A DNA stretch of 64,000 nucleotides from Prorocentrum cordatum (lineage: Eukaryota; Sar; Dinophyceae; Prorocentrales; Prorocentraceae), in the NCBI GenBank assembly GCA_963575745.1, contig CAUYUJ010001413.1, forward strand, positions 37,474 to 101,473, read 5' to 3'. Of this stretch, positions 1 to 64,000 are shown in pieces. Position 1 is the first letter of the stretch. The number at the start of each line of letters is the position of its first letter. The notes below the pieces were generated by a model. That model saw only the letters and a program-made list of their open reading frames with translations, had not been told where the DNA came from and did no database searches. The translations under genes and the position numbers were made by a program.

Positions 1-201
1 ATCCTCCTCCTCGTCCCCTCCTCATGTTTCTCCTCCTGCTCCTCCTCTCCTCCTCCTCCTCCTCCTCCTCCTCTCCTCCTCCTCCTCCTCCCTCCCCTCC
101 CCTCCCCCTCCCCCTCCTCCTCCTCCTCCTCCTCCTCCTCCTCCTCCTCCTCCTCCTCCTCCTTCCTCCTCCTCCTCCTCCTCCTCCTCCTCCTCCCTGC
201 G
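1..201. repeat. (TCC/CCT)n microsatellite
   Basis: Almost pure CCT/TCC trinucleotides with short poly-C interruptions. It abuts the LINE fragment that follows and gives only poly-Ser/Pro/Leu frames, so no gene is called. Confidence 0.95.
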
Positions 202-222
202 TCGCTCCCGCAGCTTTCGCCT

Positions 223-954
223 GACTGGTACAAAGCAGTAGGCAATGAGTTGGCTGACAGGTACGCCAAGGAAGGCGCACTGTCACTTCCTCAGCCGTCA
301 GAGGCTGAGAAGGAAAGCGGGAAGGAAGAGTCGGATACCCTGAGGCGTTATTTGCTTTATGCTGTGCAGGCGTTGCTGCTATTTCCAAAAATAGCTCCTT
401 CTAAAGCCATGCGGTTGGTTTTCGACAAATCGCTCCGCGAGGAAGGCTTCATCACAGGGGTAGGTGCGGCGCGGCAAGTGCTGCCAGACCCAGCCCCACC
501 TCCGCCCCCACCTCCCCCTCCTGGCCTTCATCCTCGGCCAGGTCGCCGCCCTCCAGGCCCGATCAGAGAGCACGATTGGGCTTGGAAGCACAGCAGATGG
601 GTCTGCCGCATATGCTTGACATTTTCCAGAGGAGTCAACAAGCCGGCACCGACAGTGAGCCCGTGCAGAGGCCACAATGAAGCTTTCACCCAGCTGGTGC
701 AAAATCCTCGGAAACACATTCTGCACGTTTCCAATTATGCACTTGGGGTGGTATTCATTTGCAGCCGGTGCGGTGCTTACTCTGAGTCAGGGAACCTCCG
801 AAACTTGAAATCCAATTGTAATTTGAGGTTTCCTTCGCACGGCGCCAGGGACTCTTGGCAGAGGTTTTCCCGGCGGCAACACCCCAACTCTAAGAGGGGT
901 CCTGCCCAGTCCTTGGAAGAATACTTGCCCGTATCGGCATTGCTTCAGCCGTAA
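223..954 (+). pseudogene. 3' fragment of a LINE-like retrotransposon (end of RNase H plus C-terminal zinc domain)
   Basis: The open frame enters from the microsatellite with WYKAVGNELADRYAKEG, the pattern that closes a retroelement RNase H domain (GNELAD with its last acidic residue). It ends at a TAA near position 954. The C-terminal half has a proline-rich linker, then CRIC, a histidine block and CSRCGA followed by a further cysteine, suggesting a zinc-binding domain. A similar cysteine/histidine tail (CNLCF, CLKCGA) closes the LINE at 2412-5462 on the other strand, so both belong to one broad LINE family. No RT or endonuclease precedes it, so this is a 5'-truncated copy. There is no credible ATG at the beginning. 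Confidence 0.7.
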
Positions 955-1430
955 CTCACTTCCCCCCTCTCGCCCTCCGATTGCGCAGGCGTTAGGCGCC
1001 TAGGCAGCGCCACTGCCGCTGTCTTGTGCCTAGTTTTGTCGTCGCCGTCTGCCTCGCTGACGCCACTGGACTGTTGCTACACAGCTCGCCGCTAGTAAAA
1101 TGCTCTCTCTTTGTTGTCGTCAATCGCTGCTGTCCCCACCGCACGCCGAGGCGATGATGCGGGGCACAGGGAAGCGGACAACTGAGGACCCCCCCAGGGA
1201 AAAGGACAACTGGGGAACCGACTCGTCCTCAATGACTCGCCAAGCTCATCGTCCCCGAAACCCGAAGGGGTTTTGAAGGTCGGAGATGCCCCTCGCCGTG
1301 AGCCTTCTGGGGGTCGCACCCGATACGAAACTCTCGAAGTTCGTATCCTCCCAGTCTTGGGCAGAGGGCCTACGTGAGGCGCGCCGGCCTCAGCAGGTAT
1401 GGTCCCAGGATGCGTTCTGGGCCAGCTTGT
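955..1430. other. No gene recognised; probable LINE 3' flank
   Basis: GC-rich sequence after the LINE stop codon. Short frames exist on both strands but none has a recognisable motif. I see no poly(A) tail and no target-site duplication that would fix the 3' end of the LINE. Confidence 0.5.
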
Positions 1431-2050
1431 TCACTCCGCCGCATCGTCCATGCCAGCAGGAGGAGGTGCGGAAAACATCGCCTCTCAGATGGTTATGCGG
1501 CCGCGGGTCGAATCGTATTCTTCGGCGCGCGATCCCCTTGCCTGCCGTCGCGTCGCGTTGTGTAACCGTAGGGGTACGCAGCTCAGAGGTGGCGTGAGGA
1601 CACGTTGGCCACATATTATCTCAGCCACCTACTCCCTTGTTGCACCCTGCCGCACGCGCACGCACTGGCATACAGCGCTGTTTACTCTGAGTCTCATTGC
1701 CTTGGCGTCTTCACTCCGCCGCATCGTCCATGCCGGCAGGAGGTGAGGTAACCATTGCCTCTCAGCTTGCCGTCGCGTCGCGTCGTGTAACCGTTGGGGT
1801 ACGCAGCACAATGGTGGCGTGGGTTGACGTTGTCCACTTTTTATATCAGCCACCTACTCCCTTGTTGCATCCCGCCGCACGCGCACGCACTGGCATTCAG
1901 CGCTGTATACTCTGAGCCTCATTACCTTGGCGGCCTCGCTCCGCCGCATCGTCCATGCAGTCAGGAGGTGTGGAATCCATCACCCCTCATTCACACTCAC
2001 CTCCAGCGTGTGCTGATACGCTCCGATTGCTCTGGCGCACAAGCCGAGTA
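1431..2050. repeat. Diverged tandem repeat, two copies plus a partial third
   Basis: The phrase CCGCCGCATCGTCCATGC recurs near 1437, 1715 and 1943. Around it lie matching blocks, for example GCCACCTACTCCCTTGTTGCA and a shared stretch beginning GCACGCGCACGCACTGGCAT. The copy lengths are about 278 and 228 bp, the second having lost a segment. The third copy decays near 2050. Short ORFs here are frames of the repeat. Confidence 0.8.
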
Positions 2051-2230
2051 AGGACGAGCCACGGTCTTCACAACGGAGGTTGCCGATGAAAGGTAGGCTA
2101 CCTCTCATACCGTGTGCCTACCACGGTCCTTGTACCTGGGGGCACGGTAACAAGGGTGGGTGAGCCCCAGAGCCCCATCCGACCTCACAGGGTTATGCCT
2201 ACCCTCAAGGGCATCAGCAATACACTACAG

Positions 2231-2345
2231 TCCTCCTCCTCCTCCTCCTCCTCCTCCTCCTCCTCCTCCTCCTCCCCCACCTCCCCCTCCTCCTCCTCCT
2301 CATCCTCATCCTAATCCTCATCCTCAACCTAATCATCATCATCGT
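2231..2345. repeat. (TCC)n / (ATC)n microsatellite
   Basis: TCC repeats passing into CTCATC/ATC repeats. It lies immediately 3' of the LINE on the minus strand. Confidence 0.9.
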
Positions 2346-2411
2346 CCTCGGTTACTCGGTTACTCGGTTGGTGGTGTGCCGTACAAGCACAGTACACTCA
2401 CGGATAAAATT

Positions 2412-5400
2412 TTACGTAGGTCTCCTCACCTCCCTGAGTTCACGGCCTCGGGGTGGGAGAGCTACGGAGTTGGTGATGGGTAGGCCGGTTCCTGGCAGGA
2501 TCCTGCGTTTGAGTTTCCTGCTCTCGGATGATGCCTTCCCATCACATGGTCCACGTAGCTTAGGGCCCGCCTTGCACGTGGTAAAAGCACCACACTTCAA
2601 GCAATAAACGACAGGCAGCCCCGAGCTCTCGACCCACGCCACGTGGAGGTTGTGGTGGTTCCTGGGACCACTCAGAAATGCCGCAAGAGACGGGTTCAGC
2701 CCATTGCAGTCCCGACTTAATATAACCTTGCGGCCCAGATACCTAAAACACAAGTTACATCTCCTCTTGCCCTCGTGGAAAACTGCTTCGTGCGGGGTCC
2801 GTGTCTTGGGAGTGGCCCTGGGACCCAAACGAGCCCTCCCCAGCTCACCCAACTCCCCGAACGTGGGCCACTCCCCAAGCACTTTACCCATTCCGTGAAT
2901 TAGGGTAGTGTACAGTTTAGGAATGGCCGTGCACTCGTCAGTGACCCTGTTGCTGAAAGCATGCGCGCGGGCTGCTAGCCCTGCGTAGTGGTCTGCTAGC
3001 TTATTCCCTCGCACAAAGAAAATCTGGTCGCTGGCAACTTCCTCCTCGGACCTATGGGCCTTGACCTTGGTGAGGCGGGGAGGGCCCCCAGGGCACCATC
3101 GAGCCACTTCCCGCCAAACATGGGCCATCGGGTTGGCCCCCGACAGGGCCCAGTGGTGGGCCCTCACGGCTTTGAGGAGGGTTGCGTAGTCAACAAAAAT
3201 CTCGCCTGACTGACACTGATCTGCTGAATATGTGGTGGCGAGCATGATGGCACAGTGTTCCGCAGACCCACTAGTCTGCTCCATCGTGCCTGGTACAGGG
3301 GATCTTATGCCTCTGACCAGCTCGCCGTCTTCGTTCACTTGAATGACTGCACACCCAGCTCTGGAACAGGGTTTGAGCTGGGGGAACAAGCACGAGCCAT
3401 CAGTGAACAACATTGCCCCTGGTGGGAAATCGAACGGCGCCGACTCCACGCCCCCAGGACCAAAAAAATTTAAATCTTGAACCCAGTCCTGGGCAGGGGG
3501 CTCCGCGGACAGGTCGGGCCTGGCGACCCAGGCACGGCTGAAAAGAAGAGACCCTGGGCCAGCTTCCAGGGCTTGCTGAATAAGAGCCTCAGGGAAAACC
3601 TCACTTCGGACAGCAGACGCACGCGGGCACGGGCAAGACCATGCGCGGTGCCACGCAGTGTCCAGATTGCCACACCTACTACACGCTGAGTTAAATCTGA
3701 AACCCCACCTCGCGAGGGCCTCGCCCGTCGGGAGGGTTCCACAAAACAACTGCTTCACTCTGAGCTTTTCTACAAGCGTGAGCCCGAGCTTGGTGGAGTT
3801 CATCCTCTGCTTGATGAGCTCCCACCACAGTCCTCGGGTCTCAAGGTCCTGTGTGTCACAATTGTTCTTCTCACAAACTCCCCGAACGTATTTCTGGATG
3901 TAAGTATCTTTCAGCTGGGTGGCGAATCTTCTGGAAACCATGGCAGGGCTGACCTCTGTAAAATTGAGGGTGTCCCCGGCGGAGTCCTGGAAAACCCCTG
4001 GGTTAACCATCTTCCATCCAGCCTCCTCACACCAGAGTAAGGCATCGGTTATTGGTCCTCTGGAGCGAAAGAACCAATTTTTCCCTTTAGTCTCCTCAAT
4101 GTGGCGGGCAGCTGAGTGCAAGGCTTTGCTGAGCAGGGCGGGCTTCAGCACATCCTTGTGGGCGTGCTCATGCTTGTGGAAGGCCGTAGTCATCCACCAT
4201 TCTGCTGCAATCCTGGTTATGCTCCTGCTCGCTATGTCGATCGGGTCCAGATAAGTCGATAGAGCCCAACCGAGGTCCACTTGTGCCCCCTTGAAGAGTA
4301 CCCCAGAATCTTTTCCAGCAGAGGCCCTGATCTCCTTGATCTGGTGTGGGCTAAACGCATGGACTTCAGCGCCGTACGTTAGTGTGGCTTTCAAGTTGGT
4401 CTGGAACAACCTGTTCCTGTGCCCTGACTTGATCTTGAGCCTGGTCATCCTACACCTTCGAGCCCCATATTTGATCCACCTCTTGGTTCGAGTCCTTCTG
4501 GTGCCCCTCCTGAGTCTATGTTGGCCTCCCGAGAAGTCCACACCTAAGTTCGTGACGTCCCCATCATCAGGAGCTCCAGCGAGGTCCCCGAGAGCCACGC
4601 GACCCAGTCTGAGTAGTGGCCCCGACGACGCAGCGATGCCAAACTTGTGGTAGGCGAGCGGGAGCTGCAGATCATTTACTAAATATGAACGGACCGATTC
4701 AGCCAACTCTTTGAGTGCCCCCACCACCCACCCCATGCAATCTCCCCATTGTTGGAGAGTAAGGTCGTCTACATGGAGGGAGAGGGATGCACTATCAGAC
4801 ATATTTGTGGTGAATCGGTCCACACCTGGCTTGAGGAAGACCTTTGCCTCGTAGGTGGCCGTCGTGGATCCTGCTACAATCCCGCGGCCTGGGTACAGTG
4901 CTGCGTCCATTAGACCTTCCAGCATAAGATGCCTTGGCCATTGGTATGTCCCTATGGCGAACTGCAGCAAATAGAGAGGGTACTTGCAATACTGGGCAGA
5001 TCGAACCAAAATATCATAGGTCACATGTTCGTAGAACTGCTTAATATCCCACAGGACCTGCAGAGAGAAACCTCCTGAGTTCCCTTGGTGCTCAGCAATG
5101 ACAGCCTGCCTCCAGACGGTGTCCGAGGGGGACCTTCTTGGAGCCATCGAGAACCCAACATCCATCCCGTACTTGGTTTCCCAGTCCTTGGCAGCTTGTT
5201 TCTGAATCTTACCAAAAACACGAACAAAGCCTCCGAAGTGCCCAAGAGGTCGCCTGGCCGTCGGGTCAGGCTTGGGTGCTAGCAGTACCACCAGCCTTTG
5301 AACTTGAGCTGGGGCCGCGCACGTCACCTGCATCAATTGGAAAATGAGCGACACCACGAGCAGGCCGTCATCGCAGAGGAGCGAGAGGTGCTTCGGGTGC

Positions 5401-5462
5401 CAGCCGTCTGGCGTGCAAGTGGAGTCCTTGAAACATCGTGCACTCCCGCGAATGGAGTCCAC
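2412..5462 (-). CDS. LINE reverse transcriptase with RNase H and C-terminal zinc domain
   Basis: A 1016-residue open frame. The N-terminal third is RT: a palm strand with WDIKQFYEHV supplies the first catalytic aspartate, and LSLHVDDLTL is the YxDD box with histidine in place of tyrosine. A CSRCG...H...C knuckle follows the thumb region. RNase H then shows LFTDGS, AEHCAIMLA, IFVDYA and GNKLADHYAGLAA, which supply the conserved acidic residues. The tail has CNLCF, a histidine pair and CLKCGA, as in the + strand fragment at 223-954. The first methionine is not convincing, because the coding frame upstream continues in another phase. The long intact frame suggests a fairly young copy. Its enzyme would prime reverse transcription of the element's own RNA. 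Confidence 0.8.
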   Translation of the reverse strand: MDSIRGSARCFKDSTCTPDGWHPKHLSLLCDDGLLVVSLIFQLMQVTCAAPAQVQRLVVLLAPKPDPTARRPLGHFGGFVRVFGKIQKQAAKDWETKYGMDVGFSMAPRRSPSDTVWRQAVIAEHQGNSGGFSLQVLWDIKQFYEHVTYDILVRSAQYCKYPLYLLQFAIGTYQWPRHLMLEGLMDAALYPGRGIVAGSTTATYEAKVFLKPGVDRFTTNMSDSASLSLHVDDLTLQQWGDCMGWVVGALKELAESVRSYLVNDLQLPLAYHKFGIAASSGPLLRLGRVALGDLAGAPDDGDVTNLGVDFSGGQHRLRRGTRRTRTKRWIKYGARRCRMTRLKIKSGHRNRLFQTNLKATLTYGAEVHAFSPHQIKEIRASAGKDSGVLFKGAQVDLGWALSTYLDPIDIASRSITRIAAEWWMTTAFHKHEHAHKDVLKPALLSKALHSAARHIEETKGKNWFFRSRGPITDALLWCEEAGWKMVNPGVFQDSAGDTLNFTEVSPAMVSRRFATQLKDTYIQKYVRGVCEKNNCDTQDLETRGLWWELIKQRMNSTKLGLTLVEKLRVKQLFCGTLPTGEALARWGFRFNSACSRCGNLDTAWHRAWSCPCPRASAVRSEVFPEALIQQALEAGPGSLLFSRAWVARPDLSAEPPAQDWVQDLNFFGPGGVESAPFDFPPGAMLFTDGSCLFPQLKPCSRAGCAVIQVNEDGELVRGIRSPVPGTMEQTSGSAEHCAIMLATTYSADQCQSGEIFVDYATLLKAVRAHHWALSGANPMAHVWREVARWCPGGPPRLTKVKAHRSEEEVASDQIFFVRGNKLADHYAGLAARAHAFSNRVTDECTAIPKLYTTLIHGMGKVLGEWPTFGELGELGRARLGPRATPKTRTPHEAVFHEGKRRCNLCFRYLGRKVILSRDCNGLNPSLAAFLSGPRNHHNLHVAWVESSGLPVVYCLKCGAFTTCKAGPKLRGPCDGKASSESRKLKRRILPGTGLPITNSVALPPRGRELREVRRPT

Positions 5463-5476
5463 CTGAGCACGCTTCC

Positions 5477-6130
5477 CTACTGGTATTCCGCCTTGGACAA
5501 ACTCGAAAGGGCACGCGGTTGATCTGATGCCGACCAGACTTTCTTCCAGAGCACTCTTTGGTTCTCAAGGCGGGCCCGAATGGAGATACTGTGGAGGAGC
5601 TCCTTGACCTCGGTCTCCGTGGGCTCTCCTGGTGGTCTCGTGTGGGCTTTGGGGACTTCGACCCCCTTGAGGAACCTGTGAGCCTCCCGAGCCCCGTGCT
5701 CCTCAACCGCCTGTAGGCACCATTCCTTCCATCCTGCCCAATCGAGCTGGTCCCCAGACAAGAACACGCAGTTTTTGAAATCCTTGACAAACTGGATCAT
5801 ATCAGTGATGATGTTGTTGGCCCCCTCTGGGTCCACCATGAGGATGACTCCCAAGCAGCGCAAAACTGGGTGCCAGAAAACGCTCCCATCTTTCCAAGCA
5901 GATCTAAAGGGGCCTCCATGGGATGAAATATTGACCAGCTGCATGACTAGGGTCCCCAGGTACGCGTCTTTTCCTGGTGTTTTGCCCTGGTTCCGAAGGC
6001 TGCTGATCTCGGTAAGTCTGCCCAATACCCATCCTATGGCACGTGGTGGCTGGGGGAAGGATCGCGTCTTGGTGGCCAAGACTGCAGATAGCGGCTTCTC
6101 ATCCCACTCCATGGGGTAGCCGCCATGCAC
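5477..6130 (-). CDS. N-terminal part of the same LINE ORF, frameshifted
   Basis: A 217-residue frame upstream of the RT that runs toward it and ends 15 bases before the RT frame opens, as expected for one ORF broken by a small indel. It has ordinary globular composition (for example RFLKGVEVPKAH and KKVWSASDQ) but none of the APE endonuclease motifs. It is probably the region preceding the RT fingers. Its 5' end runs into an ATC/TCC array, so the true N-terminus is missing. Function is unknown. Confidence 0.5.
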   Translation of the reverse strand: MHGGYPMEWDEKPLSAVLATKTRSFPQPPRAIGWVLGRLTEISSLRNQGKTPGKDAYLGTLVMQLVNISSHGGPFRSAWKDGSVFWHPVLRCLGVILMVDPEGANNIITDMIQFVKDFKNCVFLSGDQLDWAGWKEWCLQAVEEHGAREAHRFLKGVEVPKAHTRPPGEPTETEVKELLHSISIRARLENQRVLWKKVWSASDQPRALSSLSKAEYQ

Positions 6131-6139
6131 TCCTGTCGG

Positions 6140-6440
6140 GCTGGTACCTCATCATCGTCCTCGTCCTCATCCTCATCCTCATCCTCATCCTCATCCTCAT
6201 CCTCATCCTCATCCTCATCCTCCTCATCATCATCATCAGCAGCAGCATCATCATCAGCAGCACCAGCATCATCATGATCATCATCGTCATCATCAGCATC
6301 ATCATCATCAGCATCAGCAGCAGCATCATCGTCATTATCCTCCTCCTCCTCCTCCTCCGCCTCCTCCGCCTCCTCCGCCTCCTCCTCCGCCTCCGCCTCC
6401 CTCCTCCTCCTCCTCCTCCTCCTCGGGCTCCGCCGCCCCT
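6140..6440. repeat. (ATC)n / (TCC)n compound microsatellite
   Basis: CATCCT repeats, then CAT/CAG repeats, then CCTCCG repeats. Every frame is open, giving artefactual poly-D, poly-R and poly-I proteins. Confidence 0.95.
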
Positions 6441-7039
6441 CCCTGCACACGCCCCTCTTTTGTCCTCATCGTCCTCCCCGTCCTCCTCGTCGTCGTCGTC
6501 GTCCTCCTCCTCACTAACCATCTTTTCAGCACCACGCGCGGAAGCCATTGGAGAGTGCGGGTGCTGCGATTCCCGGAGAGCCCGAGGTTCCGCCACAACA
6601 CGTCTGATCAAGATCGAGCCTGTCGAATGCCCACCGTGTGGGCGGTGTGTCGATGACTTGGGACATGGCAAGGCCCATTTGCAATCTCGCCTCGCGCGGC
6701 AACTTCTGCATCGATCTTCTGCATCAGCCGCTCTAGCAGGTGCCTCTTGGGCACCCGAATCATCTGGGATGGACCTGGTCCGAATAGGGCCTGATTTGGC
6801 GTCCTCTAATGTGATCCGGAAAAGCCCTGGAACCGCTTGATCTGGAATACGTCCTGTTTCTGGACATAATTGGAAAGTATCTACATAGGACATAATGTGA
6901 TCCGGAAACGCTCGAGCTGAATGCAATCCAAACCCGAATCAGGAGTTATCCCTGACCAACCCCTGCCGTCCTAAGTCGGGGATCTGAAACTCATGCTTAC
7001 CGCCTGGAAAGCCGAGCTAGGCAGCGCATCGCTGGGTAA
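6441..7039. other. No gene recognised
   Basis: Mixed sequence with pyrimidine-rich remnants up to about 6520. Near 6785-6910 a short phrase containing TGATCCGGAAA occurs twice (6811 and 6898), probably a decayed repeat. Overlapping frames exist on both strands, but none shows a coherent domain. Confidence 0.4.
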
Positions 7040-7685
7040 GTGCGCGGTGACCCGGCATCGGGCGCGACCTCGGGCAAGGACCACAAAATCTACCGCTCGT
7101 TGATTTGCATGGCCAAGCTGGGCATCAAGAACGCGACCGACCTCCGCACAGTGAACGCCATCGTGCACGGCGCAGCCAAAATCAAGGCTGAGGCCGTCAT
7201 CATCAAGACGACCCCGACCTGGGCGGCCCAGACAGCCCCAAACGAGAAGACCAAAGGCGGCAGCGGTCACAGAAAAGGGTATCCCAACTTGTTCGTCATC
7301 ATGGCATGCTTCCTGGAGCTCAGGAAATGGGTGGAACCGAATGACCCAGAAGGCCGCGATGCTCGACGACTTCTTCAAGAAGCACCCGCCGAAGAGCGAT
7401 ATCCTTGCCAAGAACATGCTGTGCTTCGAGGTGCTGGACGCCTGCGACAAGAAGCCGCACGAGGTGTACAGCCTGCTCTGCTCGGAGGTCGATCCGATTG
7501 ATAACCTCATCATGAGCCACCTGATCGCGACGTGCGGCACGGAGGTCTACGGGAGCGCCCCGCACGCTCCCCTGGAGCGCCGGATCGCTGATCTCATGAA
7601 GAACCTCAGGGTCACCCACGAGGGGGTCATGCCGTTTGGGGCCCGAGTCGTTACCCCAGCTTGGCGCCCGCTGGCGTCGTCCTAG
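7040..7685 (+). pseudogene. Unrecognised protein-coding remnant with one frameshift
   Basis: Two overlapping plus-strand frames read as one protein if a single shift is allowed near 7325-7345. The first part contains GKDHKIYRSLICMAKLG and GHRKGYPNLFVIMACFLEL. The second contains LDDFFKKHPPKSDILAKNML and EVYSLLCSEVDPIDNLIMSH. Composition is that of a soluble globular protein, unlike the shadow frames around it. I do not recognise the family. The join could be a short intron rather than a mutation. No mobile-element motif is visible, so this may be a processed or decaying host gene. It ends at a TAG at 7683-7685. Confidence 0.45.
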
Positions 7686-7795
7686 AGGGCTGGGTCTTCA
7701 CCAAGGGCGATCTTCGGAAACGCCTGGGTGGCAGGGTCAGCGTGTGGTAGCGGATCGGCTGCAGTATCGCAGCTCTTCTGCTGCATTATCCCGAT

Positions 7796-8520
7796 CCACA
7801 TCCTCCTCCTGCTTTTCTTTCCTCCTCCTCCTCCTCCGCTTCCTCATCATGTTCCTCGCTTCCCCGTATTCCTGATACTTATCCTCCTGCTTATCGCCCC
7901 CCTGCTCGTCCTCATCCTCTCTGTTCCTCGTCTTCCTGATCTGTCCCTCCCTCCCTCCTCGAAGATCGAGCTCACAACACGTTCAACCAGCAGAAGCTGT
8001 ACCAGATAATCGTTCCCAAGTGTTCTTGGAGTATAATGATTTTGCATTCTGATCCCCGAGAAAAATGATTCCACTATGTCTGCGACAGGCTGGCCCGCAG
8101 AGGCAGGTGCCTTAACAGCGGCGTTTCCTCGTTTCCCCACAAACCTGCATTTGAGAATGAAGTCCTGAATGCATTCCTGGATAATTAGTTGTGAGACCAT
8201 GATGTTTGCATATCTCTTGCCCATGCAATGTCTGCATCGTGGCATACACCGCTGGAGCGACGAATGTATCCACAATCATCCCGGCCATCAGCTCGCAAGT
8301 TATCTTGGGGTTCCGGAGAATACCATCGATGACGATGACGACGACGATGCTTTCATAATCGTGATGGTGGTGACTGTGATGATAAGGATGACGATTACGA
8401 TTCCGACAACGGCGTCGATGATGATTACAACGATGAGGCTACAAGCAAGAACAATTGCAATTGTAGCAATAATAATGCGAACAACAAGTGCATATATAAG
8501 TATACATGAATGAGTACATG
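7796..8520. other. Pyrimidine-rich stretch, then low-complexity DNA; no secure gene
   Basis: The part from 7796 to about 7960 is CCT/TCC-rich. From 8040 to 8300 a minus-strand frame has a fairly natural composition (for example GNDYLVQLLLVER and ADIVESFFSGIRM) but no known motif, so it is not called. The part from 8325 to 8440 is GAT/GACGAT-rich. Confidence 0.4.
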
Positions 8521-8554
8521 CATGAATAATCACATGCACACAAACTCGAACCAC

Positions 8555-8573
8555 GCGCGCGCTTCGCGCGCGC
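8555..8573. other. Perfect GC hairpin
   Basis: Eight-base arms GCGCGCGC separated by TTC form a perfect inverted repeat. It sits about 60 bp before the 386-bp tandem array and may mark its edge. No U-tract follows, so it is not a bacterial-type terminator. Confidence 0.6.
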
Positions 8574-8635
8574 TGAGGTTCTGTCGAGTCACAGACCCAG
8601 GAATCGTTGCGAGAAGAAATTGGTGACGCGAAGCG

Positions 8636-9930
8636 TCTTGGGGGCGTCCTTGGACGTCTGGGGTCTCCTGGGGCCTCTTGAGGGGCCTCCTGATGGCCTC
8701 CTGGCGGCCTCTTGGGGCGGAAGGCTCGAGCTTGCGGTTCGTGGTCCCCCTCTGGGCCCCCTCTTGGGCCCGTCTTGGGGCCCTCTTGGGCCATCTTGGG
8801 CGCCTCTTGGGCCGTCTTGGGGCCCTCTTGGGCTGTCCTGGGGCCCTCTTGGAAGCTTCTTGGGCCGTCTTGGGGCGGTCTTGGGCGCCTCTTGGGCCGT
8901 CCTGTAACGTCGGAAAGCCCAAAAGACAACTTTGTTGAAAATGTACGTTTTACGACGGGAATGGGCCAATTCTTGCGTCTAGGGGCCCTCTTGGGACGCA
9001 TGTTGGAGGCTTCTTGGGGCCTCTTGGGGGCGTCCTTGGACGTCTGGGGTCTCCTGGGGCCTCTTGAGGGGCCTCCTGGGGGCCTCCTGGCGGCCTCTTG
9101 GGGCGGAAGGCTCGAGCTTGCGGTTCGTGGTCCCCCTCTGGGCCCCCTCTTGGGCCCGTCTTGGGGCCCTCTTGGGCCATCTTGGGCGCCTCTTGGGCCG
9201 TCTTGGGGCCCTCTTGGGCTGTCCTGGGGCCCTCTGGGAAACTTCTTGGGCCGTCTTGGGGCGGTCTTGGGCGCCTCTTGGGCCGTCCTGTAACGTCGGA
9301 AAGCCCAAAAGGCGACTTTGTTAAAACTGTACGTTTTACGAAGGGAATGGGCCAATTCTTGCGTCTAGGGGCCCTCTTGGGACGCATGTTGGAGGCTTCT
9401 TGGAGCCTCTTGGGGGCGTCCTTGGACGTCTGGGGTCTCCTGGGGCCTCTTGAGGGGCCTCCTGGGGGCCTCCTGGCGGCCTCTTGGGGCGGAAGGCTCG
9501 AGCTTGCGGTTCGTGGTCCCCCTCTGGGCCCCCTCTTGGGCCCGTCTTGGGGCCCTCTTGGGCCATCTTGGGCGCCTCTTGGGCCGTCTTGGGGCCCTCT
9601 TGGGCTGTCCTGGGGCCCTCTTGGAAGCTTCTTGGGCCGTCTTGGGGCGGTCTTGGGCGCCTCTTGGGCCGTCCTGTAACGTCGGAAAACCCAAAAGACA
9701 ACTTTGTTGAAAATGTACGTTTTACGAAGGGAATGGGCCAATTTTTGCGTCTAGGGGCCCTCTTGGGACGCATGTTGGAGGCTTCTTGGGGCCTCTTGGG
9801 GGCGTCCTTGGACGTCTGGAGGCCATCTTCAGCATCTCGGAGCCCTCTTGGAGGCCTCTTGGAAATTTCTTGGGCCGTCTTGGGCGCTTCTTGGGCCGTC
9901 TTGTCTGACTGGGGAGGCCTCCGGCAAGCC
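8636..9930. repeat. Tandem array of a 386-bp unit, three copies plus a partial fourth
   Basis: The phrase GGGGCGTCCTTGGACGTCTG recurs at 8641, 9027 and 9413 and again near 9799, a spacing of 386 bp. Copies are nearly identical, so the array is recent. Each unit is built largely from a degenerate shorter phrase of the type TTGGGCCGTC / TTGGGGCCCTC repeated every 10-12 bp. It also holds a non-repetitive insert with GTAACGTCGGAAA and TGTACGTTTTACGA. Because 386 is not a multiple of three and stops are rare, all frames stay open, giving spurious GPRGPQDGPR-type proteins. Related phrases occur at 12300-13280 and 30930-31260. Confidence 0.95.
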
Positions 9931-10117
9931 CCGACGAGCCTCCGGCCCCCCCGGGGCGCACATTTGTGGTCGAGGTCCCGGCCCCGGGCCCCCGGACCCG
10001 GTGCGCCGTTATATGTATACATAAATACACACTTAAGCCATGCCATAATAACAGGCTTGGAATCAAAGATAACAACGCCAATCCTACAATACGCATGACA
10101 GCAAACAATTTATGAGT

Positions 10118-10306
10118 ATTTGACGATGATGAGTATTATAATACTACTGATGTTAATGTTGATGATTATGATGACGATGCTGATGATGCTGATGATGATG
10201 GTGATTATGATGGTGATGATAATGATGCTGAGGCTGCTGATGATGGTGATGATCATGGTGGTGGTGGGTATGATGATTGTGGCAATGATGATGGTGGTGG
10301 TGATGA

Positions 10307-10341
<35 letters not shown>

Positions 10342-10345
10342 CGTG
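10118..10345. repeat. (GAT/ATG)n microsatellite
   Basis: Imperfect GATGAT/GTGGTGATG repeats downstream of the membrane protein gene. Frames here are poly-M/V or poly-I/T artefacts. Confidence 0.9.
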
Positions 10346-10486
10346 TATCAAGCTCGCAGGACATACGCTTGTCCACCAGCACGCCCCCGCCACCCCGGCA
10401 CCAGCAAGCAGCACCCGGCCCCCGCGGGGCACGAAGCGAAGACCAGCGTGCGCCGAGAAGATGCGCCGCCGCCCCCGCCCTGGCGC

Positions 10487-12229
10487 TCAGAACGCACGCA
10501 GACCCTGGTAGCGGCCCGCCATCGAGTGCCAGCCAGTCTGCAGCACCTGGATTTAGGTCGGGCATGTCCCCCTACAGGCGGTTTTTGGACAAACAATCAA
10601 AAAGACTCCAAACATACTCAAACATAACAGAACAATAATCGAGACATCGTCCCAGGCTACCGTTTGACTGTTAGGGAATATTCCTCCTGCAGAGGGGCAT
10701 GCCCGACTTAAAACCTGGATCCACTTGCCGAACGAGTGCGCGTTCTGGCCAGCGCTCTCGCTCGTCATGGTGAAGAGGGCGAAGACACAGACGATGGCGG
10801 ACATGTAAAGCACGAACAGGCAGGCATACTGCAAGGCCGCACACACGAGCGTCAACTTCGGGATCGGGGTCGGCAGGAGCACGTCGAAGCGGACCGTCAC
10901 CAACAAGACGATCGCAACCGTGGCCACCTGCTGCGACACCTCGCACCAGACCTGAGGAGCGCCAGCGCCGCCGGTGAGGAGCAGAGCCCTGAGCAGGGTG
11001 GCGAGGAAGAGCACGGAGAACATTGGGCAGAAGGCGACCTGAACTTTGGCCCAGCCGTGCAGGTAGTCCTCGAGGCTGTGTGGCGCCACCTGGCCGCTGG
11101 ACGCGGAGCTGCCTCGGCCCACCTGCAGCGCCCAGAGCGCGAAGTACACCCCGAAGTACAGCACGGCGAGTACGATTACGCATGTGAGCGACACGGGCAT
11201 GTCTTCCCTCGTGCCCCCCACCGGGCGCATGAGCACGACGGCGGCCGTGACGCCAACGACGCCAATGTAGAGGCAGGCCATCGCCACCGAGCGAGCCCAC
11301 TCTATGACCTTCGTCGCGTTGGCGTGCTTTGGGACCGCGGCCTCGTCCAGCTCTACACTCCCGTCTTGGGCCCTGGCGAGGCAGTAGTGCGCGGCGATGA
11401 ACGCCGTCTGTAGCAAGACGCTGCCGGCGCAGAGCCAGCAGCAGGCGGGCAGCCAAAAGTGCTCCGCCTTCTCCTCGCGGTCAATCTGGAAGATCCGCAT
11501 GCGGGCCGCGATGAACAGCACGCCCAGCATGGGTGCAAAGGCGACGGTGCCGGTCGCGTTGCGGAGCAGCTCCTGTGCGTTCCCGAACCGCCGCGCCTGC
11601 CCGAGCAGCCCAGCGCGATTCGCGAACGTGGCGAATGTGCGGACCAAGTACATCCCGAAGTAGAGCACCGCGAGAAGCAGCGTGCAGGACAGTGCCGCGA
11701 CGTCCCTGGGCTCCCCGTCTCGCCTGGCTGGCATCTCTGGCGGGGCCTGCATGATGCACGCACCAATGCAGATGACGGTGAAGCTCAGGTAGATGCCGAG
11801 GATGATAGCGTTGCGGGTGAGCCTCAGAATCACCGTGCCTCTGCCTCGCTGCTTCGTGACCGCCTCGAGCACCTCCGAGTTCACCTGGGACAGCACCAGC
11901 ACGAATAGCGCGAGGGCCATCACCGACCCCGTGCAGACCTGCATGGCCACCTTGACCCACCACTGTGGGAGGCCGTAGTGGTCTGGCTGGCCCTGGGTCA
12001 GCTGCACTGCACGGATGCGTGTCGCCATGATGAGCACGCACAGCATGGGCACGAAGTTCACCGTCTCGACCACGGCCAGGAACGCCTTCTCCTCTCGCTC
12101 CCATGGCGGCAAGCCAAAGCAGCCAGGGGTCTGCAGCACGAAGAGGGCTGTGTAGACCACGAAGAAGAGGCAAGTGAGGTCCGCCACCGTGCCGTAGGCA
12201 CGGTCTCTGGTGAGATTTCTTTGGCGCTT
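10487..12229 (-). CDS. Polytopic membrane protein with three internal repeats (host-like gene)
   Basis: The long exon runs from about 12229 to 10715. After removal of the introner-like intron at 10547-10714 the frame continues VLQTGWHSMAGRYQG and stops at TGA (10487-10489). An in-frame TAG lies at about 12232-12230 and no convincing ATG precedes the first hydrophobic segment, so a further 5' exon is expected. About ten or more hydrophobic stretches indicate a polytopic membrane protein. A motif F-x-P-M-x-x-V-L-x-x-A-x-x-x-R recurs three times: NFVPMLCVLIMATRIRA, AFAPMLGVLFIAARMRI and AFCPMFSVLFLATLLRA. Each copy starts a similar block, so the protein arose by internal triplication. I do not recognise the family and cannot assign a transported substrate. 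It is the only gene here without element-related features. Confidence 0.75.
10547..10714 (-). mobile_element. Introner-like intron with terminal inverted repeats and 8-bp direct duplication
   Basis: The octamer ACCTGGAT (+ strand) occurs at 10545-10552 and 10713-10720. Immediately inside are inverted arms: TTAGGTCGGGCATGTCCCCC from 10553 and, on the opposite strand, TTAAGTCGGGCATGCCCCTC from about 10710. They match at about 22 of 26 positions. On the minus strand the segment reads CAG^GT...AG^GT, giving a 168-bp GT-AG intron whose removal keeps the reading frame and gives a natural protein end. It is AT-richer than its surroundings. This is the anatomy reported for introner elements of dinoflagellates and some other algae: a short DNA-transposon-like unit creating an intron on insertion. 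Splicing itself is inferred. Confidence 0.75.
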
Positions 12230-12299
12230 CTAGGGCCGAGCCCCCCTGTGTCCCCCCCTGCATCTCCTTTGCGGCGCTCTGTTCTGCACAGTTCAGCAT

Positions 12300-13290
12300 A
12301 GCGTCAAACAGTTGCCGAAAGCTCCAAGACCATCCAAAAACTCACTCCCCACGCTTCCAAAGTCCCCCAAGTTCTCTAAGAGGCCCCAATCAGCCTGCAA
12401 TCGAATCTGCAGCAGGCCTCCAGTGGCCCCAAGAAACGAAAGCATAAGAAAACCTCAGACAGCAGAAACAGGTTTTGTTGCTGCCGATGCCATTCGGCTT
12501 CAGGTCGCCTCAGAAAAAGCATCAGAGAGCCCCCAGAAGCCCCAAAAACGGCCCACAACTGCCCGAAAAGAGCCCCCAAATGGTCCCCAAACTGCCCGCA
12601 AACCCTCCAAGGCGGCACAAGACGGCTCCAACACCGAGGTGACGAGGTCGAGTTGAAGACCCGCGGGCATTCAGACCCAGCGCTGAACCGTCGTGGGCCT
12701 CAAGACCGTCCGAAGACGGCCCAGCGAGCCCCCGAAGAGAACGACGTCTCTCCGAACTGCCGCAGTGGGCCTCTTGAAGACGCCCGAAGAGGCACCCGGC
12801 GAGGCGCCCCGAGGACAGGAGCGGACCGGAGCGGAGCGCGCAAGCCCGCCGGAGCGGAGCCCGCGAGAGGGTCGGAGCGGACGGGCCGGGCACTCACACC
12901 GTGGTGTCGCAGACGTTCATAAAGACGCCGTCGCGTGCGTGGTAAACTGTCCCTCCCATCTGTGCCGCATGCAGCGTCGAGGAGAACGATGTTGAACAGC
13001 GTTGAAGAGAACAGTGATGAACAAACCTACTGCAAATCAATGTAGTTGCTGCTCCCGAGGGTTTTCGGCCCCGGACCGCCACAGGCAAGGGACAGAGCAC
13101 CTCATGAGAGCCCCCAGATGGCCCCAAAGTGCACGAGAACCCTCCAAGACAGCCCAAGAAGACTTCCAAAACCGAGGGAACGAAGTCGAGTATAAAACCC
13201 ACGCGAGTTCAGACCGCGCGCTCCACATGATGCCTCAGGAATCCTCCAAGGGACACCCGAAGAAGCATCCCAGCGAGGCGATCAGAAAGG
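12300..13290. repeat. Diverged dispersed repeat rich in CCAAGACGGCC-type phrases, partly duplicated
   Basis: Much of the segment consists of short phrases such as CCCCAAAAACGGCCC and CCTCCAAGGCGGCACAAG, related to the unit of the 386-bp array on the opposite strand. The stretch at about 12570-12690 is repeated, diverged, at about 13106-13225: both read from CCTCCAAG through ACCGAGG, GTCGAGT and TTCAGACC in the same order. Arg/Pro/Lys-rich frames here are derived from the repeat. Confidence 0.6.
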
Positions 13291-13419
13291 AATTATACTG
13301 AATTGCCACATGCGAGTGACACCCTTGCAGCAGAATGCCCGAAACAGCTTTGCAGTGTTCGCGATGGGTGGCCACCATGTGGGCGTTTTCTTGTTCGGCG
13401 TTTCGACATTGGGCGGAAA

Positions 13420-13760
13420 GGGGTGGGGAGGGGGGGGGTCTGGCTCCGGACCTCTGCTTAGTGCGACGGTTTGCAAGGTGCGGCCTCTAGGGGAGACTCC
13501 ACCTGCCTGAAACAACCGCCCAAAACACAGCCAAGGTCTACTCCATGGGGGGGGGAGGGGGGGGTTTTGGGGCCCGCGCCGATCGGCAAAACAATGCATG
13601 AACAAAACGAGCACCTAGGGGGGGGCCACGACTGGGAGGGGTGGGGGGGGACGATAAGAGGCCACGCTGGAAGGCGTCGATGGGGCTCTACGCTGGGGGC
13701 CAGTCGGGAGCGGCTAAGAGGGGGGGGTCCAAGAGGGGGGGGCGCAAATGGTGGCCGGCG
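13420..13760 (+). other. G-rich tract with several potential G-quadruplexes
   Basis: The plus strand carries many runs of four to nine G separated by one to a few bases, for example GGGGTGGGGAGGGGGGGGG near 13421 and clusters near 13545-13575 and 13617-13650. These satisfy the usual four-run definition of a potential G-quadruplex. No gene is visible here. Confidence 0.7.
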
Positions 13761-14007
13761 GCATGTGCGCGGCCCGGTGGGGAGGGGCCCAGGAACGTGT
13801 TGAGATAAGAAGAGGCACCATGAAACCTGAGGAGATAGCATGGCCCACGCCATGATATCCACCCCCCCTAGTCATCACCCCCCTCTTGGCCGCCCCCCTG
13901 TCAGGGGGGCCGCGACGGGTCTGGCATCCCTCCCCGGGCGCGGAAACAAGAGGTCCACCACCGTGCCGCGAGGCAGCGCTCGCGCCGAGGACGGGTGGGC
14001 CCTCCAG

Positions 14008-14107
14008 AGGGTCAGAGGAAGGAGGAGGAGGAGGAGGAGGAGGAGGAGGAGGAGGAGGAGGAAGAGGAGGAGGAGGAGGAGGAGGAGGAGGAGGAGGAGG
14101 AGGAGGA

Positions 14108-14140
<33 letters not shown>

Positions 14141-14170
14141 CAGGACGAGGAGGAGGAGGAGGAGGATTTG
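14008..14170. repeat. (GGA)n microsatellite
   Basis: Nearly pure GAG/GGA repeats with a G-run. It separates the 3' end of the large LINE from the G-rich tract and gives only poly-E, poly-R, poly-S or poly-P frames. Confidence 0.95.
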
Positions 14171-14279
14171 TTTTGACCGCTACAGGCCGCTTCATCTCTG
14201 CATGCCTCTGCAAAAAACCCTGGCCACTTCGAGGGAAAAACGGCCAGAGGTCCCACAAACAGAAAAGGAAAAAAAACAT

Positions 14280-15573
14280 CAGTCGGAGTCATCCTGGCTC
14301 CGCTCTCCAACCGCTGGAAGAAGAGGCTGGAAGTCCTCCTCTTCACGGAAGGCGGAGGCGACCTGGAGCAATTGCTGGGCGGGCGGCAGCTGGGGCCGGT
14401 CGGCGTCATGATGAGGTCCGATAGCGACCTCGTGTCCGCCTGGGGGCTGCATCCAAAGCCAAGCGGGAGGTGACCCAGGGAGGGGAGAACGTCCGCCTTT
14501 TCGTTGCTTGCGGCACCCGTCCTCTGTTGTTCGCTCTCCTTGACCTTGTCGGCGATTGTTGCGCCGGTCGGTGCTGGAATGCCCTGTTCCTCCAGGTATC
14601 GGATCCAGCAGGTCTCGCAGTGCCACCCCGTGTTCGCACCGTTGAGGTAGGCCTGGGGCCTGTTCTGTGCTACCATCAGGCGCGTGTCGTCGGAGATCCA
14701 CGTGCCATCGGTGGAGCGTAGCTGGTCCTTACCGCAGCTGTCGCACTTGAACCTGCAATTTTTCTGCTCGGGTGTCAGCCTGTCGTCGGGAATGTGTGGA
14801 GCGTCCTGCCTGGTGCCTGGGGCGGGGGTGGACGGCAAGGGGGCGTTGAGGTCGGTGTTGGATAATGCGAATCCGCCGCCGATATAGGCGAGCCCGGCAA
14901 GCCGGTCGTCGTCGCCCAGGGAGGCGTCGGAACCCGCCAGCGCGACGTGTAGCGCGCACGCAGAGCAGCGGTGCGTGCCCAGGGTAGCCAGAGAGGCGGC
15001 TGGGACGATCTTCTCGAGGACGAGAATCGGCGCCTTCAACTGAAAGTCCTGCCTGTCCATTTCACTCCAGGTCTGCGGGCAGCCGGCTGCCCACGCCTCC
15101 GGGTGGTGGTGCGCCACCGCTACGAGCTTTGAGATGTGGGGCAAGATTGCCTCGATGCGGCCGTGGAGGTCGGCTAGGTCGTCTAACGTGAGTCCCCAGG
15201 TTCGTGCAAAGTCGCGCCGGAACCCTCGGTGCGCTTCTTGCCAGGGGACACAGAAACCCAGGATGGCTTCGATGACATCCCCGGTCTGCTCTGCGTGAGA
15301 GAAGGGCCACAGGAACACGCGTGGCTCGCGGAGCATTAGCATCATGACGACCAAGAGCGACCGGGCCTTGCAGGATTCCATGGGGAGGCCGTCGGTGTCT
15401 ATAATCTCCTTACGGATCTGGTCCCGCTTAGGGTCGTCGGAAGCGCCACGCGATGTCCTGTAGGCCGGCCATTCCAGGGTGCTTCCTGTGCCTGCAGCAG
15501 TCCTTGGTCGCAGCGCTCCACGCCCGGGGAACCTGTCGGAAGAGTCCCTTGGGGGTACACTGGCGCCGCCCAC
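14280..15573 (-). pseudogene. C-terminal continuation of the helicase polyprotein with zinc-binding tail
   Basis: This frame overlaps the helicase end (15428-15573) in a different phase, and both read similar text across the overlap, marking an indel. It contains LTLDDLADLHGRIEAIL, a CSACALH pair, then FKCDSCGKDQLRS and HCETCWIRYL, which would form a CxxC...CxxC zinc site. Beyond about 14280 the frame stays open only through the (GGA)n array and G-rich DNA, so the protein is taken to end before it. Confidence 0.55.
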
Positions 15574-18500
15574 AGAGTGTTACACGCCTTCCTTTGACGT
15601 GTGGCACCGGTGGAAGGGAGTCGTCGTGGATTGCGTAGTTCGCGTCGTGCCAGGGAGTGCCAAGGCCGAGCGTCCACACCATGGCGGCCCAGAGCATGTT
15701 GCAGACTAGATTGGTTGCGTCTAGACCCAGGGACATGTCGAACAGGAAGCCCAGGTGCGACAAAACCTTGCGGTCGAGTTTGCCCGGTTGTCGCGGCGTT
15801 TCCGCCAGCGAGAACTCGTGCGGGTGTAGTCCCGCCACCAGATAGATGAGCACGTGGAAGGCAGGCGTCGAGAGAATCTCGTTGAGGCCGGCCGAGATGA
15901 GCTCACCCAGGGAGTCCCAGTCGAAGTCCTCATCCAGGGGAGTGTTGTAGCGCTCGGCGAAACCGCTCGCCTGGGCGTCACGTGCTTTCTTTTTGGCCGC
16001 ATCAAGCTCATTTCGCCCGCTCTCCCCCTTTGCATCCCAGCTCCAGGCAACAGGTGACGGTACCCAGGTGGCGAGGGCGGGCAGCGGGTCGAAGCTCTCG
16101 TCGATGACCAGGGATCTCCTGTGGCCAGCGGGGGCGCTGCCCCCGAATCGAACCCAGAGGCGGGTCAAGCGCCCGTACTCAGAGAGCACACGCAGCTGGG
16201 ACCAGGTGGCATTGGCGAACATGCGCCCGTCTCCCAACATCAGGATGTTCCGCTTGGCCCAAGTGATTGCCACGTTCAGGCGTTTGGCGTCGTCGACAAA
16301 GCCCCAATCGTGACTCCCGTTGCTCCTCGTAGTTAGCACGATTACGATGTCCGCCTCACCACCCTGGCTGGAGTCGATGGTGGTGAGCTTGAGCGCCCCA
16401 CTCTTCATGTGCTCGCCCGCAACCTGCCTGAGTCCAGGGAAAGCAGTGCCGATGGCTGCATGGGCATTGCGGTCCTCCCGAAAGACGGTTTCCCACCGGA
16501 GAACGTCCACCGTGTGCTCTTGAGGGGCGGGTCCGGGGCCGGGGGTGTCTTGTCCGTCGCGAGCGACGCAGCCTTTCCCTTTGCCTGACTTCCCCTTCTT
16601 GCCACCCCTGGAATTCCGCAGGACACCGCAGAGATGGCGGGGACCCTGCGGCCAGCCATCCATGATAATGGCCGTCTGGAGCTGGTAGCCGACCACGATT
16701 CTGACGGAGGTGCCTTTTTCGAGCTCGGGCAGGAGTGCCCGCACGATGTCCACGGCCTGTGCTGCCTCGGGGAGGTTGGCGCAGCCAGGTTGGAGGTTAG
16801 ACGTTACTTCCCAGGAGGGTGTGTCGACCAGCAGGAAACGGTGCTTGTCTCCATTTTGCGGAGGGTCCAACTGCTCAAGGGTCGTGCGGAGGTCGTCCTC
16901 GTCGGAACCGGTGAGGGTGGCCAGCTCAGCCAGCAGTCGTCAGGGTTCCCAGGGTGTGATGTCTCTCCATGGGATGCCTTCAACGATGGGCCTGTCCCTA
17001 AGCGGGTTCATGATGCCGGACGTCATGCCCTTGCCGTAGTAGGCTGCGTTCGGAAAGGCGAGTAGCTGCGGATGCATGCGGTAGCAGATCGACAGGTGGA
17101 CCACAGCCGACTCTTGGCCGCGGAGTGCGCGGAACATCCTGTCGAATATGCTAACACAGAGCCCCAAGTCGTTCGCAAGCTTGGAGAGAACCGTAGGGGG
17201 CTACTGGTTCGGATCGCCCACCAGGACCAGGGCTCCGCCGCTGTTGATCAGGTTTACCATAGACATGAGCGCGTGAAGCTCCGTGGCCTGCCCAGCCTCG
17301 TCGATTACCAGGAGGGCGATGTGGGGGCTGTCCTTCTGCCCGAGGGCCTCGGCCGCCTCGTGTGTGGACATGATTACCCTGGCGTCTCGTAGCAGGCTCG
17401 CCTTGTAGGGCCTGAAGTCCTGGCTCTTGTCCCCGTCCTGGAACGGGAACTCCCCGTGGGCATTCTTGTAGTGGCCCTCAGGTGTCAGGTCGACGAGTGC
17501 CTCGTTGACACGCTCCTTCCTTGCCAGGCGCACGAACTTCCCAGGGAACCCCGTGTCGGGATCGAGGCGGTGCTGCTGATGTGCTTCGGTCATCGCCAGG
17601 GCTGGTTGGTCTACCGCTGTGTTAGAACCGGCAGCCAACGCAACTGCTTGCCCCGGGCGTAGGCAGCATCCCCACATGTCCAGACAAGCTACAGAGAAGG
17701 TGGTCTTGCCTGTCCCAGGGGGCCCGTGCACCAGTACGGCGTGGTGATGTAAGGTGGCCTGAAGGGCCTTGGTCGCGTCGCTGTTCGGCTTGTGTTTGTC
17801 CACCCTGTCGCGGAAGGTATCCAGGCTGGGAGTAGGGCGCGCCCTCTGGAAGACAGAACCTGTCGCGTCCGAGATCTCGTCGTCGGAGAAAGCCTGAAAA
17901 CCCAAGGGAAGCGGGGGTGCCTGTTGTAGAAGGCCGCATCGGACAGCCTGCGTGTGGTCGGCGTCGGGAACGTCGAAGCCCAGGGTGACGGCGGCCCTGG
18001 CCCTCAGGTTCAAGCCCACTGCGCAGGTGCGCCTCACGTCGTTTGCCGCAAGTCTGTCGGCACGTGGGGCGTGCAAGAAGGCTAAGAGGAACGTCAGAGG
18101 AGTCAGCTGGCGGGCGAACAGGTCCGCGGCGTTCTGTCGGAGGTGGTAGATCTGGTCAAGAGCCCAACACTGGCGCCAGAACTGGATGTCGGAAGGGGCC
18201 TCGTCTACTCGATACCAGGGAGCGTCTTCGTTTGGGGGACGCTTCGCCTTGGTCTCGTCTTCATGGAAAGGTCCCCACTCCCCACTGTTGTACAGCACTA
18301 TGCACCTGTCGGAGGGGTACCTGGTGGACGTGCTGAGGCCGAGCGCTTGGGCGTCTCTTGGGTGGATGGCACCGCCCAGGGAGGGGGGCCACCAGACCGT
18401 GACGTCTGCGATATTGTCGACTGTGGGGCCCGTGACGGAAATGTACAGTTATTTGCCTTCCTTGTCTCCCTCCTGGGTCCTGGATGCCACTTTGTACTTA

Positions 18501-19678
18501 GAGGGCCACTCCAGCAGGTAGAGTTCCTTGCCTTCTGGGAGTTCCATCGCGTTGCGTAGCCGAAAGGTGTCTAGGTCGCCCAGGTCAGAGTTAGCGTCGA
18601 TCCTAGTGACGCGGACGCCGAGCGCGCAATTACCTTTCCTGGCCAAGTCTTCGCGTGTGGAGTCTTTTCCGTTGTCCACCGTCTCGACCGTGGCCTGGCT
18701 TTCCACCCAGGCGATCCTCCGTAGTGTCTGCCCACGATCCTGAAGAGAGTAAGGCCACTGTGAGGGGAGTCGAACGGCCTCGGGCAGGTCCCCTAGCGCC
18801 GCCTTGGGGTGGACCCTGGAAAGCGGAGAGTCCAGTGGTACAGAGTAGAGACTGACTACGTCGGCAGCCGCCTGCAGTGCCAACGAATCATCCAGCTGCT
18901 GCTCCGAAGGGCTTGTTGGTGATGCCTCTACTTCCTTGGACAGCATCACCCTTCGCTGCTGGTTGGGCGGGTCCCAGGCTGGCGGAGGGTGGGGCGGCGG
19001 GGGCGGGGGTAAAGGTCCGTCCGAGGCGTCAGTAGGTTGCCCAGGCGCAGCAGGCGGTGGTCCGATGGTCGATTTTGCTCGCGCCCTGGCCTCGCCACCG
19101 AGGTCGGGCTGTCTGAGGCCCGTCCGTGTAGCCTCACGTGTGTCCATCAGGTGCGACCTCACCTGCTCTGGGTCGGACCTGGTACCTCCAGGGCAGTTGT
19201 ACGTTGGCTCGTCGTCCCAGAGAGGGTAGGTGGTGGGCGCGTGCAGCGCGTCTTCTGGGATCGCGAGACCCGGGAGTGAGCGTACACCGTCTTGGGATAC
19301 CAAGGGTTGGACGGGTCTCCAGCCAGGCCAGGGCCTTCGCTCAATAAACACACGGTGACTTGAGTCCCAGGAAGAACCAGCGCAACTGCTCCACAAATTC
19401 CCAGGGGTGACAAAGGTGTTTGGGTCGGTCCAACCGTCTCCGTAGCGCGCTTCCGACATCTCGTAGTGCTTGTCGCTTAGGATGTGCTGTGCGTCGTCCA
19501 CGGCCTCCTGGCAGATCTCGCACCAGTGGCGCCGCCCGCCGTTGAAGTAGACCCAACGCATCCAAGGACAGAACCAGGCAAGGAAGACGAGTGTGCCCAA
19601 ACGGAATGGCGGCCCGTCCTCACTGCGCGGCAGACAGGAGGGCCACCGACGGGCGGGGCCTTGGTTGTTCAAAGGCAT
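15428..19678 (-). pseudogene. UPF1-like superfamily 1 helicase within the LINE, interrupted by three in-frame stops
   Basis: One frame runs from 19678 to 15428 with three stops that do not change phase: TAA near 18450, TAG near 17199 and TGA near 16938. Ignoring them, it has all the UPF1/SF1 signatures in order: VHGPPGTGKTTF (Walker A), LLVIDEAGQATELHAL (Walker B, DEAG), VLVGDPNQ-stop-PP (motif III; families usually have Q-L-P-P), CYRMHPQLLAFPN, DSSQGGEADIVIVLTT (motif V) and NVAITWAKRNILMLGD (motif VI, with T-W-A in place of T-R-A). The N-terminal 400 residues include WCEICQEAVDDAQH, a possible zinc finger. It follows RNase H in the same element. Its role would be unwinding RNA or RNA-DNA during retrotransposition (inference). 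Confidence 0.75.
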
Positions 19679-19761
19679 GTTCCCAGGGCGTCGAGTCGGT
19701 CCCAGGGCGGCAGCTGAAGGCTGCGGGCTGTCGGGACCTTAGTATGTCGGGCCAGGAGCGA

Positions 19762-20670
19762 TCAGGGGGGATGAGGAGGAGGAGGATTTTCGAGAGCGTC
19801 AACGAACAGGGCGACCTGGTCCAAGTCGCAGGGGTCGACTCCAGCGGCGGGGAAGAGGGGGGGAGGGGGGCGATGGGCACCTTCCCAAACGACCCAGGTG
19901 GTGACCGCGTGATCACCGGCGTGCCTGAGGGCGTTGGCCCAAAAGACCCCTAGTGTCGCGAGGCGGTCGGCCGCTTTGTTGAGCCGGCGTCGTGCCGCCT
20001 GCCAGATGGAGCCGCCGATAGCGTCCGGTGCCGGCCCCGTATCGGATGGCGGCCAGGTTGTCGCCGACCACTCTGACACCACGAAGCGAGCCTTCGACGT
20101 GGGGGGGCAGGGCGAGGCCAGCTCTGCACCCTGAAGCCTCAGCCGTCTGTGCGTTGTCGCAGCTTGGGGGGGCAACCACAGCGACCGCGACGTCGCGCGG
20201 GTAGCCGCGGCGTGGGTCGTGTCTCCAAAGAACCGCAGCCGCGCCGGAGACTTTGTCCCCCTCTCCTATTCGGCGCTCTCCCCCATCGAACGTGAGCTCA
20301 TAGGGCCATTGGGCAGAGTCGGCGGCGGGGGGCGGGGAATCTCTGACAGTGATTTCCTCGCCTGCGCCCATATCCCTGCCGGCCCTGAGCACGAGGGTGT
20401 GTTGGTCACAGAGTCTGCAATAAGCTTTGGTCCAGAGGGCACTGGGGTCCCTGTCTGTCCTGGGGCATGGGAACCAGCCCACCCCAGGGGGCATCCAGCC
20501 CGCTCTGGGGTCGCAAGTTTGGAGAACGGCGAGCCTGTCCCCACTACGTGTGACTCTCGTTGTGATAGGGAGGCGTCGGATTTCCCCTCCGGCGCGTGGT
20601 GCTTGTCTGCCGAGATGCGGTCCGGCGGCCCCGCGGATGCGCCGTAGGTGTGGCCCTTGGGGATTGCACA
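19762..20670 (-). pseudogene. LINE RNase H domain, frameshifted
   Basis: The first frame (upstream of and including 20494-19913) shows YELTFDGGERR (first Asp), AAAVLWRHD, AEASGCRAGLAL (Glu) and RVVGDNLAAIRY (third Asp). A second frame (20175-19762) supplies the end, RRRLNKAADRLATLG (last acidic residue) and DHAVTTWVVW. One indel near 20000 joins them. A different, proline-rich minus-strand frame over 20266-20835 is a shadow. RNase H would remove the RNA template after first-strand synthesis. Confidence 0.65.
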
Positions 20671-20671
20671 G

Positions 20672-21070
20672 CTAACAGGGGTCGAGCATAGGGGCCCAGA
20701 CTGCGGTTTCGTCTGCCGGGGCGACTGGAGGCTGCCCTTCGTGCAGGTCATCGTCAGCTTCGTCGCCTTCCTGGAGGTCGGAGTCGGGCACGGCGATGCC
20801 CTGGGCGATGAGCCCGGCGGCTTCGTCGGCGCCAATGGGAGTGCAGTCCAAGTTCACACAGTACCTGAAGGAGATCTGGTGTAGTAGGCGGCAAACTAGC
20901 CTCTGGTGTTGTCCCCTAGTGCACATCGCCGTGGCTAGGTCCCTGGGGTGGTCCGGGCCTCTAGCTTTTTCCCAGGCAAGGGCAGCCGCGGGGCACCAGC
21001 ACCATACGTGCTCGGTTGTGGCTTCTCCAAGACCACAGAGAGGACAGGCTCCGTAGAGTCCTTGCCGCAT
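20672..21070 (-). pseudogene. LINE zinc finger between RT and RNase H
   Basis: The frame contains YGACPLCGLGEATTEHVWCW followed by CP, a C-x2-C-x(8-9)-H-x(3-4)-C finger typical of the region after a LINE RT. It then reads through TAMCTRGQHQRLVCRLLHQI and ends in an acidic low-complexity stretch. It is short and out of phase with both neighbours. Confidence 0.6.
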
Positions 21071-21149
21071 ATAGAGACGCTAATGCTGGCATGGTGCCTT
21101 CTTCGCTCGGCAGCGAGTGGGCGCAGGTCTTCGGGGAGGGCGTCGTCGT

Positions 21150-22814
21150 TTAGGAGAGGCCAGAGGGCAGCCTCACCACTCCAGGGCCCGAGGCAGGTTC
21201 ACACCAGGCCTGTCCGTCATCTCGTTGGCCGGCAGTGAGCCAAACTCTCTTGGCCGGCCCGCCGCAGCTGCATTGGTGGGGGATCCTGTCTGCCACGCTT
21301 CGCCGGCGCGCAGAACCGGGTAGCCCATTGGCCAGGAGTCGGAGGACGTGGTGTGCCTCGGTAAAGGATGCACAGTGTCCCAGGAGAGACCATTCCGCGC
21401 CGTCTGTCTGGGCCCATCTGCGCTCGTCGCTGGTTGTGGCGAACCACCTGTTGACGATGTGCCCGTGGAGCTGCGGCCGGGCCGCGACGTAGACCACACG
21501 ACCAAAGTAGCGAGCCCGCAGTCGGGGGGGCTCTCTCACCGCACGATTGATTAAGTCAGCAGCCCTGGAGTCGGTCAGTACCTTGGAGCCGGGTCTGTGG
21601 GGTTCATGCCGCAGGGGAAATTCCCGAGCCCATTTCACGAGTTTGTTCCACCTTCTCCCAGCCTTGTGCCGCGACTGTGGCGGGCCCCACAGGTCGTCCA
21701 GGGCGTGTGCCCTGGACGCGATTGCACGCGAGGTGGCGACCGGGCACTTAGGGCAGCCGCGAACCTGGAAGCGGATGCCCAGGCCAGTGAGAATGTTGTC
21801 GGGAATCCAGGAAGCGGATGCGAGGCCGAGAGCGACTCTAAGGTGGGCCCGGAGCGTCCTTTCATGAACGGCGTCGGGAAGGGAGTAGTGCGAGGGGTAG
21901 GGGATGAGCGCAATAAGATAAGTATTCCAGGCAAGGGCAGTCTTGCTGGGTGACATATTGGCGAGGCGCAGGGCCATGGCTCGGTCCCGGAGCTCGGGGA
22001 CCCGAGATACGATGCAGGCGCCGAGGTAGAGCCACTGAGGGCGCACAGCGGAGGAGCCGAAAGGAGTGTAGTCCATGGCACGTCTCCACCACTCGTGGTT
22101 GCTGGCTGGAACCAGCGCCGTTTTGAAGTTGCACTTGCAGGGGCAGATCCAGGGGGTGCACAGCGCAGCGCTGTCCGGTCCACCGGTCCGCCTGATCATT
22201 TCCAGGATAAGTGCCGCCGGAAGGCCCGTGACCGTCGTCGTGGTGCCATTGTCAATGAAGTCCACGGGGGCAGTGGCTAGATGTTGCCTGACGTCGATGC
22301 CGGATGGCGCCTCGATTCCCTTGCACTTGTGGGCTTCAACCAGGAGCCCCGCCGTCCTTGCAAGCCACGGCAGCGCAATGCCAGCACGGAGTGTTTGGGC
22401 AGTGGCGCCTAGATGGGCGGCCAAGTCGTCCACGTATGTCGGGTCATCCGCCCCGGTGATGTTAGCAAGGGCGCTGATGAGAGGGTCATATCCCAAGCAC
22501 CAGAGGAGCGGGGAGGCGGTGCCTCCCATTCCGATGGATCGGAGGAGCCTCCTTATCCTGCTCTTGCATTTCCCTTTGCAGGTGCGCACGCTCCTGCTGC
22601 TGACCAGGGCGTCCACAGAGTGTAGGAGCCAGCTGGGGAGCTGCCGACGCTTCGTCAGCTGCCCCATCCATTGCAGGGATATACGCTCAAAGGCTTTGTT
22701 CTGGTCGCAGAAGAGGACGGCAGTGCTGGGAGCTGGGCCCAAGTGTCTTGTGGCGCACAGTATGTATTGTATTGGTCCACGGCCTCTTGGTGTTCGCCAA
22801 GCAGGGCTGCCCAC
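21150..22814 (-). CDS. LINE reverse transcriptase, palm and thumb
   Basis: A 554-residue frame. VLFCDQNKAFERISLQWM is RT motif A with the first aspartate. GMGGTASPLLWCLGYDPL matches the B region (usually G-x-x-Q-G). DPTYVDDLAAHLG is the YxDD box, and KCKGIEAP lies at the D/E region. Downstream text includes a thumb-like helical part and PKCPVATSRAI. It reads into the zinc-finger block at 21070. It polymerises cDNA on the element RNA at the nicked target. Confidence 0.75.
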   Translation of the reverse strand: MGSPAWRTPRGRGPIQYILCATRHLGPAPSTAVLFCDQNKAFERISLQWMGQLTKRRQLPSWLLHSVDALVSSRSVRTCKGKCKSRIRRLLRSIGMGGTASPLLWCLGYDPLISALANITGADDPTYVDDLAAHLGATAQTLRAGIALPWLARTAGLLVEAHKCKGIEAPSGIDVRQHLATAPVDFIDNGTTTTVTGLPAALILEMIRRTGGPDSAALCTPWICPCKCNFKTALVPASNHEWWRRAMDYTPFGSSAVRPQWLYLGACIVSRVPELRDRAMALRLANMSPSKTALAWNTYLIALIPYPSHYSLPDAVHERTLRAHLRVALGLASASWIPDNILTGLGIRFQVRGCPKCPVATSRAIASRAHALDDLWGPPQSRHKAGRRWNKLVKWAREFPLRHEPHRPGSKVLTDSRAADLINRAVREPPRLRARYFGRVVYVAARPQLHGHIVNRWFATTSDERRWAQTDGAEWSLLGHCASFTEAHHVLRLLANGLPGSARRRSVADRIPHQCSCGGPAKRVWLTAGQRDDGQAWCEPASGPGVVRLPSGLS

Positions 22815-22859
22815 GATGGTCCGGGTTCGGTGTCGGCCACCGGGCCCATGGCGAGGTGG

Positions 22860-23510
22860 TTAGTGGCGGACGATGTTGGGACCACACTGCCCCCCCCGCT
22901 TGGCCGCTTGATTAGGGCTGAGCCTGGGTTCGATAACGGGACCGAGGTGGTCGGCTATGGTCGCACCGTGCAGTCTCCGTAGGCAGGTGGGGAGCTGCAA
23001 GGGTCGCATATCGCTGGGCAGCTCCGCGGCTGCCTTTTTGCCGATCCAAACCAAAAGATCGATGGAGGGGCCTAGGACCAAGTCTATGAGTTCTGGATTC
23101 AGATCCGCGGCGTACCAGGCTTGGGCGAGCAGGCAGGCAACGAAGCGGGCCCCAGGGTGGTACAATTCGCACGGTTCTCCATCCACCCCAGGAGCACTGC
23201 CGCTTGGGCCCAGGACGAGGGAGGCAATCCTGCCCCACTGCGGGTTGGGGGAATCCGGGAACTGCCCAAGATCCTTGTGCCTGAAGTACTCGTCAAGGAT
23301 TCGGTCCGCAGCTGGGGGGAGGGGGGGAGCGGTTTGCCAGCTGTGGCTCCGGCTCCGCCATAGGACGTCGTCGACTTCTTTCGTGCGTTCCTTCCACCTC
23401 CCATCAGTGTCACGCACGCCCAGGATGGCGTGCGTTTTGACGAAGATTTCACGGCCCGCGCGGTAGTGCGAGGCGAGAGCGGGGCGTTCGACGCCGGGGC
23501 CCCTTTGCAC
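22860..23510 (-). pseudogene. LINE reverse transcriptase, fingers region
   Basis: A 216-residue frame with SAPGVDGEPCELYHPG (the P-G-x-D-G/E motif of LINE RT fingers), ELIDLVLG and LRPLQLPTCLRRLHG-like text, followed by LSPNQAAKRGGQCGPNIVR, the usual Q-x-G-F/G-x-x-G region. It overlaps the endonuclease block by about 60 bases and is out of phase with the palm block at 22814, so this single RT is split by two indels. Confidence 0.65.
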
Positions 23511-24906
23511 GGGGGTGAGGCGGGCAGCCCGTCTCTGAGCAGTGTCGTTGACTCCGCAGCCAAAGGGCGGCCTGTCGGGGGGTCAGGTCGTTGCCGTCCC
23601 ACTCGTACTCGGCAAGCCAGGCCGCGAGCGTCCCCACTGGGCGTGTGCTGGACTCGGATCTCGCCGCCGCAGCGAGCGGGGTACCTGGTGAGCGGTTGGT
23701 TTTGCTCCTGCGACACTTCCTCCACCAGTCTTGTATGGCCGCAGACATGGCGTGGCGACCAAGAGTGAGAAGGGCGGGAATGAGGGGAACTGTGTAATCG
23801 TCCACCAGGGGGGGCGCCGGGGGGAGAGCTGAAGGCTCCTGTTCTCTCTCTCCCTCACCGTCGTCGTTGTCCCTGTGTCTAGCTGGGAACTGCCCAGGGG
23901 CCGCCGGACGGACCCACTCGGCGGGTTGTAGGAGGCCGGTCAGGTCAATGTCAGGCAGTCCGAAGGTACGCTCGAGGAAGGCGCAGAGGGTTCTTAGCTC
24001 CGCATGCGCCTCGCTCGGGAGCAGGCGCAAGTCACCGGCCCGAATGGTGTTGTCTCTGCGAGTTCTGGGAACGCCCTGTGGTTCCAGGTACAAGATGGCG
24101 TGGTCAGATACTGACGGTTTCCATGCCTTCCTGACTCCGTAGGCCCCAAGCTGTCGGTAGGGGCACGCGACAATGTCGATTTGCGACTCGTTGTCCGCGT
24201 CCACCCTGGTGGGCCCGTCGCAGTGGCAGACGCTTGACCCTGTCTGCGCGAGTAGGTCGGAGAGGGCCGCAGCCTCGTCAGTTTCGCCATCTCTGGGGTT
24301 GTCAGCCTGTATGTTCATGTCACCCCCCCAATACGTGGGGGTGTCATCCCATCTCTCGATAGCCTGGCGAATGGCATCTATGGTTTTGGCCTTCCTGGAC
24401 GGAGGGAGGTACGCCGATACCAGGCGGTAGGTGCTTTCACCTCGTCTGATCGTGGCTGCGACGGCACACCCAGGGACAAGGTCTTCGGTCCGGAGAAGCG
24501 CCGCGCCATGCGGGATGAGGACTGCCACCCCGCCGGCGCGGCCACCAGCTGGTCCAATGTAGGCCGGCGATGCGATAAGGGTGCGTCCGTGGAACATGGT
24601 GGACCAGACGGCCGCTTCATGCTCAGTCCAGTGTGTCTCCTGTATGAGTCCGATCTCCCCGTTGGTGATCATCTGCGTTAGGAAGGCGTGCTTGATCATG
24701 TTCTTGTGTGCAGTCGTGCTCTTGAGGTATCTGACGCTCCAGCAGCCCAGTTTGAGCGTGCCGGGCTGAGTAACATTAGCAATTGCGTCGACCAAGGTAC
24801 GCGAGGAAAGGTCCCCGCACAAGTCCGCCCACGTGGGGTTGTCCCAGGCGGTTGCATGCAGATAGGAACGCGGCCGCCGGACGGTGTAATTACAATGTAG
24901 CGCCAA
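23449..24906 (-). CDS. LINE APE-type endonuclease
   Basis: A 485-residue frame with the endonuclease/exonuclease/phosphatase fold in about residues 50-290: LKLGCWSVRYL, IGLIQETHW (catalytic glutamate), YRLVSAYLPPS, YWGGDMNIQAD (Asp/Asn pair), SQIDIVACP and SVSDHAILYLEP (terminal SDH). This is the nicking nuclease that opens the target for target-primed reverse transcription. The residues after about 300 are a Pro/Arg-rich linker toward the RT, which continues in another frame at 23510. The exact start is uncertain, because the frame may be continuous with the methyltransferase ORF through an indel near 24920. Confidence 0.8.
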   Translation of the reverse strand: MALHCNYTVRRPRSYLHATAWDNPTWADLCGDLSSRTLVDAIANVTQPGTLKLGCWSVRYLKSTTAHKNMIKHAFLTQMITNGEIGLIQETHWTEHEAAVWSTMFHGRTLIASPAYIGPAGGRAGGVAVLIPHGAALLRTEDLVPGCAVAATIRRGESTYRLVSAYLPPSRKAKTIDAIRQAIERWDDTPTYWGGDMNIQADNPRDGETDEAAALSDLLAQTGSSVCHCDGPTRVDADNESQIDIVACPYRQLGAYGVRKAWKPSVSDHAILYLEPQGVPRTRRDNTIRAGDLRLLPSEAHAELRTLCAFLERTFGLPDIDLTGLLQPAEWVRPAAPGQFPARHRDNDDGEGEREQEPSALPPAPPLVDDYTVPLIPALLTLGRHAMSAAIQDWWRKCRRSKTNRSPGTPLAAAARSESSTRPVGTLAAWLAEYEWDGNDLTPRQAALWLRSQRHCSETGCPPHPRAKGPRRRTPRSRLALPRGP

Positions 24907-24943
24907 GGCGCGTCCCAGGGAGGAGCTGGCGGCTTGCCAAGCT

Positions 24944-27900
24944 CTAGTTCTCGCCCCCGGAACGAGATTCGTGATCGGGGAGACCCGAGGGCGCGGCGCA
25001 GCGACCCCGGGTCTTCAGGCGAGTCTCGGGGAGCGGCGGCCCGTGCTCAGCATGCTGCTGCTGCAGCATGGTTCGTACTATGTCGTCTGGGAAAGGGTTT
25101 TCGGCGAGCGGTGCCCAAGGGCAGTTTCTGTCCGCGAAGCTGCGAGCCTGTCTCCATGCGGTCCACATGTGCCTCTCGGTCGGTGCCTCATGCTGCTGTC
25201 CGGGTATGGGTTCGTTCCTGCCCCACGCCAGGATGGAGGAAACGAGTCTGCGTTGGAGGCACCTCGGGTCGCAATGGATCCCTACGGCATCGTAGAGCCT
25301 CCTCCCCCTAATGTCTAAGGACTGGTAGTAGGACCCGAGGCCCACTGCTCGAGCCCGCTCTTCGGGGGATGGGACCCTGAGTCCATGTTCTCTTCCGTGT
25401 GCGAGCAGCCATCCTGCCCAAGCCTTCACCTTTCCTTCGCTGGCTAAACTCTCCCGCTCTCTACCTTGACAGACGAGGGCCAGCCCTTCTGTGCAGCCTT
25501 GGAAGCATCGCTCGGCTCCAGTTTCCGCGAGGATGTTCTTAATGCCGTTCCTGGTGTCGGCGAGAGTGCGGAGGAGCCACCTGTAGCTGCTGTCTTCGCT
25601 GTACAGGAGGCACAGTGGGTGCGTCTGGTAGCTGCACGGGACTATGGCCTCGGGGGCACTGGCCGGAGCCCTGGACTGGGTCCAGGTGGGGATGCGTCCG
25701 TCTGGTCTGTATGTCGACCGTCTTTCCCAGGGACTTGGGAGTCTGGGGTACTCGACGGGATCTTCAGCAGGAGGGCAATTGCTGAGCCAGAGGCGGTCTC
25801 TCGGGCTGGCCACTGAGGGGGCGGCGTCTAGGCGGACCGCCCAGTCGGGTGGTAACTCTCCCAGGGCCGTGCACATTGCCTGCTTGTGTGCCGCTAGCAT
25901 CGTGGCTGGGCTTTCACAGCACACTAGGGCGCGTACATCCGGCCGAAGCCTACGCGCGATGCTCCATAGGAGCGGCACGGCAAAGAAGTGCACTGACTGG
26001 GAGCCAGCAAGCCCGTCCAATCCTCCGTGCTGGCTGGCTGGGGACAAGTTTGTACATGGGAGTCCGGCCATGATGACCAGGAGGCTTCCAGGGTCAAGGG
26101 TTCTCAGGTGGTCGGACCAGGGATTCTGACCGTCGTCTCCTCTTAGTAGGTCCCAGACGTCAACTCCTAGTCTCTCGTGCGGAGGGCCCCCGTCAAAGCG
26201 TGTAGCGTTGTCGCGGTCCCAGCGCCTCTCAACTCGAGATGCCGCTTCTTCGTTTATTTCGACAAAGGCGGGGGATCTGAAGCGTGGAACCGTGTCAACT
26301 TTTGCCATGAGGTCGCCGATCGCTAGTCTCGCCAGCCCCCATTCATCGAAGAGTGAGACGAGGTGTAGGCTTGGTCCCAAGGCGGCACTCGGGCTCGGTC
26401 TGGGGTCGACAACTCGGGCTCTTGCTTGCTGAGTGAAATCGAGCGTCCAGTCGTCACCTTGCCTGGGGTCGGCGTTTGTATGGAGCCTGAGGTGTCCCGA
26501 GATGTCCCAGGTGTCATCGGAGGGGCCGTGAGAAACAATGCCGTCCTGCTGAAGAGTCCTGAGCGTGCTGATGATCTGCGTGTTGTCCAGACCTGCGATT
26601 TGGTACGCAGCGAGCGTAGTGTCTGCAGGGGCGACTGGGGAGAGGCCGGTCCGTTCGTCCCTGTGGCGCTCCCATACCTGTTGGAGCACGTCGGCAGGCT
26701 GGGGAGCTGCGGTGGCCGCGTCTGGTGTGAACCCCGCTGGTCGGGGCCGCGCCCTGCGAGTCTGGCCGTCCTCTGCAACTGCTGGTCTGGATGCCTGCCT
26801 TGTGATGCCGCGGCCTGCGACACCAGTGGGGGTGCCTTCGCCTGCTCTATGGCGGGAACGCTCCCAGAGGTCGACCAGGGTCCTGGAATTGGGTGCCCTG
26901 GTGCCTGGTCTGGTGGACCTTTCCCTGCTGGTGTTGCCTGCTGTTCTGGCTCGCGCCGTGCCTCGCGGCATTATCCTACGTGCGCCCTCCGCCCTGCCCC
27001 AGGGAGCTCGGCGGGACGGGCTTCTGTGCGCCCTGTCGGCGGCGGTGCTGCGCGGCTGGGCACTGGCTCCGGGCAGTCGCGGTCCGGCCGCGATTCTGGT
27101 TCGGCCACGCCCGGCAACAGCGGTCTCTGCTGTGTTCACGACAGTTTCAGCCGGTGCGCGCGCGCGTCTGGGCATGCTGGCGCGTCGGGCGGTGTTTCCA
27201 GATCTGCGGAGGTTCCTTGCAGAGGCCTCTACTGTTTCACTTAGGACCTGGTCTCTGTCGCCAGTGAATGGCGCGCCGGCTCCCGCGCGCAGAATGGTGC
27301 GGGGCATGGCTGGCGCTAGGCCCTGGAAGGGGGCCTCGGGCGCCGACGCGCTGTCCGAACGAGCCGCCGGGCTGTCAGCGAGCTGCCTTAGTTGGGCACA
27401 GGCTGCGTCTGCCGTTAGCGCCGCAACGCGTGTATGAATTCTCCTACCCATGGGGTTGCGCGTCCCAGGGGGTGGATGGGTGCTCCAATAGGCGCTGAAG
27501 GCGTCTGGAATTCGCATTGTTAGGCCAAGGTCTCCATGTATGTCCCGCACGGTTTTGTCGAGTTGTGGTATTGCAGCAGCCCAAGCTATCGCGCTCAGCA
27601 CTCGGTTCCATTCGTCCACGGTGGGAGGGCTACCTGCGCCGTCTGTGGCGTGCACCTGTGCTTGCCTGAGCGCGCACGCCATAGCTTCATACTCCCGTCT
27701 CCAATCCGCCTCCATGCGCGGAGGGAGTTCAGGCCCGCTTCTCGGCGTATCTCCTCGACCCAGGGGATCGCTACTGCAGCTTTGCACCGTGCCTGGAGGC
27801 GGTCTCCTGCTCTGGGCTGGTGTCGGGTCTGTTGGGGCCCGTGGAGGTGCGGTTGTCAGGGATCCTTCCCCTCCGTTGTTCGCTGCCCTGGTGGCCGCTG

Positions 27901-28063
27901 GTGTACACTGTCTGTCCCTGGTGCTGGCCGGAGTCGCGGCCCCCCCGTTTCCAGCCGTGGGCTGCTCCGGGTTGGCGCGCGCGTCTGTTAGGGGAGGTAT
28001 GCTCGCTCCTGGGCGTACCTGCGTTAGTGTGGTTCTCGAGACTGCCTGCGGTGCCCGTTCCAT
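24944..28063 (-). CDS. DNMT3-like C5 cytosine DNA methyltransferase encoded by the LINE
   Basis: A 1039-residue open frame. Residues 1 to about 540 are low-complexity Arg/Ala/Pro-rich linker with a few helical stretches. The methyltransferase lies at about residues 560-770. Motif I is LVSLFDEWGLARLAIGDL (S-adenosylmethionine site). An acidic VEINEEA follows. Motif IV is AGLPCTNLSP with the catalytic cysteine. Then come CCESPATM in the position of the ENV motif and SPRDRLWLSNCPP, corresponding to the DNMT3 pattern RARYFWGN. The order and the PC-x-x-LS context resemble DNMT3 more than DNMT1. The C-terminal 200 residues are uncharacterised. The downstream endonuclease frame begins 38 bases later. 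The enzyme would methylate cytosines in DNA, possibly the element's own copies. Confidence 0.8.
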   Translation of the reverse strand: MERAPQAVSRTTLTQVRPGASIPPLTDARANPEQPTAGNGGAATPASTRDRQCTPAATRAANNGGEGSLTTAPPRAPTDPTPAQSRRPPPGTVQSCSSDPLGRGDTPRSGPELPPRMEADWRREYEAMACALRQAQVHATDGAGSPPTVDEWNRVLSAIAWAAAIPQLDKTVRDIHGDLGLTMRIPDAFSAYWSTHPPPGTRNPMGRRIHTRVAALTADAACAQLRQLADSPAARSDSASAPEAPFQGLAPAMPRTILRAGAGAPFTGDRDQVLSETVEASARNLRRSGNTARRASMPRRARAPAETVVNTAETAVAGRGRTRIAAGPRLPGASAQPRSTAADRAHRSPSRRAPWGRAEGARRIMPRGTARARTAGNTSRERSTRPGTRAPNSRTLVDLWERSRHRAGEGTPTGVAGRGITRQASRPAVAEDGQTRRARPRPAGFTPDAATAAPQPADVLQQVWERHRDERTGLSPVAPADTTLAAYQIAGLDNTQIISTLRTLQQDGIVSHGPSDDTWDISGHLRLHTNADPRQGDDWTLDFTQQARARVVDPRPSPSAALGPSLHLVSLFDEWGLARLAIGDLMAKVDTVPRFRSPAFVEINEEAASRVERRWDRDNATRFDGGPPHERLGVDVWDLLRGDDGQNPWSDHLRTLDPGSLLVIMAGLPCTNLSPASQHGGLDGLAGSQSVHFFAVPLLWSIARRLRPDVRALVCCESPATMLAAHKQAMCTALGELPPDWAVRLDAAPSVASPRDRLWLSNCPPAEDPVEYPRLPSPWERRSTYRPDGRIPTWTQSRAPASAPEAIVPCSYQTHPLCLLYSEDSSYRWLLRTLADTRNGIKNILAETGAERCFQGCTEGLALVCQGRERESLASEGKVKAWAGWLLAHGREHGLRVPSPEERARAVGLGSYYQSLDIRGRRLYDAVGIHCDPRCLQRRLVSSILAWGRNEPIPGQQHEAPTERHMWTAWRQARSFADRNCPWAPLAENPFPDDIVRTMLQQQHAEHGPPLPETRLKTRGRCAAPSGLPDHESRSGGEN

Positions 28064-29009
28064 TTACTCCTGCTGGCGCGGCGGGGGTATCCGTTGGCAC
28101 GGGGTTGTCTGTGCTCCCAGGGCTCAATCTCGTTTCGTCGACCGGGGCGCGGGTCTGCGCAGTCCCACCGCTGGGTGTCGCGGGATTCACAGGGGTCATC
28201 CGCGGGGGCCCTTGCCTGGTGTTAACCTCGCGGCCTTCGCCGTTGTCCACCTCTCTGCCTCCTGGCGAGCTGGCCAGGGATGGTGGTGCCGCGCCCTGGC
28301 CTGGTGCTGCTACCAAGGTCTGCGGTTGTGTCCCACTCGCGTCCATAGCAGGGCTGTCATTAGACCCAACGCTGGGACCTGTCCCTGTCTGTACTGTCGG
28401 CGCTGTCGTCAACACTAGGCCTGTCGGGAGCGCTGTCGAGCCGGGGCCTGGGGTGGCTGACGGTCTCTCGACGCTGGCTTGCGTGCCTGCGACGTCCGTC
28501 GCGGGGTTCGCCCGGCTGCGGCTTCTGCGCTCGTTCATACCTGGAGGGTCAACAGGCCTGTCCCCCGCGTCTGTGGTTCTGGCTGCCTGGGAGCCTCCTC
28601 TCCGCCCCCGAGTCACCCTACCAGGATCGTGGCGCTGCCGCTCCTCCCAGTGGAGGTTTGAGAGCCTGTTGATCAAGGCGTCCAGGGCGCTGGCGACATT
28701 CTCTGGGATGGGATGCGTAGTGGCGGCGTCCACGTCTCCACCTCTAGACCCCGGGATCTCGAGCCATGGCTGGTGTGCCGAATAAGTGGCGTCGGGTTCA
28801 GGCGCGAGCCATTGCGTGAAAGGGAGCTGTCTCGCGACCTCCTCTCGGATTCCGAGCTCGCGGATGAGCTGCCACACGTGGTCACGGTCCAGGTTCCCCG
28901 GGTTGGCTAGCTGCAGGATCCAGATTGCGGCAACCTTGTCCCAGTTGTACCTCTGCATGGGCCGGCCTTCCAGGTGCCTTCGAATTTCGAGAGCGATCCG
29001 GCGCTGCAC
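27771..29009 (-). pseudogene. Large LINE, third block: short helical segment then disordered linker
   Basis: The first 100 residues contain YNWDKVAAIWILQLANPGNL and DHVWQLIRELGIREEVARQL, probably helical. The remainder is Pro/Thr/Gly/Ser-rich and looks disordered. It overlaps the methyltransferase block in another frame from 28063 downward, so the last part may not be translated in this phase. No catalytic motif is visible. Confidence 0.45.
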
Positions 29010-30223
29010 GCCCCGTGCACGCCCCGTGCCATGTCGTGGACCACTTGTTCAGGGACAACTGCAGCGAACCTACCCAACATGCCTCGCGCGATGCCTACGG
29101 CGTCCTCGTCTGCTCGCACCAGGTCGCCCGGGGAGGGTCTGCATGTGCTCACGAAAACTTCGGCTAGCTCTGGGAAGTGTGTGGGCCTGGCTGGTCCAGG
29201 GAGTGGGTTGAGGGAGGCGGTGGCGCGCCTTGGGAGAGGTTGCTGCGAAGGTGCGTTGACCCGCAGTCCCACGGAAGCGGGGGATGGGGTCGCCGCGGGA
29301 GCGGAGTCCAGGCGTGCCACGTGTATTGGACCAGCGGCGAGTTGTAGCTTCAGTCTGGCTTGTGGTCTGTCTGCACCTCTTGCGGCTGCTCTAATGTCTG
29401 CATCTGCGGGGAGGAGTATCGTTACCCAGGTAGGGACTGAGGTGAAGAGGAAACCTGCTTCGCCGCTCGTGGTAAGCTCAACGGCTCCCCCGGCCGCCAC
29501 TGCCGCGAGCAGGTATTCTCCGGGCTGAAGGACGGTCTCGCAGTCCCGCAGGCCTTCTCCGTGGAACTCGTTGGGTACCGTGTTGGGTGCACTCCTGCTC
29601 ATTGCCCTGGCGTTGTCCCGTAGCCAGTCGTCTGTGATGACAGGTGGGGCGGCCCTGGTGTTGGCTGGGTGTGAGGTACCGTTCGGGCCGTCTGGTAGTG
29701 GCCAGAGTCGAGTTAATATCTGCGCATTCGCCGAGCCAACAGCGGCTGAGTAGAGCCGAAGCGTGCTGTGCCCAGGGAGCCAAACATCTGGGCGCATGCT
29801 ACGAAGGCGAACTTCTCCGAGCTGGGCGCCGTGCCTATCCATCGTGGTGATCTCGAGTATTTGGGGCTGAATGGCGCGCCTGGGGGCTTGTCGGACGGAG
29901 ATGCTGGCCAGGGCGTCCACGTGCTCCTGCTGCTGTCTGGATACAGCGGCCGCTCTGTGCATGGGATCCCTGCTCGGCGTCGCGGGGAAGATCCTGACTG
30001 TCTGGGCACCGATCACTATGCAGCTGGTGCCTACAAAGGCCGCTGCCATGGCGTCTGCCACCGACAGGCGTATGCGGACTGGTGTCATGTACCTGTAGTC
30101 AGAGACGTCAGGGAACCAGGCGTGCACAGTGGAGACTTGCTCGACCGTGTCAGGTCCGGTGGTGGCCTCTACGGCTTGCATGACGTCAGCAGGCCGTGTT
30201 TGTCCCATGTCTGCCAGGTCCAC
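28907..30223 (-). pseudogene. Large LINE, N-terminal region, second block
   Basis: A 438-residue frame continuing the previous block (VEATTGPDTVEQVSTVHAW). It contains MTPVRIRLSVADAMAAAFVG, GQLGEVRLRS-like strands and repeated aliphatic segments typical of beta-rich domains (AELTTSGEAGFLF-like stretches). No named domain was recognised. It ends by overlapping the third block at 28907-29009, again in a different phase. Inferred to be part of the element's ORF1-like protein. Confidence 0.45.
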
Positions 30224-30930
30224 CGCAGGTGGAAGCCATCCTCGGGGTCGGAGAGGCGTACAAATGAGGGTCCACCATCCCAGGGTCCTTCCAGGAGGAT
30301 GCGGCGTGGTCCTAGTGCTGGTGAGGAGGATCCGTCTTCAAATGTACGCGGGAGCTCGTCACGGAGGTGCCTCAGGACAGGGGCGGCGATCCTTTCTGGA
30401 GTAGCAAGAAGGAGAAGTCCTGTCCCACAGATGCCCACTCTGTGTCCCATGGCCCCGGCTGTCGCAGAAGCAATGGAGTGGGCTAAGCATACTGCTGTGG
30501 GGGGAACTGGGATGTGCACTGAGTCACTCGTCTCGTGGGTTCTCCAAATGCACGCCGTCTGGTGGGCCAGCGTGGTAATTTGAGCTGCCGCCTGTAAGTT
30601 GTCCAGAGGGGCACGTAGGCCGTCCTCTCCAGTCATGGGCCTTGCTGCCCGACAGCGAAGTACATGATGGAAGAGCATCTCGAGTCCCTGGTGCCTTAGA
30701 AGTTCGTCTCTGGGGAGCTGAACTCTCGTGGTGACCCACTCGGCCGTGATCATACCGTTGCTGGACTGTCTTAGCTCTTCCTTCCACCGCATGATCTGCG
30801 CGACGACGCCGTCGTTGCCGCTCTCGGGGGTTAGGATGTGTAGAGCGTCGCTGGTGGGGATACGCGAAGCGTCTAGAATTTCCCTTTGGCGGTTCAATGA
30901 TCTTAGCGTTCTCGCCGTGTCGGGCTTCCG
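30169..30930 (-). pseudogene. Large LINE, N-terminal region, first block
   Basis: Coding composition begins near 30900 with LNRQREILDASRIPTS and continues to a stop at 30169. The frame is open further upstream, but only through repeat-derived GPSCGPLG phrases, so the true start is unclear. Phrases such as ATAGAMGHRVGICGTGLLLL and FVRLSDPEDGFHLRW suggest a folded domain. The last 55 bases overlap the next block in another frame, marking an indel. The position suggests an ORF1 product, but no RNA-binding or coiled-coil signature was recognised. Confidence 0.5.
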
Positions 30931-31262
30931 GCACTCCAGGACGGCCCAATAGGCCCCCAAGATTGCCCCAAGACGGCCCCAAGGGCCCTCAAGAGGCCCG
31001 CAACACAGCCCAAGAGGGCCGCAAGACGGCCCAAGAGGCCCACAAGACGGCCCCAAGGCGGCCCCGTGTACCTCCAGGACGGCCCAAAACCGCCCAAAGT
31101 GGGACCCACGACTGCCCAAAAAGGGCCACAAGACAGCCTCCGAAGACCAAGAGGTTCATTAGAGGCTCCCAGAAGCTCCCAAGAGGACCCAGGAGGCCCC
31201 CAAGAGCCCCCTGATAGGCCCCTCAGAGGCCCCTAAGAGGCTCCCACAGGAATCCTCCAAGA
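30930..31262. repeat. Degenerate CCAAGACGGCC / CCAAGAGGCCC phrase repeats
   Basis: Short phrases AAGACGGCC and AAGAGGCCC recur every 10-12 bp. They are the same type as the opposite strand of the 386-bp array at 8.6-9.9 kb. They lie at the presumed 5' end of the large LINE, where they keep a frame open that is probably not coding. Confidence 0.7.
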
Positions 31263-31269
31263 TGCCTCC

Positions 31270-31555
31270 TATTCCTCCTCCTCCTCCTCCTCCTCCTCCT
31301 CCTCCTCCTCCTCCTCCTCCTCCTTCGCCTCCTCCTCCTCCTCCTTATCCGCCTTCTCCTCCTCCTCCCTCCTCCCTCCTCACTCCGCCCTCCTCCCTCC
31401 TCCCTCCTCCACCCGCCTTCATGCCCGTCCACCACCTCCTCCCTCCTCCCCCCTCCCACCTCCTTCCTCCCTCCTCCCTCCACCTGCTCCTCCTGCTCCT
31501 CCTCCTCCTCCTCTCTTCCTCTCCTCCTCCTCCCTCCTCCTCCTCCTCCTCCTCC

Positions 31556-31609
<54 letters not shown>

Positions 31610-31622
31610 GCAGAGTCATCAT

Positions 31623-31653
<31 letters not shown>

Positions 31654-31859
31654 AGCAGCACCAGCATCATCATCAGCATCATCATCAGAACAGCAGTCAC
31701 AGCCATATCATCATCAGCATCAGCAACATCATCATCATCCACCTCATCATCGTCAGCATCATCAGTAGCATTAGCATCCTCATAATCAGCATCATCACCA
31801 TCATCGTCAGCATCCGCATCATCATCTTTATCAGCATCAACGTCATCATCATCATCATC

Positions 31860-31891
<32 letters not shown>

Positions 31892-32400
31892 CATCACCAC
31901 CATCATCATCATCATCATCATCAGCATCGTCATCATCATCAGCACCATCATCATCCTCAGCATAATCATCAGCATCATCATCATCAGCAGCAGCGGCATC
32001 TGCATCGTCAGCATTATAATCGCCATCATCATCAGCATTACCATCAGCAGCATCACATCAGCATGATCGTCATCAGCATGACCAGCATCGTCATCAGCAT
32101 CATCAGCAGTGCCATCATCATAAGCATCGCCATCGTCATCGTCATCACCACCGTCAGCAAAATCAGTATCACCACCATCAACATAAGCATCACCGTCATC
32201 AACATCATCAGCATCAGCATCAGCATCATCAACATCATCAACATCGGCATAAGCATTACCAGCATCACCAGTACCATCAGCATCATCAGCAGCAGCATCA
32301 GCATCATCAACAGCATCATCAGCATCATCAGCATAATCAATACCATCATTAGCATCGTCATCATCAGCAGCAGCATCGTCGTCCTCCTCTTCGCCCTCGT
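31270..32400. repeat. Long (CCT)n then (ATC)n trinucleotide array
   Basis: About 280 bp of CCT/CTCCTCC repeats pass into about 830 bp of CAT/CAG/ATC repeats with scattered interruptions. All six frames stay open through much of it. It lies just outside the left end of the giant transposon. The remainder to 32596 holds nothing recognisable. Confidence 0.95.
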
Positions 32401-32596
32401 CCTCGTCCTCATCCTCCTCATCCTTCCTGTGCTATTCCTTCCTCTTGCTCTCCCAAATGCTCCCCCATTGGGTTCACAACGGCTCGGGAAACACACAGTC
32501 CAAAAGCTTGGCCAGACATCGGCCAAACGTTTCACCGCATGGGCGTTTCCAAAGGGCAGGGTGCGGCGGTGAATCGTCGTAGGCGTCGTCGACATA

Positions 32597-32700
32597 ATCC
32601 GATAGCCCTTATAACGGCGACGAGGCGACGATCGAAAGCAGTGCCCCGGCACTGCTTTGAACGCGTTCAAAGCAGTGCCCCGGCACTGCTTTGAACGTAT
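32597..32700. repeat. Left terminal inverted repeat of the giant transposon
   Basis: Begins ATCCGATAGCCC after TA (32595-32596). From about 32637 it contains two palindromes built on GTTCAAAGCAGTGCC / GGCACTGCTTTGAAC around the centre ACGCGT (32661-32666). The whole can fold into a cruciform. Confidence 0.85.
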
Positions 32701-32813
32701 GATATGATGATATGATGATGATTATGATTGATGATGATGATGATTTTTCCAGCGTACACTGTCCGCAACTGCGGCAATCAACATCATGCTCCACTTGCCC
32801 GCAACTGCGGCCA

Positions 32814-34760
32814 TCACCAACGCTGCGCCTCGAAGCTCCACGGAGGGCGCTCGGCAGGTCGCCCGCTCGAGCCCCACTCGACTTCACGCTGAGGAGGCGA
32901 GCCCTCAGGGGCATTGTCCGCAACTGCGGCATGATCAGAGGGCCACCACTGCGCGCCATCAGCGCCCCATTCGCTCGAGCTCCAGTCCCACCAGGACCAG
33001 CCCTGCCATCTCTTGGCGGGACTGCGCGCCTCCCATGCGCCGCTGCCGCTGGCGTCCCAGGACCCAGCCGCCACTGCGGCACAAGAAGGGGTCGCATCGT
33101 CGCCGTTGGCAGCTTGCGGCGGTGGCGTGTTCCCAGCTCGCTCAGCCCCAGCGTCTCTCCCCGCAACTGCGGTTCCCATCTGGGGTCGGACGCCCTTCCC
33201 CGCAACTGCGGTGTCCGCGTAGCTGCCCTTCTTGCCGCCCTTCTTGCCGCCCTTCCTGCCGCCCTTCCTGCGTTCCAACCTCGCGGCGAGTCTTTCAGGT
33301 GACCTGCGGCACGTATTGTGCGTGAAAGCCACCAGAGGGAAGTGCGCTCCGTGCCTCGCCCTGCCGAAGGCGCCATGCCATATCTTGTCGTCGAGGTTGC
33401 CCTGCTTCACTCTGAAGGGATAGCGCACCCAATCGTCGCGTTCCCTGCGCGCCATCCTTTGCTCGAACTCCGCATCTGCGGTCAAGGATTCGCCAGATGG
33501 CGTCAGGAAGGCGCGCATCTTGTTTTCAACGGGCTCAGCCTTGGGCACGTAAGTCTGAAGCATCTTCCCAGGGCCATTCGTGTAGTCGAAGACAGGGAAA
33601 GACGGATCATGCTGGGTCGTCAAGAATCCGCCCTCACGGTCGTGCAGAACACTCAGGCCATGGTGAAGCTTGTACTGCCCAGGACAGTTTATGAACAAAA
33701 TCGCCATGCTGTCTGCCCTGGGCTGGCCGCCTGCTGTCTTCCAGGGGGTCCACGCGGCGACGTCCACAGTCAGGCCGCAATTGCGGCACCAGGACACAAG
33801 CTGGAACATGCACATGTTGAAGTCCCCCATGCAGACCTTCACGTCCCATTCCCTGACGTAGGCGACGAACCAGTTGTAGAACTCATGGAGCTTCGTGACG
33901 CCCCAGTCTTGGTTGGCCAAGCTGTGGTGGACGTGCACCGCCATGACGTTGAAGGAGCCCCCCAAATGGGGCACGGCCTGGTCCAGGTGGACGCGCACCA
34001 CCATCGCCCTGGAGTACTTGTTGTGCAGCTTTGGCGCAGGAGCCTCCGCAACTGCGGACTGTTTCTTCTTCTTCTTCGTTTTGGACTTCTCCTGCTTGTG
34101 GAAGAGTCTCGCAAAGTCTACGTGTTCAATGTGGCCGCCACTGCGGTCCCTCATGCCAACAAGGAGGGTCCCTGATGGCTCGCCGCCCTTAACGCACAGG
34201 TAGTTGTATTGAGTCCGACTCCGAAACCTATCGTCCGCAACTGCGGCTGCACTGTCCCTCGCGTCGTGCTCCCCACTGAGTACCGCGCAGGTCTCGTCGT
34301 CGCACTCGCAGAGGGCGATGATCTGGGCAGGGTTCGCGCGGAGCTGCGCCCACTCGTCCGCGCGTTGCGTGGGTCTAGCTGCAGTCCCTCCGAAGTTGGC
34401 CACGTAGAAGCCGACCCGTCCCGCTTCGAACTCCGTTTTCTCCTCCCATGCGTCGACAAGAGCTCTTTGTTTTTCCGACAGATTGCTTGTCTCGATGATG
34501 GGCACCCGTTTCCAGGGTCTCCGCGACGACAACACTCTCGGCATGTAGGAGTCATGTGCTGCCGCAACTGCGGCTCCCGCACCTCCCCGGGACTCAGCCT
34601 CGTCAGCGGAGGCAGCCGAGGACGCGACGGTGCTGTCGCCATCTTGCGTCCGCTGGTCGTCGTCATCATCCGCAACTGCGGCTTCCTCGTCTTTGCCTCC
34701 CTCCTCCTCCTCAGCGTTGTGGATGAACACCGTTCTGGCGAATCGAAGTCCACGGTCCAT
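32814..34760 (-). CDS. Giant transposon gene F: endonuclease/exonuclease/phosphatase-fold protein
   Basis: The start is taken at the ATG at 34760 (MDRGLRFARTVFIHNAEEEE); the frame is open to 34889. An acidic linker is followed by an EEP-like domain: AQIIALCECDDE (catalytic Glu), FNVMAVHVHHSLANQDWG, VKVCMGDFNMCMF (the D-F-N pair) and AHFPLVAFTH where the terminal S-D-H would lie, so the last motif is altered. A Trp-rich tail (GWSWWDWSSSEWGADG) resembles the G/W-rich N-terminal region of gene A. At least ten 12-base hairpins lie in it, read as AVAD, QLR or SCG. It is the last gene of the array. It could be a nuclease used by the element or a cargo phosphatase; the altered end makes catalysis uncertain. 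Confidence 0.65.
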   Translation of the reverse strand: MDRGLRFARTVFIHNAEEEEGGKDEEAAVADDDDDQRTQDGDSTVASSAASADEAESRGGAGAAVAAAHDSYMPRVLSSRRPWKRVPIIETSNLSEKQRALVDAWEEKTEFEAGRVGFYVANFGGTAARPTQRADEWAQLRANPAQIIALCECDDETCAVLSGEHDARDSAAAVADDRFRSRTQYNYLCVKGGEPSGTLLVGMRDRSGGHIEHVDFARLFHKQEKSKTKKKKKQSAVAEAPAPKLHNKYSRAMVVRVHLDQAVPHLGGSFNVMAVHVHHSLANQDWGVTKLHEFYNWFVAYVREWDVKVCMGDFNMCMFQLVSWCRNCGLTVDVAAWTPWKTAGGQPRADSMAILFINCPGQYKLHHGLSVLHDREGGFLTTQHDPSFPVFDYTNGPGKMLQTYVPKAEPVENKMRAFLTPSGESLTADAEFEQRMARRERDDWVRYPFRVKQGNLDDKIWHGAFGRARHGAHFPLVAFTHNTCRRSPERLAARLERRKGGRKGGKKGGKKGSYADTAVAGKGVRPQMGTAVAGRDAGAERAGNTPPPQAANGDDATPSCAAVAAGSWDASGSGAWEARSPAKRWQGWSWWDWSSSEWGADGAQWWPSDHAAVADNAPEGSPPQREVEWGSSGRPAERPPWSFEAQRW

Positions 34761-35126
34761 ACTCCCTGAGGATGCGCTCGGGCGCGCGGGCGGCCACATG
34801 CTTGCGTCTTCGCGTGCGCCACCTCGAGCCACGGTGGCTACGGAAATGGATCGTGAATGGGCATGGGGTCGGATGGAGGGAGGAGACAAAGAGGATTCGA
34901 GGAGTGGCAGAAGGAGGGCGAGGACTCAAAGGAACCGAAAGAACAACAAATGGACTGGCGGAGAAGCAGAAGGAGGGCGACGATTGCAAGGGACTGTGAA
35001 AGGATTATTTTCACAGCAGCAGGAAGACCGCAACTGCGGTTTTGCCTCATCTCCTGCCCGCGCGGGAGCCGCTTGGAAAAACAACTTCCCTCTGGACTTC
35101 CTGTGGGTCCGCAACTGCGGCCTGCA

Positions 35127-38100
35127 TCACGCTAGGGCTGGGATTACCAGCGCCATTTGCCCTCCCAGGGTTCTCACTGTTTCCGAATGCACGAACTGCG
35201 ACAGCGCCGAACGGTTCCCAGACGCCGCGTCGTTCGCGACTTTTTGCAGCCACCCAGCAAACGTGAGCGGCCATTGCTCCTTGTGCTGCTTGCACATCTC
35301 CTCGTCCCAATGCGTCTTGAACCATGCCCACTCCCCCCTCTGCTCGTCTGAGAGGACGCCTTTTCCGCGAGCCAGGCGATCCAGAGCTGCCATCCTGTTT
35401 TTCTTGATCTTGAACTCCTCGGGATTCCACTGCGCTAGGGCGTGTTTGTTAGCCAAAGCCGTTTCCACCGCAACTGCGGCCTCCTTCTTTGCCCTCAAGG
35501 CGGCCTCGGCCTCTCGAATCTGCTTCTTGAGATCGTGCAACGCCTTCGTCCTGTCGTTCGCTTCCAGAGCCAGGCGCCGCTTTTTCGCCACCACTGCGGC
35601 TTCGTGGTCTCGCTGGGCAGTCAACGCTCGTAGGACCTCGTTGTCCTCCCGCGCCAGCTCTCTCAACCGCTTCTTTTGTTTGTGTCGTTGCTGTCGGCAA
35701 TCCTGCGCTAGTTTCTCCATGCCCACTTGGCGCAGCATATCTTCCGCCTCGCGGAGCGTTTCTGCCAAGGACGTCGCCACTGCCACCTGCTCGGCCGCCT
35801 CTGCGTCGACCACGCAGTCCATGGATACCGAGGATCCTTGAGGCCCAGGTGCCGCAACTGCGGCATCGCACTGTTCCGCAAGAGCCTCGGCCCACGAGGC
35901 CTCCTCTTGCTCTTCGTCCTCCTCGTGCTCCTCGTGCACCTCCTCCTCCTCCTCCTCCCCGCCCTCCTCATCGCCCTCCTCGTGGCCTGGCTCCTGGCCT
36001 AGCGCTTCGTCGCCGAGCTTCTCCAACACGGAATCTGTGGCGTCGTGTTTCTCGTATTCGTGTATGAGACGCAGCACGTCATTGTAGGACCATTTCAAAC
36101 GTTTCTGCTCGCATTCTTCCCTCACCTCCGCGACTGCGGTGTCCACTTTTGCTCGCAGCCCCCCTGCTTCCCAGAGTTCCGCCGCCTCTCGGCAAATCTC
36201 GAGATCTCCTGACTTGTCGAAGGGCGCTCGAATTCCCACTTTCAGGAAACCTTTCGCGGCGTCCAAGTGCAACTGCACATTCTCCAACACTGACAGCATC
36301 AAGTCGGCGCAATCGGAACGCCGCAACTGCGGCACGTGCTTCCCCAACGCCATTTGCTGCACCAGCGCTTTGGTCTCGAGGGCAATGTACCGGCGCTTCA
36401 CGTGCTGGTTCAAGTCCGTGTCCACGGGCTGCGCAACTGCGGTCGTCCCCCCGCCGTGAATGATCAGCACGTAGCCGCGCTGCCAGGCGAGTCTCCGCAC
36501 AGCGTCTGCTTTGTGCGGGGAATGGTCGTCGGCCATGAGGATGCGCCACTTTCCCCGCAACTGCGGGTCGTCGGGCCAGGCCCGCAAGTGCCGCTGCAAG
36601 AATGATACAACGTCGTCTGCGCGGTAGGACCCCTTCTCGGACGTCGCCGTGCTCACCCAAGACGGATAGCCGCGACTGCGGGCATGTGCGGCCAAGCCCT
36701 CAGCGATGACAGATCCCCCCTTGAACATTAGCTCCGCCGGCGGTGGTCCGCAACTGCGGATGTCCTCCGCGTCGCTCGACACCGTCAGGTTCGCTGTCCA
36801 CCGAGCCCTGCTGTCGTCATGCGCCTCGACAAGCGGGACAATGCCACCCTTCACAGCCAAGGTCGGCTTCGAGGCCGACGACGACTCGTTGTGGTGAAAG
36901 GGCGACTGGTCCCAGTTCAGGATGTGCGGGTCGTACCCCAGAAGCTCCTCAGCAGCTGCGCGGACCCTGGCCACGTTCAAGATCATAGTCTCAAAACGAG
37001 ATTGGAGCAACCATTTTGGCACCTTGTACTTGCGGTTCGGCTTCTTCATGCTCAGGCCGTAGGAGCGCCGCCACTTCACCCACCACCGAGGCCGCAACTG
37101 CGGCACCATCGGTTTGCCTCCCCGCTTCATTGTCTCCACGCAGTAGTCCGCGACGAGTTGCTTCGCCTTCGTAACCAGCAGGGATTGGGAGAACCTGGCC
37201 AACATCTTGGGCCTCTCCTCCGCAACTGCGGTTCGCTTGGCCACCGCCTTCCAGTCCACGGAGTACCTCATGTGGGACCACCACTCGTACAGAGCGGCTT
37301 CCAGCCATGGAGCCTTGTTCGGGCGCCCTTGGTTGCCCCGCGCGCGGCGTCGGCCATGCACGCCCGCCGTGCCATGTCCACCTTGTGTGCGCCAGTTTTG
37401 AAACCACTTGGAGACGGCCTGGCGCTGCTGGACGACCCCCATGCCCTTCGGCCACGTGAACCGCTCGCAAAAAGACGCGATTGAATTCCGTGGCAGAACG
37501 CCCTCGCCCATCCAACCACAACTGCGTGCGTGCGCCTCCAGGTCTTTGCAAACCAGTTCGCGGTCTCTGAGCATGTGCGGGCACACGCGCCGCTTCTGTT
37601 CCGCAACTTCGGGTTTTGGGCGTGCGCTGGCCAGTGCGTGCGCCCTGATCTGCTCCTCCTGCAACGCCTCGGGCATAGCCTCAGCCATGGCAAGCAATAT
37701 ACCCATGTCCTGCACGCCCGTCTGCCACTCTAACGCCGCCATGAGAGCGGGGCGTGGCGCGCTCGCCTCTCTCGGCGCCTCTGCTGGTTCGCCCTCGCCC
37801 TCGGAGTCGTGCAGGACCATGGGTCCAGCAGGGCCGCTGGCCCCGCAACTGCGGTACGCCCGCACCTCCTCCAAGGTTAGTTCCTGCGTGACAACGAGCA
37901 TGTCGTGCAACCACGGTTCGTCCCAGCGGCGCACCCCGAAATCGTACAGTTCCTCCCGAAGCCATTTGCGCGTCTCGGCATTTTGCGGTTTCTGCAACAT
38001 CATCGCCATAAGGTCAATGCCGCAGTTTCCATCGCAAACAGTCCCTAGGACCCATTGTCCCAGAGGACCGTAGAACCTGTTCAACGCGTCCGCCCCCTCA

Positions 38101-39242
38101 GAGCACACGCCACCCACCGCAACTGCGGCCACCCAGTGGCGCACCTCATGGAGAGGGTTCTCGGGAGTCACGGGCCTGAGTTCCACCGTTGTCCATTCCC
38201 CGAACAGATCCTCAGCAGCGGCGAGTACGCACGCCACGCCGTCGACGGCGCATGGCTCAGTGCACTTCTCCTTTGCCCAAGGCATGTAGAAGTCAAGGAG
38301 GTCCTTGCGGTTCTCGCCTTCCCACACGTAAGGTTGACGCCCGAACCGCAAGGCAAACAGCATGAAAGCTGAATACCCTATGTAGGAATTCTCGGACAGA
38401 ATCTGCCTCAGGAGAGCCATCACGACGTCAGGCACCGTCGCCGCCACTGCGGCCTGGATCTTTGGCGCGTCTTCCACAGGTACACCTTTCTCTGGCGCCA
38501 GGGGTGGCGCCGCGACTCGTGGCCGCAAGGCGTCGCCAACAGGCGCCGCAACTCGTGCTGCAGCCTTTGGGTCTGGGCACGGGAAGAATGCGACCTGCGT
38601 CTTCGACCAGTTCTCTGGCAGCGGCCGCGCTGGTGGCAAGCGTGCTGGAAGTGGTGTGTCTTTGTCCGCTTCCACTCCCTCAGGAGCTTCAACCGCAATT
38701 GCGGTCTCCTGCGCAGCAGGCGGGTCTGGTGTTGCGTGCACTTGAGCTGGAGGAGCTGGAGGGACTGCTGCTGCGGGTGCTTCGGGCACAGGGGCTGCTG
38801 GAGGTTTGGGTTCTGCGGGTGCTTCTGGTGCTGGAGCTGCGTGTCCTTCTTGCGCAGGAGCTGCGAGTTCTGCTGGTGTTGCTGGTGCTATGTGTGCAGG
38901 GGCCGAGGGAGCCGCAACTGCGGTGCCGCCTGGAGCCGCAACTGCGGGTGGTGGCGTCGCGCCCGGTCGCCAAGCAGACGGCCGCAAATGAAAGCGAGGC
39001 GGCTCAACAAGGCCGTACTGCGACGCGGGCCACTTCGCTAGGCACGGAAAATCCGCACATGCGTGCACCTTTATCTTCTTGGGGCACGGAACGCCGCTAC
39101 TGCGGCCCAAGATGTTGGCGAGCCCAGTGGTGCCATACTTCGTTTTCCTCGGTGCGCAGCCGCTGTCGTAATGGAGCCACTCCACCTCGAAATGCGTTCC
39201 GTCCTCCTCGCCATACCATGTCCGCCCCACGGGAACATCCAT
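35127..39242 (-). CDS. Giant transposon gene E: pogo/CENP-B-like DDD transposase with long N- and C-terminal extensions
   Basis: A 1371-residue uninterrupted frame starting ATG (MDVPVGRTWYGEEDG). Residues 1-300 include an Ala/Pro-rich linker. About 320-450 carry HWVAAVAVGG and GTVCDGNCGIDLMAMMLQ, a cysteine-protease-like (OTU-like) D-G-N-C pattern. A CENP-B-type helix-turn-helix lies near 680-740 (WWVKWRRSYGLSMKKPNRKY). The catalytic core has HILNWDQSPFHHNESS (D about 777), RILMADDHSPHKADAV (D about 905) and TTAVAQPVDTDLNQHVKRR (D about 940), a D...D34D arrangement as in pogo/mariner. The C-terminal 250 residues form an acidic stretch and a probable coiled coil. It should cut and join the element's TIRs in the nucleus. 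Most pogo transposases are about 500 residues, so this one is unusually large. Confidence 0.85.
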   Translation of the reverse strand: MDVPVGRTWYGEEDGTHFEVEWLHYDSGCAPRKTKYGTTGLANILGRSSGVPCPKKIKVHACADFPCLAKWPASQYGLVEPPRFHLRPSAWRPGATPPPAVAAPGGTAVAAPSAPAHIAPATPAELAAPAQEGHAAPAPEAPAEPKPPAAPVPEAPAAAVPPAPPAQVHATPDPPAAQETAIAVEAPEGVEADKDTPLPARLPPARPLPENWSKTQVAFFPCPDPKAAARVAAPVGDALRPRVAAPPLAPEKGVPVEDAPKIQAAVAATVPDVVMALLRQILSENSYIGYSAFMLFALRFGRQPYVWEGENRKDLLDFYMPWAKEKCTEPCAVDGVACVLAAAEDLFGEWTTVELRPVTPENPLHEVRHWVAAVAVGGVCSEGADALNRFYGPLGQWVLGTVCDGNCGIDLMAMMLQKPQNAETRKWLREELYDFGVRRWDEPWLHDMLVVTQELTLEEVRAYRSCGASGPAGPMVLHDSEGEGEPAEAPREASAPRPALMAALEWQTGVQDMGILLAMAEAMPEALQEEQIRAHALASARPKPEVAEQKRRVCPHMLRDRELVCKDLEAHARSCGWMGEGVLPRNSIASFCERFTWPKGMGVVQQRQAVSKWFQNWRTQGGHGTAGVHGRRRARGNQGRPNKAPWLEAALYEWWSHMRYSVDWKAVAKRTAVAEERPKMLARFSQSLLVTKAKQLVADYCVETMKRGGKPMVPQLRPRWWVKWRRSYGLSMKKPNRKYKVPKWLLQSRFETMILNVARVRAAAEELLGYDPHILNWDQSPFHHNESSSASKPTLAVKGGIVPLVEAHDDSRARWTANLTVSSDAEDIRSCGPPPAELMFKGGSVIAEGLAAHARSRGYPSWVSTATSEKGSYRADDVVSFLQRHLRAWPDDPQLRGKWRILMADDHSPHKADAVRRLAWQRGYVLIIHGGGTTAVAQPVDTDLNQHVKRRYIALETKALVQQMALGKHVPQLRRSDCADLMLSVLENVQLHLDAAKGFLKVGIRAPFDKSGDLEICREAAELWEAGGLRAKVDTAVAEVREECEQKRLKWSYNDVLRLIHEYEKHDATDSVLEKLGDEALGQEPGHEEGDEEGGEEEEEEVHEEHEEDEEQEEASWAEALAEQCDAAVAAPGPQGSSVSMDCVVDAEAAEQVAVATSLAETLREAEDMLRQVGMEKLAQDCRQQRHKQKKRLRELAREDNEVLRALTAQRDHEAAVVAKKRRLALEANDRTKALHDLKKQIREAEAALRAKKEAAVAVETALANKHALAQWNPEEFKIKKNRMAALDRLARGKGVLSDEQRGEWAWFKTHWDEEMCKQHKEQWPLTFAGWLQKVANDAASGNRSALSQFVHSETVRTLGGQMALVIPALA

Positions 39243-39469
39243 GAGCGGTCGCGTGGCGAACGACTCGGGCCGGGCACTCGGCTGCGGGCTACAGAACTAG
39301 GAAGAGGGAGGGGAGGAGGGAGGAGCAACTGAAGACGATGCGGAGGGGCGAAGAAGGAGGTACATTTCAACAACGCCCGCGCGGAAGCCCCAATCATCGC
39401 GCGCACAGGGTTTCGATGCTTCACTCCATGCTTCTCTAAGAAAAACGCTCGCCCACACAAGTTGGCGCA

Positions 39470-40614
39470 CTAAGGCGTGCACCCGTGGAACACCCTAAAC
39501 CTTCCGCCTGCCTCCTCACACCGCCTCGCCCTCCGCGTGTTCACGCGCACCCAGCCACCCCGCAACTGCGGGCACTCAGTAGCCCCACCGCAACTGCGGC
39601 CCATACGGCTTCGGGCCTCAGTCGAACAGACTGGGATTTGGAGCTCGAGGTAATCCAGAGCCGCTTGCTTGCGCTGGTGCTGCGTCATGCCCTCCCACTC
39701 GTAGTCGTAGCCCTTCACCGACTGCGCCGACTGCCACTTCTTCTTTGTAAGTTTCTTCACATCCATCTCGATCCTTTTGCCCTTGTTGGCACACTCTCGC
39801 GTGATGGTCGCGACCCAAGCGCCCTTGAAGTCCCAAACGACGGTGAAGCCAGAGCCGCTCCCCTGCGCCACGGGGGAGTCGACCTCCTTTTGCTTCGCCA
39901 GCGGGGTGGCAGGGTCAACCGCCGTTGCCCAGTCCCTGTCCGCCACTGCGGCCTCGCCTTGTCGCCGTCGTCGATGTCGGGGACACCGCCGAGGCTCACG
40001 TCGTCCACGATCATGTCGATCAGCCACCCAAGGTCTGCAGCGTCCAGCCACAACGTCCTCCGCTTGAAGCTGGCCACCCGCACGTTTCGAACGGCCGTGT
40101 CGTGCGGAAACTTCATGGGGCTCTTTGCGGGCATCTGTACGGAGTGCACAGTGGCTATGGCCGACTCCACGGCCTCGCCCCTGGGCAGGCCAGTAGTCGC
40201 CGCACGCGTTCCAGTCTTCTGCTTCTTGGCGCTGGTCGGGGTCGCTGCCTGCTTCTTCGTGGCGTCCGTGGAGCTGACCAGGGCCGACATGGGGTCATCT
40301 GCTTCGTCCCCCGCGTCGCCGTCGCTCTCCTCGTCCGCAACTGCGGCGCCGCCCTGCTTCGCGAGTTCTTTCTTCAGCGCGTCCCAGGCCTTGGAGGCCT
40401 TCAAGGCCCCTGCGGTCGGTTTACCTTTGGCGCACACCTTGAGCAGCCAAGCCTTTTGCATGTTCACGTGCACGAAGCTTATCTCTCCGAGGGGCCCTGC
40501 GTGGAGCACCTTGACATCCTTTTCGGGGATGGGGGTGGTCTGCGCAAGCCAACCTCCACGGATGCACAAGACCTTCTCAACGCACACAGGGCTCCATTCG
40601 CTCGAAGTCGGCAT
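39470..40614 (-). CDS. Giant transposon gene D: unrecognised protein, one frameshift
   Basis: The start is taken at the ATG at 40614 (MPTSSEWSPVCVEKVLCIRG); upstream the frame is open only through a minisatellite. Features: KDVKVLHAGPLGEISFVHVN, a Lys-rich linker (KKQAATPTSAKKQK), RTLWLDAADLGWLIDMIVDD, then a switch of frame near 39950 to FTVVWDFKGAWVATITREC and YEWEGMTQHQRKQAALDYLE before a stop near 39470. The switch falls directly beside a hairpin copy (39940-39951). A shift of one base, or a very short intron, is required. No family recognised. It precedes the transposase and may be co-transcribed with it. Confidence 0.55.
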
Positions 40615-40752
40615 GTGTGCTACTGCGCTGGACACAGCCGCAACTGCGGGCAAGGCGGAGGTGCGGGCAGTGGGGCCGCGCGCGGTTGAGCCAGATGGCG
40701 AGACGAACGCCTCCCTGGAGGGCCTCCCTCGGTCCCTGCGATCCTCCGCGCC

Positions 40753-40880
40753 TCCCTGGAGGGCCTCCGCCCTCAGATGCTTCAAAGCAGTGCCGGGGCA
40801 CTGCTTTGAAGCACCTGGGTGCTTCAAAGCAGTGCCGCGGCACTGCTTTGAAGCATTCTGAGGGCGGAGGCCCTCCAGGG
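40753..40880. repeat. 128-bp nested palindrome at the centre of the giant transposon
   Basis: Two TGCTTCAAAGCAGTGCC palindromes lie side by side around the centre GCACCTGGGTGC (40811-40822). Outside them, CCCTGGAGGGCCTCCGCCCT is mirrored by its reverse complement, so the whole is one long inverted repeat with smaller ones nested in it. The same GTGCC-type palindromes form the inner half of both TIRs. Confidence 0.85.
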
Positions 40881-41037
40881 CCTCCGCCCTCAGCCCAGGG
40901 CCCTCCAGGCCCTCCAGGGCCTCCAGGGAGGCCCTCCAGGGCCTCCAGGGCCTCCAGGGAGGCCCTCCAGGGCCTCCAGGGCCCTCCAGGCCCTCCAGGG
41001 CGGAGGCCCTCCAGGGCCTCCAGGGAGGGAGGGAGGG
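40862..41037. repeat. GGGCCTCCAGG minisatellite
   Basis: Tandem CCTCCAGGG/CCCTCCAGGC phrases of 9-12 bp next to the central palindrome. The translated frame (LEGLEGP) is an artefact and was excluded from gene D. The region 41040-41344 contains purine-rich DNA and hairpin copies only. Confidence 0.85.
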
Positions 41038-41344
41038 AGTGAGGAAATGAGTAGTTTCGGCTTCCAACTTGGGAGGAAGGGGAGAAAGGAGGAGGAGAGA
41101 GGGAGGAAGTGGAGGAAGGGCGAGGGAGGAGAGGGAGAAGGGAGGGAGGAGGTCCGTTTCGAACCTCCGTGCTCGATCGTCAGCGGTCCGCTACTGCGGC
41201 ATCAGCTAACAGAAGCAGTGACACTGCAAAGTACACGAGCGCTCCGCAACAGCGGTCACGCGTGCGCCCCCCCCTTCGGCCTGTTGCCCGCAACTGCGGT
41301 CACGCGAGCAAGCCGCCCTGACTGCCGCCACTGCGGCTTCTTAA

Positions 41345-43796
41345 TTAGAGCGACATCTTCCCGCTTTCGTCGAACCCTTTCTTCGATTTCTTCGGCGCGG
41401 GCTGGCCCGAAGGCTTCCCTTTGGCCCTCTTGGCCGCGTCCGTCTTCCACGTCTCCTCGGCCGCCTTCTTCTTCGGTGCGGTTTTGGGTCTCGCCTCCCA
41501 CAGGAGCTCTTCTCCTTTCTTCACGGCCGTGGTATTCACCAGCACAGGGACATTCACGGCGAGCACGACCCCGCCTGTCCCAGGCACGCACACCGCCAAT
41601 TCTTTCGTCTCCAGCTCCATGTTGATGCGCGCAACTGCGCTTTCATTACGGCTGTTTCTCTGCTGGATCTCCTGTTCCGTGACTCTGTTGACTGCCCAGA
41701 AGACGTGCATTGTCTCTTGCGCATCCCACTTCCATGCTCTCAACCGCACATCGTGGTCAGCCACGTCGGCGGGCGTCTTGTCCGCAGGCGGCTTGAACTC
41801 GGGGTGCAAGTAGAAGGTCGTGGGCGTGGCCCCATTTGGATCTCCTTTCACCCAGACTTGCACGGCCACCCTCTCGGGGTGCGTGCTTGCGGCGTGCACC
41901 TTGGATGCCTTTGGGACGCACGGCCACAACTCGATGCATTTTTCGTCGTTTGCAGCGGTTGCCTTGACGGTGCGTTTCTCTGTGTCAGCGTCTTGCAACA
42001 CCTCTACTTGCGCTTCCGCAACTGCGGACATGTGGCGCGCCCAAAGGCACAGCAACACTGCGCTGACCAAAGCAGGCTCCCGCCCCAGCTCCTTCGCTGC
42101 CGCTGAACGCCTCCATTCGGCGATTGGCAAAGGGAAGGATCCGCGTGGAATGGCCGTCGTGTCCCTGCTGCGCTGGTGGTTCGTTGGTAATTGCGTCGTG
42201 GGGTCAAAGGAAATGACCGTCGGCATCAACTCGTGCCCCTCTGCGGAAGCCTTTGTCTTCCCCGCCACTGCGGGCTCATTCGGTTCTGGGCGCGGCAACG
42301 CGTTGAAATCGAACCAATCGGGCTTCCCGCCTCCGACTCCCACTTCGCCGAGGGCCTTCTCAAGGGCGTCCCGATTGGACTTCGGCTCCACCTTCCCCGT
42401 GGCCTCCGCGCAAGCGCGGAGGAGCGCCTGACGATGTCCTGGGATACTTCGTTCCTTGACGTGGGTGTCCTTCAGGTACTGCATGAAGCCGTCTGCGGTC
42501 AGTATGCACAGGTTCGCCTTGAACTCGATCGCCTTCTCAGGGCCCATGCCGTCGATGGCCTTGCTCAGCGTGAACAAGTACAAACGGAGAGCCGAGTTCA
42601 TGTCGATGAGGAAGTCTCGGAACTCCTTCTTCTTCCACGATTGTTCTGGGTCAGGGCACCACACAGGAGTGTCAACGCCCCTCTTCCTCGCAGGCGCGTT
42701 CCTGTAGCATCGCATCACCACGGCAACCTTGACCCACGGCACTTCGTCGGGAAGCTCGCTGGCTGCCCCGAAGGCACCGAGCCGAAGGGCCCTTCTCCTG
42801 GAGTTCACGTAGACCTCGCAGAACTGGAGCAGCAAGGGGATGAACTGCGCTTTCGTGCTCCCGAGCCCAACAACGAACGAGAACAGCTCAATGAAGTCTG
42901 GGTCCTGAACGACTCGATCGAGTTCGTGCATGACGGAGAGCTTGACCTTGTCAAAGGCAACCTGATCCGCAACTGCGGCGTGCAGCTCCGCGTCAACAGC
43001 CTTGCACAGAACACGGAGCGCGGTGAGTTCAGTCGTTCGCAACGCAAAATCGGCTCCCTTTATTGAGGGACTGGCTGATGAGCGAAGCACCAGTGGGTTC
43101 CTCGTCCATGATTTTCCAGCTAAGCACTTCCATGAGCATACCCCCCTGCACGAGTTTCTTAGCGACAGGGTCATGTTCCGCCACTGCGGCCATGTCGAGA
43201 TTGCCGTCCTTATCGAGCACGCGCTTCAGCCTCGCGCTCTCGTCCTCCGTGAACTCCATGCCTTGGGGGATGGGCCACTTGGCTCCCAGGGCGCACGCCC
43301 GCAACACGAGGCACAAGTGGGAGTGCGAACACGTCCCATACGCAACGTCTGTTCCGCAACTGCGGTCGAAGCACGCAGCGAGGTGGCCGGTCGCTTTTTC
43401 CAGATTGTACTCTGTGTACGTCTGGAACGTCGGGTCCTCCTTTTTTCTCAGCACCAGCTCTTGTGCTGGGTACATCTGAACGCAGACACCTTCGTGGTCA
43501 GCTTCGGCTTGCGTGAATCCAGCCAGGAAGATTTTCACAGCGAGTTCCCGAACCCTTTCCTGCTGAGGGTAGTGCCCGCCTCGGTTGCCCGTGTGCGGGG
43601 CGAGCATGAGCACAGGGAGGCGCACCTTGTCCCCTGTCCTGAATCTAGACCTCAAGGCGTTGGCCCTCTGAAAGATCCCTTGCGTTCCGCCTGGAACTGC
43701 GGCTGTCTCGTCCGCCACTGCGGCTTTCTTGTCCGCCACTGCGGCATTATCTGTGCCGACGCTGTCGTTCATATCTGTGCCGACGCTGTCCGCCAC
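41345..43796 (-). CDS. Giant transposon gene C: unrecognised protein, one frameshift
   Basis: The upstream frame begins with ATG at 43796 (MADSVGTDMNDSVGTDN), with three hairpin copies in its first 30 codons (read AVADKK, AVADET). It contains RTGDKVRLPVLMLAPHTG and CSHSHLCLVLRACALGAKW. Near 43065, at LISQSLNKG, the frame must move by one base (AATAAAGGGAGCC) to continue ADFALRTTELTALRVL to the stop at 41345. The second part holds LIDMNSALRLYLFTLSKAID and FYLHPEFKPPADKTPADVAD, then a Lys-rich tail (AKRAKGKPSGQPAPKKSKKG) that looks like a nuclear or nucleic-acid-binding extension. Total about 815 residues. No family recognised; no transmembrane segment. Confidence 0.6.
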
Positions 43797-43920
43797 TGCG
43801 GCCCGGAGCTCCGATATGGCGGACTATGGCACGACGTCCGTCGCTCAGGGTGGAGGCGTGTGTGCCAGGAGCCCAACGACCTGCTGAGCCGAATGCCTGC
43901 GGACGACTGAAGGCTCAGTT

Positions 43921-44280
43921 TTAATCCAAAATATCGGGCGAGAGCTTGGGGGGGGCGCAGGCTGGAGGAGGGAGGGGGGTGCAAGCTGGAGGAGAACGAG
44001 GAGGGGAAGGGGAAGGACAGCTAGGACGGAAGTGGCGGGGGGATGCGGCCTGGAGGAGGACGAGGAGGGAGGAGGGAGGAGGGAGGAGGGAGGAGGGAGG
44101 AGGGAGGAGGGAGGAGGGACGACGACGACGACGACTGCTGACGACAGACGACAGACTTGACGACGACGACGACCGACGACGACTGCTGACGACAGACGAC
44201 AGACGCGACGACGACGACGGCAGCGACGACGACGAGGACGGACGACGACGATGATGATGACCCAGCGCGCGCACACTTAT
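43921..44280. repeat. GGAGGA and GACGAC low-complexity array between genes B and C
   Basis: Repeated GGAGGAGGGA from about 44056 to 44116, then GACGACGAC with two near-identical GACTGCTGACGACAGACGAC phrases (about 44133 and 44180). No gene. Several hairpin copies follow at 44326-44503. Confidence 0.85.
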
Positions 44281-44480
44281 TGCAAACTGCGGCTTCGCAA
44301 CCGCGTGCTCTCCTATTATACGCAACCGCAACTGCGGCTTCGCAACCGCAACCCCGCAACTGCGGGCTATCCTACACCGCAACATGCACTCCATCGCTAA
44401 TGGGATGCACTACGCAGGCAGCAGGCGCCCAGTAGTACCGAGTTCTGTTCCGCAACTGCGGCTCCTCGGTCTTGCCGCAC

Positions 44481-46306
44481 TCACCGCTCGTCCGCAACTG
44501 CGGCAGATCGCGCCTCTTCGTGCTTCCGCTTGCTCGCCCGACTCTGGCGTCCGTGGCCGACGAAGACGACGTTTTGGTGGATGCCCTCGCACCAGTGCGT
44601 GCTGAAGGTCTTCTCGTTGAGCTCCTTCTGAATGACCTTGCCGATTGGGGGCAGCGCTGCCAAGCCGAGCTTTCTTCTGACTCCGCTACTGCGGTCAGGG
44701 TCATCCTCCCACTTGGGCATGTACTTCGCTGGGACCCAGCGCCGAGAGATGATGGAGTCGCTTGTTCGATGCATCCAATCAGGGAGCCACTGGGGATCGT
44801 TCTTCGACGGCCTCCCTGCATAATCCGTGTTGTAGTCCGCAATGCGCACGTCGCACGGGCCAATGGGGAGGACGTAATTCGGATGCAGGACGCGTGTGCC
44901 CTCCACAAGGCCTCCGAACAGGGCGGGTCCAGCCCTGAGCACCACCCCCATCGGGCAGGTGTAGCTGGCTCCGCAACTGCGGCCAAATGCTTGGAGCTGC
45001 TCAGGCGGGATGTCAAACAGGCCGCACAAGAACCGCACATCATTTTTATGGATGGAAGCAACCGCGTCCTTGAAGAAACTTGGATGCCACGCTGTTTGTT
45101 CTGATTGCGTGATCTTCTGTTGGAGACGTTCGGTGACTGCGTGTCTGGACACGACGGCAAAACGGATCACCGCGGCAGGATTCATGTCGGAGCCCTTCAG
45201 GCGAAAGCGCAGGATCGTGACGGCGTGGGTGGCCCCAACAACATGACCCGCAACTGCGGTCTCTGCGATGATGTGCGGGCGCACGAGCACCACGCCCGTG
45301 TCTCTGAACAGGCCAACCGTCGTCCAGTAAGGCTCCGCGGTGTTGTTTTTCAAAGTGACAGCGTCTTCGACGGCAGTCCTGAGTCCACGGGAACGTCGTA
45401 GCTGCAAGCGCCTTCGACGTTCCCCGTGCGGAACAGCTCGGGGTCCCATACGACGAAGACGACCGCCGCAGTTTGGTGCAAGATGCACCTGAAGACATCT
45501 TCCTTTGTTGCCACCTTCGTGATGACCACCACGTTGAACACCAAAGCGATGGTGGACGGAACCCGATTGCCGTCTGCTGTACGAAGGAATCCTTCGTTCC
45601 ACTTGGGGCGTTCCCCAACGTAGTTTATCCCTGGAGGGGACCTGGTCCGCTGCTTCTTCCGCGGTGCTCCCGCATCTTCCCGCAACTGCGGTTCCGACGG
45701 AGGCCCCGCGCGACCCCGCGACTGCGGTTCTGACAGCGGCGAGCCTTCCGTGGGAGGCGGCCTTTTCCTCGGCCGCGAATCGGCCGAGGCGATTGTCTCG
45801 GCGGCTTTCTCCTGGGAGGCGGCCTCGTCTTCGGGTTGGGCGCCTCGTTTGGACTCGGCTGCGAGCAGCACGGCCGAGGGCGCGCTGCTCCCAGATGAGC
45901 CGCGCGCGGCACCTTGCTCGCCGGCCACCCCCGCAACTGCGGTCTCGGTGGCGGCTCCCGTCACTGCTGGTTGGTCCTGCTGCTTCGTCGGCGTCTGCGC
46001 CCGAGGCCCCCATTTTGCCTTGGGGGTCAAGTGCGCCCTGCGCAACTGCGCCTCTTCGCGCCTCCCACCAGCAGAGCTCCCACTCGCAGCGCCTATCGGC
46101 GGCGGCGGCCGATATTCCCGCGAGGAGCTAGACGACTGCGGGGAGGCCTCGCGCGGCGGTCGCTCGTGGCTTCCGCAACTGCGGTCCTCCGTCGGCTCCG
46201 CGACTGCGGCATCCGCGGCAGCCCCTTGCAGGCCGAACCTTTCCCGCAGTTGCTGCTTCAGCTCGGCGAACCGCGTGTCGACCTCGGCTTTGCGACCTGG
46301 GTCCAT
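44481..46306 (-). CDS. Giant transposon gene B: unrecognised protein with disordered N-terminus, one frameshift
   Basis: The start is taken at the ATG at 46306 (MDPGRKAEVDTRFAELKQQL); the frame is open further upstream but through GC-rich repeats. The first about 210 residues are Ser/Pro/Arg/Glu-rich and disordered. A folded part begins near INYVGERPKWNEGFLRTADG and continues DVFRCILHQTAAVVFVVWDP. Near 45390 the frame must shift by one base to continue AVEDAVTLKNNTAEPYWTTV, GVVLVRPHIIAETAVAGHVV and YVLPIGPCDVRIADYNTDY, ending at 44481. A Lys/Arg-rich tail (RQSRASKRKHEEARS) closes it. About ten hairpin copies are present. Family not recognised. Confidence 0.6.
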
Positions 46307-46559
46307 GGCGTGGCCGCGCGCGGCCCCCGTCCGACGGGGGAACTGCGGCCGGCTTGGGAGAGGAAGGACAACGAGGGAGACGGCGGGGATGAGGACGAGG
46401 AAGGCGAAGAGGAGGATGGAGAGGACGCGACGGAAGAGGATGGCGCGCACAGCGCTGCGGGCGCGGCGCTCTGCGGCGTCCGCCACGCGGTCGCAGCAAC
46501 CATCCTGCGATGGGTGCGGCGGCGCGTCGGGCGGCGCCGCCCCCGCCGAGCACAAGGCG

Positions 46560-47529
46560 GTGGCGGCGCGCGCCTCGACGGCGACGCCTGGCTGCTACAA
46601 CCCGGGCGGATGTGGGTGGGGCGAAACGCGCCCACAGGAAGATGGGCGCCCCGCCTGCCGCAACCAATTATGGAACCTGCGAGCGGCAAGGCTGGTCGGC
46701 GCCGCGGACGGGTCGCGCGCGCTCCCTCCGCGGCGGCCTAGCCGCCACGCATGACTGTTCCTGTGCGCGGCAAGGCTGGCCGGTGCCGCGGTGAACGCTC
46801 GCGTGCGCTCCCTCCGCGGCGACCTATCCGCGGCGCATCCGACAAAACCGCGGCTCCATCTTTCTCGCGTTTCGCGTGTCGTCGCCTCGCGGCGAAGCGC
46901 CCCTCGCAACCTCACGCGCTCGCTGCGGGGCGCGCGGACGCACGCGCATCGCGTCCTCGCTGCTGTGCCCGCGAGACAGCATTCGTGCCTCGGCTGTTCG
47001 CTCACAAGAGCTCAGACGAGGGTGAAAGGAGCAAGGGGACTGCGACGAGGATGACGGGGCAGAAACGGAGGAGGAGGAATCAACAAAGTCCGCAACTGCG
47101 GCCCTAGGGGGGGACTGCGACGAGGACGACGGGAAATGACTCGGCCAACGGAGGCGGGCTACGGCCAACGGAAGGAACTGCGACGAGGAGGAAAGGCGGA
47201 GGGAGGAGACTGCGACGAGGACTACGGGGAAGGGGCGACGAGGACGACGAACAACTGCGGATCCATCTGTTTAAGTACCTGTCTCCGCAACTGCGGCCGC
47301 GCTAATTAACGTCACGAGTGCTTCAACGGAGGCGATGCGCGCCCGAAGCACCTAATTACAGCGGTCAGTCGTGGGAGCGCCGCAACTGCGGCCAAGCTGT
47401 ATGAAGTCGCTAGAAGGCAGCGCCGCAACTGCGGCCGAAAGCGCGCATAGTTAGTCAAACGAGCGCGGCGTCACGCGATCGGTCCCCGCAACTGCGGTTC
47501 CATGGCTGCGCAATCCCGCAACTGCGGTG
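46560..47529. other. Intergenic region between genes A and B with short tandem repeats
   Basis: A GGCAAGGCTGG...CCGCGG phrase with CTCCCTCCGCGGCG is duplicated about 86-97 bp apart (46685 and 46771). From 47035 to 47260, GACTGCGACGAGGA phrases repeat. Six hairpin copies lie at 47090-47527, in the same direction as those in genes. No gene is recognised; the promoter of gene B should lie here. Confidence 0.5.
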
Positions 47530-48900
47530 TCAAGGCTGCGCGGACCACCGCGGTTGAAGATGCGCCCCCTTGCTCGCGTCGAACCGCCCAGGATTCGGAT
47601 GGGCGTGCAGCATCTTCCAGAACGTGAACGTTCCGTGGCCATCGCTCTTGCCGAGACCTGCCCTCGGGCCCCGCACGGGATGCGAGTGCGGCTCCACCTC
47701 ATACGTGTTAAACTTCGGGCTAGACCAGGATGGGTGGACGCGAATGCCCGAGCCGTCGTCGCGGATGAGGACGAAATCCCACTGGGGCAGAGGGATTCTT
47801 TGCGCCTGTCCTCTGTCCACCCCTTTCGTGTGCCTCATGTTGTCGAGACTGCTAGGGCACGGGCGACACTCGCAGCGGACCAACCCGCGACTGCGGTCAT
47901 TGTCAGGGCCGCACACGACGCGCAGCATTGTAGGTCCATCCATCTGCGCGACCATCTCCAGCCAAGACCACGGCACTTTGACAGTGTGGTCCCAGTCCCA
48001 ATCCCTGTTGTCCTGCGCCTTCCCCTTTGCGCTGTACTTAAGGATCTTCGAAATTTCCTCCGCAACTGCGGTACCTCCGAAGACGGGCGTGCGGCTGCCG
48101 AAAGGGTTTTCTCGGTCTTCGTACTCGTCTCGGAACCACTTCAAGGCCGCGTTGTGCTGCTTATACTTGCCGTTCCAGTTCGCCCTGAAGTTCTCGAAGA
48201 ATTCCAACTTGAAAATTGGCAGCGGCTCATTGCGCACAATTTGAAACAGCGCAACTGCGCCTTGTTCTTCGCGCCCTGGGGGAAGCAGGGGACCGCCTCC
48301 TTTGCCCTCCGCTGTTGCGGCCGCGGGCTCCGCGGCAGGAGAACCTGCCGAGGCACTCGAGCGGCCACCTTCCCATGCATTCCACCAGCCACCCTCGTCG
48401 TCCCACCAGCGGGCGCCCTCCATTCCCCACCCCTCGCATCCGTTGCCGCCCCATCCGCCGCCCTCCCATCCGCGACTGCGGTCACTTCCGTCGCCGCCAT
48501 CCTGCGCTTTTCCTCTCAATCCGCCAAGAGAATCTCCGCCGCCCCAGCCGCCACTGCGGTCACCTCCGCCGCCGTATCCGCCACTGCGGCCGCCCCAACC
48601 CCCACTTGTTCCCCAACCGCCGACGCTGCTCTTTGAAGAATCCGCAACTGCGGCCCGTGTTTCCTCTTCCGCTTTGTCATCCCACCCTGCACGCATCTCT
48701 GCCCCGACTGCAGGCCGCGGAGGCGGGCGCGAGCCCGCCCAACCGCCGTGAAACCTACCGTCGGCGCGGGCTTGAGCCGAACGTGCAGGGAGGAGGAGGA
48801 TGAGGAGGAGGAGGGTGAATGTGAGGAGGATGATGCGTTCCTGGGAGGTGTGCCTTCGCGTGCAACACAAGAGCCCTGAGAATTCCTGAGGCCCCTCCAA
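47530..48900 (-). CDS. Giant transposon gene A: Gly/Trp-rich protein with unrecognised C-terminal domain
   Basis: First gene of the array. The frame is open from 48900. A first methionine there is followed by a Leu-rich hydrophobic stretch (LTFTLLLLILLLPARSAQA) that would be a signal peptide if translated; an internal ATG at 48696 (MRAGWDDKAEEETRAA) would omit it. Then comes a Gly/Trp/Asp-rich segment with GGWGTSGGWGGRSGGYGGGG, reminiscent of RGG-type RNA-binding regions. A folded part follows with LPIFKLEFFENFRANWNGKY, WSWLEMVAQMDGPTMLRVVC and WDFVLIRDDGSGIRVHPSW. At least seven hairpin copies are embedded. The frame is uninterrupted. No family recognised; an RNA-related role is a guess from composition. 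Confidence 0.55.
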   Translation of the reverse strand: MEGPQEFSGLLCCTRRHTSQERIILLTFTLLLLILLLPARSAQARADGRFHGGWAGSRPPPRPAVGAEMRAGWDDKAEEETRAAVADSSKSSVGGWGTSGGWGGRSGGYGGGGDRSGGWGGGDSLGGLRGKAQDGGDGSDRSRGWEGGGWGGNGCEGWGMEGARWWDDEGGWWNAWEGGRSSASAGSPAAEPAAATAEGKGGGPLLPPGREEQGAVALFQIVRNEPLPIFKLEFFENFRANWNGKYKQHNAALKWFRDEYEDRENPFGSRTPVFGGTAVAEEISKILKYSAKGKAQDNRDWDWDHTVKVPWSWLEMVAQMDGPTMLRVVCGPDNDRSRGLVRCECRPCPSSLDNMRHTKGVDRGQAQRIPLPQWDFVLIRDDGSGIRVHPSWSSPKFNTYEVEPHSHPVRGPRAGLGKSDGHGTFTFWKMLHAHPNPGRFDASKGAHLQPRWSAQP

Positions 48901-49470
48901 CAGCCAAGGACGCGGATGACAAGAAAGTCGAGAAGATTGGGAACCGATTGAGGATTAAGAGGCGTGCGACGAAAGGGATGTTGATGACGAAGAGGAAGAT
49001 CAGTGAAGGGGAGGAGCGGACAGGAATTATGGAGGAGTGATAGCAGAGGAGGAAGAGGGGGAAGGGGGAGGAGGAGGAGGAGGAGGAGGGAGAGTAAAAG
49101 GGGAAGGAGGAGGAGGAAGAAGGGAAGGAGGAGAGAGGATGAGGAGGAGGAAGAAGAGGAGGAGGAGGATGAGGAGGGGGGAGGAGGGGAAGAGGAGGAG
49201 GACGACGACGACGAGAGGAAGGAGGCGGAAGGAAGTGAGAAGGAGGACAAGGACGGAGAAATATAACAAATGAGGGGGAGGAGGCGGAGGAGGAGGAGGA
49301 CGAGGAGGAGAAGCAGGAAGAGGAGGAGGAGAGGGGGGAGGAAGAGTGCGCGTGAGACTGGGAGACCGAGGTAATTAATTAGAGAGGGAACGGGGGAGGA
49401 GGGAGGACAAGGAAGAGCATACAGCGACGAGAAGAGGAGAAGGAACAGACGAAGGCTCCTGCTGATCGCA
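48901..49470. repeat. Purine-rich (GGA)n region inside the right end of the giant transposon
   Basis: GAGGAGGA with AAGAGGAGG and GACGACGAC interruptions from about 49035 to 49340. All frames are low complexity. No hairpin copies occur here. The promoter of gene A would be expected in this interval, but no element is recognisable. Confidence 0.85.
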
Positions 49471-49480
49471 TTTCCGCATC

Positions 49481-49580
49481 GTTCAAAGCAGTGCCGGGGC
49501 ACTGCTTTGTACGACTGGTGATGTTCAAAGCAGTTCCCCGGCACTGTGTTCCATCGTCGCCGTTATAAGGGCTATCGGAT
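49481..49580. repeat. Right terminal inverted repeat of the giant transposon
   Basis: On the reverse strand it starts ATCCGATAGCCC next to TA (49581-49582) and continues through GCGACGATGG into two GTTCAAAGCAGTGCC palindromes (about 49481-49512 and 49522-49548), the second imperfect. It lacks a 7-bp segment present in the left copy. Confidence 0.85.
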
Positions 49581-49582
49581 TA

Positions 49583-50120
49583 ACGCTCGAGGGTCCCACC
49601 CCTACACCCCGCCGCAGAAAGACCCCGCCGCAGAATAGCTAGGAGCAGGAGTCGGCATAACTGTCCGCCCACCACTGCCGCCCCTGGCAAGGCTAGGATG
49701 TAACATGCACGCCACTTAATTTTACAACAAAGCACAGTACAATTAAGAAGGGTCGCAATATTTGTCTTGACCGCCGCGCCCACCCGGCCCCGCCCCGAGG
49801 TGCGCGCGCGGGAAGAGGGCAGCTGCATGGCTGGGAAACGGCGTGAACATCGGAGGTGAGGGGGTGAGATCGAAGTGGAACGGAGAGCCCCCCTGCCGGG
49901 AAATCGGTTTCGGTTTCGTGTTCGTGCGTGCCGTGCGCGAAGCTGCGTGGGCGGGCGGAAGGAAAGTCTCCTGTGGCTGAGGCGTGGCCAAACCAAATAA
50001 TCCCCTTCCGGCAACTGGTGCCGCGCGGTGCGCCGCCGGCGTCCCGCCTCTGGCAGAGGCGCGGCCGGACCAAATGATTCCCTTCGGGCGTCAGGTGCCG
50101 CGCGGTGCCCCGTCGGTGTC
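49583..50120. other. No secure gene; short tandem duplication
   Basis: GC-rich DNA to the right of the giant transposon. A segment of about 78 bp is duplicated at its end: CCAAATAATCCCCTTCCGGC (near 49991) and CCAAATGATTCCCTTCGGGC (near 50070) are each followed by GGTGCCGCGCGGTGC. Minus-strand frames are open but have no recognisable motif. Confidence 0.5.
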
Positions 50121-50122
50121 CC

Positions 50123-50161
<39 letters not shown>

Positions 50162-50178
50162 GATGTCGATGCTGTTGA

Positions 50179-50212
<34 letters not shown>

Positions 50213-50870
50213 GATGATGGTGTCTCGATGGTGATGATGATGATGTTGACGATGCTGGTGGTGATGATGATGGTGTCCCGGTGATGATGATGTTGGTGAT
50301 GCTGATGTTGTTGATGATTGATGTCCCAAGGGTGATGGTGATGGAAGATGTTAATGACGGTCTCCCCATGATGATGGTGATGATGGGATTGATGATGATG
50401 ATGTTGATGATTACGGTGCTGATGATGACGATAGTGTCCCGATGAGGATGGTGATTGTGATGATGATGCTGTTGGCGATGATGGTGTCCCGATCATGGTG
50501 ATGTTGATGATGAGGTGAATATGATGATTGTGATGATGGTGGCCCGATGATGATGATGCTGCTGTTGATGATGATGACGGTGCCCTGATGATGATGACGA
50601 TGGTGGTGATGGTGATGATGGTGACGATCTTGATGGTGTCCCGACGATGATGTTGCTGATCATGTTGTTCATGATGACGGTGGTGGTGTTCCGATGCTGA
50701 TGATGATGACGGTGTCCCGATGAAGAGGATGTTGATGATGCTGATGGTGACGATGATGGTGTCCCGATGATGATGATGGTGGTGATGATGATGATGCTGG
50801 TGTCCCGGTGATGATGCTGTTGATGGCGTTGATGTTGATGATGGTGATGTTGACGTTGATTTTGAAATCG
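50121..50870. repeat. (GAT)n array organised as a GGTGTCCCGATGATG minisatellite
   Basis: ATGATG repeats are interrupted about every 60-90 bp by GGTGTCCCGATG (for example near 50218, 50271, 50477, 50634, 50719 and 50758), so the array amplified as a longer unit. Frames are poly-H/S artefacts. Confidence 0.9.
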
Positions 50871-51060
50871 ATTGTGATATCGGTAGTGGAATCGATAGTG
50901 AGACAGAATGTGAGATCGATCGTGAATAGTCAGATCGATTGTGAGATCGATCGAATGCAATAGATCGAGTGAGATCGATTGTGAGATCGATCGAGTGAGA
51001 TCGATCGAGCGAGACCGATAGTGAGATCGATAGTGAGACCGATCGAGTGAGACGCTGCCC
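50871..51060. repeat. GATCGATNGTGA tandem repeat
   Basis: GAGATCGATCGAGTGAGATC-type phrases repeat every 10-20 bp, giving an exceptional density of GATC and CGAT. It is followed by an 11-C run and GTGTGTGTAT. No gene is present. Confidence 0.85.
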
Positions 51061-51089
51061 CCCCCCCCCCCAACCTCCTTATCGCCCGA

Positions 51090-52739
51090 AGGGTGGTCGT
51101 ATAGGTATACGTGTGTGTGTGTATATTTATAAGCATGCATGTATATACATGCACAAAATTGTTGCGTCGGCGGCTGGGCAGTAGGCGACTGCGCTGGCGA
51201 TGAAACGCATGGGCGGGGCCCCCTTGGAGCGAATTGCGCCGCCATGCAAGAAGGGGGGGGGCGGCTGGGCCCGCCGCTCGGCACGCGGCGGCCGCTGCGC
51301 AACTGGGCCCGGGGCGGCGGGGCCCAGCGCGGAAAAACAAATCTCGGGTGACGAGTGCGTAGCGGGGTCAAATCCGAGGCTGCTCAACGCCATCGCGGGC
51401 CCGTTGGGGGCCACGGGGCCGCGGCGCCAGCGGCGAGCGGCAGGACTGGGCCCGGGGCCGGCGCGGGCGTCGGCAGCTGGCGGCAAAGGGCGGCGTCAGC
51501 GGGGCCGGCAGCGCCATTGCGGCGCGGAGCGAGGGGGGGCGAGCGAGAGGGAGGAGGCGAACCGGGAGGAGGACGCCCCGCCAGCGGGCCCACAGGTGGG
51601 GCGGCATGCGCCAGGAGGGCGGCGCGAAGGCCAGCGGGTGGGAGGGGGCGAACAGGGAGGAGGACGCCCCACCAGTGGGCCCACAGGTGGGGCGGCATGC
51701 GCCAGGGGGGCGGCGCGAAGGCCAGCGGGTCATTGGCGAGTGGGGCCACGGCGCTGATGTGTCAGGCGCGCAACGAACTGTTGCAAGTCGGTGGTGTGAC
51801 GGCGCGCCTCCGAAGGGGCATGGAGGTGCGCCGGCGCCCGGGCGGCTGGCGCGGCTGGGGCGCCTAGGCGGCGCGGGCGGGCGCGGGTTTTCACGTCGAG
51901 CGTCCGCGCCGCATCTTAATGGCGCGGCGGCCCTCGCAGCCCGCTCGGCACGCCGCGAAAGCTGCGCGCATTAGTGCAGCGTCGCGCGGGCGTCTGGCGA
52001 GAAATCCATGTAATTCATATAGCGCGCTTCCTCCCTGCGGGGCCCGGCGCGTCGGAAAGTCGAGCGCTGCGCAGCTGACTCGTGGAAAACAAGAGCCACC
52101 GCGCGGAAGCAAAGCGTTCCGACAGTGGCACTCGCGCAGCGGGAATGGGGCGCGGCGCGCGCGACGCGCGATTGATTTGGTTGAAGACGCGTTCGGGGCA
52201 ATACTTCGGCGGGAGATGCCGCGTTAGTTTTTTGTTGTCATCTGAATGGTTTCATTTAGGTTTTGCACATAGGATTGGGCCCGCTGGCTCGCGCGGGCTG
52301 CTTCTTTTTATATAAATGTATTAGTATTATTATTGGTTTCCAATAGTTTTTTTTTTTTTGGCGCGCGTGTTTCGCACATGCCCCGCTCAGACAAACAAAC
52401 GGGGCCGCGTTCCATGGACCAACGAAAAGAACCCCAGTCGCCACCGAGCACAGCATCATCGTGTTTGTTCGGTGCCCGGGGCCGAAGCGCTAGTTGATGC
52501 ATGCCGTCCGTTCCCCATTGATTCCTACGCCTTGCGCATGGGTTAGCAGCGACGATTAGCGAAGAAGCAAGTCGGACAGCGCGCGGCCGACCAGCCGCGC
52601 GAGAAGGCCCGCGCGTTGGCAAGCCCGCCGCAGGGCCGTGACCAGAGCGGGCGAATGTACTAAACATGTGTTTCGCTTTGCGGATATATCACTATGTGCT
52701 TTATGTATTGTGCCAACGACAAATCGTTAATCAACCTGC
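51090..52739. other. GC-rich region without a recognised gene; 91-bp tandem duplication
   Basis: CGAACNGGGAGGAGGACGCC starts copies at 51558 and 51649 that run to about 51740. The offset of 91 bp is not a multiple of three. Around 52225-52345 is an AT-rich island with TATATAAATGTATTAG and a run of T, conspicuous in this GC-rich DNA. ORFs on both strands are alanine/arginine-rich shadows. Confidence 0.5.
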
Positions 52740-54015
52740 CTAAGTCCGCGCGTCATTCATCGTGTCCCTCGTAAGCGCTGCACGCGCGTTCAGCCCCGCC
52801 CCGCCCCGCGCCTCCGCCAGCTCCGCGAGGCAGCGCTCGTCGCGGCGAGCCACGCGGAAAATGTCCTCACGCGCACGGCCTGCGAAGCAACGCATCCTAC
52901 TCGCGATTCGCGAGCGACTGGCCCCGAGGGCGAAGGCAAGCCACGCGACGTCGCACATCGCCGCCCACGACGCCTTCTGCGACGCAGTCTGGTTCGAAAA
53001 ATCAGCGGCGCGGCTGCGCGCGCAACTGCGGGCCCACCGCGGCCGGCGCGCCACGCGCCGCCGCGAACGCCTGCACAAGCCGTTGTATTCCGCGGGCGCC
53101 GCGCACGCGCCGCTGCCTCGACTCCTCCACGCCTGCGAAATACACGACCCCGCGCGGCCGCGCGCCGATGAGCTACCGCGCCGCCCAGCCACTGGACATG
53201 ATCCGAAATCCAGCTTACACGGGGCTGCGCACGGCCACGATGCCTTGCACTTCCCCGAAAATGCCTGCTCAAAACTGCCACGGGGCAACGCAAACAGCCG
53301 CGCCTCCCATCCAGCGGCGCGCGCCTCGATCTCTGCAGGCGACATGTCGCGCGCGTCCACGTCGCCGCACCATCCTGCGCAGGCCGCGCGCGAGCGCGCT
53401 AGGGGGCGCACCTGCTCAATATGCAGTCGCGCCATCGTAATCCGACGGCGGAGTGCACGCCCCCGACTGCAAGTCGCCGAGCGGAGCAGGCCACCGTGCT
53501 CAACGGACGCTGCCGAGCGCCGCGGTTCGATCCCATTCGCGCGGGCACCTGGACTACCTGGGTGACTGGCGGCAGCGTTCAGCATGTCACGCCAGCCACC
53601 GGCAGCGTCGCCCGCGACGCGCGAAAATAGGCGCCGAAAACCCAAGGGAGCGGTGCACTTGGTAACGTCGCGGGGGCACCCTCCAGCGAAGACTCGCTGC
53701 AAAATTCGGAAGTGGGCCATTGTGTACGCCGCCTGCGTCGCGCGGCCGGCCACGAGACCAGCGCGCGCCCCTCCGCCCGTCCTCGTTCAATTCTTCCCGC
53801 AATATCGACGCCGCGAGGTCATGCTCGAGACGAGCAGCGGCGACCCGCCCGAGGCGTTGCACCGTGGCGCGGTCGTCGGCGACCAGCGCGGGCGTCGCGC
53901 GCTGCTGGGCTGCCACGCCGCCAATCATCGCACCTGCCCCATCGGGGAAAACAGGCTGCGCGGTGGCTGCGCCCGCCAGCAGGGCGCAAGCCATTGCGCG
54001 CGCTGCAGTGAGCAT
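52740..54015 (-). CDS. Possible unrecognised coding remnants (low confidence)
   Basis: Two minus-strand frames have a more natural composition than their antisense. At 52740-53753, MSPAEIEARAAGWEARLFAL and SWAAMCDVAWLAFALGASRS are the best stretches. At 53587-54015, a start with MLTAARAMACALLAGAATAQ resembles a signal peptide. No family, catalytic motif or partner was recognised. In GC-rich DNA long frames arise by chance, so both may be spurious. They could be remnants of the DIRS-type elements found further right. Confidence 0.2.
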
Positions 54016-54961
54016 ACCAAGCTGGCAACCCGCGCGCAGCTCGATGCGCTCGTCTCGACGATCACTCCATTGCCGCGCTGAGAGCCCCGGCGACTTGCCG
54101 CTCGCGGAGCGAGGCCACCGCGCGAAAATCGCGCACCGAGGCCCTCGCCGAGGCGGCGCGGCCGCGCCGCTCCGCGCGTGCCACCAGCACGCGCCACATC
54201 GCGCAGCGAGGCTCCACTCCCTTGGCGGCGCGAAATCCCAATGCGAAAACTGCTAGGCGCGACGCAGACGCGCTGTCCCCGCGCGCGCCGATCTGCGCGG
54301 AGCCTCTACCGCCCCCACCAGCAAATGCCCCCCCCCCGGCCCCCTGGCGCGCCGCCCGAGGGGGTGCTCCGCGGGATGGTTGCAACGGAATCCCGGTCAA
54401 TGCTGCGGAGCCGCCGTGACTTCTGCGGGGCCCACGGGAAACCTGCATAACCGCCAGGAGACCAACAGCAGTGGGCGAATCTGAAGGAACTCCAAGCATA
54501 TCATGGAACTCTGGAGGGTCGAAAGGAGTCGCAAGGACACCTGCAGAATCTCAAGGGGACCGGCGCCGCAAACAATGAGGAATGAAACTGACGGGGTGCT
54601 GCCCACAGGGGCGCGGGCGCGCAAATGCACCCGGAAACAAACTGCTTGCTGGCCCTTGAGCGGGAAGGCATTCTGAGACGTGTTGAGGGGGGCGAAGCGC
54701 GGGCAACGTTCTTTCACTTCTCCCGCGAGAGGTCTAGCAGGCCCCGTCCTCGGCGATCCCCCTGCGGCAGTTCCGACATGGGGCGGGTTGCCAAACCCCG
54801 CGAGGGCGCGCCAATGGCGCCTCATCCAGGAAGCTGCCGTTAAACATAAATGATGGCGTCGGAGGCCGCGCCAAAGCAGCGCGACAACATGCTGAATATC
54901 GTCGGGGGGGACGGAATAATATGACAATGCTAAGAACTATGGGGCGATAGAAGAGCCGCGC

Positions 54962-55354
54962 TTGAAACGGGCGGCGGGGGACGTGGAGAAGCACCAACAG
55001 AAGAAGCGCAAAAGGGAGGGGCACGCGAACCGATCGACGATCCAGGGGGCGCTACAAGCCGTTCGGAAAGATCGTAGTCGACGAGAAGGCGGCGATGCCG
55101 ACGCTTACGTCACGGGGGAAAATATCGCCAAGGGCTGCCTGGCGCCGCACAAAGCAGGGAAGCGCACTGGCAACCAGCCGTTCATGACGTGCAATGCCAT
55201 GGCCAAGAGGGTCGAGCTCATGCACCTCGAGGGCGGCTTCGACGAGTTCAGCCGCATGATCGACACTGCCGACTTCGAGGAGCGCCGCGGGCGCCGCGGC
55301 CTGCTGGCAACCCTGGCAACCCCTTCGCCGACGCCGCGACTGGTGGGGGGATAG
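54962..55354 (+). CDS. Small unrecognised ORF (low confidence)
   Basis: A 130-residue frame with a Lys/Arg-rich start (EKHQQKKRKREGHANRSTIQ) and a balanced middle (AYVTGENIAKGCLAPHKAGK, VELMHLEGGFDEFSRMIDTA). This composition is less biased than surrounding frames and the antisense frame is less natural. It may be an exon or element remnant. No motif identifies it, and no neighbouring gene is co-oriented. Confidence 0.3.
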   Translation: MKRAAGDVEKHQQKKRKREGHANRSTIQGALQAVRKDRSRREGGDADAYVTGENIAKGCLAPHKAGKRTGNQPFMTCNAMAKRVELMHLEGGFDEFSRMIDTADFEERRGRRGLLATLATPSPTPRLVGG

Positions 55355-55770
55355 CGCCCAGCCGGCCAGCAACCGAATTGGCAAGCGATGGAGCACAATG
55401 CTGCAGTCGTGGTTGCCAGAGCCGGGCGAGAAAAAGCTCGGCCTAACGGTTGGCTGCAGGTAAGAAACGATCCAGGCCAGAGGCTAGAGGTGACGGCCAA
55501 GGATTGCGCCAGGCTGCTATGGCCGCAGCATGGCCTGGACAGGGGCGCGACCCGTGGGAACCTCAAGCTGAAGCATGATAAGGCGATTGGGGGGGCAAGG
55601 CTACCAACGCATCAAGACGGCCTATAAAATTGGCACGCACGATGGCGACGCTCCAGCCCCCTCGGGACCTCGAGGTGTCCTGCGAAGCGGCTCGCCGCGG
55701 CATGAGTTTCACGACCTCCCTGGGCTAGTAAAGTGAACCATCGGAAGGGGATTGGATCGAATCATAACAA

Positions 55771-55991
55771 TAATCTACGCGCTCACCTTAGCTACTAGAC
55801 TGGGTCCGAGGGACCAAAAGCATTGTTTTTGGCTGGTTGGAGTGAACGTAAGGTTTAAGGTGAGAGAGAGCGGGTTTCCATAGGGAACAACATTGGGGCG
55901 GCTGGAGCCGCTCTCCCCCAAGGAGGGATGCATCCCCATGACGGGAGGCCGACCGACCGAGGGGCGATGCATCCCTCTGGCCGATCCCCCC
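55771..55991. repeat. 221-bp direct repeat, copy 1
   Basis: Runs from TAATCTACGCG through ACTAGACTGGGTCCGAGGG to GGCCGATCCCCCC. It is repeated almost exactly at 56363-56583, an offset of 592 bp. Between the copies GAGGGGNGATGCATCCCT phrases recur as a small minisatellite. Confidence 0.9.
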
Positions 55992-56362
55992 CTTGTAACA
56001 GAGGGGAAATGCCTCCCTCATGCGCGACCAACCACGGAGGGGAGATGCATCCCTCATGCGCGAAGTGTCGCGCTCGAGGCTTCGTCGCTTCGCTTACCCT
56101 CTTGGCCCCCCCCCCAGCTTGCTGAATGCAAACCCAGGGCGGGAGGGTGGGAAAAATCAAATCGCAAGGTGAGCGCGGCCACCGCGGCCCGTCGCCCCCC
56201 CTTCCTCGCAGCCCCTCGGCGCGGGCAGCGAAGGGGGGGGCGCCCCCCCCCTCTCTTCGCCCCGGCGCCCCGAGCTGCATGCGCGGGCGACGTTTCCAAG
56301 GTGTCCGCGCGCGTACATTATGAAGCACTCACCCATGCCTGCCCGGGCCTACAGTGCACCCA

Positions 56363-56583
56363 TAATCTACGCGCCCACCTTAGCTACTAGACTGGGTCCG
56401 AGGGACCAAAAGCATTGTTTTTTGCTGGTTGGAGTGAACGTAAGGTTTAAGGTGAGAGAGAGCGGGTTTCCATCGGGAACAACATTGGGGCGGCTGGAGC
56501 CGCTCTCCCCCAAGGAGGGATGCATCCCCTTGACGGGAGGCCGACCGACCGAGGGGCGATGCATCCCTCTGGCCGATCCCCCC
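56363..56583. repeat. 221-bp direct repeat, copy 2
   Basis: Second copy of the segment at 55771-55991, differing at only a few bases. It ends about 100 bp before the RNase H frame of the DIRS-like element, so the pair could be related to that element's terminal repeats. Confidence 0.9.
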
Positions 56584-56679
56584 ACCGCTGCTCACCCCCA
56601 CGCCCCGCTCGCTCACCCAACGCTGTTCACTTACCGAGCAACACAATGTATAACGGCGCGTCGCAGCCACACGTGGGGG

Positions 56680-57639
56680 CTACCCGCGGGCGAAGCGCCA
56701 TGCGCTCTCCAAGCTGCCCGTCCAAATACGACTGTCCACGCCGATTCGCTTTGCTGGAAATCGATGTCGCCTCGCAAACGCGTCACTTCCTAGCTGCCTC
56801 GAAATCCCGTCCGACCAATTGGTCCCCGAAGGCGTGAATTCCCACCACGTGGTGATCGAACGGCGGCTCGCCAAGAATTTAGTGAAAGCAATCGACCGAT
56901 CCAGCGCGGCCGGCACCGCGCAGCCCTTGACGTACGAATGCAGAGAGCTGGTATTGTCTATGAAATACAGCACGCGGCGGTTTGCCAGCCGCTTAGCGTG
57001 GCGCTGGTAGATGATGGGCGGCATCGCGCCCTCACACCGCGCGATGGGCTGGCCGCCCTGCCTCAAGCGCTCCTCACAGTAGCCCCACATGCCCAGCAGA
57101 GCCCCGTCAAAAACGCAGAAGCCAGCTTGCCGATAGCCGTCGGCGCAATCTAACCACACGTACCCCCCTGTCGGCCACGCGTCATTGTCAGCGCGCGCGT
57201 CAGAAGCAATGAGAATCAAAGGCTCGCTTCTCGGCGCGATCTCGGCCACGCGGCTCGGCATGTCTTGCAGAATTATATAAAAGAAATCGAGGGCGCGCGC
57301 CAGGCAGTTGCTCAGGGTCCAAGGCGGCTGATCTGTGTACTGCCGTTGCCTCAGAGCCCCCATGCCTGCTTTGCCCACGCCGTGCCACGCCGCTCTGGCG
57401 ATGAAGTTGAGGAGGCCTCTCAACTTGCTTGCGTCTCCGGGCGTGAGCCTGCCCTCGCTGCGCCTCGCCGCAATGAACGTCTTCGCCTTTTCGACGAGAG
57501 TGTCGCGCGCCCTGAAAGATATGACATTCGAGTCAGCGAAGGGCCGAAGGTGTGCACGACGCCCAGAAAATCGCCGGACGGGCTCATCCTCCTCGTCTTC
57601 GAGGGAGCCACAGGCGTGCCCAACTCCGCGCAAAGGCAC
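56680..57639 (-). CDS. DIRS-like RNase H domain
   Basis: A 319-residue frame: KLRGLLNFIARAAWHGVGKA (RT connection), LILIASDARADNDAWPTGGY (first Asp; SDA is typical of DIRS), CEGAMPPIIYQRHAKRL (Glu region), VLYFIDNTSSLHSYVKGC (D-N-T-S) and WEFTPSGTNWSDGISRQLGS (N-x-x-D-x-x-S-R). These are the four RNase H segments in order. It is preceded in another frame by the RT palm. Confidence 0.75.
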   Translation of the reverse strand: MPLRGVGHACGSLEDEEDEPVRRFSGRRAHLRPFADSNVISFRARDTLVEKAKTFIAARRSEGRLTPGDASKLRGLLNFIARAAWHGVGKAGMGALRQRQYTDQPPWTLSNCLARALDFFYIILQDMPSRVAEIAPRSEPLILIASDARADNDAWPTGGYVWLDCADGYRQAGFCVFDGALLGMWGYCEERLRQGGQPIARCEGAMPPIIYQRHAKRLANRRVLYFIDNTSSLHSYVKGCAVPAALDRSIAFTKFLASRRSITTWWEFTPSGTNWSDGISRQLGSDAFARRHRFPAKRIGVDSRIWTGSLESAWRFARG

Positions 57640-59709
57640 TGTGCGGCCTCCTGACCAGCGCCCCCAGCTGATTCAAAATCAGTAATATTCGCGTCGTCCA
57701 CATACATGGCAAGCAAAAGCGACAACACGCGGCGCTGCACTGCCTGCAGGAATCCTCCCATCGCGCGAACTGCATGACTGACGCGGAGAAACCGAAAAGC
57801 AACGCCCACGCCACCTGGAACCTCCATTCTCCCGTGACAGGATCGCGGACCGCCACGACGTTCAAGCGCAAGTGATCTGGTGCACTGGGACTGAGCGATA
57901 GGCCGACGGCAAATCTTCGCCCCCCGACACGAGCCTCTCGCGGGCCACGTCGGCACCAGCGTCCGCACACGCTTGCCGGACCACCCTCGCATCGATGACA
58001 GGCTGGAATGGCGTACACATTCTTTGCCGCTCACAAAATGCCGTCGCGTCGTTCTGCCTACCCCGACGCCCGTCGTCGATTCTCCTCCTTTTTCCAGAAG
58101 GCTGAATATGGCAAAACGCAGGAATCGGCGCCCACTGCCCCGCGCCGAACTCCGCATCAATGTCCGACTTGCTTCGCAGCGGTGCCGCCCAGCCTTTCTT
58201 GCACTCTTCCTCGCAGCTATCCCAGAGAAATTGGCCCTCCTCACTCGCGCGCTGGCGATCCAGTTCCGCCAGCAAGACTTTGGACTCTCCAAGCAGCGAG
58301 TGCACGGGCATGGGAGCTTCATACTCGGATGGTTCAAAAGCACCCGTATTCTCCATTACGCCAGTGATGCCAAAGCCGGTGACAAAGCGCAACGCCAGCT
58401 TTTGGTCTGGCCACCGCGCGAGCACCACCAGCACGGCAATGAGTCCGGCGTGAATATGCCCCGCCACGGAGCGCACAGTCGGACTCTGCCACTTCAAGAG
58501 CTCCGCCGTGAGGGGCTTGCACCGGCGACTAAGCTCTTGCAGCGCGTGCATGCTGCGCAACCGAAACTCCCTCAAGTCGCGCAGCTCTGCGGCGGTGGAC
58601 TCCGCCGCAAATTTCAAGTCATGCGGAGCAGCAACGTCCTCATCGAACGGTAACTTCCCCCGCTTCGCGAAATCAACCGCGGCGCGGAAATGCTCTTCCT
58701 CATCCCGGCTGTGGCCCAGGAGAGGCGGCAACGCGTGCTTGGCCGAGAGCGCCCCGGCCTGTCGCCCCGCCTCGGCTTCCAGCATGGCAGACGTGCCCTG
58801 GCCTGCCGTGCTGCCAACTGGTCCAGCGATGCTGCGCTCGTCTAGCCACTTTGCGAAATCCACGAACGGCGACTGATTGACTAGATCTTCCAATGACGGA
58901 AAAACAAAACTGCTCAGCCATTCCCTGGGGAACATGCTGACGACGCACTGCCGCAATTGGCGCTGCGACAACATCACGGGGAAGTGCCTCGATACCCGCG
59001 GCGCCTGCGCAAACGAAGACGCGCCGTCGCTCGGCGCCCCGCGCTGATGCGCTCGCGCCTGCGGTGCCGACACATCGGACTCCTGCTCGCCCGATGACTG
59101 CGCTGATTGCGCCTGGCCGAGAACGCGCGCTTGCTGCGCGCGGAAACCTGGCTGGGCGCTGGTGCGCCCGCCTGCGCTGGCGCAAAGAAGCCGTGCTCCG
59201 CTGGACAGGCAACGTGCCCCCCTGCCTCGGCGCTGTCCTCCGCCCTGGCGGGGCCCCTTCAATACTGCGACAACGCGCCCTGCTCCGGGATCGGCGCCTT
59301 GCGGCACACGGCGGCGCAGAGATTCCTCATGCCGCAGACGCGGCCGCTCTTGCTCACGATCATGGAGCATGCGTGCTCCAGATTCTTCGGGCAGGGCTCC
59401 GGGCACGACCCCCGATTGAAATACTTGCACAGCTCCTTTCCGTTCTTGAGGTGGGTCGCCAAACCGGTGCTCGATCCCTTCTGCGCGCCCTTGGTGTTGC
59501 GCTGCCCGCGCCCTGCACCCGCGCCTCCCTGCTGCGCCGCAGGTGGCGGCGGGGCGCCCCGCGGGGCTCCGCGCGCGAAGTCCGCGGCAGGCCGCGCGTC
59601 GGGGGCTGGTGCGAAGCCGCGTGCGGGGATCTCCCACATGTGCTCCCTCCTTTCGAAGACATCCTTGATGATCTTTCCCAGCGACCTGGACGTGCGGCGA
59701 TGCCTGCAC
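57420..59709 (-). pseudogene. DIRS-like reverse transcriptase, split over three frames
   Basis: The long frame 59709-57862 carries the fingers: IPAFCHIQPSGKRRRIDDGR and GEDLPSAYRSVPVHQ (palm motif A). A second frame (58018-57584) supplies VRDPVTGEWRFQVAWALLFG and SVMQFARW. A third (58343-57420) supplies LLLAMYVDDANITDFESAGG (YxDD box) and PSKTRRMSPSGDFLGVVH. All motifs are present once and in order, so one RT has been broken by at least two indels. The upstream half of the first frame is a charged linker with no motif. Confidence 0.7.
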
Positions 59710-60335
59710 GCCGGTGGAACGTTCGCGACACTAGCCCCTCGCAGCTCGCGGATCGCGGCGCGCCTGTCAACCCACTGCTGTCGCTCCTCCTCATCCCGCT
59801 GTTGCAGCCACTGGAGGGCCGGACTCGGGGGAAGGATGGTGGCACACTGTGCGAGCCTCCTGTGGTAGGCGAGCACGACATCCAGCGGCACCTGACGCGC
59901 GACGGACCGCCGGTTGCCGCGCGCGATGCACAGCGTTCGCGCCTCGACGTAATCCGTGCTGTCGCGATCCATTGCCTCTGGTTCCGCTGGCTGCGGATCC
60001 AACTGGACGACGCCTGCACGCGCCGCGCGCGCTGGAAACGCCAGCGTCGCGATGCACAGCGCGCTGTTGCGCCTGCACGCGCGTACGCCAGCATCAGTGT
60101 GTGATGCAAATTGACATACGTTGCCACGTCTCTGCGCGGTTCCGTGTCGAATTCGTTCGCTTGCTCCCCTGTGACGAGGACAAGCCCCTCCGCAATGCGC
60201 TGCCGCTTCCTCGTCATGGTCAGCTGATACGTCAACGTCTTCACGCGGAAAACCGAATGCACCTGCGGACGCGCGCGAGAACGACCGCGCGGAGACGCGC
60301 GCAGCGCGCACAACGCCAACGCGTGCCTGCAGCAA
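59259..60335 (-). pseudogene. DIRS-like gag with CCCH zinc finger, C-terminal part
   Basis: Text such as DYVEARTLCIARGNRRSVAR and ILPPSPALQWLQQRDEEERQ is followed by a Gly/Ala/Pro-rich linker. The finger GKELCKYFNRGSCPEPCPKN, EHACSMIV and RVCGMRNLCAAVC form a CCCH-plus-cysteine module often seen before the RT in dinoflagellate DIRS elements. An overlapping frame (60319 down) carries LTYQLTMTRKRQRIAEGLVL and ATYVNLHHTLMLAYARAGA, the preceding gag segment, so another indel lies near 60080. Confidence 0.65.
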
Positions 60336-60371
60336 ACGCCGCGACAGCTACTTTGAGATTCTGCTCACCAA

Positions 60372-60832
60372 GTGATCGCACGGCTCAGTCTTGACCCCGA
60401 ACCCCAGGCGATACCTCGCGTAAAACTTGGCGCGGATGTCTTTCAGGTCACTGTTGGGCAGGAGCGCATCGAGGTCATCATCCTCGACGCCACGCTTCTT
60501 CCGCGTGTCGGAGATCGTTTCGGCCTGCCTCGCCGCGGTCCAGGCCTGGCGCAGCCGCGACGCTTGAATCCCTGGAAAGAAAGGCCCTCGATCTTTTCGA
60601 TTACCTTGGTTTCGACCTCCTGCTCCGACGTGAAGAAGTGTGTGAAATCAGCCATGCTCTCGAGGCCCGCGACTGACACCAAGTGGGTGGCCACCTTGGG
60701 GTCCAACCGGAACGCGTTGCACAAAAGCGTAAACAGCTGTTCCGCGGCCTCGCGGCCTCCCGACACAGACGGCAGCTGCAACGCCTGCCCGCCGATCGAA
60801 AGCGCCATCGCGCACGTGAGGACAAGTCGCAA
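60372..60832 (-). pseudogene. DIRS-like gag N-terminal part
   Basis: Begins within ALQLPSVSGGREAAEQLFTL and continues with VATHLVSVAGLESMADFTHF and SEQEVETKVIEKIEG. After a frame change near 60520 it reads DDDLDALLPNSDLKDIRAKF and ARYRLGFGVKTEP, ending at a stop near 60353. This resembles the start of gag-like proteins of dinoflagellate DIRS elements. It is recognised from general pattern only. Confidence 0.5.
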
Positions 60833-60991
60833 CGCCTCGCGCCCTCAAGATCGCTGGCACGTCTGCTCGCGCGCTGAAAGCAGCGGCTTGCGCATGGCGT
60901 GCGCTGGCGTTATTGCGCGCTGCAACATGCGCTCACAAACTGCTGATGCAGCAAAATTCGCGGACATGGCCACGCCGCACCGCTTGTGCGC

Positions 60992-63451
60992 TCATACTGC
61001 GCTTGCGCGGCCCCAGCGCAGGCTGCTGATGCAGCACCCGCGCACGCACGACAACTCTACGATTTCCGCTCGCGTGGGTCGCGCTGGTGCAATATACGCG
61101 CGAAAAGCGACCGCGCGGACATGGCCGCGCTGCAATGCTAGTGCGTACGGCCCTGCGCCCGCGCGGCTATCGCAAGCACGGCATCCCGGGCCGCCAGTAC
61201 CGACGGCTGGCACGCCGCATGGCTCATGGGCTGCTCGGGCCAGGAACGCCGCGCGATTCTGGCACCTGCGGCATACCAGATCACCGTCGGTCAATCTTCC
61301 GACCCACGTGGGGGAAGCCAACGTGACGTCGCACGCGTTCGTCAGCTGCTTCCCGTTGACTAAGGCAGAAGTCTCCTCCGCCTTTCGTCGCTTGCGTGAT
61401 CTGATATGCGGAGAGCCGCTGACTTCAATGGCGACGTGATGACGCTCATTCGTGACAATCCAGTCTAGCTCGGCGGGAATGCCGATCGTTGCCCCGTCGC
61501 AAACCTTGGGCAAAGCGCACAAGCGACGCGCGCGCTCGCCATGCAACGGCGCTGGCGAGAAGACCGCTGCTGATGCGGGTTTCAGTCTGGCTGGCTGCGA
61601 CGGTGGCGCTGGGTGCGCCTGCACAGCGACCGAACGCTTTGCTCGCATGACGCGGCTTCGGGCGCTATTTGCGCCTGCCTGCGGGGCGCCCGCTACCGTG
61701 TCTCCCACGGCCGATGATGGCGCGGAGTGCGCCTGAACGAAACGGCGGCGCTGCACATGCGCACAATACGCTCCCCCCCGGCGCTGCGTGCGCCTGCACC
61801 GCTGTTGTTGCTGCAGCGGGCTGCACATACGCCCGCGACGGTGACGCTGCCTGCGCCTGCGCGGTAAAGAAGCGCTCCGCGCACGACGACCCCTGGCGCT
61901 GCGCGCGCCCGCCTGCGCTGATGCTGCTGCAACAACGTCGCCCCCAAGGGCTGACGTTGGCGCTGCATGCGCTCGCGCTGCTGCTGCAGCTGCCTGCACA
62001 TACTCCCGCGACGGTGACGCTGCCTGCGCCTGCGCGGCAAAGAAACGCTCCGCGCGAATTACAAAGCCCCTGGCGCCGCATGCGCCCGCCTGCGCTGCTG
62101 CTGCAACAACATCGCCCCCAAGTGGTGACGTTGGCGCTGCCTGCGCCTGCGCTGCTGCTGCCGCAGGGGCAGCTCCAACCGCTGGCGCCGCTGCTCCCGC
62201 AAGCTCCCCGGCACTCGGCTGTGCTGCCGGCTTTGCCCGCTCGACGGGCAACGCTGCGGATGTCTGGCTGTCTCTTTCCTCATCGCTGCCGATCTCGCCT
62301 TCCTCTAGCGCGCGTTTACCAGCGATCCCGCGCAGGCGCTGCGCCCGCCGCGGCCGCTGCGGCGGCTGGGCAGCGCGGCGGCCCCGGCTGCGGACCTGTC
62401 GCCTCAGCGCTGCGCTCTGCTCCCCGTAATTGGACGCGGTGAACGCGCCAAACCGCCGGCGCGCCAGCTCTTTCTTTACCGCCGGCGGCAGAAACTTCGC
62501 GGGCTCGGGCGCGCCCTGTGCCGCCAGCAGCTGCATCGCGCGGCGCCGCGCGCCCGCTGCGACCTCCGGCGCGGCTGGCGTATCCCACCAAGCTTTGACC
62601 CCTTCGAATCGCAGGGGGGCTGGCAAGCTGGCCACGGCCTCGTGAAACACTTCGTGCATGTACAGACGGACGAAACCCTGCTGCTCACGTCTGGTTCCAG
62701 CGTATCGCAACGGCATCATGTTCGGGGCGCCGGTACTTCCGCCACCATCGCGGGGCGTCCAGCCCCCGCCAACAACGCGCTCTGTCCACGGAAGCTGCAC
62801 GCTTTCCGCCAACGTCGGCATGAAACGCCTCAGGCTGTACGACGTGATCAGTTTCCTCTCGAGCGGTGAATTCAGACAAAGGCCGATCTCATACTGCAGA
62901 AACTTTGAGAAGTGCGCGAGACGCCAGAGCTGCCCCGTATCCTCGTGCGCCGCGAGGCCCCTTGGCAGGGGGGCGCCTTCGCCGGCAGCCCCTGCGCGCT
63001 TTTGCCACGCGTCCCAGAGCACATCCGCTGCGCAACGCGGCTCCGCGGTCCGCACCAGGCACCAATCGAAACATCCGCCGCGCTTTCCGCGGTAACATCT
63101 GAACCAGGCCAGCGCTCTCGTCCTTTCAATCGGGTACGACCGTGACACATGCTGGAATCTCAGCCACCCGTGGCACAGCGCGATCGCTGCAGCGGCGGGA
63201 ACCTCGAGCCAACCGCGCTGCGCTGCCTGTGCGGCAAGTATCTGATGCAGGAACGATACCATGCACGGCTCGAGCACGGTCGCTTGCCGCAACTCTCCCC
63301 CCGCTTGGCTCGCGGGCCGCGCGTCTGGCTTCATCGCGTCTTCGAGCGCGAACGGCGCACCGAGATACTTCTGCAGCCACTTCAACCGATTCCACACGCG
63401 CACCCCGGAGGCTTGTTTACCGCACATATGACATATGAACTCGTCCACCAT
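60992..63451 (-). CDS. DIRS-type tyrosine recombinase with repetitive C-terminal extension
   Basis: An 819-residue frame. The recombinase core lies in about the first 260 residues: ALCHGWLRFQHVSRSYPIE (first catalytic Arg near 95), LITSYSLRRFMPTLAESVQL (the x-x-x-R box near 210) and APNMMPLRYAGTRREQQGF (nucleophile Tyr near 250). The N-terminal part of the domain continues upstream in another frame (63452-63952). Residues about 390-620 are Ala/Gln/Arg-rich and come from tandem repeats of roughly 170 bp. The last 200 residues regain normal composition (ELDWIVTNERHHVAIEVSGS, LTDGDLVCRRC). It should integrate circular element DNA. Because it lies upstream of gag, it may belong to a neighbouring copy. 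Confidence 0.7.
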   Translation of the reverse strand: MVDEFICHMCGKQASGVRVWNRLKWLQKYLGAPFALEDAMKPDARPASQAGGELRQATVLEPCMVSFLHQILAAQAAQRGWLEVPAAAAIALCHGWLRFQHVSRSYPIERTRALAWFRCYRGKRGGCFDWCLVRTAEPRCAADVLWDAWQKRAGAAGEGAPLPRGLAAHEDTGQLWRLAHFSKFLQYEIGLCLNSPLERKLITSYSLRRFMPTLAESVQLPWTERVVGGGWTPRDGGGSTGAPNMMPLRYAGTRREQQGFVRLYMHEVFHEAVASLPAPLRFEGVKAWWDTPAAPEVAAGARRRAMQLLAAQGAPEPAKFLPPAVKKELARRRFGAFTASNYGEQSAALRRQVRSRGRRAAQPPQRPRRAQRLRGIAGKRALEEGEIGSDEERDSQTSAALPVERAKPAAQPSAGELAGAAAPAVGAAPAAAAAQAQAAPTSPLGGDVVAAAAQAGACGARGFVIRAERFFAAQAQAASPSREYVQAAAAAARAHAAPTSALGGDVVAAASAQAGARSARGRRARSASLPRRRRQRHRRGRMCSPLQQQQRCRRTQRRGGAYCAHVQRRRFVQAHSAPSSAVGDTVAGAPQAGANSARSRVMRAKRSVAVQAHPAPPSQPARLKPASAAVFSPAPLHGERARRLCALPKVCDGATIGIPAELDWIVTNERHHVAIEVSGSPHIRSRKRRKAEETSALVNGKQLTNACDVTLASPTWVGRLTDGDLVCRRCQNRAAFLARAAHEPCGVPAVGTGGPGCRACDSRAGAGPYALALQRGHVRAVAFRAYIAPARPTRAEIVELSCVRGCCISSLRWGRASAV
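61590..62190. repeat. Imperfect tandem repeats of about 170 bp inside the recombinase ORF
   Basis: GACGGTGACGCTGCCTGCGC recurs about 170 bp apart (near 61838 and 62010), with more diverged copies near 61595 and 62126. Each is followed by GCGGNAAAGAANCGCTCCGC or a derivative. They encode the Ala/Gln-rich part of the recombinase. Confidence 0.75.
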
Positions 63452-63952
63452 CAGTGTGCTGCCAGCAGCCTCCGCGGAGAGGGGCTCGAGCTGCCGTGCT
63501 CAGGCCCACGCCTCCCATCTCGCCCAGACGCGCAGCGCGTCCCGGACCCCCGCGCTCGCGAAGCGCGCCAGCCTCTTCGCCGCCGCGGACCCGGGTCCGC
63601 ACAAGCGCTGCGCCTGGCCCTCGGGGAGCCCCCGCGCCAAGCCGTGCGCTGGGCCCCAGGACGCGGACAGCTGCACCGCTGCCCCGGCCGCGCTGGCGCG
63701 CTGCGCGGCGTCCGCCTCCTCTGTGCCGAAGGCGCTCGCCGCCGCGCGCTGCACGCCGCGCCCCCCTCTTGGCGGGCTCAAGCCAGGGAGGACCATCGCC
63801 AGCGCGCGTGGCGGAGCGTCCGCCTTGCGCGCGGGCGGCGCTGACTGCGCCTCGCGGGCCACCCTGTGCCACGCTGCCACTCGCGGATGCCCCGCGAGCT
63901 GCCGAGCTCGCCGCCGCGCCTCCTCCTGTCCCGAGGCCGCGGCTGCCTCCAC
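63452..63952 (-). pseudogene. N-terminal part of the tyrosine recombinase, other frame
   Basis: Minus-strand text DALRVWARWEAWA at the 3' end of this frame is the usual r-x-W-x-x-W start of DIRS recombinases. It is followed, after a frame change near 63500, by the sequence leading to MVDEFICHMCGKQASG. Upstream it is Ala/Arg-rich (EEARRRARQLAGHPRVAAWH). It extends toward the window edge, so the rest of this element lies outside. Confidence 0.45.
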
Positions 63953-64000
63953 CGTGGTATAGAAAAATGCCAGGTCGTCGACGTCCTCGATGCCTACCTC

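Follow-up and report, generated by a model that had tools for sequence, protein, structure and literature searches.

A polarised 12-base tag in the sense strand of a giant Tc1/mariner-like element of Prorocentrum cordatum

A 12-base motif, CCGCAGTNGCGG on the coding strand, occurs in 68 exact copies in the window, a stretch of 64,000 nt of Prorocentrum cordatum (contig CAUYUJ010001413.1). All 68 lie inside one 17.0-kb TIR-bounded element and all face the same way. The tag is used in three reading frames, is retained above control level in related transposases, and is gained and lost mainly by point substitution. The imprint of the tag on those proteins suggests that such elements use a short sequence as a label on genes or messages of their own.

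Description of the element

The giant Tc1/mariner-like (pogo-like) element, 17.0 kb, occupies 32597..49580 and is delimited by TIR cores, flanking TA and ORFs. The left TIR core, CCGATAGCCCTTATAACGGCGACGA, 25 bp, lies at 32599..32623 on the plus strand; the right core, CCGATAGCCCTTATAACGGCGACGA inverted, 25 bp, lies at 49554..49578 on the minus strand; both are without mismatches. TA flanks the element at 32595-32596 and 49581-49582, as read from the sequence. TIRs with a TA target duplication agree with Tc1/mariner, as does a DDE/D transposase with mariner fold (Mos1-like model, invariant Asp triad). Two 34-bp palindromes of the TTCAAAGCAGTGCC/GGCACTGCTTTGAA type (repeat family D20) lie at the left end (32630..32697), two more near the middle (40779..40854) and two weaker ones at the right end (49480..49555). 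These palindromes and the tag have GCAGT in common. A search of the window with Rfam gave 0 matches at gathering scores.

All assigned genes are on the minus strand. Gene g1 (47530..48900) is an ORF of 456 aa with 14 WG/GW dipeptides and 6 tags. Gene g2 (44481..46555; 9 tags) consists of the overlapping frames 44481-46013 and 45350-46555, the latter with its first Met near 46306. Gene g3 (41345..43796; 7 tags) consists of the overlapping frames 41345-43174 and 43029-43796. Gene g4 (39757..41067) has 3 tags in the listed ORF and, by eye, runs on in another frame to about 39555 past a frameshift near 39955. Gene g5 (35127..39242), assigned from homologues and the model of P0001, is a transposase of 1371 aa with 15 exact tags. 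Gene g6 (32814..34889) is an ORF of 691 aa with 9 tags and a W-rich C terminus; it is a possible EEP-type nuclease candidate, with GDFN recognised by eye, and the fold prediction for part of it (pLDDT 32) is too low for use. Nothing useful was returned by PDB sequence searches with g6, g3 and the transposase profile.

The structure model of P0001, 99.6% identical to g5, resembles the Mos1 mariner transposase. All 4 Foldseek matches at E ≤ 0.001 are Mos1 (best 1.1e-4) and the top 11 are all mariner- or Sleeping Beauty-type, with TM-scores to target of only 0.32-0.51 and large rmsd. Asp523, Asp650 and Asp686 (P0001 numbering) are invariant in 56 sequences. The Pfam DDE_1 match (E 0.093) is below the profile's cut-off. 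For a CENP-B/Psq-type helix-turn-helix, at E ≤ 0.5, HTH_psq is found in 4 of 28 transposase homologues (best 0.0056) and HTH_Tnp_Tc5 in 2 of 28 (best 0.0016); neither matches g5.

Description of the tag

The array extends over 32763..48653 (minus strand, motif counts) and contains the 68 exact tags, 3 copies in which the two outer bases are exchanged (GCGCAGTTGCGC), and 7 copies with one mismatch. On the plus strand the tag reads CCGCNACTGCGG, with the pattern CCGC[N]ACTGCGG in 68/68 and position 5 as the freely varying letter. The first-pass annotation, which had described about 70 oriented copies spread densely through the transposon and confined to it, is confirmed, and the array is sharper than first described. 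Mean spacing is 237 bp, without helical phasing, and the flanks of the copies share no longer repeat. Exact copies are absent from the opposite strand of the element, which counts for a tag in RNA, and from both strands of the remaining 47 kb of the window, where one-mismatch copies number 3 + 3 on the two strands. Within the element the mismatch spectrum falls from 68 exact copies to 7 with one mismatch and reaches chance level by three mismatches. A scan of the whole 64 kb for CCGCAACTGCGG with at most one mismatch gives 79 rows, whereas shuffled sequence leads one to expect 0.82 and never exceeds 4. All but one, at 53020, fall within 32763-48653; 4 of these 78 rows are on the minus strand, comprising 2 self-palindromic CCGCAATTGCGG (also listed on the plus strand) and 2 single one-mismatch copies. 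The motif is not a symmetric palindrome: pairing is limited to CCGC/GCGG and the coding-strand middle, AGTN, is asymmetric.

Tags occur in all coding phases and in spacers, as had been claimed. Listed ORFs contain 49/68, distributed over phases 0/1/2 as 4/31/14 (the labels of phases 1 and 2 are placeholders; 3 tags in two overlapping ORFs are assigned to the first). The other 19/68 are in no listed ORF and have the same polarity; the tag is therefore not a by-product of codons. Across five internal intergenic stretches, 15/16 tags lie in the half nearest the stop of the upstream gene (mean fractional distance 0.21, maximum 0.54; KS p 5e-4, the sites being not fully independent), and none is present in the 682 bp that precede the first gene. 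Both distributions favour a tag acting in RNA, within the limit that 5' and 3' regions are delimited here by ORF ends and not by mapped transcripts.

Occurrence in related transposases

Other family members were compared as proteins (121 related transposases). The three-frame translation of the tag is enriched in all frames: RSCG occurs 52 times and PQLR 22 times, each against 0.9 per permuted peptide. Sense peptides number 904 and antisense peptides 56, in favour of an RNA tag. Absence from other copies of the element, named beforehand as the result that would overturn the observation, is thus contradicted at the protein level. Tag-bearing members reach down to about 33% identity with the window transposase. 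In 730/945 cases the residues flanking AVA fit codon blocks, NCN on the N-terminal side and GNN on the C-terminal side. Clade A (59 sequences including the window protein) has three unrelated peptides, 246 : 100 : 54. Clade B (58 proteins) has nearly all its tags in the AVA frame (488 : 13 : 5). A search of frames 1 and 3 of this clade for a different motif reveals no clear alternative; conserved RSRG columns and low-complexity peptides inflate the values obtained there.

Retention of AVA against matched tripeptides is 0.81 vs 0.38 at 70-80% identity, 0.70 vs 0.23 at 60-70% and 0.53 vs 0.15 at 50-60%. Below 80% identity AVA tags are thus kept 2-4 times better; because they outlast the matched tripeptides, the tags look selected. 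Whether sites arise by insertion or by substitution was also examined on homologous proteins. Among 257 tags in homologues at 75-85% identity, 207 are kept, 44 are substituted and 6 overlap a gap; 44/50 changed tags align gap-free, and change is mainly by substitution. At 55-65% identity, gaps are overlapped by 648/2555 changed tags. Tag abundance is uncorrelated with a GC proxy (r 0.04).

The genome contigs gave one remote relative, L045 (26% identity, 42% GC), which has no exact tag. Protein scans of the viral contig collection found no relative. Viral contigs contain 44 stretches with two motifs 6-36 bases apart, 2-8 motifs each; several of the 8 stretches shown are short tandem repeats by appearance.

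Stem-loop properties

The element has 72 AGTN cores on a perfect 4-bp stem, of which 68 have the stem CCGC, 3 GCGC and 1 GTGC. The 3 GCGC stems have both outer bases swapped (0.018 expected), in favour of an RNA tag; a half-swapped outer pair occurs once. The swap is little echoed in homologues, in which RSC is followed by Ala in 0/59 and by Gly in 52/59. Loop positions 1-3 are nearly fixed and position 4 is free (T47 G12 C6 A3). A symmetric DNA dimer site is disfavoured, since position 8 varies freely where position 5 is nearly fixed and the polarity is 68 : 0. The stem sequence is almost invariant; whatever is recognised is therefore more than base pairing by itself.

The four loop versions alone fold as a hairpin at about -5 kcal/mol, in favour of an RNA tag, and the antisense 12-mer folds equally well, which counts against it. 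The hairpin gains nothing from its native flanks: its median probability is 0.12, compared with 0.10 for random implants (p 0.53) and 0.22 with shuffled flanks. The antisense hairpin has a higher median probability than the sense one (0.32 vs 0.12; paired p 0.03), the wrong direction for an RNA tag. The pair next below the 4-bp stem is Watson-Crick in only 18/68.

Comparison with known motifs

HIP1 of cyanobacteria sits inside genes and resembles the tag as a dense short GC-rich palindrome. PMC4390886 describes HIP1 as GCGATCGC, a symmetric and genome-wide sequence linked to methyltransferases. The tag has an asymmetric AGTN, and no methyltransferase is among the Pfam matches of the element's ORFs. 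The likeness to HIP1 proposed at first stands for density only, the tag being polarised and confined to the element. Rickettsia palindromic elements are insertions of about 100-150 bp that place palindromic sequence in frame inside many genes. The likeness drawn to them is not borne out: the 12 bases of the tag arise mainly by substitution (44 vs 6 at gaps in close homologues), not by 12-bp insertion. DNA uptake sequences of Neisseria and Pasteurellaceae are 10-12-bp motifs kept at many sites as a self-label; they are bacterial, in both orientations and often in terminators, unlike the tag, which lies in a eukaryotic-type transposon in one orientation.

The AGNN stem-loops of the yeast RNase III Rnt1p are similar in that the coding strand of the tag gives an AGUN-capped stem. 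According to PMC4334505, AGUN falls within the NGNN loop class of Rnt1p substrates and cleavage is reported to need the first 5 base pairs. An NGNN-type loop on a folding stem is present here (AGTN in 68/68); at least 5 bp below the loop in permissive flanks are not, the tag stem being 4 bp and occurring dozens of times per element. A Pfam search found no RNase III among the element's ORFs. The VANC/VANDAL21 system of Arabidopsis, a sequence-specific form of anti-silencing, also has a short dense motif in the same orientation in one transposon family, a feature shared by the tag within this window. The tag differs in that it occupies 3' regions and every phase of coding sequence and changes mainly by substitution, with flanks that share nothing, rather than forming mainly non-coding arrays spread by tandem repeats. 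Among the open-licence papers listed, none was found to describe a motif that selection keeps in a single orientation within coding sequence, and the exact motif strings returned only papers with unrelated titles.

Interpretation

The favoured reading, given a probability of roughly one half, is that the tag is a selected self-tag of pogo/mariner-like giant transposons, probably an RNA stem-loop that an RNA-binding factor recognises. The tag would be written into gene bodies and 3' regions on their sense strand and would act in transcripts as a 12-nt stem-loop CCGC-AGUN-GCGG, several per message. A candidate RNA-binding factor, most likely element-encoded, would read it and separate the element's messages from those of the host; those messages could thereby be shielded from RNA silencing or decay, or be exported or translated preferentially. 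With many copies, all in sense, the tag would serve whichever gene is transcribed and would survive loss of any single copy. Against this, profile and sequence searches with the element's ORFs identified no reader protein, and in clade B the near-exclusive use of the AVA frame may have a cause at the peptide level. The more specific form, an RNA-level self-barcode of dozens of identical stem-loops with an element-encoded reader, possibly with the WG/GW-rich g1 acting on Argonaute, is put forward tentatively.

By analogy with VANC, an element protein might instead bind the motif as an oriented duplex site and remove silencing marks or mark chromatin; this is possible, though rather unlikely. 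VANC motifs bind protein as double-stranded DNA, and VANC21 motifs are short, dense, element-confined and in the same orientation (PMC5735166). A single orientation does not prove RNA, because these DNA motifs also share one. The sharp, exact consensus suits a DNA site, the hairpin-context test is null, and the GCAGT of the tag recurs in the 34-bp palindromes, which lie near each end and in the middle of the element. Yet most VANC motifs lie in non-coding DNA and multiply through tandem repeats (PMC5735166), whereas here 49/68 tags are in ORFs and change is mainly by substitution. Independently gained DNA sites would be expected both ways unless strand matters, and 68/68 face one way; spacings are not helically phased, and no tag precedes the first gene.

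No function would be needed under a mutational ratchet, in which strand-specific transcription-linked repair or editing turns near-matches into tags. The almost tail-free peak agrees with it, 23/44 substituted tags at 75-85% identity could be one base off the motif, and a methylation-directed repair ratchet without selection has been proposed for HIP1 (PMC4390886). Confinement to the element, the remaining 47 kb having 0 exact copies, stands against it; 11 fixed letters are a long target for a repair bias, and the uneven phase use (4/31/14) suggests that protein-level selection filters tags. The ratchet is improbable. Selection of a short peptide such as AVA, with the DNA motif following, is suggested by the 488/506 tags of clade B in the AVA frame and is contradicted by the three unrelated peptides of clade A, the 19/68 window tags outside listed ORFs and the fit of AVA neighbours to codon blocks; it is very improbable. 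Least credible of all is an inserted mini-element like that of Rickettsia. Twelve bases do preserve frame, tag copies are near-identical and a minority of changed tags overlap gaps, but the flanks lack a shared longer repeat and the close-homologue comparison, with mainly substitutions, disfavours insertion as the origin.

If the RNA stem-loop reading is right, the element, a selfish one, puts a label all through its own transcripts, and its proteins visibly bear the cost. The tag would then represent an unknown means of telling self from host nucleic acid, and would supply an RNA (or DNA) tag ready for use, together with a reader still to be found.

Description of the motif

On the element's coding strand (window minus strand; consensus CCGCAGTNGCGG) the motif reads CCGC-AGTN-GCGG, and its copies are arrayed at 32763–48653. 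A search of the whole window with CCGCAACTGCGG, one mismatch allowed, returns 79 rows against 0.82 expected. Exact copies number 68 on the element's coding strand and zero on its other strand and on both strands of the remaining window, which bears out the first-pass annotation in its claims of about 70 copies inside the element, almost none elsewhere in the 64 kb, and a single orientation throughout. Coding-strand counts at 0, 1, 2, 3 and 4 mismatches are 68, 7, 12, 54 and 246, against shuffled means of 0.03, 0.7, 6.4, 49 and 246 (60 shuffles). The peak is nearly tailless, the one-mismatch copies being spread over six positions with at most two per position. Position 8 is unconstrained (T47 G12 C6 A3). 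Flanks are unconserved, except for a slight bias in the bases next to the motif.

Description of the element

The element (32597–49580, minus strand) is TIR-bounded, as had been claimed: its 25-bp TIR cores (32599–32623 and 49554–49578) match perfectly, and TA adjoins each end. Every ORF assigned to it reads on the minus strand. The 1371-aa transposase, g5, gives a weak score to Pfam DDE_1 (E 0.093, under the cut-off). Its relative P0001 is 99.6% identical over 1116 residues; the structure model of P0001, built with 56 sequences (mean pLDDT 79.4, pTM 0.51), has four structural matches with E ≤ 0.001, all to Mos1 mariner transposase (lowest E 1.1e-4, TM-score relative to the target about 0.35). 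Three Asp are invariant in the 56-sequence alignment. Of 28 homologues, a minority score for an HTH_psq or Tc5-type DNA-binding domain. We classify the giant element as pogo/mariner-like.

A 34-bp near-perfect palindrome of the TTCAAAGCAGTGCC/GGCACTGCTTTGAA type occurs in pairs at either end and close to the middle (32630–32697, 40779–40854, 49480–49555) and has a GCAGT core in common with the motif. Residues about 401–430 of g5 (35127–39242) contain DGNCGIDLM, which we take to resemble the catalytic-Cys motif of OTU proteases. The frames of g2, g3 and g4 overlap or shift, suggesting frameshifts by sequencing error or decay. The first ORF, g1 (47530–48900), has 14 WG/GW dipeptides within its first 175 residues, and the last, g6 (32814–34889), a W-rich tail at the C terminus. 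WG/GW motifs in a viral silencing suppressor bind Argonaute (PMC2904775); the likeness of the g1 and g6 stretches to them is only a resemblance.

Just outside the left and right TIRs lie long, mutually inverted trinucleotide arrays, (CAT)n at 31266–32400 and (GAT)n at 50118–50900. Minus-strand ORFs at 2412–5462 and 21150–22814, with RNase H/zf-RVT and reverse transcriptase matches under curated cut-offs, are probably LINE-like retroelements. With these sub-cut-off matches and the microsatellites around the element, its surroundings look eukaryotic; that the host is a dinoflagellate would be a guess.

Placement of sites

The earlier claim that the motif occupies all coding phases and spacers holds: 49 of the 68 sites lie inside listed ORFs, 4/31/14 of them at phases 0/1/2, and 19 outside. 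Of these 19, some probably belong to coding sequence past frameshifts; two near 39560–39588 are consistent with a continuation of g4 in another frame. Across the five internal stretches between genes, 15 of the 16 sites fall in the half on the side of the preceding gene's stop (on average 0.21 of the way across, at most 0.54; KS p 5e-4). The 682 bp before the first gene contain no site, and two are present in the 214-bp tail past the last. The sites thus keep to gene bodies and 3' ends and stay out of likely promoters, all of these being delimited by ORF ends.

Occurrence in homologous proteins

Family evidence is at the protein level. Three protein searches, in each of which only the approximately 8,000 candidates with the most shared words were scored, yielded 121 related proteins (120 listed among the 126 found with the catalytic region, plus P0004). 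Used in every phase, a DNA motif has to yield the peptides PQ[LSW]R, [SPTA]AVA[VADEG] and RS[CGSR]G. Over the 141,891 residues, RSCG occurs 52 times (0.9 per permuted peptide), RSGG 47 (2.4), RSSG 19 (2.5), PQLR 22 (0.9) and PQSR 26 (1.0); both codon-block flanks are present in 730 of 945 AVA. RSRG is excluded from counts unless stated, since two conserved columns account for 116 of the 129 occurrences listed when the window protein is included. Sense peptides number 904 against 56 antisense. Per 1000 residues, the AVA form is found 5.1 times in family proteins, 0.27 times in ORFs of the remaining window and 0.12 times in ORFs of 44 viral loci, which were chosen for the motif and abound in ATA, its antisense form. 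With RSRG included, the proteins have a median of 8 sites; three of the 121 have none, whether or not it is counted.

Protein scans of viral contigs found no relative. The scan of genome contigs gave one remote relative of this transposase, with 42% GC and no exact copy of the motif. It is encoded on JAIXPV010000615.1, which is 3.2 kb long, belongs to a bacterial MAG (record title Runella MAG) and is probably a stray eukaryotic contig.

Gain, loss and retention of sites

The 904 sites fall in 231 alignment columns, 132 of them occupied by one protein only; many separate gains are therefore probable, a reading of the alignment that loosely aligned linkers may inflate. Among directed homologue pairs at 75–85% identity (with P0001 and the window protein nearly identical, some events are double-counted), 207 of 257 sites are kept, 44 substituted and 6 overlap a gap. 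Of those substituted, 23 are at least one base change away and 11 at least two. Gap-overlapping sites rise with distance, to 57 of 729 at 65–75% identity and 648 of 5755 at 55–65%. Sites therefore come and go mainly by point mutation; insertion, which the first-pass annotation had set beside substitution for comparison among copies, is disfavoured by the close homologues.

Retention was measured for the AVA phase alone, against tripeptides matched for local identity. AVA is kept at 0.84 vs 0.61 at 80–98% identity (24 of 24 pairs, 92 sites), 0.81 vs 0.38 at 70–80% (60 of 60, 443), 0.70 vs 0.23 at 60–70% (60 of 274, 349), 0.53 vs 0.15 at 50–60% (60 of 1680, 384) and 0.28 vs 0.08 at 40–50% (60 of 3893, 286). 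The motif thus outlasts its surroundings; part of this retention could come from repeated convergent gain.

Proposed level at which the motif is read

That the motif is an RNA tag we rate at about 0.5. Counted for it are the single polarity of sites that arose independently, those outside ORFs among them, their transcript-like territory, the free fourth loop base, and a stem that changes as a pair (3 GCGC...GCGC in the window vs 0.018 expected, one half-swapped). The hairpin is stable alone (-5 kcal/mol). Counted against it, native flanks do not favour the hairpin, the antisense hairpin scoring slightly better; the antisense 12-mer alone folds equally well; the stem sequence scarcely varies; and the swapped stem pair leaves little trace in homologues. 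A DNA tag we rate as less likely than an RNA tag. Counted for it are the VANC21 motifs of the Arabidopsis transposon VANDAL21, which are likewise dense, element-specific and in one orientation, but are mainly non-coding and propagated by tandem repeats (PMC5735166). For the RNA tag, the AGUN loop lies within the NGNN class read by the yeast RNase III Rnt1p (PMC4334505), a lead rather than membership.

Variation within the family

A FastTree tree of 122 sequences, rooted on P0121, places 59 nearer the window protein (itself included), 58 others together as clade B (P0061 to P0103 on the tree) and 5 outside. The most distant members (P0117, P0118, P0120, P0121) have 0–2 sites. P0009 lacks AVA and RS sites of the AGTN type but carries two AIA and three RNCG. 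From AIA and RN-type peptides, a loop variant CCGC-AATT-GCGG is possible in P0009, P0010 and P0115. Phases AVA : RS : PQ are 246 : 100 : 54 in the 59 nearer sequences. Clade B has many tag peptides, at 488 : 13 : 5; either it has moved nearly all its sites into one phase, probably the least costly to the protein, or its signal may lie at the peptide level.
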